Positions 1 to 64,000 of a stretch of 64,000 bases of DNA are shown here, in pieces. How positions within the stretch are numbered: position 1 is the first letter of the stretch; each line of letters begins with the position of its first letter. The position numbers and the translations under genes are program-made. Source of the DNA: Apiospora phragmitis (lineage: Eukaryota; Ascomycota; Sordariomycetes; Amphisphaeriales; Apiosporaceae). The stretch is taken from NCBI GenBank assembly GCA_038363925.1, contig JAQQWL010000015.1:2790001-2854000 (forward strand), in the 5' to 3' direction. The notes below the pieces were generated by a model. The model was not told the origin of the DNA. It did no database searches and was given only the letters and a program-made list of their open reading frames with translations.

Positions 1-3000
1 ATAAAGCCCCTTTTTTTAAAATAAGTACGAAATATTTATTTAAAACTAAAAAAAGGATAAAAAAAGTTAAAAAATAATAAAAAGGAGTATAAATACCTCG
101 ATTTAAAAAATATACGATAAAATATTATTTATTTAATGGACGCCGCGTTTTATTACCGGCTTATTAACGAGGATATTTATTTAAAAATTATTATATAAGC
201 CGACTAATTTAATTTTAATAGCTCGTATAATTAAACTTATTAAAAAGAGTTTTAAAATATCGGCGTCGCCTTATTTTTAATAATTAGAAAGCTTTAAATA
301 GAGGCTTACGTACGAGAAAATTTAAACGTACAAATTAATTAAACCCTAAGAAGCGCCGAAATTAAGTTCGGAAGTTTAAAACTTATTTCGTTAATTAAAA
401 TAATTAATATATAAAACTTATTAAAAATAATAAAATATTATATCTTAAATATTATAACCCTTTTTCTATTCTCGTTATACGATATTAACCGGTTTAAAAT
501 ATATTATAATAATATTTTTAACTTTATTATATAAAAAGACGGCGAAATACTTTTTATAATTAAGAAATAAGGATACCCGTTCTTTAATACCGGCCGTACG
601 AAAACAACGTTATATTTTATCGAAAAATAGTTTCGACACTTTTACCGATATTTTAAACACCTTCGTACGGAGAAGCTCTATATTCTTTTAAAGAACGCCG
701 GCTACGACGACGTCGACTTTACTATTCTCGACGAGATTTAAAAGTTCTGCTCTTAATAATAAGCGTACGATCCGATATTATAAAGATTTAAATTCTCGTT
801 ATAAAACGAATACGACTTTAATTACGAGATTATTATAAACGTTATTTATATTAACGAATAAAACGTACTTTACGTAATCGATTCGAATATATCTTTTTAA
901 GCGGTTATATTCCTATATTCGCTTAGTATATAAAATACTTAAAATATTCTTTATAAATACTAAATATACGTATATTAAAGACCCTTTAATTATATTTCGT
1001 ATAATTCGGGTACGTATTTTTAAAAAAAGTTTCGTAATTATATATAAATAATAAGAATTACTTATAAATAAATACTTATCGAAGCTTATTAAGTAATAAA
1101 TAAAATCGAACGAGTATATATTTTATTACGTAAAGCTTTCGATATTTTATAAAAAAATCTCGGTTATTATATAAATACCGAAATAATACTTTAAATAATA
1201 ATTAAAGCTTTAAACGATACGGCTAGCCGTAACGGCTTAATACCTACCCTACTCGTGTTTAAAATATACCCTCGTATCGATAGGAACTTATAACTGTTAC
1301 CGGAGATTTAAGTACGAGGAGAAATTATACGGAAAATAATAAAGATATTTCGGAAAATACGTATAAATATCGATATTTACCGAGCTTGAAATACTTAGAA
1401 TAGACTAGCTATTTAAGATATCTTAACACTCCTGCTCCGGAGTAAAGTCCTAATTTAACGGGAAAAAGAAGGATAAACCGGACCATATAAGATAATAATT
1501 ATCGAAGACTGTACGATCCGAATAGATACCCCAGACGGCTTAAAAGCCTTTCGAATAATTTAAATCAAGCCGTACTACCGGGAGGAAGCCGGAAAACCAT
1601 ACGACTAACCCGAATTATAAACAGATCCGGAACAGCCGGCAAATATTTTAAATACCGAACCGATAGCCGAGGAAATTATGGTAGCTTCCGTATAACGCGG
1701 CTAAAAACGACTTAGAAAATATTTACTCCGGAACGCTCGAGCCGTTATATTCTTTACTTAAAAAAAATAAGAGAATTACGAGCTAGTAATTAAATTTTAA
1801 TAAAACGAAGTTATTACTTTGTCCGGATATCCGTTTTAAAAGTCTAACGTAAAGGAGATTAATAATTTCGCCGTACGAAAGGTTTTCGAATTTATTCGAT
1901 TCGACCCGAATAAGCATACCGGCCGGAAAATCTTTAAAATACGGCTCGTATAAGAGATCAAGGGTAAAACTACAAAGCCGTATAAAAAATTTAGGCTCGT
2001 AATATAAAACTACGGAGATATAGAAAAGGAGGCTATTTTAACCTAATTACCGATAATCTAGCGGATGAGCTAAAGACTCCTTTTAACCCTCGGACCGACC
2101 TTAATCCGAAACTTTAATATACGAGGCGAGCTACGCGATATTATATAGGCGTATACTTAATTATATAATAAATTAAACCGATTAATTTATATATATTTAT
2201 TAATAAAACTAAAGATTTAATACTTTAAAAAAACGCTATTTTAAATCGTATTACCTTTATATAAATTAATAAAGTTAGGATTTTATTAATTTAAAACGTA
2301 TTATAATTATTATATATAAAATTTAAAAATAACCGTATTAATATATAACGCTTATTTATTATTTATTATAAAAAAACCGGATATTTTCGGTATTATAATA
2401 ATATAAACCGACGATACGTTTAGTTTTACTATAGCCCTTTTTTTTTAAAAAAAAGAAAAAAAGTTAATAAAGGAATAATTCCGTATAAAATTAAAAAGTA
2501 TTTTAATTAAAAATACGCCGATCAAGTTTAATAGAGGTAAGATTCGATTAAAATCGTATAATATCTTTTTCGAATAAAAAAAATAAGCTAATTAATTAAA
2601 GCTTATCGATTTAAAAGTTATTAATAAAAGTTAGTAATACGTCTCTTAATATATAAAAGGGGCATATTTCGTATTTATTTATTAATTAGAGGCAGCGTAC
2701 GACCTATTTACCGCCGCTTAAGTATAAACTTTAAAAGATAAGGATATCGAAAACCTAAACATACGGATTAATTAATAAATTTAGAATTTAATACGCGGTT
2801 TAAAATATATCCCGCTTAACCTCTACTATACGAAAATATATATCTTTATTAACGGCTTATTTATAAATAATAAAGACTTAACCTCCTAACTCGAATACTT
2901 AATCTTATTAAGCTAAGAGATTTATTATACGAAGAATAAATTCTAAATTTAAGGTAATATTATTTATTAAAGCTTAATTAAATATAAAAGAGTTATTAGG

Positions 3001-3248
3001 AACGTATTAATTAATAAACTATATAGTATAATTTCCGGTATAAATAGCGGTATTATATTAAGTATTATGTTTAGGAGAATCGTATAAATATTAGGATTTT
3101 AAGATATTCCGATAACCTTTTATATAGACTCGAAATTATTTTATAACTACTTAGTTAAGTTAGGTACGATAAATAAGAAGAGGCTAATAATTAATATTAT
3201 ATCCCTCCGGGAGTTATATAAAAAAAGGGAGATATTAGAGGTCTGCTA
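1..3248 (+). mobile_element. RIP-degraded Ty1/copia retrotransposon polyprotein, 5' part cut by window edge
   Basis: This AT-rich stretch still reads, through many stops, as the copia polyprotein on the plus strand. Around 1820-2160 the reverse transcriptase N-terminal segment is visible (a RIFKxRLV / KPYEKSRLV-like stretch followed by LLLTLGPTL). Around 2400-2420 there is a Q-TDDT-type catalytic motif with the Q now a stop. Around 2650-2900 the RT/RNase H linker reads KGAYFVFI...LEAAYDL, with a following 'FINGLF-NNKDLTSQLEY'-type RNase H start. Stops sit mainly where CAA/CAG or TGG codons are expected, which fits RIP. The frame continues beyond a nested pogo element (3251-5170) and resumes at 5173. 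The 5' LTR, gag and protease lie left of the window. Family assignment comes from these motifs and is confident; element boundaries are not known. Confidence 0.8.
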
Positions 3249-3250
3249 TA

Positions 3251-3294
3251 AGCCAGCTAACGGTGCTACGGTCACCCTATGTAACGGCGACCTT
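3251..3294 (+). repeat. Left terminal inverted repeat of nested pogo element
   Basis: The sequence beginning AGCCAGCTAACGGTGCTACG pairs with the reverse complement of about 5127-5170, with only C/T differences. Flanking TA at 3249-3250. Confidence 0.85.
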
Positions 3295-5126
3295 AAAAAC
3301 TAAAAATAATATTATATAATAATAATACGAATAATTTAATAAAAAATTAATACAAAATCTTAAAAATACCGTTTTAATCCCGAAACGCTTTTATAACACT
3401 TTTAATTTCAGATTTAGAGTTAGATTTAATTATAACGGCTTCCGGCGCCGATAATAAAGGAGTAATAGCTTAGGGTTCTAATGTAACGCCATTTATCTCT
3501 CTCTTAACTACTATAATATCTCGTATACGCGTAAACTTCTAATTAAGGTTAAATATTACTCTTTTCCTTTTTTTACCTCTTTATTTCTCTAAATTACCTT
3601 CTAGAGCTAACTTCTCGTACTTTAATTGGCCGATCTAGCCGTTCAAAATATCTAAACTCTTTTAGAGCTTCCGGAATAAAACCCGGCGCGTCGCGCTATC
3701 GAAAATAATATTATTACTACTAAACATATCTATTAACTCTTTAATTTAGCGGCTAATCGTAAGTATTAGTAACGCTATAAAGGAGAATTATTTATCGAAA
3801 ACGTCGGGGGGAGGCTTAAATAATCCTGCCTCTACCTAGTCTTCCATCCTCCAGTTCCGGCTATTAAAGGGCTTATTAATATCGCGCAAGAATATATCAA
3901 TTACGGCTTAGCCACCAGTTATTATATACGGCCGAAAAGTAAACTTTTTAACTAGCTCGTAATACCGGAAGAAGTCCCTTTTACTCATATTTATATTATT
4001 AAGCCCCATATAGTATAAAATTACTTTTTAATAATAAATATCCTTTAATATATTAAAAAGACTAAAATCTAAAGGTTATAATAAATACGACGAATATACC
4101 GGAAAAAAGAAAAGCTATATTTTACACTTTAAGCACGTTATAATAAAGTCCTCGCTTACGTAGCTAGCGTAACTATCCAGAATGATAAGCCGCCATTAGT
4201 CCTCGTTTTTAGGCTTTATATAAGGGATAAAAACCTCATTTAGCTATATTAAGGCCAGCTCTTTATTAATCCAGCCTTTAGGGGATGCCGTAAAGACCTA
4301 ATCCTCCATAGCATCCGTTAGCGAGTCCTCTTCTTCCAGAAACCATTACTACTAGACCCATTAACCCTTAAATATAATAAAAGGAGGCAAGGCTCGGCCT
4401 AAAGCATTATTACATTCGACCGCAGAAGCCTATTCTCGGTTAAAGGAGTTTATAACTAGTATTCTCTTTATTCTAACAGGTCTAATAATTATTATATTCG
4501 TTCTATAGCCGAGCTAGTTACCGATCTCGTTAACATTAAACCGAAACTCTAAAAGGATCGATTTTAGAATAGGATTATTAAGCCGCTCGAAAAACTGGAT
4601 AATTTTTTTTACGGAAATTAGGTTAAGCCTTAAAAAATCTATCCTCTTAAAAAAAGTAGTACCGATAGATAAATAACGAGTAATAAATCTTTTAATTTAA
4701 TACTTACTGAGTATTATATTAATCCTATTAGCTTAAAAAATCTATTAAGTAAACATCTAAAAAATAACGTACGCCGGTAAACAGCCTAAATTATATTATA
4801 TAAGGTACCAAATCACGATCTAAAACTCTTCCGTTATTATTAAAGCCTGGAAGGACTTATTCCGTTATTTTATAGTTTTGCGGCCGTAAATCCGAGCCCT
4901 CAGAATTATTCCAGGGATATTATGCTTCTCGGCAGCTTATTTTATTAACGAGCCATTTATAACATCCTAAATCGCGCGTTATAGTGCTGACTCGTTAAGT
5001 TTACGGCCTATCGGAAAGAGGAAAAAAAAAGGAAGACGATGGTATTATTTAATTAACTATAAATTAAAAGCTAACTAGTTTATATACTGATTTATATGTG
5101 GTACTATTAGGGGTTATTTAAATTTA

Positions 5127-5170
5127 GGGGTCGCCGTTGCATAAGGTGACCGTAGCACCGTCAGCTGGCT
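5127..5170 (-). repeat. Right terminal inverted repeat of nested pogo element
   Basis: Ends ...GCACCGTCAGCTGGCT and is followed by TA (5171-5172). It mirrors the left repeat over about 44 bp. Confidence 0.85.
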
Positions 5171-5172
5171 TA

Positions 5173-5320
5173 TCGATAATAGAGATAATCCGGTAAATAC
5201 TTTTATTAAAATATCCCCGAATAAGGCCCTCGAGTAGCTAATCTTGACGAATAGCTTTACTGTATATACGGAAGCGTATATTAAGAGGTTAGACTTATAC
5301 GGCGAGTAATTAAAAAAGAA
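5173..5320 (+). mobile_element. C-terminal end of the same copia polyprotein (RNase H tail)
   Basis: Immediately after the pogo TA the copia frame resumes. The first recognisable residues are DNPVNTFIKISPNKALE, equivalent to the 'DNPADAFTK..PNKALE' tail of fungal copia RNase H. It then runs LILTNSFTV and EAYIKR to about 5300. This shows that 1-3248 and 5173-5320 were one gene split by insertion. Confidence 0.75.
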
Positions 5321-5975
5321 GAGATATAAAAGGAGAGAGAGATTTCTTTTATTAATACGACGAAAATAATTATATGAAAACGCTATTTATATATATACGA
5401 GAATTACTTATTTTATTTATTATTAATTTATTATTATACGACTATTATTTTAGCTTTATTATTACTACTTCTATTCTCGTTATTATCGGGATTAAGGTTT
5501 ATAAATCGTAAGCTATGGTACGAATACCGGTTACTGTACGAAGCTTAAACGTATGAAGCACAAGCGCCGTCCTAGTATCCGTCGAGACGAACGTATTTAC
5601 GGAACGGAATATAGGATTAGACGTACCGATTATTATAAACGCTATTAATATTACCGCGCGACTAGACGAGAACCGTACGGAAGTAGCCCTCGCGACGAAT
5701 AATACGAGCGAACAGGCGGCGAATATCGTTATTTACCGGTACGTGTATCTTGATATTGCGGCTCGGTAAGTTATAAACGCGAACTTCCTTATTTTATTAT
5801 ATGAAGTTAGTAGATATTAAAGATTAAAAAGGAAATAAGATATTATATATTAATATAAAATATAAGTATAGTTTATTAATTTTAAACCCAAGAAATCGGT
5901 AGCGTTATTTAATATTAGTTACGATCGATTACGTTAGTAACGATAGCGTTGAAAGGATTAATAATTTATTAATTA
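5321..5975. repeat. AT-rich RIPed flank, possibly copia 3' LTR
   Basis: There is no readable gene. By position just after the copia RNase H tail it may hold the 3' untranslated region and LTR, but the second LTR is outside the window, so no repeat pair can be shown. The segment 5560-5780 is less AT-rich than its surroundings. Confidence 0.3.
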
Positions 5976-6183
5976 TGTTGGAACAGCAGGAACTAAGGTT
6001 TTCTATATTACTCCAAAAGGGGGTGCCACGTGCCTACTCGCACGAACCCCTTTCCTGTTTCATCAAGAGGGGCATACGATGCCCCTCGTAGCTAGCACTA
6101 GAGATAGACATGAACAACAGAATAAGAACGATTAAACCCCGATTAAAACCGGAACCACCGTACGTACGAGAGCCCATTTAACA
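5976..6183 (+). repeat. 5' LTR of compact element
   Basis: 208 bp, TG...CA ends, the least RIPed copy of this LTR in the window. It contains a short internal inverted pair (AGAGGGGCATACGATGCCCCTC, 6066-6087). Homologous copies lie at 6626-6832, 11956-12160 (minus), 27895-28106 and 30461-30667. Confidence 0.75.
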
Positions 6184-6625
6184 AATTAAATATTATATGA
6201 ATATATATATATATATTTATAAATATATATATAAATATATAATTTATTTTTATATAATATTTTAAAAAAATATATATATATATAAAAAAAAAGAAGAATT
6301 TATATTATACGAATTATTTATATACGAAGGAATATTTATTTATAAGACTGTTTTTATTAATCCTTTACGGGGTATGACGTATTAGGATATACGACGGTCT
6401 TCTTACTATTATTACTATTTTCGGACGAACGATTAGAATAACTAGTCGAGTAGACCTGCTACCTAGCTAAAACGACGTTAAGAAGGTATAGTATCACCTG
6501 TACGGTTTAGGTAGGTACTTAATACCGGATTAGAACAACCTAACCGTATAAAACCCTCGTAAAGGGAAGACTCGTATTTAAAAGGGGAACAGGTTAATTT
6601 TATCGCTAAAATAGAAAACTGCCAG

Positions 6626-6832
6626 TATTAAAATAATTAAAACTAAAGCTGGCCATATTATTTTAAAAGGGGTGCTACATACCTACGCGCACGAACCCCT
6701 TTCCTATTTTATTAAGAGGGGTATACGATGCCCCTCGTAGCTCGTATTAAAAATAAATATAAATAATAGAATAAGAACGATTAAACCCCGATTAAAACCG
6801 GAACTACCGTACGTACGAGAGCCTATTTAATA
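6626..6832 (+). repeat. 3' LTR of compact element
   Basis: Aligned to 5976-6183 almost throughout, with C-to-T and G-to-A differences that include both terminal dinucleotides (TA...TA instead of TG...CA). Confidence 0.7.
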
Positions 6833-6839
6833 TTATAAC

Positions 6840-7660
6840 CGTGGAGGCTAGATATTAAGTGTCCGAATACCTAGAATATAAAGCTTTAAGTAAAGTCGAT
6901 AGTATAAGTATTATTAAATTTCTAAAGGAATAATTCGTTTTTTAATATAAGTTACCGATTAAGGTTATTATTAACGAAGGGTTTAGAAATAAAAATAAAG
7001 TATTAAATTATATAAAGCTCTTAAGTTTTTAAGTTACCTATAAACCACTATACTACTTATAATAACAAGGATAAGTAGAAGTCGGCTATCGTTTCATTAT
7101 TAATAGCTTTAAAAAAATTATTAAAAATATAAGGAAAAACTAGCTAAATTTCGTTTCTATTATCGTTTAAATTAATAGAAACCTCGGTACGGCGTTTCGA
7201 CTTAAGCTCGTACGAAGTGGTTTACGGAAAATAACCGATTTTTCTAAGAAAAAGCTTACTTTTATCTTAAAAAGTTTTATTTTAAAATATTAATATATCG
7301 ATAAAAGATTTATTAATAAAGAAAGCTAGGATGTTTATAAAAAGGGATAAGAATATATATAAGATTATAGTAAGCTTAATTCGCTAATATAATAAATAGG
7401 CGGAATACGTTAATTAGCGAAACTATTACCGATAATAAATAAAACAGCTTTATATCGGCGATTTAGTCTTATTATATTATACATTACGGTTCATAAATAT
7501 ATCCTTAAAGTTTAAACTTACTTACCGATGGTTAGAATTATATAAGCTTGACGAGAATAAAGGAAAGGGTAAATAGATCCTTTCTAAACTAAATAGAGCA
7601 TAACTACGTAATATCTATTATAGGAACCGGCTTAAGGCGTTTAAACTATTAAAAAACGAA
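6840..7660 (+). mobile_element. RIP-degraded Ty3/gypsy integrase C-terminal fragment
   Basis: The plus-strand frame retains the end of a Ty3/gypsy integrase. A 'G-SE'-like block comes first (KSAIVSLLIALKKLL near 7075-7130), then segments for the C-terminal half. At about 7450-7640 there is a GPY/F-like module reading FGDLVLL, then KFKLTYRWLELYKL, then LNRA...LRNIYYRNRLKAF. Stops are of RIP type. RT and gag of this copy are not visible nearby, so it is a fragment. Assignment rests on motif order. Confidence 0.6.
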
Positions 7661-10600
7661 ATATAAAAAGCTAAAGACCTTAAAAATAACCCCTAGTTTT
7701 AAAACCTAGACGTTAATAGAGAAGAAAGTGAGATTTAAGCCGAAAGAGAAGCGGTAAATATTAATTACGACGAGGCGAAAATTATAATCTTAATATTAAT
7801 AAAAAAGAAAAACAGTTATAAAAAATAACTTAATATTAAAGAATAACGAAACATATATATATTAGTATTAATATTAACTATAATATTATTATATTTTTTT
7901 AACCTTAATACTATTTATAATTACTTAAACTATAAAATATAACATTTAAACTATTTAAACGAAACTCTTAATTTTAAGAAAACTTAATATAATAATAATA
8001 ATTACGAATCTTATTATTTATTATCCTATTTTTTAACTTTAATATATCGCTCCTTTTTATTTAATATCTAGATCTAGGACTAGAAGTACGCCTTAGAATT
8101 TAACGACGGATTCTCCTTATTAATAGGTTAAAAACCAGCTCGGGTACGGCGAGTAATAAGCTAGTTATTAAAGTCGTTCTAATGCTTAGGTCCTTTAGAA
8201 ACGCTAACCTAGGCGGCAGAACTTTTAATACCTATTTAAATCCGCTTACGAAGAGATCGACCTAGATTAATAGGTTTTTAAGCGATTAGAAAAATACGAG
8301 GATTAAGGAAAGTATAAAGAGATATTTAAGTTATAATATTAAAGCTTAAGAAAATCTAGTTATTAATATTATATAAATTTAAATCTAGCTATAAATTAAT
8401 TTAATTAATATAAGCCGTTAAAACTTAACTGTTAATATAAAAAAAGACGCTCTTTTATTATATATAATATAGTTACTATAAATAAAGGATTTTAACTAGC
8501 GATTTAATACGTAACTATAAAAAAGGACTTTTAAAAAGGCGCTATTAATCCGGATAATTATATACTATTTATACCAAAAGGTGTTAAGATATCCGGTTCT
8601 TTAAATTATAAGCTTAGTAACGCGGTTATTTCGATAAAGTAAATATTAAAAAATCTCTCCTTAAAGTATACTAATATTAAATGCTATATAAATAAGCCGA
8701 AGGTTTTATCGATTACTTAGTATTTAAATTACAGATTATTAATAGTTAAGGTTTATAACTCCTTTACGAGATATATCCTAGCGTATATAACTTTATTAAT
8801 AATAATTATTAAATACGTTAATATATACGTAAACTAAAAATTAAACGGTATAATTAATTATAAATACTATTTTTAATGATAAAGAAGATATCGAAATACT
8901 TATTATCGCTTCTATAGTACTAAAAGTCGGCATGCTTTTATAAACTCCGCTAAAATAAAATATAAAATTAATATAACTTATATATTATTTATATATACCA
9001 CATTTAAAATTCGGAATTGAATTATTATTATAAAAACGTTTATACTTAATTACTTAAAAGAAACGAGTCTTTAAATAAAAAGATTAAAAAACGGAGCTAT
9101 AATAGTAATTAAAAAGTTAAAAGAGAGGTATAAAAGATAAATTTATAGTGAAAAAAGAGAAACCTATTAAAAAAAAGAGAAAGAAAAAGACGGCTAATAG
9201 GAATGCTAATTAAGATCGGAGGGTTAACTAGTATTCCTTCCTTATTTTTTATTTTAAGCCCCGAGACTTCTTTTTAAATATACCTTACATTTAATAGTAT
9301 ACCTTTCGTTTCTTAAAATTTAATACTAGCTAGTAATTCCTATAGATATAACTTTTTATTTATTTTCTTTTTTACTTTTAGTTTCATTAATTACTATATC
9401 GCTTAATTGATCATTTCTACTAGTTCCTTAATCTTAAAAATAAGCAAGGTATCGAAAAAAGAGTTAATTATACGGACGCAGGCCCAGCTATTACTAGAAT
9501 TATACTATATCTAATATAAGAGTTCGCCACAAACTTAGAGACAATAATTACATAAATAAGGAAAAAGTATTATATAGAGATCGCAGGCTAAACAACATAA
9601 TTCCGTAAACTAGATCTTTTTAAAGCATTAATTACCGCAGATTTCGAGGCGAACATAGACCTAAGAACCTTTATACAGCTTTAAGAAGGTATTTAAAAGG
9701 TGCTTTTTAAATTAATAAAACTTATTTAAATAAATAATAACCTATACGCGACATATATAAGATTAATAATAATAAAAACTATATAAATAAATTAAACCCG
9801 AGATTGAGCTAAAAGAAAAGAATTTAACCTAATAATTCGGATCGTTATAAATATATTTAAACTAGATATTATTATTACGAAAAGCCCGATAACTTTTACT
9901 TTAAAATATAAAAATATTAACGACCGTTTACGAGCCACGTTAAAGTATAATACTTTACCCGTAGTATTATTTGTTTTAAACTATATATTAAACTTTAAGC
10001 ACTTTTTTTTATTAATTAATTTTCCGTATATTAAAAATACGTTTTAAATAAACTCTTATATATTTAAATAAAACGCCCGCGTAACTATAGTACTTAGAAT
10101 CTTTAAAATAAAGCTGGGCGATATGTTAATAAATAGAATCTACTCGCGCTAAATCTATATAATTTTTAAATTAAATTAAAGGAATAATTAAAGTTATAGT
10201 TTTTTTATAACTTTAACTATCTTTTCGACCCTTAAGTTTAGTTATAAAACCTTCGATTTTTTTAAACAACGTATAAATTCAATTACGTTTATATTTAATA
10301 AATTTTAATAATAAATCAGCTTATATTATAATATTTTAATACCTCGATAACATCTTCGTACTCTTCGTAATTACGATCCTTTACTAACTTCTTAGTTTTA
10401 AGAGCAGCTCGTCGTTTAACGACTTTTAAAATAATAAGGCTAGTTTGTTCGAACTTAAAACTAAAGCTAAAATAATAAGGATAATAATAATCAAGGCTCC
10501 TTAATAAGCGGTGTTTTTCGATACCGGAAGGTAGTTATATTCGATAAATTAGTAATAAATAATATTAGATTTTTAACGGTATACTTTAAGTATAAAGACT

Positions 10601-11220
10601 TAAAAATAAGAAGAAGGCGCTCTTTAATACTAGAACTTATAATTTTAAACGCCGTCTTCTTTATAATTAACTAATTAATAAAAGATTATTATTAGCCTCG
10701 TTAAGGCCTTAATGATGCCGGTAAATCTTTAAATTTATAGCTATAATTCTTTTTAATTATAATAAAGATATAGTATTAAGTTTAGTTTTAAAGCGTATAT
10801 ATTAAGTATCCGATAAATTTAGAGGTTAGAACGATATTAAAGCGAGATTAAAAGTAGTAAAACGATATAATAAACCTTGATCGTTTTATTAAAAATAAAA
10901 TAAACTAAATTAAAATATCGGTAAATAAAAAGGCTTATTATTAAAGTATATAAACTCGAAAATTAAGAGACTATAAAACTAGGTAAAGTTATATATAATA
11001 ATAGAAAAAACTAATTAGGGAACATATCTTACCTTATTAGAATTTTATCTATTAAAAGCAGTGGCGACGGAATTAAGGAACGTATAACAGGGCTAAAAGA
11101 TCGCGGCCTGAGGCACGAACAGTTAATTATATAATATAGAGAAGTATAATATTAATTTCGCCATACGTTTTAATATATAATAAATTAATAAAATAAACAT
11201 ACACTTTTTAATATATACTT
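7661..11220. repeat. Anonymous RIP-degraded AT-rich repeat block
   Basis: About 3.5 kb of TpA-rich sequence with persistent CpG and no open frame longer than about 60 codons. Slightly less AT-rich patches at 8070-8300, 9170-9250 and 10500-10700 suggest remnants of coding sequence, but I could not assign any to a family. A single ancestral element cannot be delimited. Confidence 0.5.
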
Positions 11221-11480
11221 AGACGTTCGTTTCGTTACTCTTATAATATTTCCCCTTAAAAAAAAGGCCGCGTATAGGCAGCCTAATAAGGGGTTAATCC
11301 TGCGAGTGCCGACCGCAGTTTATAGGAGTACGGATTATATGTTCTCAATATTTAGACGTTCGTTTCGTTAATCCTACAATGTTTCCCCTAGAAAGAAGGC
11401 CGCGTACAGGCAGCCTAGTAAGGGGCTGACCCTACGAGTGCCGACCGCAGTCTATAGCAGTACGGATTGTGTGTTTTTAA
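11221..11480 (+). repeat. Two-copy tandem repeat, period 133 bp
   Basis: Units at 11221-11353 and 11354-11480 both start AGACGTTCGTTTCGTTA, run through a GGCCGCGTA-AGGCAGCCTA core and GTGCCGACCGCAGT, and end in GTACGGATT. They differ mostly by C/T and G/A transitions. Function unknown; this could be subterminal repeats of a transposon or a minisatellite. Confidence 0.7.
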
Positions 11481-11529
11481 TAGGCCCCTAGTTAAGCTTA
11501 TTTTTATCGTGCACTTATTTAATCTTATA

Positions 11530-11550
11530 ACGTAGCTCATCGAGCTACGT
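11530..11550. repeat. Short perfect inverted repeat
   Basis: ACGTAGCTC-ATC-GAGCTACGT: 9-bp arms around a 3-nt loop, just after the 133-bp tandem repeat. It may be subterminal structure of an element; no function is inferred. Confidence 0.4.
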
Positions 11551-11768
11551 CTTTGTTAATTCTATTACTCGTACCTCGACTAGATCCTAGTAATAAAACC
11601 GTATCGCTTTACTTATTTTATTATATAATGACCGCTCGTAATATATCTAGATATTCACGTATATATAAAATTTTAAAATTCGATAAGAGTTATTAAATAA
11701 AAATCTAAGCAGTTATTTAATATAAGAATATATTATATACTATAATAATTAATAAAAGAAAGCGACTA

Positions 11769-13839
11769 ACGTACCTTATAAGCGAGCTACGCATATAAAT
11801 AAGCTGCGCACTTTTAATTAACTTTTTTATAATTAACTTTATCTTAACTTTTCTCCTTTAATAAATATAAAACTAAAAAATAAATAAAAAAGGTTTAATT
11901 TAACGCTTTAAGCGTTTTAAAATAATTCGAAATTAAATATACGAAAAGCTATAGCTGTTAAATGGGCTTTCGTACGTGCGTATAGGTTCCGGGTTCAATC
12001 GAGGTTTAATCGTTATATTCTATTATTTATATCTACTCTGCTAGCTACGAAGGGCATCGTATGCCCCTCTTTATAAAATAGAAAAAGGGGTTCGTGCGCG
12101 CAGGTACGTAGCACCCCTTTTGGGGTAATATGGAAAACCTTAGTTCCTGCTGTTCTAATAGTAGCGATATATTATGTCCTAGAGTCGACGTTACGCAGCC
12201 GACGACGCGGAATCCGATTACGATCCGAAATCTTTATAAACTCTCGAAAGCTTTCTAATTTTAAAAAGGAATTAATTCTTTAATATATTATTAATCTAGA
12301 TACGCGATCGTTTTTTCCCTGGCTAAGTAGTATAAAAGATATAGCGAATCGATTATTTAGCTTACGTAACGCGGGACGCGTCGGCGTTAATTAGGCCTCT
12401 AATTTTATACGATAATAACTAGACCTCCGGACACGTTTTAACCGAAGAATCGATTATTAAAAAGTCTTTTATAAAGATCTTAACGCGTATCGCGCGTAGT
12501 TTAATTTTATATAGAATATAATCAATAAGTATAAAATATAAAAGTGGGATATATATAATTTTAACGAAACCGAGTTTTTTATAAATTAAATCTCGTTCGA
12601 AATAATCGTAACTACTATTAATTAACGCAGAAAGCTTAGGGTAATATAATAAAAGAACCGGGAATAAGTTATAATTATTTAAGGCGTCGGATTAAACGGT
12701 TACGCCATCCCTCTATATATTATCTTTACCGGGAAAACGCACCTCTTTTCCTGGTATAAAAACAGCCTATTACCGAAGGATTAAGTGATGGTAATTATTA
12801 AAAATAGCTAAACCACGAATAAAAGAGGCGAGGACTAGATTCGATACTTTAATTAATATACCAGGTTTTATACGAAGGGTCGTTATCGCCTCTTAGTCTT
12901 AAACGGCTACGAAAGCTATTACTTAATAGTTTTCGAGCTTTATTACAAAAAGAACTCGATTATTATACTCTATATACTTTTTTACTTATTATATAAGCTT
13001 TAACCTTTTAATATCAGCTGTTTTCGTATATTAAAAAAGGCGTACAAAGAAGAAATTAAAGGTTTTATACGGGCGTATATTACTTATATCTTTAAAAAGG
13101 ACTTCTTACTAACGTTTTTAAAAGCGTTCTAAGCGATTTTTACCGTTTTAAATATATAAAAAAGCTTCCGAAAAATAGGATTTATCTCGTATAATCCGGA
13201 ATATATTATTTTATAATTAGATATAAAGCTACGCATTTTAATATTTCCGGGAACGTTTTCCGGCCTACTTATTCTTTAAGAATTAAAAACTTTAAATAAT
13301 TTAATTAAAGCCTAGTTTTAAATTAAATATATTCGAAACCGTATTATATAATATTAAAATAACTTTTCGACGTTTATTTTAATTAATTTTAATTAAATTA
13401 TAAAGGTTATAACGTAAATTATATACCGAGTTACTCTTTTAAAAAGTAAGAACGCGATACTTCGCAAAGTAAATAAGATATTTAGCCGGCGCCGCCGTAC
13501 GAAAAAAAAACGGCTATAGGATGGAGAATTACTTTATATATAAGCTAAAAAAAACTTATAGTTTTAAAAAGATATTAATAAATAATTATAAGACGAATCG
13601 CGTCGGAGGAGTAGTTATATAAGGACGTTTAGCACACGCTTATAGCGTTATAGAATCTACGGAGAGCCCGGGAATAATACGCGTACTTATTAGAATAATA
13701 TAGAAACCTTTAAAAATAATTATTATTAATATATTTAATTAATTTTAAGCGTTATAATCGAGTTAATTTATAACTTATAAGGCTTAATAATAAAAAGTGC
13801 GCAGCTCGTTTATATACGTTGCTCGCTTATAGGGTACGT
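11769..13839 (+). mobile_element. pogo/Fot1-type transposon copy A, carrying a nested solo LTR
   Basis: Terminal inverted repeats start ACGTACCTTATAAGCGAGC on the left, mirrored at the right end (...GCTCGCTTATAGGGTACGT), with TA at 11767-11768 and 13840-13841. The plus strand encodes a decayed CENP-B-HTH/DDE_1 transposase from about 12290 to 13680. Readable blocks include the HTH region near 12300-12400, the first DDE block near 12650-12730 (SDGYAIPPYII-like), FSWYKNSLLPKD near 12755, LILDGH/Y-type second Asp near 12890-12920, and FIRAYITHI near 13060. The length is 2071 bp; removing the nested LTR plus one duplicated target leaves about 1.86 kb, the usual size of this family. Many RIP-type stops. 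Confidence 0.8.
11956..12160 (-). repeat. Solo LTR inserted in pogo copy A, with 5-bp target duplication
   Basis: Reverse-complement copy of the 208-bp LTR at 5976-6183, with ends TGTTAAA... and ...AATA on the plus strand. The flanks ATAGC (11951-11955) and GTAGC (12161-12165) form a 5-bp target-site duplication differing by one RIP-type transition. No second LTR is nearby, so it is a solo LTR. It lies between the left TIR and the transposase frame. Confidence 0.75.
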
Positions 13840-13841
13840 TA

Positions 13842-14165
13842 TTTGAATTATTTCCGCTAGTATTTTAAAGTTAAAAATATAATAACGTTTTAAATATATT
13901 TATAGTTTTAATTTAAATAAAGTTTAAAGCTTTATTTAATTTATAACGTAAGCTTTCGTTTTAAAAACTAAGGATAATAATTAAAATAAAAATATAAAGA
14001 TTTTATTAAATAGTTTATTAATAATATATTACGAAAGATACGAATATAATAAAAAGTAAAGCTCCGGAATTAAAATATATAGCCTTATAATAAAAGCTTT
14101 AATAAAACTAACTCGGCTATATTTAAATTATAAATATCTACTTACTTTATATTTTTATACCGGTT
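13842..14165. repeat. AT-rich RIPed right margin of block 1
   Basis: AT-rich sequence with no readable gene. Base composition changes sharply at about 14165, where the gene island begins. Confidence 0.5.
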
Positions 14166-14227
14166 CCGCTAGCCGTAAGGTTAGACATGTGCACCGAGCG
14201 AGCCCGTAAATACTTCTTAAACAGGAT

Positions 14228-14761
14228 TTATATAAAGATGCCCAGTACCTCGCTAATAAACAAGGCCCCGAGCGCGACGCCGATGGCTACAAGTATAGGT
14301 AAGCCGGTGGTTTTGCCTAGGTCCGGCTCGCACATAGGTTTTTTAGGGACTGGCGCGGTTATCGGGGAAAGCCGCTGGATTAAAGAGGTCGTCGTGGAAA
14401 GAGTAACGTACGAATGCGAGGGCATTTATAGTGTCGCCTCCGACGAAGTTGACGGACAAGCTTCCTTACCGCACGGGTCGACGGAATAGCAACCGGAAAA
14501 CTTGTTATTAGAACACGTATACCATTGCGTGCCTCTGGGGTAACTGGTGTACCGAGGGTTCCTATCGTGCATAATACAAATATAGATAAAGGCTGGTGGT
14601 GAGTAGTAACGACTTATAGCCAGATGGCTGATACATGCTACGAGACCTCGATAACAGCGTGGCTGGCTAGTGGAGTAAATGGCCCAAGAGCATATGGGAG
14701 GGAAAAGACATCGAAAACGGCGTTTTCGATGTTTACGTGAGCAAAGGGAAAGTTGTGACAA
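14228..14761 (-). pseudogene. Broken small single-pass membrane protein with a GC-SVDPC cysteine motif
   Basis: Two minus-strand reading blocks, 14761-14429 and 14425-14228, are in the same frame and separated only by a TAA at 14426-14428. The joined frame has a Cys motif (CSNNKFSGCYSVDPC, then GKEACP), a Ser/Thr-rich stretch, a Pro-containing linker, and a hydrophobic segment near the end (LPILVAIGVALGALFISEVLG). This resembles fungal proteins with a 'C..N.F.GCCS.DPC' motif ahead of one membrane helix. One motif Cys is Tyr here (TGC to TAT) and the stop could derive from CAA, both RIP-type. The first block has no obvious signal peptide, so an upstream exon or start is probably lost. Function unknown. 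Confidence 0.5.
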
Positions 14762-14764
14762 GTG

Positions 14765-15800
14765 AGAGAGGAGACTTCAAGGGATATACGCCCGCATCGA
14801 AGCTTTCGCTGCTGAAGTCCTTACTTGCACATACCGAGTTTACTGCATTGACCTCAACACGTTTGATGCACTACTTGATCAACTTGATCAATCAGGTGGC
14901 GGCCAGTACGTTATAGGTCTTCATCTTTCAAAGTCGAAAATAGATGTCAGTAAATTAAGTTAAAATCTCGATTCACTATCTGCGATTGGTACGTCAGAAA
15001 TTTGATTCTAGCCTGTGGGACTTCTAACACAGTGCATCTTAGTACCTGTCGTCGTCCCATAACACTACTGGACCAATGCATTTCTGGCGCTAGTGTGTAG
15101 CTGTTAGGCTCCAGCTTCCGACAAGATCAAGCCTGCGCGAGCTACACCAAATCAGACGAGCTACCCCACTACGTCAAAATTCTAGCCGAACCACACCACT
15201 GCATCAATCACCTACCTGGCATTGATTCTTTCACACTTTTCCCGTGCATCTTTGGGGTTTTTCTTTAGTCTGAGTTAGGTGGACTTTTTAGGGTTCAAAC
15301 GATATTCATATCTGGACATGATATGAGTGCAAGTAACCAGACTAGACTCGGCTGCTCGTCCAGACCCAATGGAAGTCTATTTGCCCCGCAACGATAATCT
15401 TCCGGTCGAGTAGTCGTTGGTAGTGCAGTGAGCGTAGCGGCACGGGCCGTCCCACGACGACCCAGAGCTGCGGAGGGTAGTTTCACTAGCCGGGCTAGTC
15501 TCAACTCTTTCGTCGAGGTGGGGTCTGGTCCGGTGCAAGGCAGGCAGTAGCGCTTCGGGTTTGTTGGATGGCGACACGTCCTCAGAACTCAGCCCCATTA
15601 GGCCAGTGAGAAGATATTTGATCAATACGATTCGGCCCAGTTCTGTGGCTTCTAGTCTCCTGTGTACTCGATGTTGAATGACCAGAATTACTGCCGTCGA
15701 AATATTGCTAAACCTAGGATGTGCCTCTTCTTAAGTAGTTGCCGCCTTTCGGGCCGTGATGTTTGGTCGCCACGAACTCGCGTTTGACTGAACCTTCTTT
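14765..15800. other. Gene-free interval of normal GC
   Basis: Only short overlapping frames on both strands, with no splice-compatible coding signal. I see no recognisable gene or repeat. The interval could contain the lost end of either neighbour. Confidence 0.4.
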
Positions 15801-15801
15801 A

Positions 15802-16958
15802 CTAACGGTACCATAGCCCAGTCGTTATGAGGGTCATCGGTACTGCAAAGGCCCAGTATACCTAGAACCTGTTCGAAACCTTCCAGCCTGTTTCCGCATC
15901 GAAGTTGAAGAACGACATGCTGAAAACTGCAGAGATGAATGTCGGTGGAAGATAGATAAGCGTCAGTGTAGCGATCGTCTTTATCGCAGCGCTGTCCTCC
16001 TGGGTAGCCTTGCCAATATTAACGGAAGTCCCCGAATCATACTGAACGACCATGTGAAAAGCGTGTTGTATTTCGTTCAGAAGCCTCTTTTCGTTCGAAT
16101 TGAATCGACAGCGCAAGCCTTCGAGCATTTGCCGGAAGAAGAGCAGGCGGTTGTGCACCTTCTGCCAAGTACGATCGTCATGTAACCTTGTTTTTACAGC
16201 TTCGTGATGCACCAAAATCGTATGCATTGTTCCGAGAGCTACATCAATCGTCTCCGTGACATGGATGGCGTGCCGCGCAAGATCGTGAAGGCGCCGATAG
16301 TCTGGCTCTCGCTTCCCCTCTGGCTTGCCCTCCTTTTCTATCAACCTGACATGGTCGCCCACGGCCCATACTGCTGTATCCTGGAAGCGCACGATCTCGC
16401 CCGCTAGCTTCACGTAAACCCAGAACGGATCAGCCGTTTCGTCTGTTTGTAGGCTCGTGAACAGTTCGGCCATCTGCTCTGCATAAGGCGGCTGCACATC
16501 AAACACCAGGATCGGCATCTGGTTCGATGCTGCTTTCCAGTAAGCGAAAACGTTAAATTTCAGCCACTTATACTGTGTTCGTTCGTCTAGCAGCTTCGTT
16601 TCGAAATATGCCCATGTGGCTGCATCCCGTTGGCTCCTACTTACCCCTCGTAATATCTACTTACCGAGATCTGCAATACCTGTGGCATCCTGTGTCATTT
16701 CGCAGCCGAAACAGCCATTCAAGTTCTTGCAACTGTCTGTCCACCATAGTTCAGGCATGCCAAAAGCTTCCTTGAATATGTGCAGGCACCGCGGGCAGCA
16801 GCGAATGCTGCTGGCACTTGCGAAGCTGCGCCAGTCAGCAGGTAAGATTGCGCGTGGAGGTATACAACGGACATGATACAGACCGACGCCTCTGCGCAGA
16901 ACCAGCGCCAGTCTTAGGAAGCATCTGTATGGAACTGTTCTGATGAGGCGCGCCGGCG
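15802..16958 (-). pseudogene. CorA-like Mg2+ transporter-family protein, interrupted by a TAG near its end
   Basis: On the minus strand an exon (about 16958-16665) reads LPADWRSFASASS...GMPELWWTDSCKN...GCFGCE. A 45-bp intron follows (16664-16620, GTAAGT...GCAG), then a long exon from 16619 containing TWAYFETKLL, LVFDVQPPYAEQMAELF, and a helical region. It ends in the membrane helix LTLIYLPPTFISAVFSMSFF. The order matches fungal CorA-like proteins, which carry two C-terminal helices. A TAG at 15864-15862 stands where Trp is expected (NRF-stop-VYWAFAVPMTLITTGLWY). The second helix follows in frame up to 15802, so this is a one-codon TGG-to-TAG break of RIP type. No GMN-type loop motif is visible, which is common for fungal CorA-like members. 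The 5' end is unresolved. Transport activity is inferred from family only. Confidence 0.7.
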
Positions 16959-16959
16959 C

Positions 16960-17585
16960 TGCAAAACGTTAACACGACCGACATGGTCAGCCGGCGCCTT
17001 TGAAGGTTGCTTTGTACATTATAGAATGCAAATAGCTGACTTATTCAGACACCTTTGAGTGGTCATGCCTTTTAATCTTTTTAGAACAGGTGGCCGTAGG
17101 CGTCGCTCATGAAGAAGGCAGAAGAAGACAATACGTGTACTGCCAAATCTGAGGCGGGGTACAGAGGTAGGTTATATGAAGCCCACGGTCCGTCTTGCAG
17201 TGCCTTGCGCGCCATGCACGCTTTACAGCCTGGCTATTGGTGGTACTTGCAATGGGGCACAAGCAAACACACCTGTAGTACCTTGGCCATGTCCCTACCA
17301 AGAGCAAGGCCCCGCTGCAGCTACGCCAAAAGCGATTCCGCGGTACCAGTCATAGCAATCCCAAGCGGGTACGCCACGGACACAATTACGGCAATGGGTA
17401 GATGCTTTGCAAGTCCATTCTGGGTACCTATATAATGCGCGCTGTCGGCCAGACGAACCGGGCTAATCTCCACAAGTCTTAACCACCCCCACGCACAATG
17501 ACTCTGGTAGCTTGTTCTCGCCTACGTCTAGACTAGACTGGCCGCACCCACCATAACTACATACAGCCCTGAGTCTCGCATCACC
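16960..17585. other. Gene-free interval between CorA-like and SesA-like genes
   Basis: Contains overlapping short frames (for example 17109-17435 plus, 17107-17307 minus) without domain-like sequence. I see no convincing gene. Confidence 0.35.
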
Positions 17586-17587
17586 AT

Positions 17588-18261
17588 TCAGTGCCTTCGT
17601 CGTTCCTGGTTCAAAGGATCAAAGCCGGAGAATGTGCTGTGGTTGAACTGAAAGCCGTCTTTGTTGTTGTTGAACTGTTCCCCGAGGCCTGTGTTGACGC
17701 TCTGAGGGCCCGAGCCGCAGTTGTAGATACCTGAAGCTGAGCCGTCATCCTGCAGTGATGGTGAGATTGCCGACACCTGTGTCATGACTTCGGCCAACGT
17801 GCGGAGATGTGCTTCTGGTGCCACTTTCATCCCCTCATCCATCTTTAACAAGGCTTTCACATCTCGAAGTATACCTTCCATCAAAGCTTCCACGCCTCCC
17901 CCTTTGCCTAGCTAGCCCACGCACGGCATCGCGGTAGCGCTCTATTCTCTGCGCGGCTACAGACGGCACAACCTTCCCATAGATACTCTCCAAAATACCA
18001 GCTTTTGCCTTGCACTGGTCCATGCTATCCTTCACCTCTGCCCAGGTACTGTCATCCTCCCTCTGCTCTATCTGTGCTAGGGCACAAGTGAGTGCTTCAC
18101 AAACAGGCGGTAGGTGCTTGAGGATTTCTGTGAAAGCTGCGGGGAGTGCTTCAGCATCACTAGGATTGCTGTAGTCATTCCCGATGTTCTTAAGGGCCTA
18201 TTTCACGCCTCTGACCGAGTTACGAACATGGGTAGCTTCTAGGCCCAGTATTTTGAGACGG
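17588..18261 (-). pseudogene. SesA-like cell-death effector with C-terminal sigma amyloid motif, broken
   Basis: Minus-strand helical protein resembling the SesA domain found N-terminal on fungal NACHT/P-loop proteins and as stand-alone effectors. Readable blocks: LKILGLEATHVRNSVRGVK, then LPAAFTEILKHLPPVCEAL, DSMDQCKAKAGILESIYGKV, RIERYRDAVRG, EALMEGILRDVKALL, LRTLAEVMTQVSAISPSL. The last 40 residues hold a sigma-type motif: two G-x-G-x-Q pseudo-repeats followed by NNN and G-x-QFN. Sigma motifs are known as prion-forming tags linking an NLR to its effector. Two lesions are seen: a TAG at 18200-18198 where CAG is expected, and a CTAG duplication (17908-17915) that shifts the frame just before EALMEG. 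The N-terminal exon is not identifiable. It is divergent to the sigma-PNP gene. Confidence 0.75.
17908..17915. other. 4-bp CTAG duplication causing a frameshift
   Basis: The sequence CTAGCTAG sits exactly where the SesA-like frame changes. Removing one CTAG restores continuous reading from RYRDAVRG into GVEALMEG. TA-n-n-TA is the kind of footprint left by TA-inserting DNA transposons; replication slippage is an alternative. Confidence 0.55.
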
Positions 18262-18757
18262 CTAGCAAATCAAGACGAGTGGGGTTGATTAGGACGGTTA
18301 TTAGGCTGTAGTAGTTAGCTTGTTAATATATCTACACAATTCGTTAGATTCATGTATCGGGAATAATATTCACTTACTAAATTATAGCGGAAAAGGCGAT
18401 TATATATAGGTCCTAGTAGTAAAGAAGTTATAAAAACATTTCTATGTTCTAACTTAAATTGCCTCGCTATAAATAGAGCGGGCAAGGAGCAGGCTGCGTC
18501 AAGTGTAAGCTGACACCGCTACACTGACTGACCATCTTGCCACCACAAGGAAAGAGCCAATCACCACACGACATATATTATCTACTTATTAAAATAACTA
18601 GTTTTACCAGTCGCTGAACATAGCCTGTTAGCTATTAGTATTATATCGTGTATATAGTCGTTAGGATATCCTCAAAGCACGCCCGCTCTATAACCCAGGC
18701 CTTATAACGCCTGTGCATAAACTTAATCATCGCGAGCAGATAGGCTTATCAACAGTC
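18262..18757. promoter_or_regulatory. Divergent intergenic region between SesA-like and sigma-PNP genes
   Basis: About 0.5 kb separates the two divergently read sigma genes. It is more AT-rich at 18290-18470 and 18560-18700, suggesting RIP has spread into it. It should contain both promoters and the first exon of the SesA-like gene, but none can be delimited. Confidence 0.4.
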
Positions 18758-20032
18758 ATGTCTTCAAATCTCTCGATCACCAACTCTGGCTCTGGTGCTC
18801 AGAACGTCGCTGCGGGCAGTGGTGCCCAGTACAACAACAATGGCTGCGGCACGCAATTCAACAGCAGCAGCATCCATAGTAGTAAGGGTTACAAAATCCA
18901 AGTTGTATTTTTTAATTGTAATTGGCTCATCCAAAACAGACTTTCTCCACGGACTACAGGCCGACAAGACCGAGACGCTTATCCCGAGCCACGGCCGACC
19001 CTCCCGTCGCGAAGGTTTCGAAATCGCCATCGTCTGCGCCTTGCCACTAGAATATGATGCCGCATCCCTACTGTTTGATCAATTCTGGGATGATGAAGAG
19101 CAGCAATATGGTCGCGCGCTCGGGGATAGAAACACGTATACGACCGGTCGTATCGGGCGGTACGATGTAGTGCTAGCATTGCTCCCCAACATGGGTACAG
19201 CGGCCGCGGCTGGGGCCGCGGCCAGTATGCGGTCGAGCTTTCCTGGCCTGAAGCTCACCTTCCTGGTGGGGTCTGTGGTGGTGTCCCGGTCACGGGCGCT
19301 AACGAGGCGCTGCTCGGCGATGTGGTGATCAGCAAGACCCTTCAGCATGGCTTGGGTAAGCAATACCCGAGTGCATTTGTCGCGAAAGACACCATCGACG
19401 ACAACCTTGGCCGGCCAAGCAAGGACATCCGCAGTCTGATTGCTAGCTTCGAGACGGAAATGGGAAGACATCGTGTACAGAAGAAGGCTGGCGAATATCT
19501 AAAAGTGCTACAAGGTGCCGCAGTGCGCCAGCGTCGGCGATGCAATTACCAGTATCCTGGTGTGGCCAAAGACAAGCTGTTCGCGGCAGCCTACCGACAT
19601 AACCATCGCGCACCGCAGACGTGCGGCGTCTGTAACGGGGAGTTGGACAGCTTTCGCGAGGAAGCTGCTGTGGCTTCCTGCGGCGAACTCCATTGCGACG
19701 AGAACCAGTTAGTGTCTAGGAAGCGCCTAGAGGCGAAGCGAAACCTTGCGCCGGGCGATATGCAGTGCCCTGAAATTCTTGTCGGCCGCATGGCATCCAG
19801 CGATACGGTGATGAAATCTGGCGAACACCGCGACCGCATTGCTGCCCAGTACGATGTAACTGCCTTCGAGATGGAAGGTGCCGGCGCTTGGGATGAAGTG
19901 CCATGTATCATTATTAAAGGAATCTGTGACTACGCTGACAGCCATAAGAACAAGACATGGCAGCCGTTTGCCGCAGCAACGGCAGCGTCGGTGATGAAGG
20001 CGGTTCTGGGGCGATATGCCCACACTGACTAG
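18758..20032 (+). pseudogene. Sigma-motif protein fused to a stand-alone PNP_UDP (nucleoside phosphorylase-like) domain, one frameshift
   Basis: Exon 1 (18758-18881) encodes about 41 residues that are nearly all sigma motif (G-x-G-x-Q twice, NNN, G-x-QFN). A 58-bp GTAAGG...ACAG intron (18882-18939) joins it in phase to exon 2, which encodes a complete PNP_UDP domain. It starts REGFEIAIVCALPLEYDA, then YDVVLALLPNMGTAAAA, KLTFLVG, and GGVPVTGANEALLGDVVISK. It ends FEMEGAGAWDEVP, KGICDYADSHKNKTWQPF. The frame loses one base at 19265-19272 (after FLVG); with it restored the product is 405 aa. The stop follows directly after the domain, so no NACHT or NB-ARC is attached. In fungal NLRs PNP_UDP is normally an N-terminal effector domain; related domains in bacterial defence cleave ATP (established for that superfamily). 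Here an amyloid tag sits on the enzyme. Whether the indel is biological is uncertain. Confidence 0.8.
18882..18939 (+). other. Intron separating sigma motif from PNP_UDP domain
   Basis: 58 bp, GTAAGG donor, ACAG acceptor. The phase-1 junction puts exon 1 and exon 2 in one frame, strong support for the fusion. Confidence 0.7.
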
Positions 20033-21028
20033 CCCTAGCGTTAACTAGCGTTTCCACCCTTTTTGCTAGGCTTCTTTTGTTGTCAGCATAGAATAGCAGA
20101 CGGACGATTCGGACTTTCTTTATTTCATTGCGGCCTGTTACTTGTGTTACAAGATATTTCGCGAGAGTCTTCCCTGTGCTGGTCGACTGTACAAGTAAAA
20201 CCTCCTAGGCATTGCTGCCGAAGCATCAGTCCTGCGTGCGCGTGCCTACTGCGGTGGACTACTTACCCCGCGACCTAAGACCCCGTCGACATGTGGCAGT
20301 CTTCCACACTCCAGAGAGGCACAATAGCTGTGTAGTGTTTTCGGCTCGCCAGGCCGGCCAATAGATAGTACGCATGTACACCGGCCGCAACTCGACAGAC
20401 GCGTCAAATCTATGATATACTAGGTGCAAGTACCTCAGATCGAAGTAGAGTTGGCTGCAGTTTAACTATGGAATTAACTGGCCGCATTGAAGGCCAGGAG
20501 AGGAGATACTCCACGTTCCTGGAAGCAAAACAGCAAAAGCGCACTGCCTTGCTGCCAAAGGCTACGGACCAATAGCTCCATGTATAGACGCCGATATGAA
20601 ACGAAATTTGGACGAAGTAGTTGAGCGGATTTGGTGGAACGGCTTCAGTGAGTGTACAGCAGCCCCATCAATTTACAGAGAGGTCTTGATAAGTGAAGAA
20701 GCGGCCAATGTAAGAAGGAGGCATCAACACGGTGTAAATTTGCGTACCACCCGCTGTGTACCAAGGGCCGTCGCCAAGTCCACGCCAGGTCAGCTGTCTT
20801 CTGCCATCCAGCCTGGCCACCACGCGCGGGGTGAAGAGGCTGGGCCAACCCCATGGTCAGCCTGCTGATCCAAATGATCTCCATGGACACTTATCGTGTA
20901 CCTATTCTCGTCCCTCTGACTGTTGGCATCAACCATACAGCCCGGATCGCGATACCATCTGGCTCCAAACCATCGCCCCAACACCGATCCTGCGACGCGC
21001 CCGCGTCGCGTCAGCGAATCCTCTGCCC
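20033..21028. other. Intergenic region between sigma-PNP and sigma-NACHT genes
   Basis: About 1 kb, normal GC, only short frames without domain-like sequence. It presumably holds the 3' end of the former and the promoter of the latter. The region just before the ATG at 21029 has no obvious TATA. Confidence 0.4.
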
Positions 21029-23360
21029 ATGTCTCCGAACACCACTAACAATCATGGTCCCGGGCCCCAAAACACAGCAACGGGCAGTGGGGAGCAGAAC
21101 AATAATGACCGCAACGGCTGGCAGTTCAATCACAGTACCATCTATGGATGTAAGTCGTCCAAATTCCCGGACGCAGCACTAGCTGTCGATCACTAACACG
21201 GGCAGACCCATTTCACAACCCGCAGAACAAGCTTCCGGACGGAAAAGAGGGTAAGAATTGCCTTATTCACATATCTATTTGCGTTAGGCTATTTAATGCT
21301 AATAACACAGCCTGTCTTCGCTCTCTCGTATTCCATGCTATCCACGCTCGACGCGACAATATCGCTTCTGCCCACCCAGACACGTGCGACTGGCTGTTCC
21401 GCACCTCCGAGTTCCAGGAGTGGAGAAATCCTGCCTCCTTCCCAACCCACAATGGAGTGCTCTGGATCAAGGGCAAGCCGGGCGCGGGCAAGTCGACGCT
21501 AATGAAGCATGTATACCTCCGCTACCAAAACGACTTCTTCCGCGACCACCTCATCGTCGCCTTCTTCTTTAATGCCCGAGGCGAGACGCTCGAGAAGACG
21601 CCCCTCGGCATGTTGCGGTCGATCGTATACCAGCTGCTCCAAAACGACGATGCGCTGTACGAACGCTTCGTCCCTTCCTTCCGCGAGAAGCAGAGGACAA
21701 GCTGGGAAGGGGACTGGCAGTGGCGTCAATCAGAGCTCAAAGAGTTTATCCGCTCGGCTGTCAATCAGCCACTGTCGCGGCCCCTCTTATTTCTCGTCGA
21801 CGCGCTAGACGAATGCGACGAGTCCGAGGTCCGCGAGGTGGTCGAGTTTCTCGAAACGCTGAGCGTCGAGGCCTCTCGGGACGACGTTCCGCTACAGGTC
21901 TGCCTCTCGAGTCGCCATTACCCAAGCATCGGAATGCAGAAAGTCCTCGAATTAGCGGTAGAAAAAAGCCCCGATCACAAAAATGACATCGCCAAATATA
22001 TCGGGAAGAAGCTTCGAATACGAGAGGACGAGATAGAGGCCGCGATTAAGAGGCGGGCCGACGGGGTTTTCTTATGGGTTGTTATTGTCGTATCCCTTCT
22101 TAACAAGGCGTACGACGAAGGGCGGGTCGAAGCGATACGAACGACCTTAAAAGAAGTGCCGAGCAGCCTAGAAGAAATATTCGACACGATTCTGGGCAAG
22201 GACGTTACCGATGCGAGCGAAACAATCCTAGTACTCCAATGGGTCCTCCTTAGCCAGCGACCGCTAAAGCCTCAGGAGCTGTTCGCTGCGGTAGTCAAAA
22301 CAGCTCTTCCCACCATCGAGCTAGTTCAGCGTCGGATCACCACGGCATCAAAGGGCTTGGCTGAGGTACGGATAGGCGAGGCCGACTCGGTACAGTTTAT
22401 CCACCTCTCCGTTAGCGACTTTCTATTTAGACAAAAGAGGCTGCAGATACTGGACCCGACGCTAGGGCCCGAGCCTCTCACGGCCAGTCACGGGCGACTT
22501 TGGGCGCGCTGCTGGTCTAGTCTCCAGCAGGTGGACATGGTATCGACAGATAGGCAGCCGATAGAAAGCTTGATAAGCAAGGACCCTTTTCTAGGCAAAA
22601 AAAAACATCTTTAACCATGCAGAAAGGGCTCTGTCTCAGGACGTAATGGTCGGAAAGAACAGAGAGCCAGAGTACAGGGGAGGTTCCCCCCATTCCTCAG
22701 ACATATCCCCGACAACCGGTATCCAACAGTGGCTACGAAAGTCAAACGGCTGGTTCCAACGGTGGAAAGAGTTTGTTATCGCTACTAATTCGGAAGAAGA
22801 GTTTAAGCTAGAAAGGGGGAGTAAATATAGGACTCGTTTACACTTTAGCAATAAATGGGCTTCCGAAGCTCCTAGGGGCTATGGCAGAAAGGTGTAACGT
22901 CCACGCGCAAGGCGGCAAGTACGGCAATGCGCTACAGGCCGCTTCATATCAAGGAGAGGAAGAGGTCGTTCGGCTGCTCCTCGAGAAGGGCGCCGACGTC
23001 CACGCGCAAGGCGGCTACTTCGGCAATACGCTACAGGCCGCTTCATTCAAAGGAAGCTAAGAGGTCGTTCGGCTGCTCCTCGAAAAAGGCGCCGACGTCC
23101 ACGCGCAAGGCGGCCACTTCGGCAATGCGCTACAGGCTGCGATAAAAAAGGGTAGGGACGAGACCGCGAGGCTCTTTCGTCAGAATGGGGCTGTTCTACG
23201 TGAATTTGAAGAAACGAACATTGTGCTCAATCCGCGCCAAGGGACGGTGCTTCAGGCTACTGAGGCATCTACCTCTCTATATCGAACATCGCTTTGGTGG
23301 GGCTTGTTTTTTCTGTTTACTAGTTGGTTAGTGCTGCGCTTTTTTAGATTAGACGAGTAG
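21029..23360 (+). pseudogene. Sigma-NACHT-ankyrin STAND/NLR receptor, broken by frameshifts and a stop
   Basis: Exons 21029-21149, 21206-21250 and 21311 onward join in phase (GTAAGT/GGCAG and GTAAGA/ACAG introns). Exon 1 is a sigma motif. Exons 2-3 give the conserved linker (PFHNPQNKLPDGKEACLRSL) leading to the NACHT domain, with Walker A GKPGAGKST (residues about 110-118), Walker B LLFLVDALDECDE (about 215-227) and the CLSSRHYP sensor. After the NACHT come three nearly identical 99-bp ankyrin repeats (22896, 22995, 23094), then a C-terminal hydrophobic segment (SLWWGLFFLFTSWLVLRFF). Lesions: an extra A in A9 (22597-22605), an extra base before 22857, and TAA at 23058-23060 in repeat 2. The C-terminal membrane-like segment is unusual for an NLR. 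Sensing by ankyrins, NACHT oligomerisation and sigma templating are family-based inferences. Confidence 0.85.
22896..23192 (+). repeat. Three near-identical 99-bp ankyrin repeats
   Basis: Each unit starts (G/A)ACGTCCACGCGCAAGGCGG and encodes DVHAQGG-x-FGNALQAAS followed by EEVVRLLLEKGA. Starts at 22896, 22995 and 23094 give an exact 33-codon period. Repeat 3 diverges after QAA. Such high internal identity is typical of rapidly evolving fungal NLR repeats. Confidence 0.85.
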
Positions 23361-23700
23361 CTTCTTATAAAGCAGTCGCTTATTATTAATTTTTAAATAT
23401 AGCTTAGTTATTATTAATATATTAAGCTTTTAAGTATTATTTAATTATTAATATATACGCCGTTTTTATTAAGTATAAGCTTATATTTATTTAAATTATT
23501 ATTTTATTTAAAAGTTATTATTTAAAGTTATTAATTAATTTAAAGTCTTATAAAAATATATATTAAATAAAATTCTTAATTATACCGCTTATTTTATATT
23601 AGTAGTAATATAAAACGATTTTTATAATTATATGTAACCTTTTAAACGATCGCTTATCTAGCGTTTCTTAAAGCGTTAATATAAAAGTTCACGAGCGTCT
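23361..23700. repeat. AT-rich RIPed sequence, left edge of block 2
   Basis: Composition shifts to TpA-rich immediately after the sigma-NACHT gene stop. It probably contains the RIPed 3' (TPR or sensor) part of the minus-strand NLR remnant to its right, but no repeat unit is readable. Confidence 0.4.
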
Positions 23701-24694
23701 AGTTCATCTAGTTCTTCAAGTCGGATCACATCACGAGTATCGAATCGGACAGCGGCCTAGTGGTTCCGGGTCGTGAATAAGATAAACCCCTCTCGGCTAA
23801 AAAGTAGGTATAACAGTAACTGGTCGTCTGTGAGTAAAATCATATCATCGGCGTTATCGATAATAAGGAGCCACGGTCCCGCCTCGTCTCGACCTAGATC
23901 TGCCCTCATAAGCGCCTTGACGTCCGTTTTATCGTCTTTAATGCCCTTAACCTCTAGGGCTCGGCCGATCTCTCGGTAGGGGTTCTCGAACATGGTCATG
24001 TTCACCGCCGGCACCTAGAAGACGAAGTAATCGAGATGCGCCTCGCGAACACGGTAGGCCGCTTCGATCGCGACCTGCGTCTTTCCGATGCCGCCGAGAC
24101 CCTCGATAACAGTCCGCTGGCACGCGTTTAGCTGAGCAGTCGGAGGTAACCTTTTTAAAAGCTGGCTCAGGATGCCTTCCCGGCCTATAAAGTTTTTATT
24201 CCGGCTAAACGAGATAAGAAAACGTGGCTTTCGACGAGCTAAGAAGTATTAAATTCTTTATTAATTATAAATTTCTATATCTTATATATTTAGCTTATAG
24301 TTCTCAGGTCTATTTAAATCGCCCGGTACTAGCGGTAAAATAGTAAACAGTAGCTCTTTAATATAGGCTGCCGCTATTAAAGCTGCGTACGGCTCCCACA
24401 TTAGCCCGGCGGCCTCCATCTTGAAGCCTAGGACCCCTCCTAGCTCTTAGCTATACCTGTCGCGCGTCGGCCCGTCCTTTATTACTTGGTTGCTGGACGC
24501 GATCGTGCTAAACAAAAGCACCTGGTCGGCCGTCGCACGGATCTCCCTGTCGAGTACATCGTCCGTGTGGCACTTTGCGCAAATCGCCCCGGCCACATGC
24601 GCCGACGATATATCGTAAAGGGTATCCTGGCCAGGGCCCGGCGACGCGAAGTTCGGCCGATATATAAGCTTAAGTAGATGCGTAAGGACTTCGG
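23700..24694 (-). pseudogene. PNP_UDP/NB-ARC NLR remnant, truncated at its 5' end by a pogo element
   Basis: The minus strand first reads the C-terminal half of a PNP_UDP domain (FASPGPGQDTLYDISSAHV, TIASSNQVIKDGPTRDRYS, ELGGVLGFKMEAAGLM). It then jumps directly to WEPYAALIAAAYIKELL, so the conserved 'RGICDYADSHKNK' segment is deleted. An AT-rich linker with SFSRNKNFIGREGIL leads to an NB-ARC domain with P-loop EGLGGIGKTQVAIEAAYRV and kinase-2-like [16 protein letters not shown] at 24017-24015 replaces Trp before [20 protein letters not shown]. Upstream sequence ends at a pogo-like terminal repeat near 24694, so the first half of the PNP domain is missing. TPR-type repeats expected at the C terminus are not readable. 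Confidence 0.75.
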
Positions 24695-26662
24695 TTTTAC
24701 CACGGTTTAAATAACCACCTTTAAAAACTTCATCTAATAAAGTATAAATTATTTCCGCTATAACGCATTTAATATCTTAAAATTAATCGTAATCCTTATC
24801 TCTAGATACTTCTATATTATTCTAATAAGTACGAGCATTATATCCGGGCTCTCCGTAAATTTTATAGCGCTATATACGCGTCTTAAACGTCCTCTTATAA
24901 CTACTCTTTTAACGCGATTCGTTTTATAACTATTTATTAATATCTTTTTAAAATTATAAGTCTTCTTTAATTTATATACGAAATAATCCTCTATCTTATA
25001 GCCGTTTTTTTTTCGTACGGCGGCGCCGGTTAAGTATCTTATTCGCCTCTCGTAGTGCGGTTACCTCACCTTTTAATAAAGCGAGCCGGTATATAACCTG
25101 CGTTATACCTTTTATAATTTAGTTAAGCCTAGTTAAAATTAATATCGGAGAGTTATTTTAATATTACGCGATTCGATTTTTAACGTACTCGGTTTAAAAT
25201 TAAGCTTTAATTAAGTTATTTAAAGTTTTTAATTCTTAAGATATAAATAAGCCGGAAAAGGTCGCCGGAGGTGTCGACGTACGTAGTTTTATATTTAACT
25301 ATAAAATAATATATTCCAGATTATATAATATAAGTCCTACCCTTTAGAAACCTCTTAAAATATTTAAAACGGTGAAAGTAACTTAGAACACTTTTAAAAA
25401 CGCAGGTAAAAAGTCTTCCTTTAAAATGTGAGTAATATACGCCCGTATAAAACGCTCGATTTCTTTCTCGTATAACCTTTTTAACATATAAAAACAGCCG
25501 ATATTAAAAACTTAGAACTTATATAATAAATAAAGAAATATATAAAGTATAATAATCGAGTCCTCTTTATAATAAAGCTCGAAAGTTATTAAATAATAAC
25601 TCTTATAGCCGTTTAAGACTAATAAGCGATAAATACTTTTCGTACGAAACTTCGTATATTTATTAAAGTATTAAATTTAATCCTCGCTTCTTTTATTCGT
25701 AGTTTAGCCGTTTTTAATAACTGCGATTACTTAATCCTTTAATAATAAGCTATTTTTATACTAGGAAAAGAGGTACGTTTTCCCGGTAAATATAATATAC
25801 GAAGGGATATCGTAACCGTACGATCCGACGCCTTAAATAATTATAACCTATTCTTAGTTCTTTTACTAAACTGCCCTAGGCCTCTCGTATTAATCGGAGG
25901 TTATAACGATTATTTCAGACGAGATTTAACTTATAAAAAAGCCGGTCTCGTCGAAGTTATAGATATCCTCCTTTTAAATCTTATATTTATTAATTATATT
26001 TCGTACGAGGGTAAATTACGCGTAATACGCGTTGGTGTTATAGTGCGTATAAACTAACCACTGAGCCATAAAGCAAAAGCTTTAGAAATGACTCTTCGGG
26101 TTATTTCTGTCTAATTCTACGCCTTAAGTGCTACCCCGCAGGGGACTAACCCGCCGATCGTAACAGTCGGGATCTTTATAAAAAACTCTTTAATAATCGA
26201 TTCTTTAATTAAAACGCGTCCGGAAGTCTAGTTATTATTATACGAAGCTAAAGGCTTAATTAACGCCGACGCGTCTTGCGTCGCGTTAAAAGAATAATTA
26301 GTTCGCTATATCTTTAATACTACTTATCCGGGGAAGAAACGATCGCGAATTTAGTTCGATTATATACAGAATTATTATATTTTCTTCGAAAATAATAAGT
26401 TTTTACGTTAATAATCGTATATTTTATCGTAAAATACCGCCGCGATATCGAAGATATAAAATTATATAAGAGATATTATAAACTTATATTATAAATTAAA
26501 AACTCAATTTAAAATTATTTTAAAGCGTTAATTATATATCGCTTTCTTTTTAATTACTAACTATAATAAAATAGTAAAAAAGAGATAAAATAAACTTAGT
26601 TATTAAAAATTACGAGAAAACAATTAATTAAATCGTGTGATTAATTAAACCGTGGGGTACGT
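24694..26662 (-). mobile_element. pogo/Fot1-type transposon copy C
   Basis: Reverse-complement relative of copies A and B. Transposase homology spans about 24850-26400 (minus). The right end is ...CCGTGGGGTACGT (to 26662) followed by TA. The left end has an imperfect mirror (ACCACGGTTTAAATAACCAC near 24698-24717), so the left boundary is approximate. The element abuts the NLR remnant and probably inserted into its 5' region. Heavy RIP. Confidence 0.7.
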
Positions 26663-26689
26663 TATATTTATACTTAAACTTAATAATAC

Positions 26690-27890
26690 CTCTCGTTATA
26701 AAAAGGCCCCCGCTATTATCGTAAATACCTCGTAATGAGACCTTATTATAAAAATAAATAGCGATAATAATAACGACGGCCTTACCCGGTAAACGTTAAC
26801 TAAACGAATTAAAAAACTCGAATAAAAAAGTACTAATTATTAATACTATTACGCTAAGCTCGAAAAAAACGTAACGAGCTCTTAATTAAAAACACCTTAA
26901 GATAAATACCCTAGCACCTTTTAACGAGATAAGTAAAAACCTCCGCAGATTCTTTATCTAAGCTAAAGCTTATTAATAGTTATATAAAAAAACGTTCTAA
27001 AACGCTACTTAATAAGTTACTTATATTACCTCGTTCTTTAAAAATAAAACACTCGCTTAATTCGAACTTTACTTAAGCGAACTAATAAAAAACGACTAAT
27101 AAGTTAAGCTATACCGCATGAAAATATAACGAATTTTCGAAAACTACGATAATTTCGAATAAACCTTTAAATTACTCTTTTAAAATCTCGACGAAAAACA
27201 ATGAGCGGAACGAGAACTAAAAACTCTTAAATAAAAAAAGTTTAGCCGCTTCCTACACCGCCGAAATCTAACGTATTATAATTTAATTAAATTATAACGA
27301 AACTATAAAAATTATAATATATTATTAAAGATTAAAAAAAACATTAAAAATAAACTTAGCCGGCTTAATACCTTTAATAATTTCCTTTCGTATATAAAGC
27401 TTACTATTAAAATCGATACCCGTATATACGAATAACGCCGCGAGAAGCAAGGCGGATAATAACGGTAAACTAGTCGAATCTAGGCTAACACTAGATAACT
27501 ACGTTAATATTATAACATAATGCTAAGGAATATTACGGCGTATACTTATTATAATAAACTTATAAACTTCGACGCTCCTAACTATATTAAGTACGATAAT
27601 AAATAACGCATTACTTATTATAACTATTAAAAACAAGGGTATTACGCTCGAAAATATCGAACCTCGAAAAAAGATTTCCGGAAAAGTCTCGAATAGATAA
27701 CATATTAATATTACTAAAGTAAAGATCGCCTTTATAATAGCTATTAAAGGTAGCAGCGCTATAATAAAACATAATAGCTTACTTTAAATAGCTTATTATA
27801 ATAACGAGTACGCTTTATACTTAATAAATAAAGAAGGAACCGGATAGTTTTTTAAAGCCTTTAAAAGTAAAAGTAAATATAGTCGAAACT
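26690..27890 (+). mobile_element. RIP-degraded Ty3/gypsy gag fragment
   Basis: The plus-strand frame gives a gag core: FFIQAKAY, then VTYITSFFKNKTLAxFEPYLSE, then ENYDNFE...AERELKTLKQKK, then SRLNTFNNFLSYIKLTIKIDTRIYE-RREKQGG, and a zinc-knuckle-like YYNYQKQGYYARK near 27615-27660 in which Cys codons look converted to Tyr. Homologous minus-strand gag is present at about 38700-39290. The fragment is cut on the right by the LTR element at 27895. Confidence 0.65.
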
Positions 27891-27894
27891 TTAT

Positions 27895-28106
27895 TATTAG
27901 AACAGCAGGAACTAAGGTTTTCTATATTACTTTAAAAAAAGTGCTACGTACCTACGCGTACGAACCCCTTTTTAGTTTTATTAAGAGGGGTATATAATGC
28001 CCCTCGTAGCTCGTATTAAAAATAGATATAAATAATAAAATATAGTAATATAACCTCGATTAAACCCGGAATTTATTTATATATATATACGAAAGCTTAT
28101 TTAATA
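27895..28106 (+). repeat. 5' LTR
   Basis: Starts TATTAGAACAGCAGGAACTA (RIPed TG start) and ends TTTAATA. 212 bp. Confidence 0.7.
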
Positions 28107-30460
28107 TTAATTAATAATTATATAAAGTAATTATAAATTAATAATAATAAAAAGACGGTTTTACGCCCTTATTAATATAAGGGCGACCGTATTAAAGAGC
28201 CCCGAGAATTTCCGCTCGTTAAAGATTCGGAGGAAGAGCCGAACTAAATTAACCGTACGAGGAGAAACCCTTTTTCTAAGTATATATTATAAAGAGGAGA
28301 CTAGGTTCCGAATTATACGCGAAATTAACTAAGCTATATATAATTATATACTTAAATAACTTTATTATACGATTTATAAAGCGATAACCCTTATTAATAT
28401 AAAGTTAATTACGGTCTATTAAACGAGACTAAGCTCGAATATATTAAACTTAAACCGACCGATAACCCTAGACCTCGAACTATTCACGTACGAAAAAATA
28501 GCCTAAAATACCGAGATTTTTTTAATAGTTTAAAAAACGAATATTAACCTCGATTTTTAAAAGCTCGAACCTTTAATAATACTTTTTAAAAAAATATCAC
28601 TCGAATAATTTATACCGTAATTTATATAATACTTCTTAAAATATTATATATTAAAAATAAAAAACAACTCTTTTTAAAAATCGTTTATTATAAAGTTTAA
28701 CAAATAAACCGAGTATTAATACGGTTAAATTAATCGTATATTTTAAAAAAGCTCTATAATTACCTTAAAATAAACGAAGTTAATATCTCGACGATCGGAT
28801 CCTTTAAAGCTAAGCTCGCAAGCCTAGTACTACCGGTCGGCCTTATATACCAACAGGACCGACCGGTAGAACCAGCTCCAGAAACCCGGAAGGAGAATAT
28901 CCCACATCCTTCCCGAGAACAGGCATTCGAACAGCTAACGCTAAAGCGAAAGACACTAGACCCCCGTACGGAGTAATAATCCACGGAACTACGGGAGAAC
29001 CCGAAGGCAAGCCCGGCGTCTAACCCTAAAATCTCAGGTACTCGAGCGTCGTAAAAAATCGTCCTTTTCTTTCTCCGACTCCGGTACCACCGGATTAAAC
29101 CGTATAATTATCGGGCTTAGCGTACTATACGTAATACTATATACCTCCGTTTCGAATTATTTATAATAATAAAACCGACTAGGTTAAAATAGTTATTTTT
29201 TCAAAGATATAAAAGCGAGAAAAGAACTATACCGGCAAGCCGTATAATATCTTTACTAATAAAATACGAATATTTATTAAGATATATAAATAATTAAATA
29301 TATTAAAAAATTAAATATTACGTAATCTTTCCGGATATTCATTTCAGCCGTGCGAAAGAATTCTGTTTAAATTATATCAAACTTAAAAAGAGATAAGACG
29401 AGATATATTACTTTTTCGAATCGCACTTTAATATAACGATAAATTATAAATAATATTTTACGAACTCTATAAAGACTTCGTTCGAATAATTAAAAATAAA
29501 AAATACTAAGAAATAATTAATTAAAGTTTTTAAAATATTATTAAATAAGCTTTAATTAATATAACGAGCCCTCGAAACAGGGTTTTAAAGAGAGATTACC
29601 CTTTATACGTTAGTGATATAAGTATATCGAGGAGTCCTCGAACTCGAGCTAGCCTTTATTTATTAAAAACCGACGTGCGAAGCTTTATTCTCGGACCTTC
29701 GAGTATCGCTAAATACCGTAATAAATGAGAAACTATTAAAATAATATTTAATAAATAAGTCTCGACTAAGTAAAATTTTTAATATATATATAATCGATAA
29801 ACGGTTTATAAATAACCGTATAAAAAGAAATCGACTAACTTAGGATAATAAGTTATCGTAAATTAACCGACCACCTAGATAAGATAAGAACCCACGACTT
29901 ATAAACACGTCTCGACTTAGATTATTATACGAGAATAAGCGGTCTTAATTAAGAACGTGCCGTATTTATTATAAGTAAAGCTATTAATTAATAAATTATA
30001 AAGTTAAAAAAAACTAGCGATTTATTAATTAAATATAATATATATATATATAGTCGCGAAAGTATATATATATAAATATAGTTTATTTTTATATAAGGCT
30101 TCGATAAATTAATAATAAAATGTTATAAAAGAGAAGAATTTAAACAGTATAAAATATTTACGTATAAAAGAATATTTATTTATAAAACTACTTTTACTAA
30201 TCGCTAATAAAGTATAACCTATTTAAATATATAATAAAGCCCCCGCCATTATTATTACTTTCGAACGATTAAAATAATTAGCTAAAGCGGACTTATCACT
30301 TAATTAAATTAACGTTAAGAAGTTATAATATGACCCGTACGGCTTAAGCAGGTACCGAATACCGGATTAGCGCAACCCATTCGTACGAAACCTTTATAAA
30401 AAAAGATTAGTTTTAAAAAAGAAATTAGCGAAGTTTATTATTAAAAATAAAAACTAGTAA

Positions 30461-30667
30461 TATTAAAATAACTAAAACTAAGGCTGTTTATACTACTTTA
30501 AAAGAGGTGCTACGTATTTACGCGTACGAACCCTTTCTTTACTTTATAAAGAAAGGTATATAATACCCCTCGTAACTAGTAGAGTAAATAAATATAAATA
30601 ATAGAATATAATGATATAGTATTAATTAAACCCTTATTTATACGTACGTACGAATTTTTTTTTAATA
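30461..30667 (+). repeat. 3' LTR
   Basis: Starts TATTAAAATAACTAAAACTA and ends TTTAATA. 207 bp, more heavily RIPed than the 5' copy. Confidence 0.65.
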
Positions 30668-32759
30668 ATTATAATCTTAATATTATAATTCGTTAAAACT
30701 TTATATTAAGATAAATTATATTAAGCGTATCTCGAATATTAATTTCGATAATTAAAAAGGTAACGTAGGGATTAATAAATTAATAAAATATATATTATAG
30801 ACGTATATAATTTATACTACTCTTAAATTTAATTAATCGCTTTAATAAATAAGCGTTAAGAAATAAGTAAAACTATATTTATCGTAAGTTAATTACGATA
30901 TTATATATAGCTCACTAATATTTAATAAATAATTAATTAAAATAAAAATAAAACACTTCATATTTAAAGCTAAAGTAACCGCGTAATGCTTTAAATATAA
31001 AACCAGATTAAAACAGTTTTTATTTAAAATAAAAATTAACGATATAATAGTAATATTAACGTGGCCTGGTTAATAATACATAAATAATTAAAAGAGACGA
31101 GTGTTTATATTTAAATAAAGGTAATAGCATGATAAAAATACTAATGTAGCGTTAATTAAATAAACGTTATTAAAATATAAATAGCTTTTATAGAGTAAAG
31201 GAAGTATTTATATTTATAAAGAGTTTATTAATAATTAATTTTTAAATAAACTATAAAATCGTAATAGGAAAATATTATTAAAACGTAAATAAAAATAAAA
31301 TAAATGAGTTAAAAGTCTTTATAATTATTAATAAATATTATAATTCTCGTAATTAAACTTAACGTAGTTTATTACTAAGTCGATTATATTATTAAATCGG
31401 CCACTCTTTTTATATTTTACTACTTTTATATAAATTAATTAAAATTACTCTTTATTAAATTCACTATTTAATTTTATATCCTTTTTATATATTCGTAAAT
31501 TATAACCTATTTCGCCGTAGATATTACAACGCTTTTTACCGGTCGACCTTCGCTTCGACGAACCCCTCGTTCCGTATTTATTAACCGCTAGACGCTTCCT
31601 TTTTGCCTTCTCGTTTTATAGCTTTTAAAATTCCGATATAATAAGGGCGTTTTTAGGTCAAACGCGCGATTTTTTTACTTTTTAACGTTTAAAAAATATT
31701 AAATTAACCTTTTATAAAGGTTATTTTATATAATATTATATATATATTTATTATTACTTAGTTTATAATATTTAAAATTAATATCAAAAAGCTTTTTGAT
31801 AAATAAAAACCTTATATATAATAAAAATAAAGTATTTAATCGTTTATTAAGGGTTAACTAACGTTTAAGGGTTATAAGTACTAACTAGTTTTAAACGCGA
31901 CGAATTAAATATAAACGTTTAAAAATATATATTTAATTTATTAAGCATTTCGTTTAAATAATAAAATATTAAATTAAATACGTTAAATTTAAATTTAATA
32001 TTATTTCTTATAAAATTAAGAAGATATACAGCTTTAAAAGCGATAAGAAACTTTAACTTTATAATATAATTTATTAATACTTTAATAAATAACTCGGTTT
32101 ATTTTAAATAAATATGTTCTAAAAACGAATAAAATATTATATTTAAAAGTTAAAATAAATAAAAAAAAGTAGAAAGGTATAGTAAACGTAATAATACCGT
32201 TATTTTTATATCTTTTAAATTTAACAGAAACGTAGTTTTCGTAGCCGTTTAAAATTAAGAGGTAATAAAAACATTTTATTCGCGTTTTAATATATTTATC
32301 GAAGTATTAAATCTAGTTTAAACTCGTTTCGTTATTAGTTTAATCGTTAAAACTCGGTTTTATTATTTAATCGCCCGGTATATTATATTTACGAAACTAG
32401 TTTATAAGGTAATATTAATTTTATATAATTAAAAATAACGGAATACATTAAGTTTATAAATTAGTATATTTTATAATTACTAATATACTTTACGGTTTAA
32501 TTTTTAACCTTTTTACATTTTCGCGTAACGCTTTATTTTTACCGCGTTCTTCTACTATATTATTATGGTCGGCTTTTTAGAAAAAAGTAACGTTATTTTA
32601 ATATAATAAATGCCTTAAAACGACTTACAGTTAAATATATAATATATAGTTAAAATATACGATATTTTACGAAAAACCCTTTTTAATCATAGGCGCGGTA
32701 TACCTTCAAGATCTAATGTTCGATTATTAATTTAAAAGCTTATTATTTTCGAAAAGAAA
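30668..32759. repeat. Anonymous AT-rich RIPed block
   Basis: No readable domain. A less degraded patch at 31500-31700 has higher GC but no assignable protein on either strand. Confidence 0.45.
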
Positions 32760-32930
32760 ATAATTATAAAGTATATAAATAATTTAAAATCGCGATCGTT
32801 TCTTCCTCGTATAAGTAGCGTTAAAAATATGACGAATCGATTACTTAGCTAACGCGACGCGGGACTATAACGAACGTTATGTAGGTTTTAAAAAACCCTA
32901 GTAAGACGTACTAGTGTTTATGTTAATAAT
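32760..32930 (+). mobile_element. pogo transposase N-terminal fragment (copy D)
   Basis: 32785-32870 (GCGATCGTTTCTTCCTCGTA...ATTACTTAGCTAACGCGACG) matches the HTH-coding start of copies A (about 12300-12370) and B (about 39615-39690). The remainder of the transposase is absent, so it is a truncated copy. Confidence 0.6.
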
Positions 32931-33644
32931 ACGAAAGAGTATCTAAACGTGCGATAAAAGTAACGCTTCTATCGATATAATATATAGTAGCCGGGTCGTA
33001 ATAAAGTAATAAGGGGTCGAGTAAAAGTATTTATATAATAGAGTTATTAAAACTATTTACTTTATTAATAGGTTAAAATTAATACTTAAATTAATTATTA
33101 AAATAAAGAGTATTTATATAAAATATATAAGGAATATCCGTCGTTATATATCTAATCCTTCCTCTTTAATTACGTCTACTTAATAATCTTTATTAATTAT
33201 AATTAGTATTATTTATTATTTATTAATTTTAATTAAATTATTTAGTATTACTTTACTAAGCTATGTCTAGCTTTATTATTACGTAAGTTGTTTTTAACTA
33301 TTTATATAATCTTATTTATATTTATTTATCTATAACTAAATAATCTCGTCGTGCTATTATCGTGGTATTAGTTATTATAGTATTATAGCGGTATAGTAAG
33401 GCTTATTATTATAGGTGGGTTCGTTAGTGCTAACCGGTAGGGTAGGTTTTAATACTAGTTTTTATAAGCGCCTCGAGATATAATATATCCGTGCTAAAAG
33501 TAAGTCTAGCTATATAATTAAGTTAAGTCGTAATATTATCCTCCCTATTTTATTTATTTTATTTTTAAAGTAATTAATCGTTATAAATACTAGGTTTTAT
33601 TATTTTTATTAAGAATTTTTATAAATTTTCCTTCTTTTTTACTT
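32931..33644. repeat. Anonymous AT-rich RIPed block
   Basis: No readable gene. 33400-33560 is a GC-richer stretch that could be part of an LTR, but I could not find its partner. Confidence 0.35.
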
Positions 33645-33764
33645 TTTATTTATAATATACGCTCATTATATTTAATCGTATTAAGAAATCGCGATTTAAT
33701 TCTATTTATTTATAATATACGCTTATTATATTTAATCGTATTAAAAAATCGCGATTTAAATTTA
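33645..33764 (+). repeat. Two-copy tandem repeat, period 60 bp
   Basis: TTTATAATATACGCTCATTA... repeats at exactly 60-bp spacing (33645 and 33705), with each copy running through AATCGTATTAAGAAATCGCG. Differences are transitions. Confidence 0.65.
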
Positions 33765-33919
33765 TTTATTTTTTTATTATTTATTATATAGATTTAGTTA
33801 AGGCTCTTAATAAGTTTAATTTTAATATTATACTTTATAATTATTATTTTTTAAAAGGGTAGTCGTATATTATAATAAAAAGTATTAATAAGTATAAAAA
33901 GTATACTTATATTAATTAT

Positions 33920-34205
33920 ACTTACGATAAAACCGGCGTTCCGTTATCTTCCCTTCGTCGGGTATAAAGTGAGCATAACTATCTTTTTCGCGAGGAGTCG
34001 GCAGCGGAAACGCATTTCCTCGAGCTATAGCGTCAAATTAACGAAGCCTTAGCTCGCCTAATTCGCTTTAAGAAATAAAAAGAAATGGCTCGCATTCAAG
34101 GTGTGAAGTTAATATAGCGGGGTCTTTATTCTTTAAACGAGTTAAAAGAGTAAGAGCGTTAAAAGTCTAAAGCTATTTTAGCTATTTAAACTTAAGGTAG
34201 CTTTA
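33920..34205 (+). pseudogene. Remnant of a coiled-coil protein gene
   Basis: A less degraded plus-strand frame reads KTGVPLSSLRRV, then EHNYLFREESAAETHFLELQ-QINEALARLIRFKK, then EMARIQGVKLI-RGLYSLNELKEQE. The heptad-like Glu/Leu/Arg pattern indicates a coiled coil. Similar coiled-coil proteins are frequent near fungal repeats, but I cannot name the family. Short stops of RIP type are present. Confidence 0.4.
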
Positions 34206-34899
34206 GCATTATTAATTAAAAAGCGACGGATTTTTCTTTTAATTCGATACATAATGTTATTATTTAAATACCCGTAGTTTTTTAATCGCGTTCGTTAAGT
34301 ATTTTTTAAGTTTTTAAGTATTATTTTTTAATAAATAAGCTTTTTATTAAACAAGGTATTAAAAGCTTCAGTTAGTTTTTTTTTTTATTAATAATTTTCT
34401 CGATTTCGTGTTCGTATTAATCCGTTTTAACTTCTAGCCGTGTATCGATCGAGGTATTTTCGGTCGTTAACTCCAGTAGTAAAATTTAATATATAAGGTA
34501 TATTCGTATTATTTTAAGTAGTAATAATTAATAATTAGTTTTTAAAGTAATTTTTATAATTTTAAATATTTTAATCTTTTTAAAATTTAATTTATCGCTT
34601 ATTCGTTTAGTTTTAATATTTCGTTGTAAAAGAGATATTTTTTTCCCTTTTTTATAATTAATCCTTTTAACTTAGTTTAATCGACATATCGCTTTATTTA
34701 TTATTAAAAGAAAGTAAGGTCTTGTTATAAAATAATATAAAATTCCTTTAGTTTTTTAACTTATATAGTTACGATTTATATTAGTTCTCTTTTTAGAAGT
34801 TTTTTAATAATTTTTAAATTATACTTATAGTTTGTTTAAAATAGTAATATACGTATAGTTACGTTATTCACGTTAGTATAAATAAATTAAGTTATAAGT

Positions 34900-37800
34900 A
34901 ATAATTATTCTTAATTATTCTATTTAAAAATAATATAATAACATAGGTATTATTTTAAAGTCTAGTTTATCCGCTCGGTTTATCCATCTGTCTAGGGGTA
35001 ATAAGCCGTAGATCACTTATACTTAATACCGAGCTATATTATAAGTAATTTCTAGAATTTAGCAGTAAACAGCTTGTTTCTATTAGAGATCATCGTTTCG
35101 AACAGCCTGTACTAGCTAACGATCGTTCGAAAGAATATATAAGCTAAGTCGCTAGTATCGCTAAATTCCTTATATAGTAAAAAATAGGTATATTTCGTAA
35201 GCTTATCTATAATTATTAAGATATTATTATTATTAATTTTAATTAAGAGTTCCTTTAATAAGGGTAGTTTAATTATAAAATTAAGTACGATTATTTTCTA
35301 CGCTTTATTTAGCGGTAAAATTAGTTATAATTCTCTATATAACTAATATTTAATAGCCTTAACTTTATCATAAAGATTATATTAATTAATTACTTTAATT
35401 ACGATTAGCTTAAGATTTTTATAATCGAATTACTTAGTAATTCGATTTTAAGTCTTAAATACTCCTTAATATCTATATGTAAAGTGCTTATAAAGTTCCT
35501 TAATAAAGTTTTTACGATACTGCTTAAAGATATAAATCTTATTTCGGTAAAAGATAAAACCGTCTCGGTTCTTAAGGTGATCTTTAATATAATCGTCGGA
35601 ATCGAGGGTCTAGTTAAATTATTAAAACTTAGTAACCCAGTCGTCGTTATATTAAACATAGCTCGTGGCGTTTAGTTATCGTAATAATACGAGGTTACCG
35701 TCTTAGTTATAGGTTAAAATAGTCCGTGTTTCGAGCGGAACTTCCTCTTAATAGTTCGGTCGTCGGCTTAATACGTCAGCGCGACCGTTCTCGCTACCCT
35801 TCTAATAAATAATAATAAGGTTAAATCTTAAAAAGAGTTTAAACTATCGTACTTATCGTTTATTTAACTCTTTTATAATAATAAATATTATAAAGTTCTT
35901 ATAATTAATATAAACCTTTATTAGTTTTTTTATTCCGTTAAAATAATATCTCTACTTTTCGTAAGTATTAATAATAGCTATTAATTCCTTATTATAGATT
36001 TAGTAATAAAGTTTTATTTTATTAAACTTTTTTTAAAAAAAAATACGATAAGGTACGACTTCTCGTTATTATCCCGTTAATTTAATTATTCTCCGATCGC
36101 ATAATCCGATACGTCGATTTCGACCTTAAAAGGTTTAATAAAATCTATTACGTAAAGTATTAATTTATTAAGGATTCGCTCCTTAATATTATAAAAGGCT
36201 TCGGCTTTTTTTTCTATTTATTAAAATAATTTATCCTTTTTTATTAAGTTCGTTAAAAATATCGCTATTTTATTAAATCCGGGCTAAAAGTCCGGTAATA
36301 ATTAATTAATTTTAAAAAAGATTTAATTTTTATAGCGTTTATAAGCGTAAACGACTCTTTAATTATTAAAATTTTTAAAGGCTCTATTTAAATTTCTCTT
36401 AAGGATATTATATATTTTACGAAAATAACGGATTATTAATAAAATTCGCTCTTCTTTAAATTAATTAATGAATTAATATTCTATAACTTTTAATGTATTA
36501 ACTTTATATATTCTTAATACCGCTCGTTATTCTCGAAATAAATAAAGATATTATCGAAATATATTATAATAAACTTATCGAGGTATTTTTATAAGATATA
36601 ATTAATTATAAATTAAAATTTAACTAATATATTAATTAAAATAAACGGCATAGCTTAATATTTAAAATATTCGTACTTAGTTTAAAACGCGGTTTTCTAT
36701 TTTTCTCTTTTTTTAATTCGAATCAAGTTATATATATTAAAGAGGTTAAATATTATAAAGATTTTAATATATAATAACTTATTTCGTAAGTCATTAATTA
36801 GGGGAAAAGGGTACCGGTTTTTAATGATAATTTTATTAAGCTTTTAATAATTAATATATATACGCCACTTAAGTTTCTCGTTTTTACTCTTTTTTAAGAC
36901 GAAGAGGGTAAGAAAGCCCACTAGTAATATAAATGGTCGTATAGCTCTTTTTTTAAAGTTTTCCGTAACATACTCTTTTAAAGCTTATTTATACTCATGG
37001 TTAAGTTTATATATAAATATAAATAAGGCTTCTTTTCTATTTTTAAAAGTTATCTTATAATTTTACCGTATATAAAGCGGTAAGCTTATTTTTAATTTCT
37101 TATTAAAAAGAGCTTCGAATTACTAGTACTCTTTTAATATAATTATGATAACGTTTAGCTTAAGCTTTTTAATAATAATATATACTTTAAAAATTTTAAG
37201 TTTATTAAAAGGTTATTTTTTAAACCGTTATTTATTAATTAAACTTTTTTCTAATATATTTTATTAAAGTTAACCTATTTTTTACTTAATTTTAAAATTA
37301 TTTATCTATAATTAAAATATTTTTAAAATTATATCGTATTTTATAACGTTTATAATACTATACGTAATTCGGTTATAACGTTTTTTAATATTAACCGAAA
37401 AGTTCGCGATTTCGTTTTATATTTTTTTTATCGTTATAAATTATAAATTCTTTATTAACTGTTTTAAATTAATATAAGGCGTTTTTCTCTTATTATTCGA
37501 ATTTAAGGTAATTAATAATTTATAATAAAATATAGTTTCCTTACGTTCCGCTATCGAGTAACGCTTTAATATAGACTCTTTTTACGCCTATTATTAATAT
37601 AATATACTTATAAATAGCTCGATTATTCGTTATTTAATATAAGGACCTATCTTAGTCCGCTTATTATTACCCTTTTATAATAAGCGGCGTTTATTTCTTA
37701 AATATTATTCTTATAAATAACCGATAATTTCTTATAATTAATTATTATATCGTTATTATTATTTCTTTCGTTTTTTATAAGGCGCTTTTTAATATATTAA

Positions 37801-39290
37801 TAAAAATATTTTTATGCTCCTTCTCGTATAAAATACTATCCTTAATACTTAATATTTAAGTTTTTTAAGTAGTTCGAAAGTTTATTAAGTTTATTAAAAT
37901 TTATAAACGTTTTATAAATTCTTTAATATAATAAAGGGGTTCTTTTATTAGGTATATATTTATATATTTTAAAAGTATTAAACGTTTTCTTTTAAATATT
38001 TATTAGCTCAAGATTTTTCCTAAGCGTATTTAAAGTATTAATCTTCGAAACACTCCTTTTAATCTCGTCCCTCTAGGTGGCATTATCGTGGCCATCGTGG
38101 GTCTTTTTATACTAATAGGTATACACGTCGTCCGTCGGCGATTAACGTCCGGATTTTTCCGATAATATAATTAAGGTATAATTATATAATAGGTCGTTTA
38201 CCGATCTTTTAAGGAAACTATTCGTACTCGAGTTTTTTCGCGAAGTGTTTTATATAAACGTTATAAACGTACGAAATCTATAAAAGCGTGAAATATCCTT
38301 CGTACGTAAAGGAGACTCGACTATTATTTCCTACCGCGTAATTACCGTGGATTCTTTAATTAAACCTGGCCGTAATAAGTACTTAACGTAGGTATTTTAA
38401 ATCCGGGTGAAGAATATTAGGGATTATTAACTATTCGTTGGTCTTTAAATTTTTAAATTTAACGATCTCGTTTATTAGCTCGTTTATTAATATACCGATT
38501 AGGCGTTCGTAGTTTATTAGTTATTTTAACTAGCTTATAATATTGTTCATCGAATTACTATTTTCGTTATATAAAAGGGGTTATTGTTTCTATATTATCG
38601 CGACGCTTCGGCTATAGTTTTCCTTTCCTTTAAAAGTTTTAAAGAATTATCTAGTATCTTTTATATTCGTTAAATAAAAAGTATACTTATTATCGTAATA
38701 AATTATTTAAAATAAGTTACCGTATTTAATAATAGCGTTATTATTTTTAATAACTATTATAGAAATATTTTTTATTTTAATAGCGTTAATATGTTGTTCG
38801 TTTAAAGCTTTCCGGAAATCTTTCTTTAATATATAATATTCTCGGGCGTAATATTTTTATTTTTAATAATTATAATAAATAATATATTACATTTTATTAT
38901 ACTTATTATATTTAATAATATTAAAGTTTATAAACTTATTATAATAGTTATATACCGTAATATTTTTAAATAATATACTATTATAATAACGTAGTTATTT
39001 TATATTAACTTAGATCCGATTAATTCACCGTTATTATCCGCCTTATTTTTTACGGCGTTATTCGTATATACGAATATTAATCTTAATAATAAACTCTATA
39101 TACGAAAGAAAATTATTAAGGGCATTAAACCGGCTAAGTTCGTTTTTAATACTCTCTTTAAGTTCTTAATAATATATTATAATTTTCGTAGCTTCGGTAT
39201 AATTTAGTCGAGTTATGATACGTCGAAATTCGGCGGTATAGGAGGCGGCTAATCCTTTTTATTTAAAGGTTTTAAGTTCCCTCTCCGCTT
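34900..39290 (-). mobile_element. RIP-degraded Ty3/gypsy retrotransposon
   Basis: Minus-strand order from right to left is gag, RT, RNase H, integrase, as in Ty3/gypsy. Gag at about 39290-38690 is homologous to the plus-strand gag at 26690-27890. RT at about 36850-36350 has PLPLINELRNKL, YNLIRIKKEKNRKPRF and a 'YISIIFLFISRIT'-type remnant of the Y-DD block. RNase H ends near 35790-35745 with GSENGRADVLSRR. Integrase at about 35350-35030 reads VLDFIIKLP, NNILIIIDKLTKYTYF and ISNRNKLFTAKF, giving the expected Asp-Asp spacing with one Asp now Asn. The gag 5' portion is cut off by pogo copy B. LTRs were not identified. Dead as read. Confidence 0.8.
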
Positions 39291-39291
39291 A

Positions 39292-41134
39292 ACGTATCCC
39301 ACAAGCGAATATCCTATACAAGCGAATGTCCCACTTTTATAAATTTCTTTATAGCTTTAACCTTTTTTTATATTCTTTTACGTCCGAAAATACTATAACT
39401 TTAAAAAGAGAGTAATATAATTCTAATACTTTAAGCGCTTTAAAAAGACTTAACTTTAAACGTATAAAAGGCTATATTAATTTATTACGTCTTATTAAAA
39501 ACTTTATAGCGTAAACGAAATAATTAACCTGTACGACGCGAAATACTTACGAATTCTCGAAAGCTTTTAAATTCCGAAAAAGATGCGATTATTTAATATA
39601 TTATTAATTTAAATACGCGATCGTTTCCTCCCCGGCTAAGTAATATAGAAGATATAATAAATCGATTACTTAGCTTACGCGACGCGGGACGCGTCGGCGT
39701 TAATTAGTCCTCTAACTTCGTACGATAATAACTAGACCTCCGGACGCGTTTTAACCGAAGAATCGATTATTAAAGAATCCTTTACGAAAATCCCGACGCG
39801 TATCGCGTATAGTTTACCCTCGTATAGAATATAATTTATAAATACGGGATTTAAAAAGAGGATATTTATAACTTTAATAAAACCGGCTTTTTTATAGGTT
39901 AAATCTTATCCGAAATAATCGTAACTATTTTCGATTAATACGGAAAACCTAAGGTAATATAATAAAAGAACCGGGAATAAGTTATAATTATTTAAGGCGT
40001 CGGATTATACGGTTACGTTATCCCTTCGTATATTATTTTTACCGGAAAAACGTACCTCTTTTCTTAATACGAAAATAGCTTATTATTAAAGGATTAAATA
40101 ATCGTAATTATTAAAAATAACTAAATTACGAATAAAAATGCGAGAATTAAATTCGATACTTTAATTAATATACTAAGTCTCGTATAAAAGGTCGTTATCG
40201 CCTTTTAATCTTAAACGGCCACGAAAGCTACCACTTAATAATTTTCGAGCTCTATTATAAAAAGAACTCGATTATTATATTTTACATACCTGCTTATTTA
40301 TTATATAAACTTTAACTTTTTAATTCCGGCTATTTACGTATATTAAAAAGGTTATATAAAAAAGAAATCGAAGGTTTTATACGGGCGTATATTATTTATA
40401 TTTTAAAAGAAAACTTTTTACCGGCTTTTTTAAAAGCGTTCTAAGCGATTTTTACCTTTTTAAATATATAGGTAAGTTTTTAAAAAATATGACTCGTCTC
40501 GTATAATTTTAAATATATTATTTTATAATTAAATATAAAGCTATATATTTTAATGCTCTAGGGACGTTTTCCGGCCTATTTATCCCTTAAGAATTAAAAT
40601 CTTTAAATAACTTAATTAAAACTTAATCTTAAACCGAAAACGTTTAAAACCGTATTATACGGTATTAAAATAACTTTCCAACCTTTATTTTAATTAAGTT
40701 TAATTAAATTATAAAAAGTATAACGTAAATTATATACCGGCTCGCTCTTTTAAAAGGTAAGGTAAGCGTATTACGAAAAGTAAATAAGATACTTAGTTAA
40801 CGCCGCCGTACGGAAAAAAAACCGGCTATAAAATAAAGGATAACTTCGTATATAAATTAAAAAAGACTTATAATTTTAAAAGGACGTTAATAAGTAATTA
40901 TAAGATAAATCGCGCCGGAGTAATAGCTGTACGAGAAATCTTAAAACGCGCTCGCGATGCTATAGAATTTAACGGGTAGCTCGGGTATAATACACTTACT
41001 TATTAAAATAATGTAGAAGTATTTAATAAAAACGGTTTGAAATAGTTTTAATTAATTTTAAGCGTTATAATAAAATTAATTATACATTATTATATAACGT
41101 TTAAGAAAATAAGAAATTAAACCGTAGGGTACGT
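39292..41134 (+). mobile_element. pogo/Fot1-type transposon copy B, inserted in the gypsy gag
   Basis: 1843 bp. Left end ACGTATCCCACAAGCGAAT and right end ...CCGTAGGGTACGT, both flanked by TA (39290-39291 and 41135-41136). The plus-strand transposase homology to copy A covers about 39600-41030, with the same landmarks: HTH block, first DDE block near 39980-40040, LILNGHESYHLIIFEL near 40205-40250, FIRAYIIYI near 40375. RIP-type stops are throughout. Position directly next to truncated gag indicates nesting. Confidence 0.75.
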
Positions 41135-41136
41135 TA

Positions 41137-41800
41137 ATTATTTTTAATAAACCGATTTTATTTTTATATAATAATTAACGCGTATTATAACGAGTATTAA
41201 CTCGATTATATTTATTATAAAGCCGGTCTCGTTAAAATTTTATATATTTTTATTTAAAATATTATATTTAGTTTTAATATTCGCGACTAGCGCGAACTAG
41301 CCGGAAATAATACTTATATCTTTATAAAAAGCTCTTTAATTATTATATCGACGGTTTATTTAAGTTTTAAAATCTAGGTTACCGTTAATAAAGCGTTTAA
41401 TTTAATACTTATTAACGCGGTCGCCGCCGCGCGATTTAAAAAAAATTAGCTATATTTCTTATAATATTAATATTAAAAGGTATTCCTCGAGTATTTAAAT
41501 TAATTATATATTTATAAAGCACCTTTTTTTAAATTAGATTTAATTTATATTATAAATATCGGATTTCGCGTCGAGGTTTAATACCGCGGAGTCGGTCGCC
41601 TAGAGTAGCTCGGGGGGACGTCGTACACTTTCGTAGCAGCTTTTTAATTAATTCGATTCGAACCTTCTCGCGTTACTTAAATTATTAAAATAATACGATC
41701 TTTTTATAATTAAATTAATACTATAATTATAAAAATAAAGTTAAGAATATATTAAAAGACTTTATAAAAACGTAGTTTTCTATATATATTTAACTAGAGC
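41137..41800. repeat. AT-rich RIPed sequence, right edge of block 2
   Basis: No readable gene; may include the rest of the split gypsy gag. Composition returns to normal GC at about 41800. Confidence 0.45.
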
Positions 41801-42040
41801 TAAAAGGGGTGGCCGGCCGCGCGATGCCTAATTGGGAAAGGGGGCTAAACCCGGGAGGTGCGACAGCGTGTTCTCGACTATGATATATAATAACATATCG
41901 GGCGGGGTACAAAATTATGCCCTGTTCAGCCAGCCTCCTGCCATCGAGCCGGCGCCTGAAAGTCTGTGCTGGACCGGCAGCCGGTGAGGCTTGGGACAGG
42001 TCCACCCAAAGACGCCCGTGGGACGACGATCGTACTCCGA

Positions 42041-42528
42041 ATGGCCTCGGGAAGTCCTTCCTTTGGCCTCTGGGAAGGAAGTGGTGGGGATTGCGGCAAG
42101 CCGGGTGCCTTCTGCCTCAAGACAGGTGAGGGATTCACTCTCAAGGAGGTCAAAGACGGTACGTGCACGACGTGATCACACACACGCTCTTATGTTGGAA
42201 GACTACGCGTGAAGCTGAACATGGGTTTTCTGCAGGCCAGTGTATTGTTGCTCTTGGTTTGAGCACCGCTCCAAATGACCATGTCGGCCTATATACATCC
42301 TTTACACCAGCTCCCAACACAAGGTACCAAATCACACCCAGTCGCATCTCCTACATTTTGCCCGTGTCGGCAGAGGTGAAGCAGTACATGGTCGGCGAGA
42401 TGGATCTTTCTCGTGCTTTCATAATCGATTTCTCCTCGGCTCCACCTCACATCAAGATCGTCCGTGATGGCTACAATACCCTATCACTCATGGATGAAAC
42501 CAATGGTCCACTAGCACCTAAGCTCTAG
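42041..42528 (+). CDS. Hypothetical protein, two exons
   Basis: Exon 42041-42158 starts at an ATG and reads MASGSPSFGLWEGSG, then GGDCGKPGAFCLKTGEGF. A GTACGT...TGCAG intron (42159-42235) joins in phase to exon 42236-42528, which ends ...DETNGPLAPKL. The product is about 136 aa with two Cys close together and no transmembrane segment. The frame is open upstream to about 41960 without an ATG, so a further 5' exon in or near the AT-rich boundary is possible. I do not recognise the family. It ends tail-to-tail, overlapping by about 11 bp with a minus-strand ORF. Confidence 0.45.
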
Positions 42529-42913
42529 CCAAATTCCATATCTGCGTCTTCCTCAGGATACCGCTGTCCCTTATGATGCAAGTGATGGCTTGGTCCACGT
42601 CTGTCATATCTTCGAGGCGAAACATGTCGCCGCTGCGAATGTCGCACAGGTAGAACCTGCTCTGGCCACTCGTCAACAGGAATACACTGCCCTGCATGTC
42701 TCTGATGATGGGCTGAAGACCGTCGATGCCGAAATCGGAGGCTAGGTTGGGCTTAGAAGGGTCGAAATACGTGGTGAGTGACAGGTCAGACGCGTTGTTG
42801 GACCATGTGCAGTTTCGGGGAAGTTGTGAGGGGAACGGTTTCGGGCAGGGTTGGCTTTCCGTGGTTTCCCCGCCTACATCTCTGGTGACGCCATCTGGCA
42901 GGTTTTGCATCAT
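42518..42913 (-). CDS. Hypothetical protein (131 aa), possibly 5'-truncated
   Basis: A minus-strand ORF with an ATG at 42913, containing NCTWSNNASDLSLTTYF (two N-glycosylation-like sites), LASDFGIDGLQPIIRDMQG, and RFYLCDIRSGDMFRL. Reading continues in the same frame upstream (IYLGQRQR, NETT, and a hydrophobic CICLVILI stretch) past one TAA, so the real gene may start further right, near 43080, and be interrupted. No family recognised. Glycosylation sites and the hydrophobic stretch hint at a secreted or membrane protein. Confidence 0.4.
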   Translation of the reverse strand: MMQNLPDGVTRDVGGETTESQPCPKPFPSQLPRNCTWSNNASDLSLTTYFDPSKPNLASDFGIDGLQPIIRDMQGSVFLLTSGQSRFYLCDIRSGDMFRLEDMTDVDQAITCIIRDSGILRKTQIWNLARA

Positions 42914-43039
42914 GAGAGTTTCTGCTAATTACCTTTGGCGCTGTCCGAGATAAATGGTCGTCTCGTTTTGCTTTTTCCTCTTTGGCAACAGCAATCCGTA
43001 ACGGTTTGTCGGGATCAGTATGACAAGACAAATGCAACC

Positions 43040-43712
43040 CTTTTTCAGCTTCCTGTCTGGGGATGCATAATGGTTAGCGTGCAGCCAGCCTCCTTTTGCT
43101 CAACCATTCCTCTTTCGATGCTACGACCAATAACACGAGGCCCGTTCTCTGAACACCCAGCTCCTCGGTGGAGCTCAGTAAGCGAGGTCGATTCTAGATC
43201 CTGTGTGGCATTTCAATAGCTACGTATATACAGAGTAAAACGTACTAATGCAGCCCTATGATGACAGCATAGGGTTGAACGCCCCTTCGCTTCACCGCCA
43301 AAACGTCTTCGACATATCACGTCATTTTACCGGCTTACTGACTTCGACCGGTACAGGACTGTGTATCTGTTAAGTAAGACATGTGCACAAAGAGAAGTTG
43401 CGATGATCTCAGCCAGCCTCGTGTACTCCAGGCATGCGGAGCCACCAAGCCACTTCGTATTTGGACGAGATTGAGAACCTAATTATTGGACATAACCAGG
43501 CTGATAGACCTGAATAATAGACAGAACGTGGAATTAAGTAATGAGCACCAAAACTCACTAATAATCCTTTAAGTGGCGCGTTGATTCCATTCGTAGTCCG
43601 TTCCACGCACTGGGAGTATTTGCTCTGTTGTGCGTCTTTCGATTGTACTAGTTGAATAATAACTCTAGTAACTCGTCTCATACAAATTAGGTTTCGCAAC
43701 ACCCGAATCAAC
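43040..43712. other. Intergenic region, no clear gene
   Basis: Short frames only. It includes the upstream regions of a minus-strand hypothetical gene and of the plus-strand unknown gene starting at 43713. Confidence 0.35.
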
Positions 43713-45099
43713 ATGTCTTCATGGAATACCTTTACAGCATTCGGTGGCAAGCTGGGCCGGTCTTTTGTCAGTCCTCCGCTCGCTCCACAATGCCAGGTTG
43801 ACTACGAAGCAACCTCCTCGCTGTTCTGCCGCTGGCTTGAAGACCTAAGGGTATCACCAGAGCAGCACGGCATCCCTAGCGACAGAGTCGCCGACGTTAT
43901 CAGTCTGCTGAACACGTTCTTTCCCAAGTCGGTCAACGATGGCGGAAGATTCTATGCAACGCGGATGTCCACCGATTCTGGCGCTCCATTGTTCATGCGT
44001 AAAATCGTCCCCATCACTGTCCACTTTGGTCCCAAAGCCATACCGCTTCTGATCGCGGACGCTCCCAATGCATTGGGCTACATCTTCACCATCGCGAACA
44101 TACCCAGTGACGGCGCATCTGGCTTTCATGACTACCTCTTGCCCCTTGCCGTTTTCTATGCCTGGACCACGTACCTTGCCTTCTTATGGCCTCTGTCAGC
44201 CGCAGGGGCGATTCAGAGCCCGGAGGAAGCTCGTGTTGTTACCAACGTGCCTATGGAAATCACTTTGCTTTATCTTGGTCCTAAAGCTGCATCCGGCGGC
44301 GCTCAAGGGGCCCCAAGATTCTGCTTGGGGGCGATGTGGTCCGGCGCGGATCCAGCAGACGCCCAAGGGGCGGGCCTGCGGGAAGACGACGGGCATGAAA
44401 TGGACCGGTGGAGAACGGCGCATATGGTGCAGCCCCTCTTCTCCGCCGGTGGGATGCCGCCGCCGGGCCCATCATCGAGGCTGGTAGGTCCTAATCTCAG
44501 ACGACTGCTGGCACGCCGTCTCAACGAGTACATTTTGGGGAAGAAGGGCAACAACAGCCTAGATACGCCGTTCCTGGACCCCCTATTCAGCGGAGTACTC
44601 CCCAAGTTGCCCGGAATGCCAGATATGCCTGGACTCGCTCAATACATATAAGCTGTCGGGACCATGGTGAAGGTCGAGTCGTCCCGGTTCGACGCAACCA
44701 TCATCGAGCCCGACTTTCTCATCGCCCATTCGCTACTGAGTCTGACCCTCATGGACCTCCTCTACGGCGTCGTCGACACGATGGAAGCTGTAGCGGATGC
44801 TGTAAATCTTCTTCCGGCAGTGCAGGAGCTTGTCCGGTTCTACATCACGCCGCACGTTCTGGATCCGGTCTCGAGCAAGGAGCTGCCGCTGGGCCAGAAC
44901 TCGAAGCCGCTGGTCGAGGGTCTGGCCCTCAGCCTCCCTGCCCTGCTGCTTCCTAGCGTACAGAAGAAGCTCCACTCGCTATCGTGACACCTGAACAACA
45001 CCCACGAGAGCCAGGACCCCAAGATAAACTATATCGAGCTGACGTATTTCTTCGATAACGGTCAGTCCTATACGCGCTGCCCCGAGCTCTTTCCTCTAT
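43713..45099 (+). pseudogene. Unknown protein gene with two in-frame stops
   Basis: The frame opens at an ATG (MSSWNTFTAFGGKLG) and runs 312 codons to TAA at 44649-44651. It reopens in the same frame (VGTMVKVESSRFDATIIEPDF ... LLPSVQKKLHSLS) to TGA at 44985-44987, then continues HLNNTHESQDPKINYIELTYFFDNGQ. Both stops fit RIP-type changes (CAA to TAA, TGG to TGA). This looks like one protein of roughly 460 aa, now broken. Between about 44280 and 44420 the sequence is unusually Gly/Ala/Pro-rich and may hide an unrecognised intron or frameshift. I see no known domain. It lies about 2 kb from the RIPed block, so RIP spread is plausible. Confidence 0.5.
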
Positions 45100-45278
45100 A
45101 TGCTCTTCTGTATGTTTTTCACCGCCTTTATAGTCGTCACGAGTCCCCAATCCCCCCCTTTTTTCTTCTCCCCTTCTTTTCCGTCCGTCAATAACAGAAC
45201 ACATACACACACTAGCTGCTCACAAGCAACAACTCCCAGGAACAAGAAGGAGGAGGTACCAGACCATCGGTATTCACC

Positions 45279-45536
45279 ATGCAGGGCATCAAGATTAACA
45301 CGCGCCCGCTCGGCCAGGCTGTCTTGGGCGGTGCCTTCCGGGACGCCTTCTCGGCGGGCAATCTGGACAAGGCTTCTTTCCGGACCGTCGGCGGTCAGAC
45401 GGTTACGGACCCCGTCGTCGCGCCGCCGGATGCCGAGGGCGCCGCGCTGGTCGAAGCCGCGACCCATGCGGACCTGGGCTCGTATGGTCAGGAGGCGAGG
45501 AGTAGTTGCCCCCTGGCCATGATTTTATTCAAGTAA
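45279..45536 (+). CDS. Small hypothetical protein (85 aa)
   Basis: The ATG sits in a good context (CACCATGC) after a long CT-rich leader (45130-45190) typical of fungal 5' UTRs. The protein starts MQGIKINTRPLGQAVLGGAF and is acidic and Ala-rich (PPDAEGAALVEAATHADLGS), with no membrane segment or Cys cluster. Length and leader suggest a real short gene or the first exon of a truncated one. No family recognised. Confidence 0.4.
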   Translation: MQGIKINTRPLGQAVLGGAFRDAFSAGNLDKASFRTVGGQTVTDPVVAPPDAEGAALVEAATHADLGSYGQEARSSCPLAMILFK

Positions 45537-45594
45537 AGTTTTGCATATTTTAGAGATTATATATATATTAGTTATCAGCCTTCCGTTGCCCTAG

Positions 45595-47097
45595 TTACAA
45601 CTTGGCCTGTGCCTCATCATCATGGTTCCACCCCGGCATATCGGCCAGATCCTTAGCCGGCGCCGCCCTCCGCGACTTCAACGGATCCCCCTGGCCCGGG
45701 CGCCACCGCCACGCCTGGGCCAGGTCGGGGGCTAGCCGGCCCTCGACCAGCTCGACGACGTGCTTGCCGATGCTCGGCAGCAGCTTGAACGAGTGGCCGC
45801 TGTCGCCCGACGCCACGATAAAGTTGCGCCACCGCGGGTGCTCGCAGATCAGCAGCGCCGCGTCGGCCGTGTCGGTGCACCAGCAGAGCGACCGGTTGAA
45901 CAGCTCCTTGTTGTTGAACCGCGGCAGGAACGCGGAGACGGCCTTCTTGATGGTCTTCTCGGACGCGTCCGGGTACGTGTCGGTGGGGTGTTTCGCGTGC
46001 GACCGCGGCACCGAGACGCGTTGCGGCGTGGGCGCCCCGTAGGGCTGGTGCTGCTTGAAGCGCGTGAAGCCGGGGAACTCGTCGCACACCTTGATGACGC
46101 CGTGCTCGTTGGGCTCGAAGAAGAAGCCGAGGTCGCCGTTGTAGACGACTGGGCAGTCCTTGTACTCGGCCGTCTCTTTCGGGGTCAGCTGCATGTGCGC
46201 GTACACCCAGGCCTTGGAGCAGCACTGCCCCTCGAGGTCCACGAGCGCGGGGCTCCACGCGCCTGCGGCCAGGACGACTTTATCGGCGTAGTACTTGGTT
46301 CCGTCCACCGTCTCGACGCCGATGCAGGTGGACGCGTCCTCGGGCGCAAAGAGGGGCTGTTTGAAGGCGCCCGCGCCGCCGAAGCCGAAGTTGACGCCCT
46401 GCCGCTTTAGCTCCTCGCCGATCGCGTTTATGGCTTTGGCCGCGGACAGCCAGCCGCCGTCCTGGCTGAAGATGGCCTTCCACCCCCTGATCTGGTCGCG
46501 CTCCAGCAGCGGCATCCGGGCCAGGATGGCGTCCTCGCTGTCGAGCCACTCGGTCGTCTTCTCGAGCCCCACGTCGGCGTCGAGCAAGGACTGGTACTGC
46601 TCCCGGAGCGAAGCGATGCCCTCCGCGGTGCCCTCGCAGTCCAGCCGGCCCGTGTTGTGGAAGTAGGGCTTGAACAGGTCGTCGTGACGCCACATGGCCT
46701 GGGCCTCGAGGCTGAGCTGCTTGTCGACCGGGTTCCGCAGGCGGATGCCCATGATCTTGTTCAGGTCGTTGCCTGCGGACTGGGCCGAGGGGATGGGGTA
46801 GGTGTCCAGGACCGTGATATTGGAGGGCGTGTAGCCGGACCGGAGCAGGTGCAGGGCCGTGGACGAGCCGATGGTGCCGCCGCCGCCCACGACGATGACC
46901 TTGGTGGTCTTTCGTGAGGCCGCCATGGTATTGTTGATGCAAGTGCGGGTGCCCTTCTCCAGAGAGCTATGGTAGTAGTCGTCGACCGTCTGTGATGGCT
47001 CAGTCCTGTAGAGGCGGGTGTAACTTGGCCACTTTGAAAGGACGTATTTAAGCACGAAAAGCAAGCAGAGAAGCGAGATCGCAAGGAACCATGACAT
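45595..47097 (-). CDS. Amadoriase-type (fructosyl amino acid oxidase) FAD oxidoreductase
   Basis: A DAO-family flavoenzyme. The dinucleotide fold VIVVGGGGTIGSSTALHLL is at residues 67-85 of the long form. The family's second signature is NTGRLDCEGTAEG. The covalent-FAD cysteine context RSLCWCTDTADAALL (C405 and C407) and the C-terminal GHSFKLLPSIG match fructosyl amine oxidases, which oxidise Amadori products of glycated amino acids to glucosone, free amine and H2O2. It ends AKL, a peroxisomal PTS1, as expected for this family. Two starts are possible: ATG at 47097 (500 aa, with a hydrophobic FLAISLLCLLFVLKYVL N-terminus) or ATG at 46926 (443 aa, ACCATGG context, the usual family size). I favour 46926; the longer frame is reported because it is open. 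Single exon. Confidence 0.85.
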   Translation of the reverse strand: MSWFLAISLLCLLFVLKYVLSKWPSYTRLYRTEPSQTVDDYYHSSLEKGTRTCINNTMAASRKTTKVIVVGGGGTIGSSTALHLLRSGYTPSNITVLDTYPIPSAQSAGNDLNKIMGIRLRNPVDKQLSLEAQAMWRHDDLFKPYFHNTGRLDCEGTAEGIASLREQYQSLLDADVGLEKTTEWLDSEDAILARMPLLERDQIRGWKAIFSQDGGWLSAAKAINAIGEELKRQGVNFGFGGAGAFKQPLFAPEDASTCIGVETVDGTKYYADKVVLAAGAWSPALVDLEGQCCSKAWVYAHMQLTPKETAEYKDCPVVYNGDLGFFFEPNEHGVIKVCDEFPGFTRFKQHQPYGAPTPQRVSVPRSHAKHPTDTYPDASEKTIKKAVSAFLPRFNNKELFNRSLCWCTDTADAALLICEHPRWRNFIVASGDSGHSFKLLPSIGKHVVELVEGRLAPDLAQAWRWRPGQGDPLKSRRAAPAKDLADMPGWNHDDEAQAKL

Positions 47098-48274
47098 TGG
47101 GATGGTACGATGGTCAGCTCATGGTTTTCGCTGGGGAAAATGGAACGGGCAAAAGCCAGTGATGACAAGCGACGAGGCCTGGAGGCAGTCCGTGGAATGA
47201 CGATGCTCGTTGACTAATTGGTTATATCTCGAAGGGTCATGGTGCAGTGCTTGGCCGTGGACTGGTGGATCGTCGACGGTGGACCTTGGCGGGGAACCTT
47301 GGATAACGAGAGCCTCCGACTCCACTGGCACTCACCGATGCAACCTGATACCAACGTATCTTGGTCCCAAAGAAGCCAATATCATCAGGTAAAGTCGTCG
47401 ACAACCCGCGTTAAGGTGTCCATGTTTGAGTAGGTATGGAATCTCTATCGTCCTGGACTCCTGGCATCTCATTCATGTCCTAGTGGTGCCTGTCTGGATA
47501 TGCCTGGTGATGATATTTCTTTGGCATGAAGTCGAGTCAAGAGTCGGCAAGCGCCCGAAGCTAATCTACATCGAGTTAGAGCATCAGACCAGAGATCAAC
47601 TTCTCTCCATCGACTCGCCTCTTCGCTTGTCTTCGACTGCTACAGTTACCGGAAGCGGTATAGCCTGTATAGTCGCGGTTTAGACTTTTTGGCCCGGATG
47701 CATGTTCGCTGTCGGGGCCCCGCCTGGCTTTTCAGGGCTTACCCCCTTTTGGATTAGTCACACTGTTGCCGCCCGCCTCGGGGCGGTTACCGGAGCGCAT
47801 AAACAAGCAACGTGAAGACTGCTATCATTGCTCAAAGGGGTCAAGCCTCTGATACCATGTGGCCGGTAAACGACCTATCTCGTAAATAGGCGCTAGACTC
47901 CAGACTTCTCCCAGCGACTCTTCCAGTCTCCCGTGTGCTATTGATACCACCGCCTCCACCCCCCACACACCCCAATCCCTCCCAATGCGACCATGTAATG
48001 TCCAGCTACGTAGCGCGCCAGATATCGGAGTCAGCTGGCTGCAGTTAGAGAAAGGCCATGTTATGGAAGTTATACTATTCCTCCCGAATGATAGAATCAG
48101 GCTCCACCCTCGTCGCATCTAGCTCCATTTACCCCAGCTCCGAGAATGGGCAAACGCCAGATAGTAGGGATTGTCCCATAGAGATAAGCTTGGCATCCAC
48201 TTTCCGGGGGGGAAGATCTGACTTTAATACGTCGTGCTCGGGTATACGCATACATATAGATAATACGCCTCGGG
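47098..48274. other. Intergenic region between divergent amadoriase and MFS genes
   Basis: About 1.2 kb with only short frames. It should contain both promoters. I see no repeat or RNA gene. Confidence 0.4.
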
Positions 48275-48281
48275 TATATAA
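48275..48281 (+). promoter_or_regulatory. TATA-like box upstream of the MFS gene
   Basis: TATATAA lies about 135 bp upstream of the ATG at 48416, and the segment between them is CT-rich, as is usual for a fungal leader. Confidence 0.4.
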
Positions 48282-48415
48282 TCATCTCCCCGTGCCGCCT
48301 CTCATCGTCGCATCAGAAACTCTGCTCTCATCGCGCCTCCTTTCTTCCTCTCTTGCACTCCTCTGTGTGTGGTCGTTTCCCTCAGTCATTTTCCCCACCA
48401 GAGCACAACACAAAG

Positions 48416-50416
48416 ATGTCCAAGTTCGACACGGCGCCCCCCAACACCCACGCGGGCGGCAACGATGACGCCCTGCGCGGGCAAGGTACCATCCCGGTTG
48501 ACTCCAACCCGGATGTCACGATCGAGAACATGGACATGGACGAGTACCGGCGGACGGTGCCGCGGTGGAAGCGGTTCTACAAGCACAGCTTGACCCAGAT
48601 GATGCTGCTCAGCGTCCAGGCCTTCTGCGGGCCCGCCATGTCGGACGCCATCGCCGGCCTCGGGGGCGGCGGTCTGGCGACGCCCCAGACGTCCAACATC
48701 GCGTAGGTTGATGAACAGCACGGAAAAGAGTCACAAAGACTAACAATTATCAAACAGCACCGCTATCAACTATACTATGCTTGCGCTTGGTAAGTCCCCA
48801 GATATTATGCCTCCGTCACATGTACACAGTAGGCTAACCATGTGAAATGTGACAGTCTGCCTGATCGGCGGCCCGCTGGTCAACAAGCTCGGCGTCAAAT
48901 GGGCCCTCGTGATCGGCGCCATGTCATTCCCGATCCAGGGCTCCTCCTACTACTGCAACAGCGCGTTCGGGAACCAATGGTACCTGATCCTGGGCGGCTT
49001 CATCACCGGCATCGGCACCGGCTGCTGGTACGTCGCCGAGTCGGGTGCCATCATGTCGCTGGCTCCCACCGGGGCGCGTGGGAAGTACTTGGCGCTGTGG
49101 ATCGTGTCTCGGAACCTCGGCCAGCTGGTCGGGGGTGCTATCAAGTGAGTTTATACCTACCCCTTTTTGCAAACTGGAGCGGTAACTGACTGACTGACTC
49201 TTTCTCTTGTAAAGCCTGTCCAAGAACCATGAGAAAGGCGCTAGTGGGGGGATTACCCCTGAGACCTACGTCGCTTTCATCATCATCCAGTGCCTGGCGT
49301 AAGTTGACTGAAAACAGCCCTCGAATCACTCAGGGTAATACTAACCCAATGATTTGACAGTCTGCCCTTCGCCTTCTTGCTCTCTCCGCTAGAAAAGGTG
49401 GTCCGGTCCGACGGGACCCGCATCCTCGTCTCGGAGAAGCTGAAGACGCGCGAGGAGTTCAAGCTCATCCGGTTCACCATGTCGTCCCGGCTCATCCTAC
49501 TCTCAGCCCTGTGGGCGCTATGGTCCTTCTTCTACAGCGGGGCCTGGTCGACGTATCTCGGCATCTATTTCACGACCCGGTCGAGGCGCTTTCCTCCTCA
49601 TCTCCCCCTTCTTCTGCATGTAAGTTTCTCTCCAGAGATCATCCTGCTTTCTTTGCTATTAGACAGCCGTTCTGACACGTCGGAAACAGCGTGGGATGCT
49701 TCGGCCTGGGCTTCATCCTCGATCTGAAGGGCGTCAGCCAGCGGCGGCGCGCGCAGATCGGGCTGTGGACCGTCGTCGTTCTCAACGCCGGCGTCTACAT
49801 CTGGTCCATCATCATGCAGGTCCGCTTCAACCAGCACGACCCGGGCCACATCGACTGGGATGACTCGCTCTATCCCACGTCATTCCTGCCGTACTTCTTT
49901 GTGCAAACGACGGGCCCGCTTTCGCAGTCGTACATGTACTGGCTGCTTTCGTCCTTTGCTACGGATGCTCAAGGTGAGTGGAGACGAGTCGAGATCTAAT
50001 CTGCATATAATACTCAGGAGAACTACCTTTCGCTAACACAGGCATCATCTAGCCAACGTCCGCAACGGTGCCGCCTTCCGATGTCTCGAGGCAACTGGGC
50101 AGGCGATCTCATACGGGATGAACACTCAGATTCAGACCAGCCCTTTGATCGGATTGTAAGTTTTTACCACCAACCCCCCTATCATCCCGATTTCGAGCCA
50201 CGGCACGCGGGCGGAACCAGAAATTGCTAACACTTTTTTCTTCTTCTTTCTAGTATCGTATCCTTCGCTCTGATGGGAGCTTGTGTCGGGCCCATGATCG
50301 TCCTCGTCAACTCGACACCCGACCGAATTCCGGCCGACGTCGCCATGGAGGAGCAGGAGACGATCCATGCGGAGAAGGTGGCGGATTTCAATGACCCCAA
50401 GGGTCAGGAGGTGTAA
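48416..50416 (+). CDS. UNC93-like major facilitator transporter, eight exons, one frame break
   Basis: Exons: 48416-48702, 48758-48789, 48856-49144, 49215-49298, 49361-49619, 49690-49973, 50053-50155, 50254-50416, all with GT-AG introns and matching phases. The product is about 499 aa. The start ATGTCCAAG follows ACAAAG. Features: LTQMMLLSVQAFCGPAMSDAIAGLGGGG (first helix with the family's Gly-rich loop), LVCLIGGPLVNKLGVKWALV, GIGTGCWYVAESG, GARGKYLALWIVSRN, and late helices (LWTVVVLNAGVYIWSIIM, IVSFALMGACVGPMIVLV). These match fungal UNC93/DUF895 transporters, whose substrate is unknown. Exon 5 contains one extra base near 49585 (TTRS then GAFLLISPFFCI only after a shift), so either an assembly error or a real lesion. 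The ATG at 48416 is chosen over an upstream non-ATG extension. Confidence 0.75.
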
Positions 50417-51097
50417 GAAGTGGTACTCCGCAATTAATAACATAATAATGTCGACAAAGTAAACGGAAACAAGTATCATCAGGTAGAAAGAGAAAGTCTT
50501 GATTGAAACAAATCCCGGGACCCCGTGGTGCATTTGTGCTACAAATGTGAACCTCCCCTGCATCTAGAGCAGTCGCTTGCTACCATTGGCTTTATGGCTG
50601 GCAAACACAGGTTGGTAAATTCTTCTCAAGCAACCCGACCACAATGTCTTTATAATCTCCCTACGTGCCCAAGTCCCGTTCAGCCACTACACTGATCGTA
50701 AGCATTCGTTCTCTCCAAACTATACAACTTCCTCTATTCTTTGAGTTCTCCTGCCCGTGGTAGCTTCTGGTTCATTAAGCATTTCAGGGGTTCAGGGGTT
50801 GGGAGCGGCCCCACAAAGGAGCACTACCAGTGGCGGCGGGTGAAGACAGGTTGGTTAACAGGTGTTTTCCAATACAGAACCTATATCGACTATACTATAT
50901 AACTGTACTCGCGCTCTGAGTCGGTTAGTAAATGTAGTAAGATTTGAAGTGTTGAGTGCCGAAGTACTCATGATTTCGGCAGCTGGTTCTTGTAGCACCC
51001 GGTGATGGAATGCATTGCAATAGACAGGCTTATTACGGCCTTGGTTCAGGTTGTACAGTGAGCCGCCAATTCTCACCGCCTCGCCCCTTAATAGCCC
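50417..51097. other. Convergent intergenic region (3' ends of MFS and thaumatin-like genes)
   Basis: No gene-like frame. Both neighbours end here, so it holds their 3' UTRs. Confidence 0.4.
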
Positions 51098-52018
51098 TCA
51101 ATCCTGCGTCTGCTTGTAACTAGGCGGGCAGCTGGTGCCAACACAGCATACGATCTGGCCATTCTGACACTCGTTTTGCAAGTTGGCCCTGTTGTCGTTC
51201 GGATATGTATATGCCGCATTCTGACAGGGTTCGAAGAAAGAATTTGGCGCGCCTGCACCGAGGTCACTTCGCAGCGGATTGGCGCAAGATCCATCCACGG
51301 TATTGACCTGTTTGAAAACAAATGACATGGGTTAGCCCGGAGGAAGTTCTGAATGATCCCATCAATCCGAGTAGTGAGGATTGAATAGGTACTTACCGGG
51401 CAAGAGCTTAATGAAAACAGGTCTTTGTTGCACCCCGTAACGCCGAGATCGTTACAAGAACAGGTAATTGGCAAAGTGAAACCGTTACTAAGTAAAGTAT
51501 CCTGTTAACAACGGGCTCGTCTGCACACCAAGCTATGAGCCAACTTACACATAGCTCACGTCAATATCGGCAATGGCGTGCTTCTCAATCGTCCTGTTCT
51601 GGTAATTGGCCTCGATCAGACTATTCTGCTCGGAGGCCGGATACTGCGCGTCGTTGACCGAGATGATCCCAGCCCAGTTCGTGGGTACCGCGATCGCCGC
51701 GGTAGCGCCCGCGGCCAGCGTCCCTGGCAGGGAGGATCCGCTGACGGGGGATGGTGCACCGACATTGCTGTTGTGGGTTGTCGAGATGTCGGCGGTGTGG
51801 GAGTTGACGAGGGAGATGGCGAGGAAGGCCGGAGCTTCTGTCATGGCGGCGTCAAGCCCCAGCGACCCCGTGTCTTGGGGGTATAAGGCGTCACATGATG
51901 TTGTAACGTGGATTTCGTTTTGGTTATATGTTGGGGACTTCTTTGGCCACGGGAGGGCGGCTGCTAATGTGCCTTGAACCAAGGCGAGAAGGTATAGGAA
52001 GAGATATGTATTCGACAT
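51098..52018 (-). CDS. Secreted thaumatin-like protein
   Basis: Exons 52018-51549, 51487-51397 and 51307-51098, with introns of 61 and 89 bp (GTAAGT donors, TTAG and ACAG acceptors), give 256 aa. The signal peptide is MSNTYLFLYLLALVQGTLAA, followed by LPWPKK, a possible dibasic site. Mature sequence: VTTSCDALYPQ, FLAISLVNSHTADISTTHN, AVPTNWAGIISVNDAQYPA, SLIEANYQN, ADIDVSYVNGFTLPITCSCN, GVTGCNKDLF, NPLRSDLGAG, FFEPCQNAAYTYPNDN and CCVGTSCPP. The Cys-rich pattern and DVSYV-GF block are those of fungal thaumatin-family secreted proteins, often acting at the cell wall; activity is not shown by the sequence. Splicing at 51487 is chosen because it preserves SYVNGFTLPI. Confidence 0.7.
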
Positions 52019-52233
52019 GTTGAGTAAGTCACGACAAGAGTGTACAATTTTGTTTCGAAGTTTTCGGTACGGGCAGTTTGTTCGTTTGCTGCCTTTTTGA
52101 CGCAATAAGATATTGAAAACGGTAGAGTGGCGATTTTGAAGGATTGTTCGTTAAGTTTGAAGTCTATATCTTTGAGATGCTTGTATTGTTGTTTATGTAA
52201 GGGGTTTGATGGTTATGTACATATACATCTCCC

Positions 52234-52241
52234 TATTTATA
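52234..52241 (-). promoter_or_regulatory. TATA box of the thaumatin-like gene
   Basis: TATAAATA on the minus strand, about 215 bp upstream of the ATG at 52018. Confidence 0.45.
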
Positions 52242-52762
52242 GGTCTTGGGCAACGGATATCTTATTTAATACATCCTGATAATAATTCCTGGGCGACACC
52301 AATTTCTGTATGATCCTTAAGGCTCCATAGCTTATACTCAGCATCCGTCAAGATATGCATTTAGGTATGCTTTGTGCGTCTTGATTGACACACAGTCAGG
52401 AGGTGAACAGAAGCCGAAGCACTATTGTTGTGGTGGGCTGGTATCAGGATGGCGGGAATGGTCATAGATGGTGCCGTTGCTCGCCTACAGTTAGTCACCG
52501 CCATGTGGGTTGCACGGCGACACACACGTAAGAAGTAGCCGGCTTGGACGGCACCCTCTTGCCAAGTTACGCATGTCTGGTCGCCAATCTCCTATGATCC
52601 AATGCTCTAGTCTGACTCGGAGCAAGAAGCACGGATCGGCAACTGCCAACCCATTTTGTGGTGGGAAAGAATCAGTCTGGGGCATGACGGACGCGTTATG
52701 TTAATTTTGTCGTATTGACGCCATCCCGTGTCGGTGGCATCGATTAGAGGTCAGACTGCTTT
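52242..52762. other. Intergenic region, no clear gene
   Basis: Short frames only; 3' flank of the GNAT gene and promoter region of the thaumatin-like gene. Confidence 0.35.
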
Positions 52763-53509
52763 TCAGGATGACACGCCTTGCTGGCTCGGCCTCGGCTGCC
52801 TTTTCATGAAGACCTCGGAATAATCTGCCTTGCTGACGTGGACAGTCTCGATGTCTTCGAACCCGTATTTTCGATAAAGGGGCACACCGGCCGGGCTCGC
52901 CTGGAGATAGGTCTCGAGCCCATCCTTGTCGGCGCGCTCCAGGCCCCAGCTCAGCAGGTGCTTGCCCAGGCCCTTGCCGTGGTAGCTCTTGCGCACGGCC
53001 AGGAGCTCGAGGTACCAGTGCGGCCGGCTGCCCATGTGCTCCTTGTGCTTCTGCTCGAGCATGGTGAAGAAGTCGGTACCCAGCGCGCCGTCGACGTCGT
53101 CGGGCCAGGCCATCTTGGCGGCCCAGTTCTCGGCTTCCGGCGCCTTGGGCTCGGCCGAGGGCGCGATCCACTTGGCCATGGCGACGACGGCGTCGACGCC
53201 GGACTGGGAGTCGTTCACCGCCAGGAGGTAGCGGGAGTGTGGATCCTTTAGGCCGCCGCCGAGCCAGTCCTTTATGCTGGCCCGGGCTCCTGCAGATGTA
53301 GCCGGGAAGACCCTCTTGTTGATGCTGTCCTCCGAAAAGGAGTCGGAGAAGACATTGCACACGGCGTCGGCGTCCGCTTCGGTGCCCTCACGGAACTTTA
53401 GGGCGGCCATGCTGGAGGAGTGAAGGGCAAATGTTCTGGGCTTTTGAGTAGATAATAATAATAATGGTAATGGGCTGAAGCGAATAGATCGAGGAGAAAA
53501 CATCGGCAT
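52763..53509 (-). CDS. GNAT-family N-acetyltransferase
   Basis: Single-exon minus-strand ORF. The acetyl-CoA-binding motif A reads LLAVRKSYHGKGLGKHLLSW (R/Q-x-x-G-x-G core), followed by motif B YLQASPAGVPLYRKYGFE. The N-terminal β-strand/helix FREGTEADADAVCNVF is typical of fungal GNAT proteins of about 215-230 aa. The in-frame ATG at 53410 (context AGCATGG, protein MAALKF...) gives 215 aa and is preferred. The ATG at 53509 gives 248 aa with a basic, Ser/Leu-rich presequence (SPRSIRFSPLPLLLL) that could be mitochondrial. Substrate unknown. Confidence 0.75.
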   Translation of the reverse strand: MPMFSPRSIRFSPLPLLLLSTQKPRTFALHSSSMAALKFREGTEADADAVCNVFSDSFSEDSINKRVFPATSAGARASIKDWLGGGLKDPHSRYLLAVNDSQSGVDAVVAMAKWIAPSAEPKAPEAENWAAKMAWPDDVDGALGTDFFTMLEQKHKEHMGSRPHWYLELLAVRKSYHGKGLGKHLLSWGLERADKDGLETYLQASPAGVPLYRKYGFEDIETVHVSKADYSEVFMKRQPRPSQQGVSS

Positions 53510-54349
53510 TTTATGAGTGCCAGAAAACCTTTAGTGAGATGAAACAGGTGGAATGGAGGTAGCCAGGAGGTCCGGCCTCTAATTGACTTTAACCTAAGCA
53601 CACCCCGGGCGCTGCTGCTGGAGACGGGCGAGGGGTTCCTGTTGCAGCCGTTACAGGGCCACCCCCACTAAAACCAGCCCCTGTAGGTTAACAGGTTTCA
53701 CCGCTGTGACCGACCTTCCCCCTAGAGCAAGTGAGTGCAAGTGCAAACTGGAGTTCGTTCTGCAAGAACGCAGCAAAGCGTTTCTCTAATACCACGGACA
53801 TGCTATTACTACCATGCTCTAGAACTGTTCTTCTTCTCGTGTTTATGATGTTTCTGTTTTCTATCTTGGCTGTTTGTAACACGCCATTTGTTCGGTGGCC
53901 TGAAGTCGACATCAGTCGTCGCCAAGAGTTTACCCGTTGGCATTACCTAATGATATCCAACAGGGTCACGGACGCCATCAGAATACATTGCATTTGAAAA
54001 TTGGCATTTGCCTTCCGGCTCAGCGGTTCGCCACCGACAGAGCACCTCTCGTGAATGATCGTGCCATTGGAATAGGAATACCGGTATCGTATCTGCGCGT
54101 CTCGTCTAGCAGACCGCCGTTAAGTTAGCCGGATTCGACTGCAGCCCTACCATGCAAGTAATCTCAATTGACGAGATCTGACTTGGGATGCTGCGCCGTC
54201 ACTTATAACACTGAGCCGGCGGGCAATGACCGGCTAATGCTGGCACTTTGTGACTCTTTTCGCCTTCCCGTCGAGCCTGAATGAATGTGATTCGTGATTG
54301 ACCTTTCATGCAACGCATCTCAATCCTGAGGAATCTCGGAATGGGACAA

Positions 54350-54350
<1 letters not shown>
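53510..54350. other. Intergenic region between GNAT and FAD oxidase genes
   Basis: About 0.8 kb without a convincing gene. A plus-strand frame at 53731-53997 contains a hydrophobic stretch (LLVFMMFLFSILAVC) but lacks other support. Confidence 0.3.
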
Positions 54351-56440
<2,090 letters not shown>

Positions 56441-56523
56441 GCCTGTCGACAAGCGGGGGGCGCCGAAGACGACGATGCCGACACCGAGGAGGTCAAGTCC
56501 AACTGCAGACGAGAGATCCACGA

Positions 56524-56981
56524 TCTCAGAACCGAGACAGGTCCACGCTGCAGAAGCTCGTCCCCCGCGACGCCATGATCGAGCTGTTCCTGCTCTTCGA
56601 GGACAAGCAGTTTTCCATGTTCCAGGGCAAGCCGATCTTCTCCAAGGCGCTCCAGATGGTCCAAACTCTAGTCTCCCCTCCCAAGCGCGAGACCCTGTCG
56701 CTGGAGCTCGTCCTGCCCAGGTCGGCCTCGGGCGTACGAGACCTATTCACTACCAACTCATCTCGCCCAAGAGAGGGGTGGAGCTCTTATCGTCCCTCCG
56801 CACCGCGGCCGGCCTTGACGATTACGTCGACACGATGCATCAAGACGCAACCAGCATGTGGGCGTGGGAGCTGTATGCGGAGCTAGGAAATTGCTTTCTG
56901 CACGTGCTTCCCCCCCCTTTCCGGGATACAAAGCCAGCCAGAGACAGCAACAGCGAGCTGTTCATTCAAGATGCGTTATAG
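56524..56981 (+). pseudogene. Unrecognised ORF pair, one frameshift
   Basis: Plus-strand reading gives LQKLVPRDAMIELFLLFEDKQFSMF, GKPIFSKALQMVQTLVSPPKRETLSLELV, then after a frame change near 56740 YQLISPKRGVELLSSL, GLDDYVDTMHQDATSMWAWELYAELGNCFL. The two halves look like one helical protein. The beginning overlaps the tail of the FAD oxidase frame, and the start is unclear. No family recognised. Confidence 0.35.
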
Positions 56982-57107
56982 ATGGATTATTCCGGGATTC
57001 TTCTGCTTTCTTGTTAGAGATGCTGATAATTTAACCACTTCTTCTCGGGCAAATCTAGGAATTCGGTTAATACTTTCTAACTATAATGAACTCGAACTTC
57101 ATTCGCT

Positions 57108-57520
57108 TTAGAAGCTCTGAAGAAGGCCGAAAGCTTGAGCATTATTGACGCCAGCAGAATAGTCAACGCTAGAAGCCGAATCAGCAGCATCTTGTCCTTC
57201 AGACTCGTCCTCGTCCTCGTTGGTCTCGTCTTCAACCGTCTGCGAGTCAACGTGGCTCTGTGACTCCCCCAGGTTGATCGGCGCCCAATAACACATGACG
57301 ACAACCAAGAGACAGAGGCGAGTCTTGCCAGCGCCAGGCACGCCAAAGATTACAAGCAGGCCGTAGGGAAGGGAGTCCATATCCAGGAAGCAAGCTTTCT
57401 GGTCGTCGTCAAGCAACAGATACTCATGCCAGAAGTTTTGGACCATCTGCACCAGAGTAGGGATAGTGTACTGGCCAGGCTGCTTATCAGGATACTGAAC
57501 GGGCTTCTGGACGGGCTGCT
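57108..57520 (-). pseudogene. P-loop ATPase/helicase fragment
   Basis: The minus strand reads PDKQPGQYTIPTLVQMVQNFW, then DDDQKACFLDMDSLPYGLLVIFGVPGAGKTRLCLLVVVMCYW, with Walker A GVPGAGKT. A long acidic tail (ETNEDEDESEGQDAAD) and a stop follow. This resembles the start of a large fungal helicase-like P-loop protein, but only about 140 residues are present. Probably a gene fragment. Confidence 0.45.
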
Positions 57521-57535
57521 ATTCATTACGCAAGA

Positions 57536-57913
57536 TTGCCGAATTTGAAGTGCCTTAGCAACAGAATAAGACGAAGAGCCAAGCCCGCCAAAAGGCTATT
57601 AGAAGTCGAGTCCGATTTTGAATTTGTGCCCGATTCTGATTCGGAGTCGGATCCTAAGCCTGACCACGGGGTATCACGGCATCAAAACGTTGAGAAGGAT
57701 CTCAAAGCAAAGCTGAAGGCCAAGCATCTCAAGCCCATGCAGAACTCCACCATGCTTGCTGTTGACTTCATCGTGAGAGCATTTCAGCTATTCCGTGCGG
57801 TCATTATCACTGACGCTCTAGAGGTGCTCCATAATGGAAGGCTTGGTTCGGTTTCTCGACGCCTTCGGTATCCCTTTCAGCTGCCACCGGATTTAACGTT
57901 TGTTCTCATCTAA
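57536..57913 (+). other. ORF without recognised family
   Basis: A plus-strand frame with a basic start, an acidic Ser/Asp stretch (FVPDSDSESDPKPD), a Lys-rich stretch and a mixed hydrophobic end. It has no ATG at its start; the first is internal (in MQNSTMLAVDF). It may be part of the same fragmented region as the P-loop remnant. Confidence 0.25.
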
Positions 57914-57925
57914 AACGATCTGACC

Positions 57926-58231
57926 ATGCCTCGTCATCGTTCTCGCGAGCTGCGCGCGGCCAAGAAACACCGCCGAGACCTCCTGCGTGCGTACCCGAAA
58001 ACCCAGGTCCTCCCCCTCGGCAAGGCCTGTTACCCTTGCATCAGCGCCTGGGCCTATAAGTACAAGCCCGCGTTCAGAGAGGTGTCTGAAGTTGGCTGCG
58101 CCATGGTTAGCCCGTCGTCGGGTCGCTGCGGCGCCGACAAAGATGGAATTGTACCGGGTTTTGGCTACGTGCACAGTAAGAAGACTTGTATGGATATAGG
58201 TGCCGCCCTATGCCGCTTGGTTTCTGGGTAG
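57926..58231 (+). CDS. Small Cys-containing hypothetical protein (101 aa)
   Basis: ATG at 57926 (ACCATGC context). MPRHRSRELRAAKKHRRDL is strongly basic, followed by LPLGKACYPCISAWAYKYKPAFREV, GCAMVSPSSGRCGADKDG and a late Cys. The CxxC plus further Cys residues suggest a zinc-binding segment. Similar Cys-rich fragments occur as dispersed copies in ascomycete genomes, so it may be part of a repeat family or a truncated gene. Confidence 0.4.
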   Translation: MPRHRSRELRAAKKHRRDLLRAYPKTQVLPLGKACYPCISAWAYKYKPAFREVSEVGCAMVSPSSGRCGADKDGIVPGFGYVHSKKTCMDIGAALCRLVSG

Positions 58232-59317
58232 TCTCGGGATACGGAAGAGCGTGTAGTAGTTTCCGCACTTAACACGTAGCTGTACCGGCCAATGCGATAG
58301 CGATACAATAGGCCCGTAAGGAGGGAAAGGAAAGCAAAGCGGCACGGAAGAGGGCTATTAGAAAACGTGATAATGCAAATTCAAGTTAAAAAGAAATGCA
58401 ATACTATTAATTCAACTTTTTAAAAAGTTCGGAAGAACTAGACTAGTATCTCTGCTTAGCTAGCTAATATTAGATTCGCTAGTTAGAGATATCTTGCTTG
58501 TCCGCGACGATAATTAAGTGATGCTATTTCGACGGTCATAGCTTATGGGAAAGGGTATGGATGTTAAGGCTAGGACAGCCTAGTGCTCAATTACTGCTGG
58601 AGCAATACTTGATTCTCTGGCGGACCTCATATTCACGTACGTATAATAGAGCTTGTACGAGGATACATATATTCAATTCATGAGTTTGGGGAGCAACCTT
58701 TTGCCTCCTTATTTTAACCGATGGAAGTGCACGTGACGTCATCTGAGCGGGAACTGCTCCGGATTTTTGTTTTCGTACGACTCGGTGCTCCAGTTGGTGT
58801 CGATGCGCTAAAGCTTAGCGAGTAGGGGACCAGGCCATGCAATCTAACTGCCTAACGTAACACCCGCCAGCCAAGCAGCGCATCGGCGGCGCTCTAGATT
58901 GTTAGATTGATTGATTGCACCAGAACCAGCTCCAAGGAAAAGAGTACTCGATCGAGTCCACTCCTCTAGCTAATATTAATCCCAAATACGAACCTACGAA
59001 CCCGCCCCCCCCCCCTTGCTGGCGACAAACGAGAAGAAGGTGACAGACCGAAGAGCGCGAATACTTGCCCAGGCGTATGCGATTGACGACGATCTCTCTA
59101 TCCCTCAATTGACTAACATCGAGCTCGACTTTCACCAACGGCCAGACCCAGGCTCACTACATAAGAGCGCCCCCCACGACGAAAGACGCGCCTGCGCCCA
59201 GCGCTGCGCATCCCGATTGCAGCCGCCCCTCGGGCCAATTTGTTCCTACAGAACGACCGACAGCGACTTCGAAGAAGGGGCGTTCTAGGGCCCAGGAGAG
59301 ACCTAGAGGCTGTCGCC
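58232..59317. other. Upstream region of Gtr1 gene with a C11 run
   Basis: 1.1 kb with no clear gene. 58370-58530 is more AT-rich. A run of 11 C at 59005-59015 lies about 300 bp upstream of the Gtr1 ATG. Confidence 0.4.
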
Positions 59318-60485
59318 ATGGCAGACCTCGAAGCCTCGACCCCGTCGTTGGGCGCCATAAACGAAGTCAAGAAGCCCAAGAAGAAGAAGGTGCTGCTAAT
59401 GGGCAAGAGCGGTTCCGGCAAGTCCAGCATGCGGAGCATCATATTCAGCAACTACATTGCGAGAGACACACGGCGACTCGGTGCCACGATAGACATCGAC
59501 CTTTCCCATGTCAAGTTCCTGGGCAATCTGACACTTAATCTGTGGGATTGCGGCGGCCAGGAGGCCTTCATGGAGAACTACCTCTCGCAACAGCGCGTCC
59601 ACGTCTTCTCCAACGTCGGCGTCCTGATCTACGTCTTCGACATAGAGTCTCGGGACGTCGACCGCGACATGGCCACCTACATCTCCATCATGTCGGCGCT
59701 GACGCAGTTCTCGCCCATGGCGAAAGTCTACGTGCTGATCCACAAGATGGACCTGATCATGACGCAGGTGCGCGAGGCCGTCTTCATGGACCGCGTCAAG
59801 CTCGTGCGCCAGAAGACGGCCGAGTTCCTGCAGAGCTCCAACTTCGCGGGCGACGTCGACCTGACGCCCTTTGCCACCTCCATCTGGGACCAGTCCCTCT
59901 ATAAGGCCTGGGCCAGCATCATCCACGACCTCGTGCCGAACCTGGCCGTCATCGAGTCGCAGCTGGCCTCGCTGGGTGTGCTCATCGAGGCCGAGGAGCT
60001 GCTCCTGTTCGAGCGCACCAGTTTCCTGGTGGTGTCCAGCTGGACGTCGGACGAAGGGCAGAACAACCCGACGACGGACCGGCAGGAGCGCATCTCCAAC
60101 ATCCTCAAGCACTTCAAGCAGAGCATCAGCCGCTTCACGGGGACGCCGCGCAACGCCGAGCAGTTCACGCTGATGGAGCACAAGGCCGGCGGGCGCTTCT
60201 CCATCTTCTGCCTCAAGGTATGTTTTCTTTCTTTCTTCTCAATCTTGATGTGCTGCGCGGCCTACAGCAGCTGTGCTTTGTTTCGTCTTTTCCGAGAATG
60301 TAGGCGCGACAGACTAACCATTGGCACAACCCTCACAGTTTACCACGAATACCTACTTGATGGTCATCCTACCGCCGGGCGAGGCGCGCTTCAACTCGGC
60401 CAAGCTGAACTGCCAGATTGCGCGCGAGAGCTTCAAGTTCTTGGATGGCCCCATCTCTGCCGGCGCGCAGAGCATTGCTGCGTGA
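59318..60485 (+). CDS. gtr1: Gtr1/RagA-type GTPase (TORC1 nutrient signalling)
   Basis: Exons 59318-60217 and 60339-60485 (GTATGT...ACAG intron of 121 bp) give 348 aa. G1 motif GKSGSGKSS (residues 29-37), switch II DCGGQ (77-81), G4 HKMD (142-145); the C-terminal roadblock-like domain includes LIEAEELLLFERTSFLVVSSW and ends ISAGAQSIAA. The start (CCATGG, MADLEASTPSLGAINEVKKP) is favoured over the upstream non-ATG extension. Gtr1/Rag proteins pair with Gtr2/RagC on the vacuole or lysosome to activate TORC1 when amino acids are available (known for the family). All core motifs are intact, so the gene is expected to be functional. Confidence 0.93.
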
Positions 60486-62320
60486 TGAACATAAGAGCAT
60501 ATATCACGTTTTCTGTTGAGCTGGTGGTAGATACCCTGGCCCTGTAGCAAGGGTCTTACTATTTCGCGCTCACCCTCGTCTGTGTCTACGACACGTGCTC
60601 AGGTATTCACAGGTCAGCCTGGACCAGCCACGTGGTGGTGGTTGACCTCCCGATTTGATCGACTTGCGACTGGGCGATTGCATGGCAGCATAGCGGTGCA
60701 GTGGTGTTACTGTACTCGAGTCCTTGACCGAGCCCGGAACTGGCAGGTCGCTCACGCAATAGCAGCATGGCGACACTGAACAATGATTGGTTCTTGTAGT
60801 TAGATGTCTCTGCGCAAATAAACCCCCCGTGATAGGTATATGTACACACTACGAATATAAGGTTTGACCAATACCAATCGCGACCTGGTCAGCTCCTCGA
60901 CGTGGTTCATTCAGGGCCGGTCATCAGTCTGCATTGGTGATAGGCCGCAACAAAGTCCAGCTCATAACTCGTCAGTTGCGGTTGACTGCCCTGGTTTGCT
61001 ATTCCTCTACCGAGATAGTACTCTAGGTAACACCGCCAAGACAACGTTTCCCCAGTGCAGACCGTTATTGGCCTATCCTTCCTTGGGCCTTCCTATGCCG
61101 GCAATTGAGGACCTCAAGCTTGGAAGAGAAATAGTGGCCGCGGGTGGATAAGGGACCACGACTTACTACTCTCGGCCGCTGATGGAGTCGCGTAGATTCC
61201 CGCAATAGGCAGGTTATGGGCAGGAAGAGGCCCTGAGAGCCCACTGCCTGCCCACTCAGGGTACCACACTAAAGCGACAACGCAGCCAGCCCGGATCTCG
61301 GGCCACACTGCCACATCTGCGAAGGTCGTCTGGTCTTGAGTGCCGATCTCTCTGGCTGATTAGCCTCAAAGCTGCCAATGCGCCCACCCAGTCCCCCTTT
61401 CATTCCAGCGGCTAGCCCTTCTCGCTTCGGACTTTCCTGCCTACCTATCAAAAACCGAAATCCCGTTCTCCATTGTATCTCTCTCTGCGCGCGCCTCGTT
61501 CTCTCGGCCGCATTAGAGCCGCTCATACGATGAGGGATTGAACAAGGCAATGCGGATGGAGACACTATGGTCTCCCCCATAAGAAAGAAGAAAGTTTGCA
61601 ATGCATCCTGTCACCTGTGGGCTCAATCGAGGCGATGGACACGTAAATCAGGACTTTTCGGTTGACTTATCACGTTCAGCAGTGGAGAGGTGCAAAGAAA
61701 GGCGGTGCAAGGTGTGCTGTGTGAAACCAGCACACCACCACCACCACCAACTAACTAACTGGCACGCAGCTTGGCAGTCCACCTGCCCTTTCTGCAGGCG
61801 CGGGCTGCGAAGGACGGACAGCTAGCCAGGCACTACCGGCCGCCCGATGCAACCATACGATAACCCGCCCTGACTTCCGTTGTAGGGGGGCCTTCGTAGT
61901 AGTAGTCGTCGCATATATAGATGTAGAGACGCCCGGCCTTGGAGCAAGGAAAGAAGTGCTCGGCAGTTCGCTTCAGCAACAGGAACAGGTTCGATCTCCG
62001 CCGGATTCCCACATCACAGCCACCACCGCGTTGGAAGTGTGATTGGTCGTCGTCCGTTGTATCACCGGCACAGCAAGCTGAACTGAGAAGGTGCATGTAA
62101 GTTTTCCAAGCCTCGCACTACCACACACCACCAATGCATCCTGAGCCCGGCTATGAGAGACAAGACAGACAGGACAGGACGCACATGACTGACTGACTTG
62201 ACAATAGTATAAGTTGCCAGAAAAACTTATTACCTCCTACACTCGCTTGGCCCAGGAAACTCCTCGCTCTTTAGGGACTTCCTGATCTTCCATTCTTTTT
62301 TCCCCCGCACCGTCTTCATC
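60486..62320. other. Long intergenic region
   Basis: 1.8 kb with only short overlapping frames on both strands. I see no RNA gene, repeat or domain-like ORF. It includes the 3' end of gtr1 and the promoter of the HNH nuclease gene. Confidence 0.4.
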
Positions 62321-63051
62321 ATGAAGTTCTCTACTATCGCCGCCGGCCTCCTGTCGTCGGGATGCGCCGTCCTGGCCGCCCCCGTGGCCGCGCCCTCCCC
62401 CGTGGCCGAGCCGGTCCCGATGCCCATGCCCACTCCTGTAAGTAGTCATCACCACTATTCTTTCAATTTCTCTTTCTTAGCAATAACAACTACTAACATG
62501 CACCACAGCCCGGCGTCCCCAGCGCTTCCTCCGCCAAGTCGCAGCTCGCCGGCCTCAAAGTCCGCACCGGCGCCGACCCGGACGGCTACAAGCGCAACCT
62601 GTTCCCGACCTGGGTCACCATCAGCGGCACGTGCAACACGCGCGAGTACGTGCTGAAGCGGGACGCCACCAGCATCAAGCTGAACGACGACTGCACCTCG
62701 TCGTCGGGCCAATGGTCGAGCCCCTACGACGGCGGCTCCTGGACCCAGGCCTCGGACCTGGACATCGACCACATGGTCCCCCTCAAGAACGCCTGGGTCT
62801 CGGGCGCCGACGCCTGGACCACCGACAAGCGCCGCCAGTTCGCCAACGACGTCGACCGCCCGCAGCTCTGGGCCGTCACCGACAGCGTCAACAGCTCCAA
62901 GGGCGACAAGTCGCCCGACGCCTGGAAGCCGCCGCTGTCGTCCTTCTACTGCACCTACGCGAGCGCCTGGGTCCAGGTCAAGGCGCACTGGGAGCTCACC
63001 ATCACGAGCGCCGAGAAGGCCGCGCTGACGTCCATGCTGGATACCTGCTGA
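62321..63051 (+). CDS. Secreted HNH-type (DUF1524-like) nuclease
   Basis: Exon 1, 62321-62437, carries the signal peptide MKFSTIAAGLLSSGCAVLAA and a Pro-rich spacer. A 71-bp intron (GTAAGT...ACAG) joins in phase to exon 2, 62509-63051; total 219 aa. Exon 2 reads LAGLKVRTGADPDGYKRNLFPTW, CNTREYVLKRD, then the catalytic-type DIDHMVPLKNAWVSGA (DH-x-VPL with the metal/base His), QFANDVDRPQLWAVTDSVNSSKGDKSP, and a C-terminal Cys. Secreted proteins with this motif are common in ascomycetes and actinomycetes and are thought to cleave nucleic acids outside the cell. The four Cys residues of the mature protein could form two disulfides. Confidence 0.8.
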
Positions 63052-63750
63052 AGCCAGGGAGGGGGACAAGGGCGGCAAGGACGACAAGGATAAAGACAAG
63101 AAAAGCGACGCCGCTGGTGTGCTTGCCTCTTCCTACTCGCTCCTGCTCCTCCTTCCGTTGGTGCAAATTCTTCTGTATATATAATCGAAGACTGGGGGAT
63201 TGGATCCCCCAGTCAGTACCTATCCGATATCAAGCCTACCTAGTCTAAATATCATCATGACAATGAAGAGCACTTCGACTACGGCGCAGGGAGACCCCGA
63301 TTCCCACCAAGCCAAAAACATTCCCATTTCTCAATTTCGTAGGCATAGCCATCCGTCCCATTGCTAGCCACTACTCATTCCTATTGCTATCTACTCCAAC
63401 CCTGATTATCCTACCCTTAAACGGGCAGCGAAATAAGTTCACGTGAACCGGCTGTTTGTTTAGGCTTACTCTACAGGTACCATAGATGCTTCATTTCTTG
63501 GTGTCACCTATACGCGCACAAAGAAAGTCCCATATGAATCATGTTGTCGTATTTCAATCAGTATCAACGGGCAAAAACACCATGTTGTCCGAAAGCTACG
63601 GCCCGGTCACGCCGGACGGGGCCCAATCGGCTGCTGCTGTCTAACTTGTCTATGTATGAAGTGAACAACCAACCACCCCTGGTTTTGCCGTTCCATGCAA
63701 CTGTACATATTCCTCTTTTCCCCTGGATAGTAGGAAAGTACCTAAGGTAA
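63052..63750. other. Convergent intergenic region
   Basis: 3' flanks of the nuclease gene and of the minus-strand UBX gene. No convincing gene in between. Confidence 0.4.
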
Positions 63751-64000
63751 TTATGTGCGCTTGACCATGGCCGTGCCGCCCTTCTTGAACTCAGCCATGT
63801 CACCGAGGACGAGCGCCTTGTCGGTGTGGTCCTTGTTGGGGAAAGTCGTCGCCAAGACCCAGCCACCAGCCCGCAGCTCGGGCGAAGAACGGACAATGAA
63901 CTCGTAAACGTCGTTCACCGTATGGGTCGTGTTGAATCGCGCGGGCAGGCGAGTGCCGTCGGGCATCTGGATGCGGATCATGACAGTCGGCTGTGAATCA
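63751..64000 (-). CDS. UBX-domain protein (Shp1/p47-like), 3' part only
   Basis: The minus-strand frame is open to the window edge (DSQPTV precedes MIRIQMPDGTRLPARFNTTH). It then reads DVYEFIVRSSPELRAGGW, LATTFPNKDHTDKALVLGDMAEFKKGG and stops after AMVKRT at 63751. This is the C-terminal half of a UBX domain as in Cdc48/p97 adaptors of the Shp1/p47 family, which recruit the ATPase to ubiquitinated or membrane substrates. The N-terminal UBA and SEP domains lie beyond the right edge. Confidence 0.75.
   Translation of the reverse strand, partial: DSQPTVMIRIQMPDGTRLPARFNTTHTVNDVYEFIVRSSPELRAGGWVLATTFPNKDHTDKALVLGDMAEFKKGGTAMVKRT

What the first reader, a model, noticed from the sequence alone, without database searches (positions are those of the whole stretch)
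17588..23360. A three-gene sigma-motif amyloid signalling cluster (SesA-like, sigma-PNP, sigma-NACHT-ankyrin)
Three adjacent genes each carry one 33-residue motif of the same type: G-x-G-x-Q ... G-x-G-x-Q-x-NN ... G-x-QFN. It is C-terminal on the SesA-like protein and N-terminal on the other two. Established: sigma motifs link fungal NLRs to effectors by amyloid templating, and receptor and effector genes are usually adjacent. Here one receptor would share its tag with two different candidate effectors. The shared-signal reading is inference.
Basis: partly seen in the sequence, partly recalled or inferred. Interest (0 to 1): 0.9.

Follow-up and report, generated by a model that had tools for sequence, protein, structure and literature searches.

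The report
Decayed sigma-amyloid fungal immune cluster
Three neighbouring fungal genes carry the same short prion-like tag that links an immune receptor to cell-death proteins; the arrangement is largely known and the copies here look damaged, but relatives suggest that one of the linked enzymes carries its tag at the unexpected end, in a small exon that gene annotation can miss.

Summary
A SesA-like gene, a nucleoside-phosphorylase (PNP) gene and a NACHT-ankyrin receptor gene each carry one threefold G-x-G-x-Q sigma motif: C-terminal on SesA, N-terminal on the other two. Each scores 20-25 bits with Pfam NACHT_sigma, below its 27.6-bit cut-off; 0 of 10 shuffled peptides match it. The genome is most likely Apiospora phragmitis; a peptide search found sigma only at this locus. 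All three genes look interrupted here; their motifs do not. The kind is known: het-eN/sesA/sesB triads and phosphorylase/STAND sigma pairs were described in 2012 (PMC3321046, passages). What goes beyond the passages I read is the PNP. Its motif sits N-terminally, in its own first exon in this window. Of 63 organism-named PNP homologues, 36 show it and 4 more seem to hide it out of frame; 0 of 120 listed have it C-terminally. On 21 contigs such a PNP shares a contig with a homologue of this receptor. The surveys I saw look at effector C-termini. Fibres and cross-seeding are untested. Verdict: new variant of a known kind; this copy is probably a relic.

The parts
17588..18260 (-). SesA-like gene with C-terminal sigma motif; 5' end uncertain; interrupted (in-frame TAG at 18195-18197 and a frameshift at a tandem CTAG near 17911)
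   Evidence: Pfam SesA 60.5 bits; tblastn with Apiospora hydei PG997_002671 (P0241), 81% and 74% identity in two frames; bases
17624..17728 (-). sigma motif of the SesA-like protein (IYNCGSGPQ...QFNHSTFSG)
   Evidence: NACHT_sigma 20.2 bits; shuffles
18758..20032 (+). sigma-PNP gene; interrupted by one frameshift between about 19265 and 19271, in a G run
   Evidence: A. marii PG985_016371 (P0001), 91% identical over 85% of the longer piece; change of frame also seen with P0049 and P0060
18776..18877 (+). sigma motif of the PNP protein, in exon 1
   Evidence: NACHT_sigma 25.4 bits; conserved columns in 36 relatives plus the window
18879..18939 (+). inferred intron right after the PNP sigma motif (phase 1; donor at 18879 or 18882)
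   Evidence: reading continues as FLHGLQADKTET, matching LLQGLQADKTET in P0001
21029..23360 (+). sigma-NACHT-ankyrin receptor gene; interrupted (frameshift at an A-rich stretch near 22600, frameshift in a G run near 22815, in-frame TAA at 23058-23060)
   Evidence: NPHP3_N 123.5 bits, NACHT 33.4 bits, Ank; A. marii PG985_016370 (P0122) matches in three frames
21050..21148 (+). sigma motif of the receptor, in exon 1
   Evidence: NACHT_sigma 24.0 bits; 39 of 40 residues of exon 1 identical to A. marii PG985_016370 (my count)
21150..21205 (+). inferred intron 1 of the receptor (phase 1), right after the sigma motif
   Evidence: splice gives IYGYPF, matching VYGYPF in P0124 (Microdochium)
21251..21310 (+). 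inferred intron 2 of the receptor
   Evidence: splice gives KEACLRSL, matching KEACLRTL in P0124
21379..21915 (+). NPHP3_N/NACHT nucleotide-binding region with P-loop GKPGAGKST
22812..23250 (+). ankyrin repeats, interrupted by the TAA at 23058-23060

Best explanation
This is a damaged copy of a sigma-tagged receptor/effector cluster in Apiospora phragmitis. In intact relatives the most likely working order is: a ligand is sensed by the ankyrin part; the NACHT receptor oligomerises; its N-terminal sigma tags come together and fold as an amyloid seed; the seed templates the sigma tag of SesA (C-terminal) and of the PNP (N-terminal); SesA, a HeLo-like-related helical protein, disrupts membranes, and the PNP, a nucleosidase-fold enzyme, attacks nucleotides, perhaps ATP. 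The result would be regulated cell death or arrest in self/non-self conflict or defence. Shown here: motifs, domains, adjacency, recurrent shared contigs of PNP and receptor in other fungi, a separate tag exon with an inferred phase-1 intron in both PNP and receptor of this window, and lesions in all three genes. Inferred: amyloid formation, templating and its direction, SesA and PNP activities, the trigger. In this strain the pathway is probably dead.
For: Motif tests. Domains. A. hydei has an uninterrupted SesA-sigma protein. 21 contig lengths occur in both the PNP top 120 and the receptor top 120, three with consecutive tags, one of 8.7 kb. 26 of 120 listed receptor homologues show a sigma motif in frame. 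A Trichoderma gene model (P0237) runs from SesA-sigma into sigma-NACHT. Tags of PNP and receptor match better on the same contig than with partners shuffled: 0 of 50,000 for 14 pairs (also 0 for 13 without a near-copy), 98 of 50,000 for 8 Xylariaceae pairs. The glycines and glutamines of the three 9-residue repeats are the most conserved columns (G11, G20, Q24 in 37 of 37 rows; G13 in 32, Q15, G22, G31, Q33 in 35). Published precedents.
Against: NACHT_sigma scores stay under Pfam's cut-off for all three motifs. Same-contig matching is not significant inside Xylaria alone (5,315 of 50,000), and the own partner ranks first on both sides in only 4 of 14 pairs. In this window the PNP and receptor tags are not the closest pair. 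27 of 63 named PNP homologues show no in-frame sigma motif, and 94 of 120 receptor homologues show none. No amyloid or activity data for these proteins. The SesA query found only two proteins, both Apiospora; the Trichoderma fusion is the one further case seen. No relative with all three genes together was seen.
Confidence: 0.72

Rival explanations
1. Only SesA is wired to this receptor; the PNP tag belongs to a different signalling line (another receptor in the ancestor) and its neighbourhood is historical.
For: SesA-receptor tag score 108, PNP-receptor 90, SesA-PNP 85; the PNP tag scores 111 with the C. spaethianum receptor.
Against: PNP and receptor homologues share contigs in 21 cases, three with consecutive tags; A. 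marii keeps both side by side. In the 14-pair test tags match by contig.
Confidence: 0.13
2. The PNP is not a downstream effector but a second nucleator or sensor: its oligomer presents N-terminal tags as a receptor does and seeds SesA, which is the only executioner.
For: Tag position and the layout of tag exon plus phase-1 intron are receptor-like in this window; in Podospora, fusions with the PUASM motif ahead of GFP or RFP formed no foci (PMC9815663, passages), so N-terminal tags may need forced clustering. PUASM is another motif than sigma.
Against: Nothing shows seeding by PNP; PNP enzymes with C-terminal amyloid tags are treated as effectors in the literature; the 120 listed PNP homologues carry no Pfam domain but PNP_UDP_1 in the precomputed column. 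That these PNPs are oligomers is recalled, not tested.
Confidence: 0.1
3. The interruptions are partly assembly errors and the cluster works in this strain.
For: Two of six lesions (the PNP one and the second in the receptor gene) are shifts inside G runs, a usual type of long-read error (recalled).
Against: Two nonsense codons, a tandem CTAG and an A-rich stretch that differs from the relative over several residues are not of that type; the deposited A. phragmitis SesA model PG994_014571 lacks the damaged stretches and starts with antisense of the PNP exon.
Confidence: 0.12
4. Low-complexity G/N/Q-rich tails that resemble each other by composition only.
For: Composition is strongly biased; Pfam cut-off not reached.
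Against: 0 of 20,000 shuffles for each pair, 0 of 10 shuffles in Pfam, repeat phase conserved over 36 PNP relatives, only three places in the genome by peptide search.
Confidence: 0.02

Closest known systems
s locus of Nectria haematococca: het-eN (NACHT-ankyrin), sesA, sesB (PMC3321046, passages; PMC5485727, passages)
   Same: A NACHT receptor with ankyrin repeats and N-terminal sigma motif beside two proteins with the same motif, one of them SesA; also an overlooked 5' intron in the receptor gene.
   Different: Second protein is a PNP, not the SesB lipase; its motif is N-terminal; genes interrupted here.
Sigma-tagged UDP-phosphorylase/STAND pairs (Aspergillus oryzae, A. terreus, Magnaporthe; PMC3321046, passages)
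   Same: Phosphorylase-domain protein adjacent to a STAND gene, both with a sigma-type extension.
   Different: There the phosphorylase carries it C-terminally (text and Figure 10 legend); here N-terminally.
NAD + sesA + STAND locus of Fusarium (PMC3321046, passages)
   Same: Two different tagged proteins, one SesA, with one STAND gene.
   Different: Another domain (NAD) in place of PNP.
PNP_UDP effectors tagged by PUASM or HRAM/NLR12, and the survey statement that sigma goes with pore-forming and enzymatic effectors (PMC9815663, passages)
   Same: PNP_UDP enzyme linked to an NLR by an amyloid motif.
   Different: Other motifs, C-terminal. Sister PNPs in our search have C-terminal tails that look HRAM-like (9 of 120; label recalled).

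Membership tests
Sigma-motif NLR/effector cluster | Motif made of three G-x-G-x-Q type repeats shared by neighbouring genes | tested here: met
Sigma-motif NLR/effector cluster | Pfam NACHT_sigma over curated cut-off | tested here: not met
   20.2, 25.4, 24.0 bits against 27.6; A. hydei SesA P0241 26.9
Sigma-motif NLR/effector cluster | Motif N-terminal on a NACHT or NB-ARC receptor with repeats | tested here: met
Sigma-motif NLR/effector cluster | Motif C-terminal on the effector | tested here: not met
   met for SesA; not met for PNP: N-terminal in 38 of 120 listed homologues, C-terminal in 0 of 120
Sigma-motif NLR/effector cluster | Tags more alike within a cluster than between clusters | tested here: inconclusive
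   14 pairs 0 of 50,000; 8 Xylariaceae 98; 6 Xylaria 5,315; in the window SesA-receptor yes, PNP-receptor no
Sigma-motif NLR/effector cluster | Amyloid formation and cross-seeding | not testable with these tools
   needs peptides
Sigma-motif NLR/effector cluster | Intact reading frames | tested here: not met
   six interruptions over three genes
SesA domain (PF17107) | Pfam score over cut-off | tested here: met
   60.5 bits against 26.3
PNP_UDP_1 (PF01048) | Pfam score over cut-off | tested here: inconclusive
   broken window pieces: 19.3 and no match, against 25.1; A. marii P0001 48.4
PNP_UDP_1 (PF01048) | MTA/SAH nucleosidase-like fold | tested here: met
   model of P0001 (not of the window gene), pLDDT 76.1; best PDB match 4x24_A, E 5.8e-13, TM 0.42 by query and 0.68 by target, rmsd 12.6; residues 1-57 with the tag under pLDDT 50
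Immune ATP nucleosidase | ATP cleavage | not testable with these tools
   only that reviews report PNP_UDP domains as such (passages)

The most novel reading that the evidence does not exclude
A widespread class of PNP proteins in Sordariomycetes carries the sigma tag at the receptor end: a small first exon closed by a phase-1 intron, the same layout as in the partner receptor. The tag exon would be a shuffled cassette, and an oligomeric PNP could act as a second nucleator of SesA instead of a plain downstream effector.
Probability: 0.12. Interest if true: 0.75.

Novelty: new variant of a known kind. Interest (0 to 1): 0.48.

Why it matters
If N-terminal sigma exons on PNP enzymes are common, motif surveys that look at effector C-termini and rely on gene models undercount amyloid signalling partners: here 36 of 63 named PNP homologues show the motif and 4 more seem to hold it only out of frame. 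It also makes a question testable: whether an amyloid tag at the N-terminus of an enzyme can be templated, since PUASM-first GFP fusions formed no foci in Podospora (PMC9815663, passages).

Tried and rejected
Pfam NACHT_sigma against the whole own genome gave no match although the window holds three motifs, so that search is blind here. A peptide query found the three places and no other up to E 10, but it may miss divergent tags. A DNA pattern for G-x-G-x-Q-x-N-N gave 16 places, the reversed control also 16, so it adds nothing beyond the three known ones.

AlphaFold on SesA with two sequences gave pLDDT 40.3: helical, not used for a fold search. A whole-motif shifted-frame score did not separate hidden tags from controls; a local score did. 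I changed the score after seeing the first result.

RIP as the cause of all lesions: SesA, PNP and NACHT segments have negative composite indices (-0.53, -0.62, -0.07), the linker-ankyrin part +0.43, and the AT-rich flanks +1.10 and +1.16. RIP may explain the ankyrin stop, not the rest.

Other sigma PNP loci in this genome: the nearest PNP paralogue (C11, 52%) is followed by frames with a P-loop and repeats, and no sigma motif was seen by pattern.

Sequence search of solved structures: PNP gave MTA/SAH nucleosidases at E 1e-3 to 1e-2; SesA gave short matches to pentatricopeptide repeat proteins over about 22 residues, not followed. So no DNA of fungal relatives was read.
Full report
What is there. 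Between 17588 and 23360 lie three genes: SesA-like on the minus strand, then a PNP gene and a NACHT-ankyrin gene on the plus strand. Each has one motif of three nine-residue repeats of the type G-x-G-x-Q. The motif is C-terminal on SesA and N-terminal on the other two. Pattern scans of the window hit these three places and no fourth; a peptide search of the whole 52.67 Mb genome, up to E 10, finds the same three and no other, though divergent tags could escape it. Pfam NACHT_sigma hits all three below its cut-off (20.2, 25.4, 24.0 of 27.6 bits), and 0 of 10 shuffled peptides. Pairwise similarity exceeds all 20,000 shuffles in each of the three pairs. So the motif is real, although the curated threshold is not met.

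Whose genome. The SesA search returned two proteins; one, Apiospora phragmitis PG994_014571 (P0242), is 98.7% and 100% identical to the window over its two SesA pieces. Its first 31 residues are 100% identical to the antisense of the PNP sigma exon, so the deposited gene model is a chimera. The window is therefore taken as A. phragmitis.

State of the genes. SesA: in-frame TAG at 18195-18197 and a frameshift at a tandem CTAG near 17911. PNP: one frameshift in a G run near 19265-19271. Receptor: frameshift at an A-rich stretch near 22600, frameshift in a G run near 22815, in-frame TAA at 23058-23060. Two of the six are of a kind that assembly error can make. Uninterrupted gene models exist in relatives: A. 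marii PNP PG985_016371 and receptor PG985_016370, A. hydei SesA PG997_002671. RIP indices are negative over SesA, PNP and NACHT and strongly positive in the AT-rich flanks: the cluster sits on a GC-balanced island between RIP-like blocks.

Tags against bodies (tag counts are mine). Receptor exon 1: 39 of 40 residues as in A. marii, the later part 75% over 92% of the query. PNP exon 1: 36 of 40, the later part 91%. SesA tag against A. hydei: 24 of 35; the stretch before the frameshift is 81%, the stretch after it, which includes the tag, 74%. So the receptor tag is kept more strictly than its body; the SesA tag is not.

The PNP branch. The PNP search found 3,792 proteins under E 0.001 and listed the best 120. 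With a profile from ten motifs (best of 242 shuffled proteins 1.5 bits; threshold 10), 36 of 63 organism-named PNPs and 2 of 57 others have the motif, always N-terminal; 0 of 120 have it C-terminal. The low number among the others fits a first exon lost by gene callers, but I could not read their DNA. Of the 27 named ones without it, 4 (P0038, P0050, P0055, P0066, all Trichoderma) have N-termini compatible with DNA that spells the motif in another frame: scores 93-98 against a maximum of 46.3 in 240 shuffled controls, the other 23 at most 33.4; the window exon as positive control gives 110-116. One of seven others tested (P0013) scores 67.4. That makes 40 of 63. A tree of 63 named PNPs and the window piece puts the sigma bearers mostly together (7 changes of the in-frame label on 64 rows, shuffled mean 20.8), apart from a branch that holds the six named PNPs with HRAM-like C-terminal tails; the deepest forks are weak (SH-aLRT 77).

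Linkage. Three pairs have consecutive tags (PG985_016370/016371, PG991_013436/013437, NUW58_g699/g700); one shared contig is 8.7 kb and one 13.9 kb. Chance sharing on megabase contigs is possible and was not modelled. A Trichoderma model (P0237) contains SesA, a sigma motif, a second sigma motif and NACHT in one protein, which I read as two neighbouring genes fused by annotation. I saw no relative with all three genes at one place.

Do tags match by cluster? Of the 21 pairs, 14 have the motif on both proteins; 7 were dropped because a gene model lacks it. Mean same-contig score 121.2 against 94.9 after shuffling partners, 0 of 50,000; without one near-copy also 0; 8 Xylariaceae 98 of 50,000; 6 Xylaria 5,315 of 50,000, not significant. 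So tags track lineages, and pair-level specificity is not shown. Among three loci from A. marii assemblies the own receptor is the best match of each PNP, and the own PNP is best for two of three receptors.

Exon layout. In the window the PNP motif ends at an inferred phase-1 intron and so does the receptor motif; both splices give residues seen in relatives. SesA shows no intron before its motif. Whether this holds in other species needs their DNA.

Mechanism. From established work on fungal amyloid signalling: receptor oligomers seed effector tags. SesA overlaps with HeLo-like domains (PMC4986451, passages). Reviews state that PNP_UDP was described in bacteria as an immune ATP nucleosidase and that the family hydrolyses ATP (PMC10197012 and PMC12881547, passages). 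The P0001 model matches MTA/SAH nucleosidases, with residues 1-57 at low confidence, and the E-M-E and D371 columns are invariant in 37 homologues; their catalytic role is recalled.

Known or new. PMC3321046 (passages) describes het-eN/sesA/sesB, NAD plus sesA plus STAND, and sigma-tagged UDP-phosphorylase/STAND pairs with a C-terminal tag. PMC9815663 (passages) searched NLR N-termini against effector C-termini; PMC12261475 (passages) calls its effector-side set FASS_C. I found no mention of an N-terminal sigma motif on a PNP in the listings of searches or in these passages; supplements were not open to me and most subscription papers are not held. Hence: new variant of a known kind, carried here by a probable relic.

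Noticed in passing
window 23757-24776, minus strand: Decayed PNP-like (24348-24503) and AAA/NB-ARC-like pieces convergent to the receptor gene, in RIP-like sequence: probably the remains of an all-in-one PNP-NLR next to the split system.
   Followed up: partly
L053 (G000 C11:533000-541000), 3452-7767: Nearest PNP paralogue (52%) lies upstream of long frames with a P-loop and repeats: probably an all-in-one PNP receptor, no sigma motif seen.
   Followed up: partly
P0242 (PG994_014571): Deposited A. phragmitis protein starts with antisense of the PNP sigma exon and lacks the damaged stretches of SesA: a chimeric gene model.
   Followed up: yes
P0237 (Trichoderma sp. CBMAI-0711): One gene model spans SesA, two sigma motifs and NACHT-ankyrin: probably two neighbouring genes fused by annotation.
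   Followed up: partly
P0054, P0088, P0097, P0098, P0100, P0108, P0109, P0111, P0112: Nine PNP homologues carry a C-terminal tail with F-G-N/D ... Q-G-D that looks HRAM-like (label recalled) and lack the N-terminal sigma motif: possible tag swap on one enzyme family.
   Followed up: partly
window 55212-56321, plus strand: Long Ser-Asn dipeptide run inside an open frame that looks like an oxidoreductase (recalled).
   Followed up: no
window 1-14000 and 25100-42000: AT-rich blocks (GC 0.28 and 0.26) with strong RIP indices flank the cluster island.
   Followed up: partly
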